In this document: one piece after another, positions 1 to 16,113 of the stretch
How the letters are laid out: the number at the start of each line of letters is the position of its first letter
Position numbering within the stretch: position 1 is the stretch's first letter
DNA from: Thermoanaerobacterales bacterium
Lineage (GTDB): Bacteria; Bacillota; Thermosediminibacteria; Thermosediminibacterales; Tepidanaerobacteraceae
Assembly: GCA_012839145.1 (NCBI GenBank)
Contig: DUNY01000267.1
Location: forward strand, 1 to 16,113
Reading direction: 5' to 3'
DNA: 16,113 nucleotides
Notes under the pieces: model-generated
Seen by the model: only the letters and a program-made list of their open reading frames with translations
Database searches by the model: none
What the model was told of the DNA's origin: nothing
Translations under genes and position numbers: made by a program

Positions 1-3000
1 ATATCCATTGTGATACTATGTGCATTATTTACTATGGTAGCTGTTGCGCCACAATCAGCTATGGCCCAGTCGGCTAAAACCGTCGTTCTATATGACGGAA
101 CAGTTAATTTGACACCCGGTGAGACTTTTGACGTAACTGCCTACAACTCGGGGTCAGCTTATACTGTTAACAAGGCTACACCATTAGGAGCGCTTCAGGC
201 CGCCGCAGCCGCCGGTGGGTTTACCTATGATATCACTGACAAGAATTACGGTGCTTCGGGTGCGCTTCTCTTGGACAACGTAGGAAAACATTCTTATGTT
301 AAAGGCGGGAGCAAGTGGTATGCTTATGTCAACAATGTTTTTAAAGATGGATATAACAATCCTGCCGGAGCTCTGAATCTGATTGAACTAGTTGATGGTG
401 ACCGGGTTGAGTTCTACTATGCCGCCGGTATCACCGACGAAACCGATCTCAGTGCTGTGAAAGCGGCTGCTACCGCAGCGGTAAAAACGGTTGTTGACAC
501 AGGTGGTGCCACACCGACAGACTGGACTCTCCAGCTCTCTGGTGCAAAGGAGACAACCATCAGCAAAGCTTACTTCGAGGATGGCATGTCTTGTTCGCCT
601 TCTCACCGGGTGTCCTGGACCGATGATGACGGTAATGTCTGGGAAGGTATGCCCCTCTGGTTGCTCGTGGGCATGGTTGATGATGACACTGACGAGGGTC
701 CACACCACTTTAACTTCAACGACGAGCTTGCTGCTCAGAACTATCAAATTGATGTTATTGCGGGAGACGGGTGGAAGGCAACCCTGGACAGTACTGCTAT
801 CGCCCGCAACGATGGATATATTATTGCAAACAAACTTAATGGAAAGCCCCTTCCAATGCAGACCGAAGCGGGGAAAGACTGCTGGCCACTCCATCTGAAA
901 GGTTCAGATGTTTTTGGCGGGCAGCAGGTTGGGAATATTGTCCGTATTGAGCTTAAAAGTCTTCCGAAGCCATCCGAAGGATGGACCTTGGAGATGGTGG
1001 GAGATGTAGTGGATACCATCACCCAGGAAGAGTTTGAAGATGGCCTTGCCTGTGCAGGCTCAGGTCATTATAAAGAATGGTCTGATAACGAAGGAAACGT
1101 CTGGTCCGGTGTACCACTTTGGGCACTCGTAGGTGCGGTAGACGACATTGAGGCAGGTAGTCACTGGACTTTCAATGATAGCTTGGCTGCAAAAGGCTAT
1201 TCGGTAAAAGTGATTGCTGCAGATGGTTTTTCCAAGACCTTTACCAGTAAGGATGTAGCCAGAAGTGATAACTATATCATTGCTAATAAGATTAACGGTG
1301 CACCGCTGACTGATAAAGGTCCGCTGCGTCTGGTAGGTGCCGGTGTTGCCAAAGAAGATGGGTCTCTCGGGGGAGAAGCCGTTGGCAACATAGCGAGGGT
1401 AGAAATCCCTGAACTGCAGACTCCGCCGGCTGGAGAAGGAAATTGGAACCTAACTTTAAAAGGCAAGATTAGTGATGTATTTTCACAGGAGGAGTTTGAG
1501 AAGGCCTTTGACTGCCATAAGGCAGAATGGACTGATGGTGACGGTAATGTCTGGTCAGGGATACCTCTGTGGCTACTAACAGGCTGGGTAGATGACAGGC
1601 AGCCCCACAAATACGATTATAGTCAGGCTCAAGCCGGTTATACCATCCTGGTCAAGGCTGGAGACGGATATACTAAGGATTTTGCAAGCACGGATGTAGC
1701 CAAAAGCAATGATTATATCATTGCACATAAATGCAACGGGAAACCGCTGACAGATAAATCATGGCCTCTGCGTTTAGTAGGTGCCGGAGTTGCCAAAGCG
1801 GATGGGACCCTAAGCGGAACCAGTGTTGGGAGCATTGCAGAAATTGAACTGACGTCTTTTGAGACTGCCCAAGACATACCGGAAGTTCGTATCGTCAAGT
1901 ATGATGAAGATGGAGTCACCATTCTTAAGGAGATAACGGTGGATTATCTCTGGATGGAGAAAGAGCTTGAAGTTATCGGAGATGGGAAAACAGTCTACAG
2001 ATACGAGGGAATAACAAACAATCCGGACGATATCTGGGATGCGGATGAAACATATCCCGGTGGTTTCAAGATTGAAAATGCAGTAAAAGGTACCCGCGTA
2101 AGAGATCTTTGTGAGCTTGTGGGTGGCATGGGGGCAGGTACTGAAATAGTATTTGTTGCCAAAGACGGTTTTGAGACTAGGCTTCCCTATTCCAGCATAT
2201 ACACTGACCCTTCGGTACATGCACGCCAGGGAGATGCCATTCTGGCTTGGTGGGCTGACGGGGAATACGTGCCCCATTATCGGGATGGTATGCGTTTGTT
2301 CTTTACTCCGGGTGGTGACAATGTCTATGGCCAATGGGATATGCATGAGACAATTCCGGAAAACTACTGGCATTACTATTTTAGCTCCAGTGATAATATC
2401 TTCTATCCTTCCTGTGCCGGCTTATCTGCAAAGTGGATTACGGAAATCAGGGTATACTCAGTGCCTCAGGGTGATTGGACATTAAAGCTCGATGGCAGTG
2501 ATATTGGCGGTATGGAATATGAAATAAGCAAAACCTATTTCGAACAGGCTCTCGCCTGTCAGTTCGGCGCCAATCACAAGGCAACATACACCGATTCCAA
2601 AGGGCGGGTCTGGGAAGGCATGCCCCTGTGGCTTTTCGCTGGATTCGTCGACGATGACGATCAGCACTCTAATGATGCGTTTAATGAGGAACTGGCTGTA
2701 GCCGGTTACTATGTAGTTATTACCGCCGCTGATGGCAATTCAGTTACTATCGACAGCAAGGATATTATCAGAAACAGTGATTACATCGTTGCCAACACGC
2801 TGAATGGAGCTCCAATACCCGAGTCTGACAAGAGTTGGCCGCTAAGGCTCGTAGGGCCTGCTGTTACCGGGTCAGAATCGCTTTCGCAGATTGAGCGTAT
2901 AGAGTTGGTAAGTTCAATAGAAAAACCGGTCTACATAGTTACACCGGAAGATGATGCTGCTTATACAATTGGTCAGACTGCAGACGGTATCAACACCATG

Positions 3001-3267
3001 ACTGTGAACGACGGTATAGTAGGATTAAAATATTTTACGGTAAGCATTACGCCGGAAACTCCTCATAGTGGAAATGAAACAGCAGTCTTTACTCATTTAA
3101 GAAATGAAACACAACTGGCAATCAGTGCCATCAGAGCTGATTTTGATCAGGTTGATGTTGATTCAGCACAGGCTAGCTTTGAGGTTCAGCCTGGCGATGT
3201 GATCAAAGTATATCTTGTGGACGAACTAAATAATTCAACGGGCAATAACCCGGTCATCTTACAGTAA
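1..3267 (+). CDS. Large exported multidomain surface protein with five Moco-like domains (5' partial)
   Basis: The frame is open to the left edge. A GTG at 10 could start it, but the N-terminus it gives is hydrophobic without positive charges, so the true start probably lies before the window. Residues below count from that GTG. A signal-peptide end (AMAQSA, about 17-22) is followed by a DUF4430/transcobalamin-C-like domain (about 24-140, with KWYAYVNNV). Then come five repeats resembling the molybdopterin domain of sulfite oxidases: about 171-316, 325-466, 478-615, a divergent one at 623-817, and 822-967. Four repeats share W-[ST]-D/GNVW-G-x-PLW/VDD, DYI[IV]A and WPLRLVG, and each has one Cys where sulfite oxidases carry the Mo-ligating Cys (compare CAGSGH with their CAGNRR). 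Residues 974-1085 form a domain shared with the phosphoesterase gene downstream. No sortase, SLH or transmembrane anchor is visible. Cofactor binding is inference; annotation as a sulfite-oxidase-fold surface protein is fairly secure. Confidence 0.85.
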   Translation: MSIVILCALFTMVAVAPQSAMAQSAKTVVLYDGTVNLTPGETFDVTAYNSGSAYTVNKATPLGALQAAAAAGGFTYDITDKNYGASGALLLDNVGKHSYVKGGSKWYAYVNNVFKDGYNNPAGALNLIELVDGDRVEFYYAAGITDETDLSAVKAAATAAVKTVVDTGGATPTDWTLQLSGAKETTISKAYFEDGMSCSPSHRVSWTDDDGNVWEGMPLWLLVGMVDDDTDEGPHHFNFNDELAAQNYQIDVIAGDGWKATLDSTAIARNDGYIIANKLNGKPLPMQTEAGKDCWPLHLKGSDVFGGQQVGNIVRIELKSLPKPSEGWTLEMVGDVVDTITQEEFEDGLACAGSGHYKEWSDNEGNVWSGVPLWALVGAVDDIEAGSHWTFNDSLAAKGYSVKVIAADGFSKTFTSKDVARSDNYIIANKINGAPLTDKGPLRLVGAGVAKEDGSLGGEAVGNIARVEIPELQTPPAGEGNWNLTLKGKISDVFSQEEFEKAFDCHKAEWTDGDGNVWSGIPLWLLTGWVDDRQPHKYDYSQAQAGYTILVKAGDGYTKDFASTDVAKSNDYIIAHKCNGKPLTDKSWPLRLVGAGVAKADGTLSGTSVGSIAEIELTSFETAQDIPEVRIVKYDEDGVTILKEITVDYLWMEKELEVIGDGKTVYRYEGITNNPDDIWDADETYPGGFKIENAVKGTRVRDLCELVGGMGAGTEIVFVAKDGFETRLPYSSIYTDPSVHARQGDAILAWWADGEYVPHYRDGMRLFFTPGGDNVYGQWDMHETIPENYWHYYFSSSDNIFYPSCAGLSAKWITEIRVYSVPQGDWTLKLDGSDIGGMEYEISKTYFEQALACQFGANHKATYTDSKGRVWEGMPLWLFAGFVDDDDQHSNDAFNEELAVAGYYVVITAADGNSVTIDSKDIIRNSDYIVANTLNGAPIPESDKSWPLRLVGPAVTGSESLSQIERIELVSSIEKPVYIVTPEDDAAYTIGQTADGINTMTVNDGIVGLKYFTVSITPETPHSGNETAVFTHLRNETQLAISAIRADFDQVDVDSAQASFEVQPGDVIKVYLVDELNNSTGNNPVILQ
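520..2910 (+). repeat. Tandem repeat of five Moco-like domains inside the first gene
   Basis: The units lie at about 520-957, 982-1407, 1441-1854, 1876-2460 (divergent and longer) and 2473-2910. Units 1, 2, 3 and 5 share the order: WTL start, F-E-[DQK] helix, Cys then His, GNVW/GRVW-G-x-PLW, VDD, ADG or GDG, DYI[IV]A, NG-x-P, LRLVG. DNA identity between units is only moderate, so the duplication is old and has diverged at protein level. It is not a recent tandem duplication. Confidence 0.8.
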
Positions 3268-3289
3268 TGGCTTAACTTACATGACGGTA

Positions 3290-3318
3290 GAGGGAAAGGG
3301 GGCTTTTCCCCCTCCCTC
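3290..3318 (+). terminator. GC-rich hairpin after the first gene
   Basis: GAGGGA-AA-GGGGG pairs with CCCCC-TCCCTC around a CTTTT loop. It lies 22 bases after the stop at 3267 and before the chosen start of the next gene at 3353. No U-run follows (AATATTGATAT), so it may be a weak terminator or an mRNA-stabilising hairpin. Its position also argues against the earlier ATG at 3281 as a start. Confidence 0.4.
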
Positions 3319-3352
3319 AATATTGATATCTGAAAACCGGGAGGCACTGTGC

Positions 3353-3910
3353 ATGCAGTTTAGTTTTCTCCGAAAGGGTAAAGTGGTTTCTATTTTGATA
3401 TTGCTCCTGCTCGTTTGTAATTTAGGCTGTGGATCCAGAACGCAGGAAGAAATTGCTGTAGGTACAGTTGTTATTGAGGGAAGTGCTGTAGAGGGCAAAG
3501 CGTTCTTAACATTGGAGGAACTAAAGTCCATGGAGGAGGGACTGGTTGAAACCGATTATTTTTCTCTCAATTCTTACGGTACGAAGGAATACTTTCATTT
3601 CAAAGGTATCTGGATATGGCATATTTTGCAGGAAAAAGTGAGTTTGAAGGATAATGCTTCAAAAGTTATTTTTATAGCAGAGGACGGTTATGCAGTGGAG
3701 TATACACTGGCTGATGTCCAAAGGGATGATTATGTAGATGAACAAAATCCCGGGGTGAAACACAAGATGATACTGGCCTGGGAAGAAGACGGAATCGAAT
3801 ATGACTCGCAGCAAGGCAACCCTTTTCGGCTGGTCGTCGGTCAGAAAGAGACGGGGGATGTAAACAAACCCTACTGGGTGTGCAATGTAAGAACTATTCG
3901 TATTGATTAA
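3353..3910 (+). CDS. Small lipoprotein with one Moco-like (sulfite-oxidase-fold) domain
   Basis: The start is ATG 3353, 8 bases after GGGAGG (3339-3344); an ATG at 3281 in frame would run through a hairpin and has no ribosome site. The 185-residue product has a lipoprotein-type N-terminus: RKGK, a hydrophobic stretch, then NLGC with the likely lipidated Cys26 (Asn at -3 is atypical). The rest (about 35-185) is one small molybdopterin-oxidoreductase-like domain: TLEEL, SLNSYGT at the ligand-loop position, AEDGY, then GNPFRLVVGQ and NKPYWV near the end. The Mo-ligating Cys of true sulfite oxidases is absent, with Asn nearby, so catalysis at molybdenum is unlikely and ligand or pterin binding is only possible. 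It lies between the two large surface-protein genes, suggesting an outer-membrane-leaflet or wall-side partner of them. Family placement is by motif pattern. Confidence 0.75.
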   Translation: MQFSFLRKGKVVSILILLLLVCNLGCGSRTQEEIAVGTVVIEGSAVEGKAFLTLEELKSMEEGLVETDYFSLNSYGTKEYFHFKGIWIWHILQEKVSLKDNASKVIFIAEDGYAVEYTLADVQRDDYVDEQNPGVKHKMILAWEEDGIEYDSQQGNPFRLVVGQKETGDVNKPYWVCNVRTIRID

Positions 3911-3978
3911 AATAGGAAAAGTCCAGCTGGCAGCATAGGAAAAACCGGACACATTCCATTATGAAGGGGAACCGGGGG

Positions 3979-4023
3979 CATTTAATGTGAGACGGTTCGA
4001 TTTTTCGCACTTAATGGTTTTTC
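3979..4023 (+). terminator. Candidate terminator hairpin after the lipoprotein gene
   Basis: CATTTAATGTGA (3979-3990) faces TCGCACTTAATG (4005-4016). They form a 12-position stem with two mismatches and one G-T wobble, followed by GTTTTTC. It sits in the 200-bp gap between the lipoprotein and phosphoesterase genes. The imperfect stem and long loop keep confidence low. Confidence 0.35.
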
Positions 4024-4111
4024 AAAATGACCAATTATACTAAAAACAACGCAAGCGATTAAAGGTTTTTAAACCGTCACCAATTATAAAAAAAGAGGTG
4101 TTTTGTGCAAA

Positions 4112-6781
4112 ATGTATCTTAAGCAAAACCAGTGGAAAAAATTAGCTGCCATCCTCATGGTGATAGGTTTATTTTTTAGCTTGAGCAGTTTTTTTGCGCC
4201 GGGGACAGTTAATGCAGCTGAGAAATCAATAACGATAAAAGTGAACGGGGTGGTGAAAAAAACCTTTACCTGTGATGATCTGGAAGCGAAGAAGGGCACA
4301 ACGGCCTGGGCAGGACCCCGTGTTTACAGCACGATTAACACCTATCCAACCAAAAAATGGTATGCAGTTGAAGGCGTAAAACTAATGGCCCTTTTCGAGG
4401 ATGCCGGTGTTGACTTAGAAGAAGAAGGTATTCAGGTCATTAAAGTAAAAGCAAATGATGGTTATCTGATGACCTTTACTAAAAAAGAGTTGTTAGATGA
4501 TAGTCGTTATTATTTCCCGGGATTAAAGGATAATCATGAGTATTATGGGCATATGCAAGGTTCAGTCAGAGGCAAAGAACCGGTTGATGCTATTATTGCT
4601 CTGAGAAGTGTAGAAAGCGATGATTTTGCTTATATGACTACCCAGAGTTGTCCATTGTTGATTTTCGGGCAGCGCTGGGTTACGGAACAAACTAACCATA
4701 CTTTTTCAAAAAATGTAAGCGAAATCGATCTTTTAACAACTGCTCCGGAAAAATGGGCCAGTCCGACAGCGACACCGGCTGGAGGCACTGTTCCTGCAGG
4801 TACTAAGGTTGTGCTGACAAATGAATTCGGTGATACTGATAAGATATACTACACCACTGACAACAGCGATCCAACCTTGGAAAGTCCGATTTACAACTGG
4901 ATTGCTCGCCGCTGGTGGAACAACCGGAAAGATGTTTTAGATGAAATCAACAAACCGATTGAAATCACCGAGGATACCACCATCAAAGCAATAACAATCG
5001 GCTTTGGTCGCGAAGACAGTGATATTGCTGTCTTTGAATATATGGTTGAAACCGCAGCCGTTACCGGCGTAAGTATTATAGAAGGGGACCAGATACTAAA
5101 CGAAGGTATCACTGTAAAGCTTACAGCTGTAGTTAGCCCTGTAAATACATATAACCAGAAGGTAACGTGGTCTACGAGCGACGATTCCGTTGCCACAGTA
5201 GATAAAGAAACAGGCTTGGTGACTGCAGTATCAGAGGGTGAGGCGACTATCACCGTTACTACTGACAACGGGGAGTTTAACGACAGTATAACCGTTACCG
5301 TTGTACCACCTTATTCGGCTGCTTTGGCAGAGGAGTCTCCTTCACCGGAACAGATTATTCTCACCTGGACTGCCGATCCGACTACTACACAGACTGTTAA
5401 TTGGTTAATGCCCAATAATTCATTGGCCTGGGTACAGTATCTTAAGGCAGAAGAGTTTGAAGGCAATTTTGATTCTGCTCAACAGCTAAAAGCCAAAGGT
5501 GCTGTGTTTACCACTGATAGCAGTGTTTACCGTTATACAGCAAACCTCACTGGCTTGACCCCAGATACAAAATATATATACCGAGTAGGGAGAGAAGGAG
5601 CCTGGAGTGAGCCGGCTGCTTTTACTACTGCTGCTACAGAGACCGAAAGTTTCTCCTTTTTGTATATGGGAGATGTACAGTCAGGATATACTGCATGGGG
5701 CAGTATGTTAGATTCAGTTTACGAGGCTCATCCTGAAACCAAGTTTGTCCTTTTGGGCGGAGATTTGACAGATAAAGGTTACGATGAAAACGAATGGGGA
5801 GAGTTTATTGATGCGGCGGCAGGTGTTTTTTCCCGGATACCGGTCATGCCCACTATGGGCAATCATGATGGATTAATGTATCAAAAATTTTTTGCGCTAC
5901 CGGATAATGGTCCCACCGGTTTGAAGCAAGAATTTTATTCTTTTGATTATGGTGATGCCCATTTTGTAATATTAAACAGCAACAATAACACTAGTACGGT
6001 AGTAAAACAATGGCTCCAGCAGGACCTGGAAGGTACGAACAAAAAATGGAAGTTTGCTGTATTCCATCATCCAGCCTATCCGGCCACATATGATTCCAAA
6101 GGAATTGACAAATCTATCTGCGAAAACTGGGTACCCATTCTTGAGGAAAACGGTGTGGATATGGTTTTTGTCGGCCACCAGCATGTATATATGCGCACAT
6201 ATCCAATTTTTCAGGGAGAAGTACAAACAGATTCCTATGGAATTGTCTATGTCATGGGTAATGCCGGCTCCAAGACTTATGGTGGTGGGGTAGGCTTGCC
6301 CTACATTGCATGTGAAAAAATCGGCAGTAACTATCAGGTGATCGATATTGATGGCGATGTGTTAACTCTGACGTCTAAGGAAGCGAGCGGTGAGCTGATT
6401 GAAACTTATATTATCAACAAAAGCATACAAGTGCAGCCCGAAAAGCCGCAATATCATGTCATACCGAAAAAAGACTCTGTTTATAACATAGGAGCCACCA
6501 CCGACGGTATTAAAACCATGATTGTAAACCCAAACCAAACCGGGTTAAAAGATTTCACTGTCTTTATAGAACCTGTAGTTAAAAATGAAGGCACAGAAAC
6601 GGTAGTGTTTACCCAATTTCGAGACGGCGTACAGTTGCATCTTAACACTGTGGTAGCCGATTTTGATTTGATAAAAACTGCGCAAGCAGAATTTGATATA
6701 GAGGACGGTGATGTTATTAAGGCTTATATTGTTGATGATTTTAACAACGCCGATGATTTTAATCCGACGATTCTGCAGTGA
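4112..6781 (+). CDS. Exported purple-acid-phosphatase-type metallophosphoesterase fused to Moco-like, chitobiase-C-like and Big_2 domains
   Basis: The start is ATG 4112, 11-13 bases after GAGGTG; an in-frame TTG at 4103 is too close to it. The 889-residue product begins with a Sec signal (QWKK, hydrophobic core, cleavage near VNA-AE at about 35). Then come a Moco-like domain (about 38-210, with STINTYPTKKW and RGKEPVDA), a chitobiase/hexosaminidase-C-like domain (about 211-310, IYYTTDNSDPT), a Big_2 Ig-like domain (about 318-398), a fibronectin-like phosphatase N-domain (about 402-508) and a metallophosphoesterase domain (about 513-725). All metal motifs are present: GDVQ at 520, GGDLTD at 549, GNHD at 583, HH at 652 and GHQH at 688. 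The last ~110 residues match the end of the first gene, including NPxILQ at the C-terminus. Phosphomonoesterase or diesterase activity outside the cell is likely; the substrate is unknown. The fusion to a Moco-like domain is unusual. Confidence 0.88.
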   Translation: MYLKQNQWKKLAAILMVIGLFFSLSSFFAPGTVNAAEKSITIKVNGVVKKTFTCDDLEAKKGTTAWAGPRVYSTINTYPTKKWYAVEGVKLMALFEDAGVDLEEEGIQVIKVKANDGYLMTFTKKELLDDSRYYFPGLKDNHEYYGHMQGSVRGKEPVDAIIALRSVESDDFAYMTTQSCPLLIFGQRWVTEQTNHTFSKNVSEIDLLTTAPEKWASPTATPAGGTVPAGTKVVLTNEFGDTDKIYYTTDNSDPTLESPIYNWIARRWWNNRKDVLDEINKPIEITEDTTIKAITIGFGREDSDIAVFEYMVETAAVTGVSIIEGDQILNEGITVKLTAVVSPVNTYNQKVTWSTSDDSVATVDKETGLVTAVSEGEATITVTTDNGEFNDSITVTVVPPYSAALAEESPSPEQIILTWTADPTTTQTVNWLMPNNSLAWVQYLKAEEFEGNFDSAQQLKAKGAVFTTDSSVYRYTANLTGLTPDTKYIYRVGREGAWSEPAAFTTAATETESFSFLYMGDVQSGYTAWGSMLDSVYEAHPETKFVLLGGDLTDKGYDENEWGEFIDAAAGVFSRIPVMPTMGNHDGLMYQKFFALPDNGPTGLKQEFYSFDYGDAHFVILNSNNNTSTVVKQWLQQDLEGTNKKWKFAVFHHPAYPATYDSKGIDKSICENWVPILEENGVDMVFVGHQHVYMRTYPIFQGEVQTDSYGIVYVMGNAGSKTYGGGVGLPYIACEKIGSNYQVIDIDGDVLTLTSKEASGELIETYIINKSIQVQPEKPQYHVIPKKDSVYNIGATTDGIKTMIVNPNQTGLKDFTVFIEPVVKNEGTETVVFTQFRDGVQLHLNTVVADFDLIKTAQAEFDIEDGDVIKAYIVDDFNNADDFNPTILQ

Positions 6782-6823
6782 TTACTGCTGTTAAAAATTT
6801 ATAAGTAAAGAGAGGCGTAGATT

Positions 6824-7675
6824 ATGTTTAAAAAGAAAGTAACAATAATAATGGCAACTTTGTTGCTTGCATTGCTTGTCTTTCCCATAGCTTTTGCCGC
6901 CGAAGTGACTTTCGAGCTTAGCACTGATATCGCTTGGCCCGAGGATAGCGTAAAAGTTTCAGGGACGGCAGACCCTGAAACCTGGGTTTCTATTAAAGTC
7001 ATCGACAATGATAGTGAGATTGTGTTCTTTGATGCTACCAAATCCGATGCAGATGGCAATTACAGTCTCACTTTTAAGGTTCCGTTCGTTAAACCCGGCA
7101 CTCTAACTGTAGTTGCTGGATATAAGGCTAAAGTAGCCACCGGGAAATTAATCGTACCGGGAGCTCTTACCGACATTGGGGGACATTGGGCAGAAGCTGA
7201 TATCATAGCTTTGGTCGAAAAAAGGGCTATCACAGGCTACCCGGATCAAACCTTCAAGCCCAACAATAACATCACTCGGGCTGAGTTTGCTGCGGTCTTG
7301 GTTAAAGCTTTTCAGCTGGAGGCAAAAGAGGGCAAGATATTTACAGATACGGCTGCCCACTGGGCAAAAGACGTTATTGCTACAGCGGCAGCCCACGGCA
7401 TTGTTGACGGTTACAGCGATACTATTTTCAGTCCCAATGATAACATTACCCGCGAACAGATGGCAGTAATGGTCACCAGAGCAGCCAACCTTATTGACGA
7501 AGTGCAAGCACCGATCTTTTCCGACAGTGCTAAGATATCTGCCTGGGCCAAAGACGCAGTTGCCGTGGCTGCAAATGCTGAAATTATCAAAGGTTATCCC
7601 GACGGCAGTTTCAGGCCCCAGGGCCAGGCTACCCGGGCCGAAGCCGTTACGGTGGTTGTTAAAGCTTTAAAATAG
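6824..7675 (+). CDS. S-layer-homology (SLH) domain surface protein
   Basis: The start is ATG 6824, 8 bases after GAGAGG. The 283-residue product has a signal peptide (MFKKK, hydrophobic core, cleavage after AFA-A at about 25). An Ig-like beta domain follows (about 27-110; GTADPETWVSIKV, DADGNYSLTF). Then come three SLH modules at about 115-160, 173-217 and 231-280, with the usual D-x-x-x-HWA, ITGYPD-x-TF-P and ITRAE-type signatures (ITRAEF, ITREQM, ATRAEA). SLH triplets normally hold proteins to pyruvylated secondary cell-wall polysaccharide. Only 42 bases separate it from the phosphoesterase, so the two are probably co-transcribed. Since the large proteins upstream lack SLH modules, this small protein could act as their wall adaptor, perhaps through the C-terminal domain they share; that is inference. 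Confidence 0.9.
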   Translation: MFKKKVTIIMATLLLALLVFPIAFAAEVTFELSTDIAWPEDSVKVSGTADPETWVSIKVIDNDSEIVFFDATKSDADGNYSLTFKVPFVKPGTLTVVAGYKAKVATGKLIVPGALTDIGGHWAEADIIALVEKRAITGYPDQTFKPNNNITRAEFAAVLVKAFQLEAKEGKIFTDTAAHWAKDVIATAAAHGIVDGYSDTIFSPNDNITREQMAVMVTRAANLIDEVQAPIFSDSAKISAWAKDAVAVAANAEIIKGYPDGSFRPQGQATRAEAVTVVVKALK

Positions 7676-7745
7676 TCTAGAAAAGCAGAATAAAAGGCGA
7701 ATAAAATCCACTTCCTTTCCTTTTCCAGCTTGCTTTAGGATAATA

Positions 7746-7774
7746 TTGACATGCCTATAAAATTGTGATATGCT
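7746..7774 (+). promoter_or_regulatory. Extended -10 sigma-A-type promoter
   Basis: TTGACA (7746-7751) is followed by a 17-base spacer and TATGCT (7769-7774), with TG at 7766-7767 giving an extended -10. Transcription would start near 7780, just before the candidate aptamer, and would read toward the S-component gene. Confidence 0.65.
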
Positions 7775-7791
7775 CAAATAGACATAATGAA

Positions 7792-7900
7792 AAGATATGT
7801 TTATACGGTTAAAAGGCTGTGATTTAGCCGCCTTATATACTTTTAACAAATGGGCGTAATAAGTACTTAACCTCCCGTTTGAAAAGGGGACATATTCTTG
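7792..7900 (+). promoter_or_regulatory. Candidate Moco/Tuco (molybdenum or tungsten cofactor) riboswitch aptamer
   Basis: A closing stem pairs AAG-ATATGT (7792-7800) with ACATAT-T-CTT (7890-7899). Inside it TTATACGG (7801-7808) pairs with CCGTTTGA (7875-7882). Compared from memory with the E. coli moaA Moco leader, the string order and spacing match: ACGG, six bases, GGCTGTGA (E. coli GGCCGTGA); then GGGCG (7852-7856); then ACCTCCCG (7870-7877); then GAAAAGG (E. coli GGAAAGG). GTTAAAAG and CTTTTAAC (7808-7815, 7840-7847) can also pair. The P4-like hairpin after GGGCG is weak and the 5' internal loop differs from E. coli, so this may be a divergent or Tuco-type member. It is followed by a strong terminator. 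Call is by eye; a covariance search is decisive. Confidence 0.6.
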
Positions 7901-7909
7901 AAAATATTT

Positions 7910-7947
7910 AGGACAGTTTCCTATCGGAGGCTGTCCTTTGTAATTTT
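7910..7947 (+). terminator. Strong intrinsic terminator, probable riboswitch expression platform
   Basis: AGGACAGTTTCC (7910-7921) pairs over 12 positions (two G-T wobbles) with GGAGGCTGTCCT (7926-7937) around the loop TATC, followed by the T-rich tail TTGTAATTTT. It lies 10 bases after the aptamer and about 240 bases before the S-component start, as expected for transcription attenuation. The rest of the 7676-8184 gap holds the promoter, aptamer and repeat listed separately. Confidence 0.7.
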
Positions 7948-8002
7948 AAGATTAGCTCAGAATCCTCATACGGCCTGCACCACGAAAAATGAAAGCATTT
8001 CC

Positions 8003-8104
8003 CGTCATTCCGAAGGAGCAAAGCGACTGAGGAATCTTAAAAAAGATCCTTCAGGCAAAGACTTTCAGGATAACAACTAAGCAGAGACTTTCATAACAAT
8101 GACA
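8003..8104 (+). repeat. MITE-like palindromic repeat, copy 1
   Basis: The left arm GTCATTCCGAAGGAGCAAAG with ACTGAGGAATCTT is answered by a degenerate right arm, AAGATCCTTCAGG, and an end ATGAC at 8099-8103. The core is of the widespread type in which a GTCATTC end and a GAGC-AAGC arm face AAGATTC...CTCAG arms, known from intergenic regions of many bacteria. It lies between the attenuator terminator and the S-component gene. No coding sequence is present. Confidence 0.55.
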
Positions 8105-8184
8105 AAATCGAAAGTGTGTCCTCCCAATGATGGGACTTTATGTTTGTCACTTAAATCAAAATTTTATAATAGAGGGTAAGTACT

Positions 8185-8754
8185 ATGAATTGGTGGAAAA
8201 AATTTATAAAGCGGTTTTCCCCATATAACCTTGCAATAATGGCTCTTGTTTCGGCCATAGGAATTGCAGTAAAGCCGATTACTACTTCTCTTGCACATAT
8301 CATAACCGGACCGCTGTATGTTCCGGGTGGTGTTGTTGCCGGAGGGCTATATATGATGTGGATCGTGATTGGGGCAGGGCTTGTGGGCATCCCGGGGACG
8401 GCTGCTTTTATAGGGATTATTCAGGCCTTGATGGTAATAATACTGGGTTCTTACGGGACACACGGGGTCTTAAGCCTTTTGACCTATTCTGTTCCGGGTG
8501 TGTTTATTGATTTATTGCTTTTAATCATGAGAGATCACCGGCATATATGCTGTCCATTATGTGGGTTTTTAGCCGGGGCAGTGGCCAACATAGGCGGCAC
8601 ATGTATTGTCTCTCTGGCATTTTTTAATCTTCCCCTAATACCTTTGCTGCTTAGTATTTCCCTGGCGGCGCTTTCAGGCGGGCTGGGGGGGCTGTTGGCT
8701 TTTTATATTATCACTCAGCTAAGAAAAATGAAAATAGCCAAATCGATTGATTAA
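8185..8754 (+). CDS. ECF transporter substrate-binding membrane (S) component, substrate unknown
   Basis: The start is ATG 8185, 8 bases after GAGGG (8172-8176). The 189-residue product is almost wholly hydrophobic with about six transmembrane segments (near 16-35, 45-62, 65-87, 95-115, 122-145, 150-175). The first helix carries an A-x-x-x-A motif (ALVSA), typical of the S-component face that contacts EcfT. Conserved-looking loops are GPLYVPGGVVAGG with YMMW, and GSYGTHG. Size and topology fit ECF S components, and EcfA1, EcfA2 and EcfT follow 259 bases downstream. I do not recognise the vitamin-specific subfamily; it does not look like BioY, ThiT or RibU to me. The Moco-riboswitch-like leader suggests a molybdopterin-related or oxyanion-related ligand, while DUF4430 upstream could suggest a corrinoid; neither is shown. 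Confidence 0.75.
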   Translation: MNWWKKFIKRFSPYNLAIMALVSAIGIAVKPITTSLAHIITGPLYVPGGVVAGGLYMMWIVIGAGLVGIPGTAAFIGIIQALMVIILGSYGTHGVLSLLTYSVPGVFIDLLLLIMRDHRHICCPLCGFLAGAVANIGGTCIVSLAFFNLPLIPLLLSISLAALSGGLGGLLAFYIITQLRKMKIAKSID

Positions 8755-8770
8755 ATATCGGAATCATAAT

Positions 8771-8837
8771 TGATTCTAATGTAAAAGTTCTTCCAAGGTG
8801 TCATTATTTTTACTAGAGTAATTTTTACACCAGAACT
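8771..8837 (+). repeat. Dispersed ~67-bp intergenic element, copy A
   Basis: This stretch matches 16045-16111 with about 18 substitutions, all transitions, and one single-base gap. A hairpin lies at 8813-8833. Compared with the right-edge copy, two of its pairs changed on both sides (C-G to T-A, G-C to A-T). It begins 17 bases after the S-component stop. Confidence 0.65.
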
Positions 8838-8866
8838 ATCCACGTGTTACCCACACCACGATTAAC

Positions 8867-8954
8867 GTAAGTGTTACTCTTACTCTGAGCATAGCAAAGA
8901 GTCTTAAGATTCTTCGGACTTCGTCCTCAGGATGACAAAAAAGTTAGCACTTAC
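8867..8954 (+). repeat. MITE-like palindromic repeat, copy 2
   Basis: The ends are near-perfect inverted repeats: GTAAGTGTTAC (8867-8877) and GTTAGCACTTAC (8943-8954). Inside, an arm CTCTGAGCATAGCAAAGAGT and then CTTAAGATTCTTCGG and CTTCGTCCTCAGGATGACA show the same core family as the element at 8003. The two copies bracket the S-component gene. The remainder of the 8755-9013 gap has only the dispersed element and a small palindrome (8981-8994). Confidence 0.55.
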
Positions 8955-9013
8955 AAAGCAAACACAATTTGGTTTTAATGGTATTTAAAAATACGGCTAA
9001 GGGGGGTTAAGCG

Positions 9014-9751
9014 GTGGATGTTTTACCGGTGGAGATTAAAAATCTAAGTTTTGCACATGCCGGCTCAAATCGCCCTGTCTTAAACAATATAAATTTAAAA
9101 ATGTTTCCGGGAGAAAGCATAGGTATTACAGGGCTCAGCGGAAGCGGCAAAACAACACTTGCTATGGCAGTATGCGGGCTGCTTAAAAGAAATATTGAAG
9201 GAATATTAGAAGGTGAAATAAAGATATACGGTAAAAATGTTTTTGATTATGCAACTGCACAAATTGGGACAAAAGTAGGATTAGTATTCCAAAATCCGGA
9301 GAACCAGCTATTTTCCACGTCGGTTTTTGATGAAATTATCTTTGGTCCAGAAAATTTGTGCCTTCAAAAACAGGAAATAGAAAAAAGAGCACAAAAATCC
9401 ATGGACCTTACAGGAACCCAGGATCTTGCAGATAGGCATCCCGGCCAACTGTCAGGAGGGGAAAAACACCTTGTGGCACTAGCGTCCGTGCTAAGCCTTG
9501 ACCCTGATATTTTCATATTTGATGAAGTGATGAGCCAACTCGACTCTGATAATGTACAGCGGGTTAATAAAATTATTTCAATATTAAAACAATGCGGTAA
9601 ATCCATACTTATTATTGACCATGAACTTTCAAGATTAGATGGAGTCGATAGACTGTTTCTCATGAAGGCTGGCAGTATAATACCTGCGAGCTCAAGGGAT
9701 ATAGAAGATTATTATAGAGAACTTTTGGCAAAAGCGGACAGGTTGGAGTGA
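9014..9751 (+). CDS. ecfA1: ECF transporter ATPase A1
   Basis: The GTG 9014 start is 7 bases after GGGGGG. The 245-residue ABC ATPase has Walker A GLSGSGKT (40-47), Q-loop QNPENQ (Q93), signature LSGGE (146-150) followed by KHL rather than the usual QR, Walker B FIFDE (D170, E171) and switch His203 (IIDHE). The catalytic residues are intact. QNPE/NQLF after the Q-loop and the pairing with a second, similar ATPase and an EcfT protein are typical of energy-coupling factor modules, which power vitamin or metal import through S components. It is followed after 6 bases by ecfA2. In a group II arrangement the module may serve several S components elsewhere in the genome, so adjacency to the S gene at 8185 suggests but does not prove partnership. 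Confidence 0.9.
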   Translation: MDVLPVEIKNLSFAHAGSNRPVLNNINLKMFPGESIGITGLSGSGKTTLAMAVCGLLKRNIEGILEGEIKIYGKNVFDYATAQIGTKVGLVFQNPENQLFSTSVFDEIIFGPENLCLQKQEIEKRAQKSMDLTGTQDLADRHPGQLSGGEKHLVALASVLSLDPDIFIFDEVMSQLDSDNVQRVNKIISILKQCGKSILIIDHELSRLDGVDRLFLMKAGSIIPASSRDIEDYYRELLAKADRLE

Positions 9752-9757
9752 AAAAAT

Positions 9758-10420
9758 TTGTCCTTATTAGAAGTTAAAGATCTATCATTTGCATATAAAA
9801 ATGGAGTGCAGATAATTGAAAGAATAAACTTCACTTTAAACAAAGGGGATTGTCTTGCCATTAAGGGACCCAACGGAAGTGGAAAAACAACTCTTGCAAA
9901 ACTTTTGACAAGAATCCTCAGACCTACCGGAGGTCATATTCTTCTTGAAGGAAAAGATATTTCAGAGTTGACATTAGCAGATATAGGGAAAAAAATCGGT
10001 TATGTCATGCAAAATCCCGAAAGACAGGTGTTTTCACACACTGTGGAGGAAGACATTGCCTTCAGCTTGAGGCATAGGGGATTTAAAAGCGAGGAAGTTG
10101 AAAAAAAGATTGACAAAATGCTTGATTTTTTTGAGCTGAATCGATATAGAAAAACATCCCCGTTTATTTTAAGCCGAGGAGAACAGCAGCGCCTTGCTAT
10201 CGCCTCTGTATTGGTGTTAGAACCGAAAATATTATTGTTGGATGAACCTACTACCGGGTTGGATCCGCTGCGAAAGAAAAGGCTGGAGTTAATGTTGAGG
10301 GAGCTATATTACAATGGGACTACCCTTATTGTCATAAGTCACGACCATAAATTTTTAAGTAAGCTTTTTAATAAGGAACTTTGTATTGAAAATGGTCTTA
10401 TGCGGGAGGATATGCTGTGA
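9758..10420 (+). CDS. ecfA2: ECF transporter ATPase A2
   Basis: The TTG 9758 start is 9 bases after GGAG (9745-9748) in the end of ecfA1. The 220-residue ATPase has Walker A GPNGSGKT (37-44), Q-loop QNPERQ (Q85), signature LSRGEQQR (138-145), Walker B ILLLDEPTTGLD (D162, E163) and His195 (ISHD). It is the second half of the EcfA heterodimer and is shorter than the usual ~280 residues because it lacks a long C-terminal extension. Its stop overlaps the EcfT start by GTGA, so ecfA1, ecfA2 and ecfT form a tightly coupled operon. Confidence 0.92.
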   Translation: MSLLEVKDLSFAYKNGVQIIERINFTLNKGDCLAIKGPNGSGKTTLAKLLTRILRPTGGHILLEGKDISELTLADIGKKIGYVMQNPERQVFSHTVEEDIAFSLRHRGFKSEEVEKKIDKMLDFFELNRYRKTSPFILSRGEQQRLAIASVLVLEPKILLLDEPTTGLDPLRKKRLELMLRELYYNGTTLIVISHDHKFLSKLFNKELCIENGLMREDML

Positions 10421-11157
10421 CGCATTTTGAGCTGGACCCAAGAACCAAGCTGGTCTTTGTGCTTGTTATATCGAGTTTGGCAGTAATATACAGATCACTG
10501 TATTGGCTTATAGGTTTATTTGCCTGCTCCACAGTGCTGTTTTTTGTATTCGGGGTCAGGTTTTCCAATTTACTGAACAGACTTAAGAGCTTTATACCAA
10601 TTATAATACTTATTATTTTTGTTCAAAGTATCTTCCGACAAGAGGGGAATGCAGTATTAGCCGTAGGAAGATTCAACCTGCTAACTGATGTAGGAGTAAA
10701 AGAGGGTGCAAGTGCTGCACTCAGGCTTATGATATTAATTTTGTCTGCAGGAATTCTCGTTTCCACAAACCCACAACATCTCATAAGGGGACTGGTGGAT
10801 TGGAGAGTGCCTTATGAGCTAATATTTATGGTTCAGATGGGTATCAGGTTTTTGCCTTTACTGAGAGAAGAAGTGAATGATACCTTTGCTGCAATACAAT
10901 TGAGAGGAGTTGAGCTTGTTAATGTTCCATTGGTCAAAAAAATGAAGATCTACAGTCATGTATTTTTGCCGTCAATTGCCAATGCATTGATAAGAACAAA
11001 TCAGCTTACCCTCGCCATGGAATTGAAAGGTTTTGGTGTGGGAGAAAAAAGAAGTTTTTATCATGAGGTTTCGCTAAAGTCAGTAGACAAAATACTTACA
11101 TTTGTCAGCATTTTTTTAGGTCTGACAGCCGTTATATTGTATTATAAGTGGAATTAA
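10417..11157 (+). CDS. ecfT: ECF transporter transmembrane coupling protein EcfT
   Basis: The GTG 10417 start overlaps the ecfA2 stop by four bases, with GGGAGGA 6 bases before it. The 246-residue membrane protein begins with HFELDPRTKL, a classic EcfT opening, and has about five transmembrane segments (near 11-45, 57-72, 100-116, 135-150, 225-243). Two coupling motifs sit in the cytoplasmic helices that touch the ATPases: AIQLRG (159-164) and AMELKGFG (200-207). The second has Lys204 where Arg is normal in the A-R-G motif; charge is kept. The protein bridges the two ATPases and the S component. There is no close gene after it for 125 bases, so the following lipoprotein gene may have its own promoter or be read through. 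Confidence 0.92.
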   Translation: MTHFELDPRTKLVFVLVISSLAVIYRSLYWLIGLFACSTVLFFVFGVRFSNLLNRLKSFIPIIILIIFVQSIFRQEGNAVLAVGRFNLLTDVGVKEGASAALRLMILILSAGILVSTNPQHLIRGLVDWRVPYELIFMVQMGIRFLPLLREEVNDTFAAIQLRGVELVNVPLVKKMKIYSHVFLPSIANALIRTNQLTLAMELKGFGVGEKRSFYHEVSLKSVDKILTFVSIFLGLTAVILYYKWN

Positions 11158-11282
11158 AATAAGCCCAGATGTGATAATGGAGCCAGAGGTAGTTATAACA
11201 CTTTAACAAAATGAAGAGATTATTCCACTACATAACTGAACAATTTACTCAACCTTAAACTTTAAGATAAGGGGGCAAATAC

Positions 11283-12410
11283 TTGAATAATTATATAAAC
11301 AGGCTCATTGCTTTACTGTTAATTAGCTTGCTTTGTTTGTCAGTAGCAGGATGTGGCCAAAAAGAAATGGCAAGTGCTAGGAGTACTGGGAAAGAAGAGT
11401 ATGAAAATCAGATAATAGTAATACAAGGCGCAAAAGACGGAAATAAAGAGGTAACAGTTGCTGAAATGAGAAAATTGGAGCAAAAAGAGCTTAATGCAAG
11501 CTTAACCAGGACAACAGGCATGTTGGAAGAGTTTAAAGCTTCCGGCCCCACTGTAAAAGATGTCTTAGCTCTGGTAGGTGAAGATATGTATGAATACAAG
11601 GGATTGGGGTTTGTAGGGAGAGATGGCTACTACTGTCTGGTTACACCTGAGATTATAGAAAACTATGAATTAGTCTTGGCATTGGCTGTTGATGACAACC
11701 CGGAGCTTGCTAACGATACAAAACCTGCAAGATTATGTATTCAGGGAGAATACGGGCCCTATTGGGTTCGCATGGTGGATAAAATCGTATTGTATGAGGA
11801 AATTCCTAAAAAAGACATCAATTCAGTCTGGGTATTCAAAAACTTAGCTAAAGATATACAACCTTATCAATATGAGTATTATGGAAGCAAAGATGATGCC
11901 ATAGAACTGGCACAGATTTTTTCAAGATTTGATAATGTAAGCAACGAGGCCTTTTTTACAATGAAGTCTGCTGATGGATTTATCAAAAATGAAGCCATGA
12001 ACATTGTAAGCCAAAGATATTATATTAAAATAGAGGGCAAAGCTGCACCAATGAATATTTCTCCATATATAAAGCTGGGCATGAACGTAAAAAACATGGC
12101 ATGGTTTTCCACAAATGCTGATGCTGTCATATTCCCTGAACAAATGGCTAAACTTTTGGAGGAAAAACAAATTGATGGTCTAAAAGGGGTTTTACTTGGA
12201 GAAATATTGGAAGAGGTCCGCGTTAAAGATATTGATAATAAACGATTCGAAGTTATTGGCGGAAATGGTCAAAGCGTAAAGGTTAGAGGCAATGATCTTT
12301 ACAAAGGGATATTGACTGTATGTGAAGACGGTACTTATAGTGTTGTATGGGATAAGCAATCAGGGATAAATCTGGTTAAAGACCTACTTTGTATTAAAAC
12401 TGTAGAATAA
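11283..12410 (+). CDS. Lipoprotein with Moco-like domains
   Basis: The TTG 11283 start is 7 bases after GGGGG (11271-11275). The 375-residue product has a lipoprotein signal with lipobox VAGC (Cys24). Residues about 45-172 form a Moco-like (sulfite-oxidase-fold) domain: VTVAEM, the ligand-loop region SLTRTTG, GRDGYYCLVT, ARLCIQGEYGPYWVRMV. A middle part (about 178-258) and a last part (about 300-375, GILTVCEDGTYSVVW) look like further, diverged domains of similar beta-rich type. The Mo-ligating Cys position of sulfite oxidases is not occupied by Cys in the first domain. It follows the ECF genes and precedes the FMN-binding lipoprotein by 48 bases, so it may be a ligand-capture or redox partner at the outer face of the membrane. 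Function is inferred from fold pattern and context only. Confidence 0.7.
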   Translation: MNNYINRLIALLLISLLCLSVAGCGQKEMASARSTGKEEYENQIIVIQGAKDGNKEVTVAEMRKLEQKELNASLTRTTGMLEEFKASGPTVKDVLALVGEDMYEYKGLGFVGRDGYYCLVTPEIIENYELVLALAVDDNPELANDTKPARLCIQGEYGPYWVRMVDKIVLYEEIPKKDINSVWVFKNLAKDIQPYQYEYYGSKDDAIELAQIFSRFDNVSNEAFFTMKSADGFIKNEAMNIVSQRYYIKIEGKAAPMNISPYIKLGMNVKNMAWFSTNADAVIFPEQMAKLLEEKQIDGLKGVLLGEILEEVRVKDIDNKRFEVIGGNGQSVKVRGNDLYKGILTVCEDGTYSVVWDKQSGINLVKDLLCIKTVE

Positions 12411-12458
12411 AAAATTCAAGTATGAAGTTCAATAAAGAGCTAAGTGGAGTGTTGATGA

Positions 12459-13058
12459 TTGAAAAACAGAGAACTTATCATAACAGCTGTGCTGTTGACT
12501 GTTTTGCTAATTATGGGTTGCGGTCATGATGGAATGACAAAAAAAGAATTGAGAGCAGTAAAAGAAGTTATTCCAAATATAGATGAAAAGGATATAGAAA
12601 AAATCAAATTATCTGATGATATAAACACAAAATTCCCGGCAATCAAAAAAGCTTTTAAGGTGAAAAACGGTGGTTATTATGATTACGCTTTTATAGCGGC
12701 TCCGGTTGGTTACCGAGGGCCTATTAATATCGTTGCTGTTATTGACGGGGAACAAAATAAAGTGACAAATGTCAGCATTGTTGAACATGATGAAACACTG
12801 ATTTACGCTGAGAGTTTAACGGAAGATTGGTTTTTAAACCGTTTTAAAGGGAAGGGTGTAAAACAATATTTGGAAAGGGTAATACTGGAGGCTACCAAAC
12901 CTCATGAAATCGTTCAAATAACCGCTGCTACAATTAGCACTCAAGCAGTCATAAACGGTGTAAATTCAGCTATCGGGGCGTACCGTGAAATGGTGCTTAA
13001 AGAAAGCTCACAACCTATTCCCCTCAAGGTAGAAGAACTTGTCACAGGTGTTGAATAA
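12459..13058 (+). CDS. FMN-binding domain lipoprotein with a flavinylation-type motif
   Basis: The TTG 12459 start is 9 bases after GTGGAG; an ATG at 12455 is out of frame. The 199-residue product has a lipobox IMGC (Cys21). Residues about 70-175 form an FMN-binding domain of the RnfG/NqrC type: GGYYDYAF, VAVIDGEQNKV, and ITAATISTQAV with Thr158 in the place where ApbE attaches FMN through a phosphoester bond ([ST]GAT-[IL]-[ST] pattern; Ala replaces Gly here). An extracytoplasmic covalently bound flavin is therefore likely, needing an ApbE encoded elsewhere. It sits between two Moco-like proteins, which suggests an electron-transfer role at the outer face of the membrane, but could also reflect flavin-based sensing. 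The family call is fairly strong, the redox partner unknown. Confidence 0.78.
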   Translation: MKNRELIITAVLLTVLLIMGCGHDGMTKKELRAVKEVIPNIDEKDIEKIKLSDDINTKFPAIKKAFKVKNGGYYDYAFIAAPVGYRGPINIVAVIDGEQNKVTNVSIVEHDETLIYAESLTEDWFLNRFKGKGVKQYLERVILEATKPHEIVQITAATISTQAVINGVNSAIGAYREMVLKESSQPIPLKVEELVTGVE

Positions 13059-13081
13059 AATAACAGGTCTTGGTTTAGGGA

Positions 13082-13128
13082 GAGGTGCCGTCATCTTCAC
13101 CTTAGAAGGATTTTCTACACTGAAACCA
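13082..13128 (+). repeat. Dispersed intergenic element, copy B (core only)
   Basis: The core 13082-13101 matches 16069-16088 at 19 of 20 positions (GAGGTGCC, one A/G change, TCATCTTCACC). The 3' hairpin region is diverged but can still form TTAG/CTGA and AGAA/TTCT stems. It lies between the FMN-binding gene and the membrane-anchored Moco-like gene. Confidence 0.6.
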
Positions 13129-13192
13129 AATTTGCATAGATTTAGAATGCTCAAGCCGCGCTGCAATCTGAAATTTAAGGGAGGTACTAAAG

Positions 13193-13711
13193 TTGGCAGT
13201 TTCAAAGACAAAGAAAACGGGTAATACAGTCGTAATTATAATAGTCTGTCTTGCTGTTACTGTTGGCATCTTGGCATACCTTAACTCCCAAGGAGAAAAG
13301 CTAAATGAAGGTGAAATTAAAATAAAAGCAGGAGACAAGGTCCTTGGAACCGTGACAATAGATGATGCAAGACAACTGCCGGCAGTTAAGAAAAAACTTG
13401 CTATTAATTCTACTAAAGGAATAACAAAACACCAGTTTACATGTACGCCGTTGTCAGAGGTCTTTAAGAAGATTGACCCTGAAATTTGCAGCAGTTACAA
13501 TAAAGTAATAACAATAGGTGTGGATAATTACACATCTTTTATTAGAATGGATGAAGTTATGGAAAAAAACAATGTATATTTGGTATATGAGGATAACGGC
13601 AAACCTCTTAAAACAAAAATGGGCAAAGAAGGAAGTATGAGAGTAATAATTTTAGACGATGTATTCGGGCAGCGCTTTACAAACTTCCTTGTTGAAATGC
13701 GACTTGAATAG
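13193..13711 (+). CDS. Membrane-anchored single Moco-like domain protein
   Basis: The TTG 13193 start is 8 bases after AAGGGAGG (13177-13184), a strong site. The 172-residue product has a basic N-terminus (SKTKKTG), one transmembrane helix (about 11-30) and no lipobox, so it is anchored with its C-terminal part outside. Residues about 40-172 are one Moco-like domain: KVLGTVTIDD, AINSTKG at the ligand-loop position, then HQFTCTPLSEVF, TIGVDNYTSF, MGKEGSMRVIILDD and the final GQRFTNFLVEMRLE. The sulfite-oxidase Mo-ligating Cys is missing. It resembles the lipoproteins at 3353 and 11283 in overall plan, and with the FMN-binding gene forms a small surface module. No enzymatic function can be assigned. 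Confidence 0.7.
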   Translation: MAVSKTKKTGNTVVIIIVCLAVTVGILAYLNSQGEKLNEGEIKIKAGDKVLGTVTIDDARQLPAVKKKLAINSTKGITKHQFTCTPLSEVFKKIDPEICSSYNKVITIGVDNYTSFIRMDEVMEKNNVYLVYEDNGKPLKTKMGKEGSMRVIILDDVFGQRFTNFLVEMRLE

Positions 13712-13784
13712 CATACCTAGCGAGATTTGGACAATTTTTGCACAGCATCACGATGTAGATAACATAATTTAATGAATTGCTTTA

Positions 13785-13880
13785 AGCTTGGAGTGTATAA
13801 TTTTGAGGTACAAGCTGGGGGCGAAACAAAGAGCAAAAATATTTCCTGCACTCCTAGAAAATGACAATGTGAAAGGAGTG
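13785..13880 (+). promoter_or_regulatory. Leader with competing stems that can hide the kinase ribosome site
   Basis: TGCACTCC (13847-13854) can pair with GGAGTGTA (13790-13797; eight pairs, one wobble) or through CACTCC (13849-13854) with GGAGTG (13875-13880), which contains the ribosome site of the gene at 13886. A third stem, AGCTTG (13785-13790) with CAAGCT (13811-13816), excludes the first by sharing base 13790. This is the layout of a translational switch. I do not recognise the RNA class. Confidence 0.5.
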
Positions 13881-13885
13881 ATCCG

Positions 13886-14599
13886 ATGCAAATGAAAGAT
13901 ACTCAGCCGGGGACTCTAATACAGCTGCCTGTAGGCAAAGTAAGCATACAAAAGAAATTTATAAGCAAGAGAAACAGGGTATTCTTGTGCAGTATTAGAG
14001 GTAAAATCAATGCTGAACATGCAATATTAAAGCAGTATTTGACTGGAAATCCAGAAAAAGAGTATGAAATTTTAAAAATGCTGTACGAACATGGTTTAAA
14101 CGTGCCTCAACCTTATTTTTTTAACCAAAAATATCTAATAATGGATTATATACCCGGTGTGCTGCTCTGTGATTTAGTTGAAACAGCTGATATGTCATGG
14201 ACAGAAAAAATAGTGGAATGGTTTATTGCATTTCACAGCACAATGGAGCAAGAGGGAACTTCATATGTAAAAAAGGATGTTAATCTGCGAAATTTTGTCT
14301 TTTTTAACGATGAGTTTTACGGCATTGACTTTGAAGAGACTTCAGTGGGTCAACCGGCTTGTGATATAGGAGGGCTTGCTGCACATATTTTGACTAACAA
14401 GCCTAGATTTACGCAAACAAAGCAAAAAGCAGTGGATATGATAATAAAAAGTTACTGTAAAGCAAAAGGTGATGTGACACCGTCAGATATGGCAAAATGC
14501 TTATGGCAAGAGTTGTTGAAAATTGCTGCAAGAAGACCTAATGAGCGGCAGGAAATATTAAAATACTGTTTTATGAATCAGAAGGGGTGGACAAGTTGA
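13886..14599 (+). CDS. Small kinase-fold (phosphotransferase/Bud32-like) protein
   Basis: The ATG 13886 start is 7 bases after AAAGGAG. The 237-residue protein has a reduced kinase-like fold: a helix with KEYEILKMLYEHG and LNVPQP (58-75), a hinge YLIMDYIPG (83-91), a catalytic loop KKDVNLRNFV (D131, N136) and metal-binding GIDFEE (D148). These match the D-x-x-x-x-N and DF[DE] pattern of aminoglycoside/choline/fructosamine-type and Bud32-type phosphotransferases. The glycine-rich loop is not obvious. Its stop overlaps the MobB start by four bases, so it is translationally coupled to a molybdenum-cofactor gene. The substrate is unknown; a small molecule such as a cofactor precursor or a sugar is as likely as a protein. 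Confidence 0.75.
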   Translation: MQMKDTQPGTLIQLPVGKVSIQKKFISKRNRVFLCSIRGKINAEHAILKQYLTGNPEKEYEILKMLYEHGLNVPQPYFFNQKYLIMDYIPGVLLCDLVETADMSWTEKIVEWFIAFHSTMEQEGTSYVKKDVNLRNFVFFNDEFYGIDFEETSVGQPACDIGGLAAHILTNKPRFTQTKQKAVDMIIKSYCKAKGDVTPSDMAKCLWQELLKIAARRPNERQEILKYCFMNQKGWTS

Positions 14600-15114
14600 A
14601 GGTTTTATCAGTTTATGGTTATACCGGATCCGGCAAGACATCGACTATAGAACAAATTATTGGAGAATTAATACGCCGCGGCTATAGTGTAGGTTCCATA
14701 AAGGATATTCACTTTGAATCTTTTGCTATAGATACTGTGGGAAGTAATACCGATAGACATCGTAAGGCCGGCGCTGAACTTGTGACGGCAAGAGGTATTC
14801 ATGAAACCGATGTATTATTTCCAAAAAGACTTTCCGTTGAACAAATACTTTGTTTTTACAGTCAAGACTATGTAGTGATGGAAGGTGTAACTGACACAGA
14901 TGCTCCAAAAGTCCTCTGCGCAAAAAATGAAGAAGAAATTGAACAATTGATAAATGAAACGGTTTTTGCCATAAGTGGTGTCATCTCAAATAAATTATCA
15001 CATTATAAAGGAATACCGGTTATAAATTCGTTAAAAGATGCTGAAGCTATTGTGGATTTAATCGAGGAAAAAGTAAAAGACTATCCCATATCTCGCATTA
15101 CCGCTGACATATAG
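14596..15114 (+). CDS. mobB: MobB-type GTPase, molybdopterin-guanine dinucleotide synthesis partner
   Basis: I chose TTG 14596, overlapping the kinase stop as TTGA with AAGGGGTGG (14582-14590) before it; a GTG at 14587 in frame would lie inside that site. The 172-residue protein has Walker A GYTGSGKT (8-15) and the MobB pattern GSIKDIHFESF, DTVGSNTDRHRKAGAE with H55, R56, G59 and A60, and YVVMEGVTD with the acid after the strand. MobB proteins bind GTP and assist MobA in making the dinucleotide form of Moco. No mobA, moaA or moeA lies in the window. It is the one clear cytoplasmic molybdenum-cofactor gene and supports reading the surface domains and the riboswitch-like leader together. Confidence 0.85.
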   Translation: MKVLSVYGYTGSGKTSTIEQIIGELIRRGYSVGSIKDIHFESFAIDTVGSNTDRHRKAGAELVTARGIHETDVLFPKRLSVEQILCFYSQDYVVMEGVTDTDAPKVLCAKNEEEIEQLINETVFAISGVISNKLSHYKGIPVINSLKDAEAIVDLIEEKVKDYPISRITADI

Positions 15115-15125
15115 CCTCACACTTA

Positions 15126-15154
15126 TTGCATAGTATTTATTAAAATGATAGAAT
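15126..15154 (+). promoter_or_regulatory. Extended -10 promoter of the DegV gene
   Basis: TTGCAT (15126-15131), a 17-base spacer and TAGAAT (15149-15154), with TG at 15146-15147. The start of transcription would be near 15161, giving a short leader to ATG 15193. It shows that the DegV gene can be read apart from the mobB operon. Confidence 0.6.
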
Positions 15155-15192
15155 AGTCGTGGCATTATGAGGAACTTGGAGGGAAAGGCTCT

Positions 15193-16038
15193 ATGAAAAA
15201 TGTAATCATAATTACTGACAGCTCATGTGATCTCCCGGAGGAAATAATTGAAAAGTATCCTATAAAAGTCCTACCTATGCCTGTGACCGTAAAAGATGAC
15301 CCGAACATGGATATTTCCCATTTTACCTTAAAAGAGTTTTATGATTCCATGAGAAGGGGTGAAATTTTACCAACTACATCACAAGTGGTGGTTCCGACTT
15401 TCATGCAGTGCTTTGAGGAATGTTTGAATAAGGGGCAGACACCGATAGTCCTGGGTCTTTCTTCAAAGTTGACAAGCAGTTACGAATCAGCTCTACTGGC
15501 AAGAGAAAATCTTAAAGCCCAAGATATTATCGTCATTGATACAAAATGTGCAAGTTTAGGATTGGGCTTAGTAGTGCTAAAAGCCGCTCATATGGCGAAA
15601 GAAGGCAAGAGTTCACAGGAAATAGCCGAGGAAATAATGCATTATGCATTACATATGGAACATATATTCACAGTAGATTCCTTGGAACATTTAAAACGGG
15701 GAGGAAGAATATCGGCAGCTCAGGCCTTTGTAGGAGGTCTTCTTAATATAAAACCCGTTTTGCATTTTGTTGACGGATCAATTCATCCCTTGGAAAAAGT
15801 CAGAGGCCGTCGAAATGTAATTAAGCGAATGGTGGAAATCATGGCTGAACGGATTAAAAATCCAGAGAAGCAAGTAGTAGGCATAAGCCACGGTGATAAT
15901 GAAGAATTGGCTGTGGAACTGGCTGAAGCGGTTAAAAAAGAATTTGGCATAAATGATATTATGATGTCCTGGATAGGTCCGGTGATTGGTTCCCATTCAG
16001 GCCCTGGAACAGTGGCATTGTTTTTTCAAAATGAATAA
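15193..16038 (+). CDS. DegV family fatty-acid-binding protein
   Basis: The ATG 15193 start is 9 bases after GGAGGG. The 281-residue protein has the DegV pattern: IITDSSCDLP (6-15), PTTSQVVVP around 60-68 (the P-T-[TS]-S-Q motif that lines the lipid pocket), LGLSSKLTSSY with the Ser cluster, a GGR-containing segment LKRGGRISAAQAF (about 168-180), NIKPVLHFVDG and the last GPVIGSHSGPGTVALFF. DegV proteins bind a fatty acid (FakB role with the FakA kinase) in Gram-positive bacteria. No fakA is in the window. Its own promoter and distance of 78 bases from mobB suggest it is an unrelated neighbour. Length is normal for the family. Confidence 0.93.
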   Translation: MKNVIIITDSSCDLPEEIIEKYPIKVLPMPVTVKDDPNMDISHFTLKEFYDSMRRGEILPTTSQVVVPTFMQCFEECLNKGQTPIVLGLSSKLTSSYESALLARENLKAQDIIVIDTKCASLGLGLVVLKAAHMAKEGKSSQEIAEEIMHYALHMEHIFTVDSLEHLKRGGRISAAQAFVGGLLNIKPVLHFVDGSIHPLEKVRGRRNVIKRMVEIMAERIKNPEKQVVGISHGDNEELAVELAEAVKKEFGINDIMMSWIGPVIGSHSGPGTVALFFQNE

Positions 16039-16044
16039 AAAGAC

Positions 16045-16113
16045 TGATTTTAATGTAGAAACTCTTTCGAGGTGCCATCATCTTCACCGGGGTGACTTTC
16101 CACACCGGAATCA
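16045..16113 (+). repeat. Dispersed intergenic element, copy C (runs to the window edge)
   Basis: This is the GC-richer copy of the element at 8771. It holds a hairpin at 16087-16108: CCGG, a G-A mismatch, GTG, the loop ACTTTC, then CAC and CCGG. It follows the DegV stop by 6 bases and may continue beyond the window. Confidence 0.65.

Follow-up and report, generated by a model that had tools for sequence, protein, structure and literature searches.

Moco and Tuco are usually viewed as being made by each of their users because they are unstable when free. In the open-access papers that we searched, no importer of Moco, Tuco or molybdopterin is described for any bacterium, and none is mentioned in the accessible portions of PMC13390414, PMC3766115 and PMC11477304; T11SS proteins have been speculated to act in cobalamin or molybdopterin uptake (PMC12282271, as excerpted). 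According to the accessible text of PMC9793310, C. elegans takes up Moco from its diet. This resembles what we propose below for bacteria, in that a ready-made cofactor is used by an organism able to lose its synthesis; however, the user is an animal, the transport mechanism is given as unknown and there is no ECF system.

The Moco RNAs (Rfam RF01055) act on biosynthesis, molybdate transport and enzyme genes, and the available part of PMC2408646 mentions no ECF importer among these targets. The same text describes a GAAA tetraloop on P4 with a receptor in P2 as a feature of these RNAs and ties those lacking P3 to the tungsten cofactor. It treats the 'sulphite oxidase' genes behind Moco RNAs of S. 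wolfei as exceptions that are counted as putative Moco enzymes (Regulski 2008, PMC2408646). PruR, as described in the accessible portion of PMC13259868, is a periplasmic protein that binds reduced pterins, lacks the Mo-ligating Cys of SUOX enzymes and is probably too small for full Moco.

Here, we analyzed a stretch of 16,113 nucleotides from a Thermoanaerobacterales bacterium (contig DUNY01000267.1; hereafter, the window), in which a gene for an ECF S component is preceded by a promoter, an RNA with some likeness to Moco RNAs and a terminator. We judge it probable that the S gene, the adjoining ECF genes A1, A2 and T, and their neighbours form an import and salvage operon for a molybdopterin-type compound, behind a leader that would here be a decayed or variant Moco RNA.

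Gene content of the window

All of the recognized genes lie on the forward strand, as follows.

1..3267, + strand: secreted protein whose 5' end lies beyond the window, with four tandem SUOX-like (PF00174) repeats counted by eye in the translation (72.1 bits, E 5e-20); a candidate surface pterin-binding protein
3281..3910, + strand: SUOX-like lipoprotein (PF00174, 23.9 bits, slightly below the cut-off of 24)
4103..6781, + strand: secreted protein with a purple-acid-phosphatase N domain and a calcineurin-like phosphoesterase domain (PF00149, E 6e-19; PF16656, E 1e-18); possibly a dephosphorylating enzyme
8185..8754, + strand: ECF S component (PF09819, 35.3 bits; cut-off 25.2)
9014..9751, + strand: ECF ATPase A1 (ECF_ATPase_1, E 7e-54, under the NCBIfam cut-off; PF00005)
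9758..10420, + strand: ECF ATPase A2 (ECF_ATPase_1, E 8e-55, under the NCBIfam cut-off; PF00005)
10417..11157, + strand: ECF T component, CbiQ family (PF02361, E 8e-27)
11283..12410, + strand: SUOX-like lipoprotein SUOXb (PF00174, 23.1 bits, slightly below the cut-off)
12459..13058, + strand: FMN_bind (RnfG-like) lipoprotein (PF04205, E 2e-12)
13193..13711, + strand: SUOXc, a membrane-anchored domain with a predicted SUOX/PruR fold (fold match to PruR)
13886..14599, + strand: small APH/RIO/Bud32-like kinase (PF01163, PF01636), proposed as a candidate salvage kinase
14587..15114, + strand: MobB GTPase of molybdopterin dinucleotide metabolism (TIGR00176, 81.9 bits; cut-off 76.2)

The window thus contains a complete ECF set of one S, one T and two ATPase genes. 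The SUOXb orthologs of two related loci (L057 and L115) scored above the PF00174 cut-off (both of two tested), and residues K49, E59, D131, N136 and D148 of the kinase were invariant among 29 sequences. Sequence searches against PDB chains gave no meaningful match for the long SUOX protein or for the S alignment.

The leader upstream of the S gene

The region between positions 7746 and 7937 contains the following features.

7746..7774, + strand: sigma-70-type promoter, TTGACA-17-TATGCT with a TG extension
7766..7789, + strand: tentative, degenerate ModE-like palindrome over the -10 box, TGATATGC-N8-ACATAATG, with 3 mismatches to CGnTATGT-N8-ACATAnCG
7791..7905, + strand: Moco-RNA-like region with an outer stem (7792-7800/7890-7899) and GGG at 7852-7854, from an end-to-end alignment to model R2 (6.0 bits, not significant)
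7805..7887: ordered strings ACGG (7805-7808), GGCTGTGA (7815-7822), GGGCG (7852-7856), CCTCCCG (7871-7877) and GAAAAGG (7881-7887)
7871..7887, + strand: Moco-like 3' core CCTCCCGTTTGAAAAGG, CCTCCCG-N3-GAAAAGG
7910..7937, + strand: intrinsic terminator of 12 pairs with a 4-nt loop (-18.8 kcal/mol alone)

A first-pass annotation had read this region as an extended -10 promoter, a Moco/Tuco-riboswitch-like RNA recognized by the five strings, and a 12-pair terminator in front of an ECF S component. The promoter, the strings, the terminator and the S component were all borne out by our analysis, and the promoter was the best of 7 promoter-like sites (shuffled sequences yielded 3.9). The identification of the leader as a riboswitch was not. 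The covariance search named beforehand as its test, RF01055 over the leader, returned nothing at the gathering cut-off (36 bits) in the window and nothing even at E<=10 in 7600-8200. We built two further covariance models, R1 from 20 RF01055 hits and R2 from 59 Moco RNAs. With filters off, R1 gave no + strand match spanning 7780-7910, only edge-touching matches of 1.6 and 0.7 bits, and the score of R2 for 7791-7905 on the + strand (6.0 bits, E 0.25 in 491 nt) was lower than that of a spurious match on the - strand (10.3). A linear nhmmer profile likewise found no match in the leader, and a canonical Moco RNA was rejected on these results.

The consensus of 20 Moco RNAs from the window's genome and its relatives comprises CTCCGAG, CCTAA, GGAAAC and CCTCCCG-N-GGAAAGGAG; of these elements, the window leader retains just the fourth, in a variant form with G to A and A to G substitutions. 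The 5' half of the Moco RNA is absent from the leader, as are the P4 GAAA tetraloop between GGG 7852 and CCTCCCG 7877 and the P2 receptor CCTAAG from 7780-7900, and ACGG-n6-GGCTGTGA has no counterpart in the 20-RNA consensus. The outer stem also appeared in folding runs, and the folding of the leader barely surpassed that of shuffled sequences (z -1.14; 27 of 200 shuffles equally good). The best antiterminator pairing in the window was 5 nt long (p 0.75, not significant). An Rfam scan of the window found neither a TPP riboswitch nor any other Rfam switch, and a search of the leader against plasmids gave no match.

What the leader shares with Moco RNAs is the 3' core. In 1.6 Mb of S loci searched on two strands, CCTCCCG-N2..6-G(A/G)AAAGG, a pattern picked post hoc with the leader already known, occurred 20 times; 19 of these copies lie within full Moco RNAs, and the remaining one is that of the window leader. 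A looser pattern that also fits the window occurred at 6 places outside Moco RNAs; the window and locus L118 have it in front of S, and the other 4 places are unrelated. The leaders of L118 and L129 carry a core, CT(C/T)CCATTGTGGAAAGGAG, directly 5' of a terminator-like hairpin, with most of the aptamer missing. Both leaders had weak scores, of 19.7 and 15.1 bits, with E values of 0.086 and 1.4 across 43 sources and of 0.0037 and 0.062 in a search restricted to the two loci. The window's genome has two true RF01055 RNAs elsewhere (63.3 and 43.9 bits), one of which is followed by genes for a ferredoxin-like protein and AFOR; the ORF behind L001, a Moco RNA of this genome, matched no Pfam family. 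On balance, we consider it somewhat more likely than not that the window leader is a decayed or stripped-down Moco RNA of the same kind as those of L118 and L129, a likeness that is no proof of a switch.

The strongest alternative, which we regard as a real though less probable one, is that the leader is unrelated to Moco RNA and combines a ModE-type operator lying over an ordinary promoter with a plain attenuator, the strings being coincidental; molybdopterin-type import would still be possible. The failure of the covariance and linear profiles fits this explanation, as do palindromes in related loci. The E. coli ModE box has the consensus ATCGNTATATA-N6-TATATANCGAT (PMC545781, as excerpted), and its outer geometry, CGnTAT-N12-ATAnCG, occurs exactly at 8 sites in 5 S loci, all of them without a Moco RNA, with 0-2 sites at the other forward spacings tried. 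In addition, CGnTATGT-N8-ACATAnCG with at most one mismatch occurred at 7 sites, compared with 0 for the reversed control. However, the inner bases of these palindromes differ from those of the ModE box, and their enrichment is uncertain: the reversed short palindrome occurred 2 times at spacing 12 and up to 7 times at spacing 14, and allowing CGnTAT-N12-ATAnCG one mismatch erased the excess (41 versus 51). TATGT-N8-ACATA was rejected as a genome-wide operator, being scarcely enriched (148 versus 137). The palindrome at 7766-7789 is the best match to CGnTATGT-N8-ACATAnCG in the window, but its 3 mismatches count against an operator; a 25-mer consensus derived post hoc from this site and that of L061 fits both. 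The confinement of the 3' core, apart from the window, to Moco RNAs in S loci also argues against an unrelated leader. If the leader is a decayed Moco RNA, the ModE-like palindrome that overlaps the -10 box could conceivably act as a second or replacement control.

Moco RNAs and synthesis genes in related genomes

The first-pass annotation had proposed checking whether orthologous S genes keep the leader; about half of them have a Moco RNA in its place. We compared 90 S loci, leaving out duplicates (L091, L133, L137 and L150) and seven loci whose S match is weak or distant (L067-L073; R1 matched in four of them); some of the 90 share one genome, for example L080 and L092. A Moco RNA detected with R1 (all E<=3e-6) lay upstream of S in the sense orientation in 47 of the 90. 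The R1 training set overlaps this sample in L012, one of the 47, and includes L033, L034, L037 and L044 from distant S loci (28-30% identity). By position, 54 RNAs were upstream in sense, none upstream in antisense, none downstream in sense and one downstream in antisense. In 35 of the 47 loci the RNA was within 3 kb of S, and no opposite-strand gene among the scored families lay between RNA and S in any of the 47. Counting against the link, 43 of the 90 loci lack a Moco RNA in the available flanking DNA, and among the 40 loci with at least 9 kb upstream, the RNA was present in 29 and absent in 11.

Most of the 47 upstream RNAs were scored by R1 alone and not directly by RF01055. Of 20 relatives that have an S match (S+ relatives), 5 had RF01055 itself upstream of S and in the orientation of S (G034, G046, G089, G073 and G017), and in four of these the S protein is distant; RF01055 exceeded its cut-off at L012/L062 (59.1 bits) and, 2-5 kb upstream on the same strand, in four more S+ relatives. 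An Rfam scan of 16 loci at E<=1, 14 of them S loci, found RF01055 as the only switch.

All but one of the 59 RNAs lack an insert of P3 size at the P3 place, a count that may lean towards P3-less forms since R1 was trained mostly on P3-less RNAs. The exception is L128, and L141 carries a long P2-side insert. Five of the 57 cores tested (L071, L072, L104, L114 and L116) have an 8-10 nt complement within a terminator-like stem (p<=0.005 per core against 200 mononucleotide shuffles each, uncorrected for multiple testing), as would be expected for an OFF switch.

At the genome level, RF01055 was present in all 48 of the named S+ genomes searched, which come from the best 80 of 223 related loci. Among the relatives, it was found in 16 of 21 S+ genomes compared with 34 of 80 S- genomes (Fisher p 0.007); these searches, each across more than 40 genomes, were run with stricter Infernal filters. 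In G118, G126, G139, G147 and G148, the sole RF01055 match found is by its coordinates the one upstream of S. The 5 S+ relatives without a match count against the association, and they include G021 and G049, which lack cofactor synthesis genes.

The synthesis genes themselves were searched in 69 S+ genomes, 8 of which have an S match that is just 28-33% identical. MoaC was absent in 16, MoaA in 18 and MoeA_N in 17, and the three were jointly undetected in the same 16 genomes (hereafter, synthesis-less). In our search for AFOR among the S+ genomes, 14 of these 16 encoded it, the exceptions being G021 and G126. Completeness values cover the four relatives in the synthesis-less set (G034 and G061, 98%; G049, 94% with 7% contamination; G021, 81%), the other 12 being named genomes that include Anaerosalibacter massiliensis ND1 (G126); since the moa and moe genes cluster, a missing contig can mimic gene loss. 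MoaE was dropped as a marker of synthesis, being present in just 18 of the 69 S+ genomes. One genome classed as synthesis-less, G101, has a MoaE-like match.

Twelve of the synthesis-less genomes carry an upstream Moco RNA at the S locus, and a thirteenth, G134, has the L129 leader with its stripped core. No Moco RNA was found upstream of S in the available DNA of G021, G049 and G061; that of G061 lies 12 kb downstream of S. Among RF01055-positive genomes, MoaC was absent in 14 of 64 S+ but only 1 of 34 S- genomes (Fisher p 0.016), a contrast that arises because named genomes were added, for the RF01055-positive relatives alone gave 2 of 16 versus 1 of 34 (p 0.24).

These data bear on a second explanation, that the importer supplies a simpler pterin, a folate precursor or a tungstate or molybdate chelate that feeds de novo synthesis only. 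MoaC is present in 53 of the 69 S+ genomes, and the window's own genome has MoaA, MoaC and MoeA; PruR, which binds small reduced pterins and probably has no room for Moco, is also in keeping with such a substrate. However, in the 16 genomes without MoaA, MoaC and MoeA, 14 of which have AFOR, a simple pterin or bare metal would give no cofactor by the known route, and we consider this explanation unlikely. Since MoeA is also undetected in these 16 genomes, a molybdopterin-type substrate would have to bring its metal with the pterin, or another enzyme would have to insert it.

Substrate of the importer and its partner proteins

The S protein was modelled with AlphaFold2 (pLDDT 88.5), and the best fold match of the model in the PDB was 5EDL, an ECF S component that we take to be YkoE (TM 0.73, E 2e-4); biotin, riboflavin and thiamin S components followed with weaker E values. 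The predicted fold and the Pfam family PF09819 are thus common to the window S protein and YkoE. Database names, taken for the top 120 out of 478 S homologs, were generic: the protein is called an S component of an ECF transporter, a permease for cobalt or thiamin/hydroxymethylpyrimidine transport, or a hypothetical protein. Some of these 120 are 86-89% identical, and one at 86% is named from a Tepidanaerobacteraceae MAG.

The relatives show which genes accompany S. A common arrangement runs Moco RNA, FMN_bind, SUOXb, S, X, SUOXc, A1, A2, T, MobB and kinase, with many variations. Among 71 loci with at least 6.5 kb downstream of S, we found T in 64, A1 in 58, A2 in 65, SUOXc in 55, MobB in 44, the kinase in 32 and FMN_bind in 16, the neighbours being recognized by phmmer with window proteins as the only queries. 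A YkoE-like role for S, with thiamine, HMP or a different pyrimidine as the substrate and the Moco RNA link incidental, is suggested by the shared family, the fold and some of the homolog names. We consider it very improbable, because the gene company and regulation of the S loci differ from this and point to a molybdopterin-type substrate: S is often accompanied by SUOX/PruR-fold proteins, MobB and the Moco RNA, and no TPP riboswitch accompanies the S gene of the window.

Gene X, between S and SUOXc, has a candidate ORF in 42 of the 90 loci and was a type I phosphodiesterase/nucleotide pyrophosphatase in 4 of 4 tested; its Asp, Thr and His positions, presumably active-site residues, were invariant in 6 aligned sequences. 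The window has no gene X adjoining S, and the secreted phosphoesterase at 4103-6781 could stand in for it.

SUOXc, according to its fold matches (7KOM, 7KOS and 7RKB), resembles PruR, with which it also shares the lack of a conserved Cys. The two differ in context: PruR partners the c-di-GMP enzyme DcpA in Proteobacteria (PMC13259868, accessible portion), whereas SUOXc adjoins ECF ATPases in genomes mostly named as Bacillota lineages. Because full Moco would probably not fit into PruR, the form held by SUOXc may be a trimmed one. Least probable of all is that the SUOX-like proteins themselves act as the W/Mo enzymes, with the ECF system devoted to some unrelated cofactor of electron transfer, for instance flavin, as the FMN_bind/RnfG-like genes and the putative Moco enzymes of S. 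wolfei might suggest, for SUOXc has no conserved Cys, PruR lacks the Mo-ligating Cys of SUOX enzymes and FMN_bind is missing from most loci, in contrast to MobB.

The substrate, we infer, is most likely the tungsten form of the pterin cofactor, either whole or as its pterin moiety. SUOX/PruR-fold surface lipoproteins would capture molybdopterin-type cofactor shed by neighbouring cells, and the secreted phosphodiesterase or phosphatase would trim the dinucleotide or phosphate off it. The ECF importer would then carry the trimmed pterin into the cell, where the APH-like kinase and MobB may rebuild the cofactor. The upstream Moco RNA, present in about half of the related loci and nearly always without P3, would shut the operon when cofactor is plentiful; in the window, the leader would have kept only the 3' core between promoter and terminator. 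The suggestion that the S gene serves to take up the cofactor or one of its precursors is well supported by the Moco RNAs of relatives, the partner genes and the synthesis-less S+ genomes, with the identity of the substrate as its inferred part.

We lean towards regarding this as the first molybdopterin/tungstopterin import and salvage system, in which a finished W or Mo cofactor would be obtained from neighbours through an ECF importer and PruR-fold surface proteins, often under the control of a Tuco riboswitch, with some hosts being true auxotrophs. If this is true, Moco and Tuco would become shared goods like B12, and genomes that have AFOR enzymes and no detectable synthesis genes would be accounted for. 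It would also assign a specificity to an ECF S family that has so far been named only generically, and it would hint at a role for the many secreted SUOX-like proteins of anaerobic bacteria.

Moco RNA arrays and reduced leaders near S genes

Serial Moco RNAs, two or three per array, were found 5' of the gene for the ECF S component (S) at four loci, and stripped Moco-like leaders with low model scores lay near S genes at two others. The latter mainly retained the 3' core, followed by a terminator-like hairpin.

L098 8183-8649, tandem Moco RNAs upstream of S
L101 7191-7479, the same
L107 6096-6370, the same
L088 3438-3716, the same
L118 670-756, stripped Moco-like leader
L129 5075-5157, stripped Moco-like leader

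Two similarly worded, oppositely oriented stretches flanking S in the window (7998-8042 and 8889-8939) were noticed by eye; a repeat search of the window did not list the pair.

A Moco RNA locus of the window's genome

L001 carries one of the two real Moco RNAs of the window's genome.

L001 1501-1626 (-), Moco RNA
L001 2-1324 (-), lipoprotein-like ORF behind it, at least 441 residues, running off the locus end

A Pfam search matched this ORF to no family; it may encode a further component of cofactor or metal uptake.

SUOX-like repeats and molybdopterin synthase

All four SUOX-like repeats encoded at window 1-3267 carry a Cys just N-terminal of the GxPLW motif, possibly at the Mo-ligand position of SUOX enzymes. 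MoaE, one half of molybdopterin synthase, was undetected in 51 of the 69 S-containing genomes searched, 36 of which have MoaC; these anaerobes may use a different synthase.
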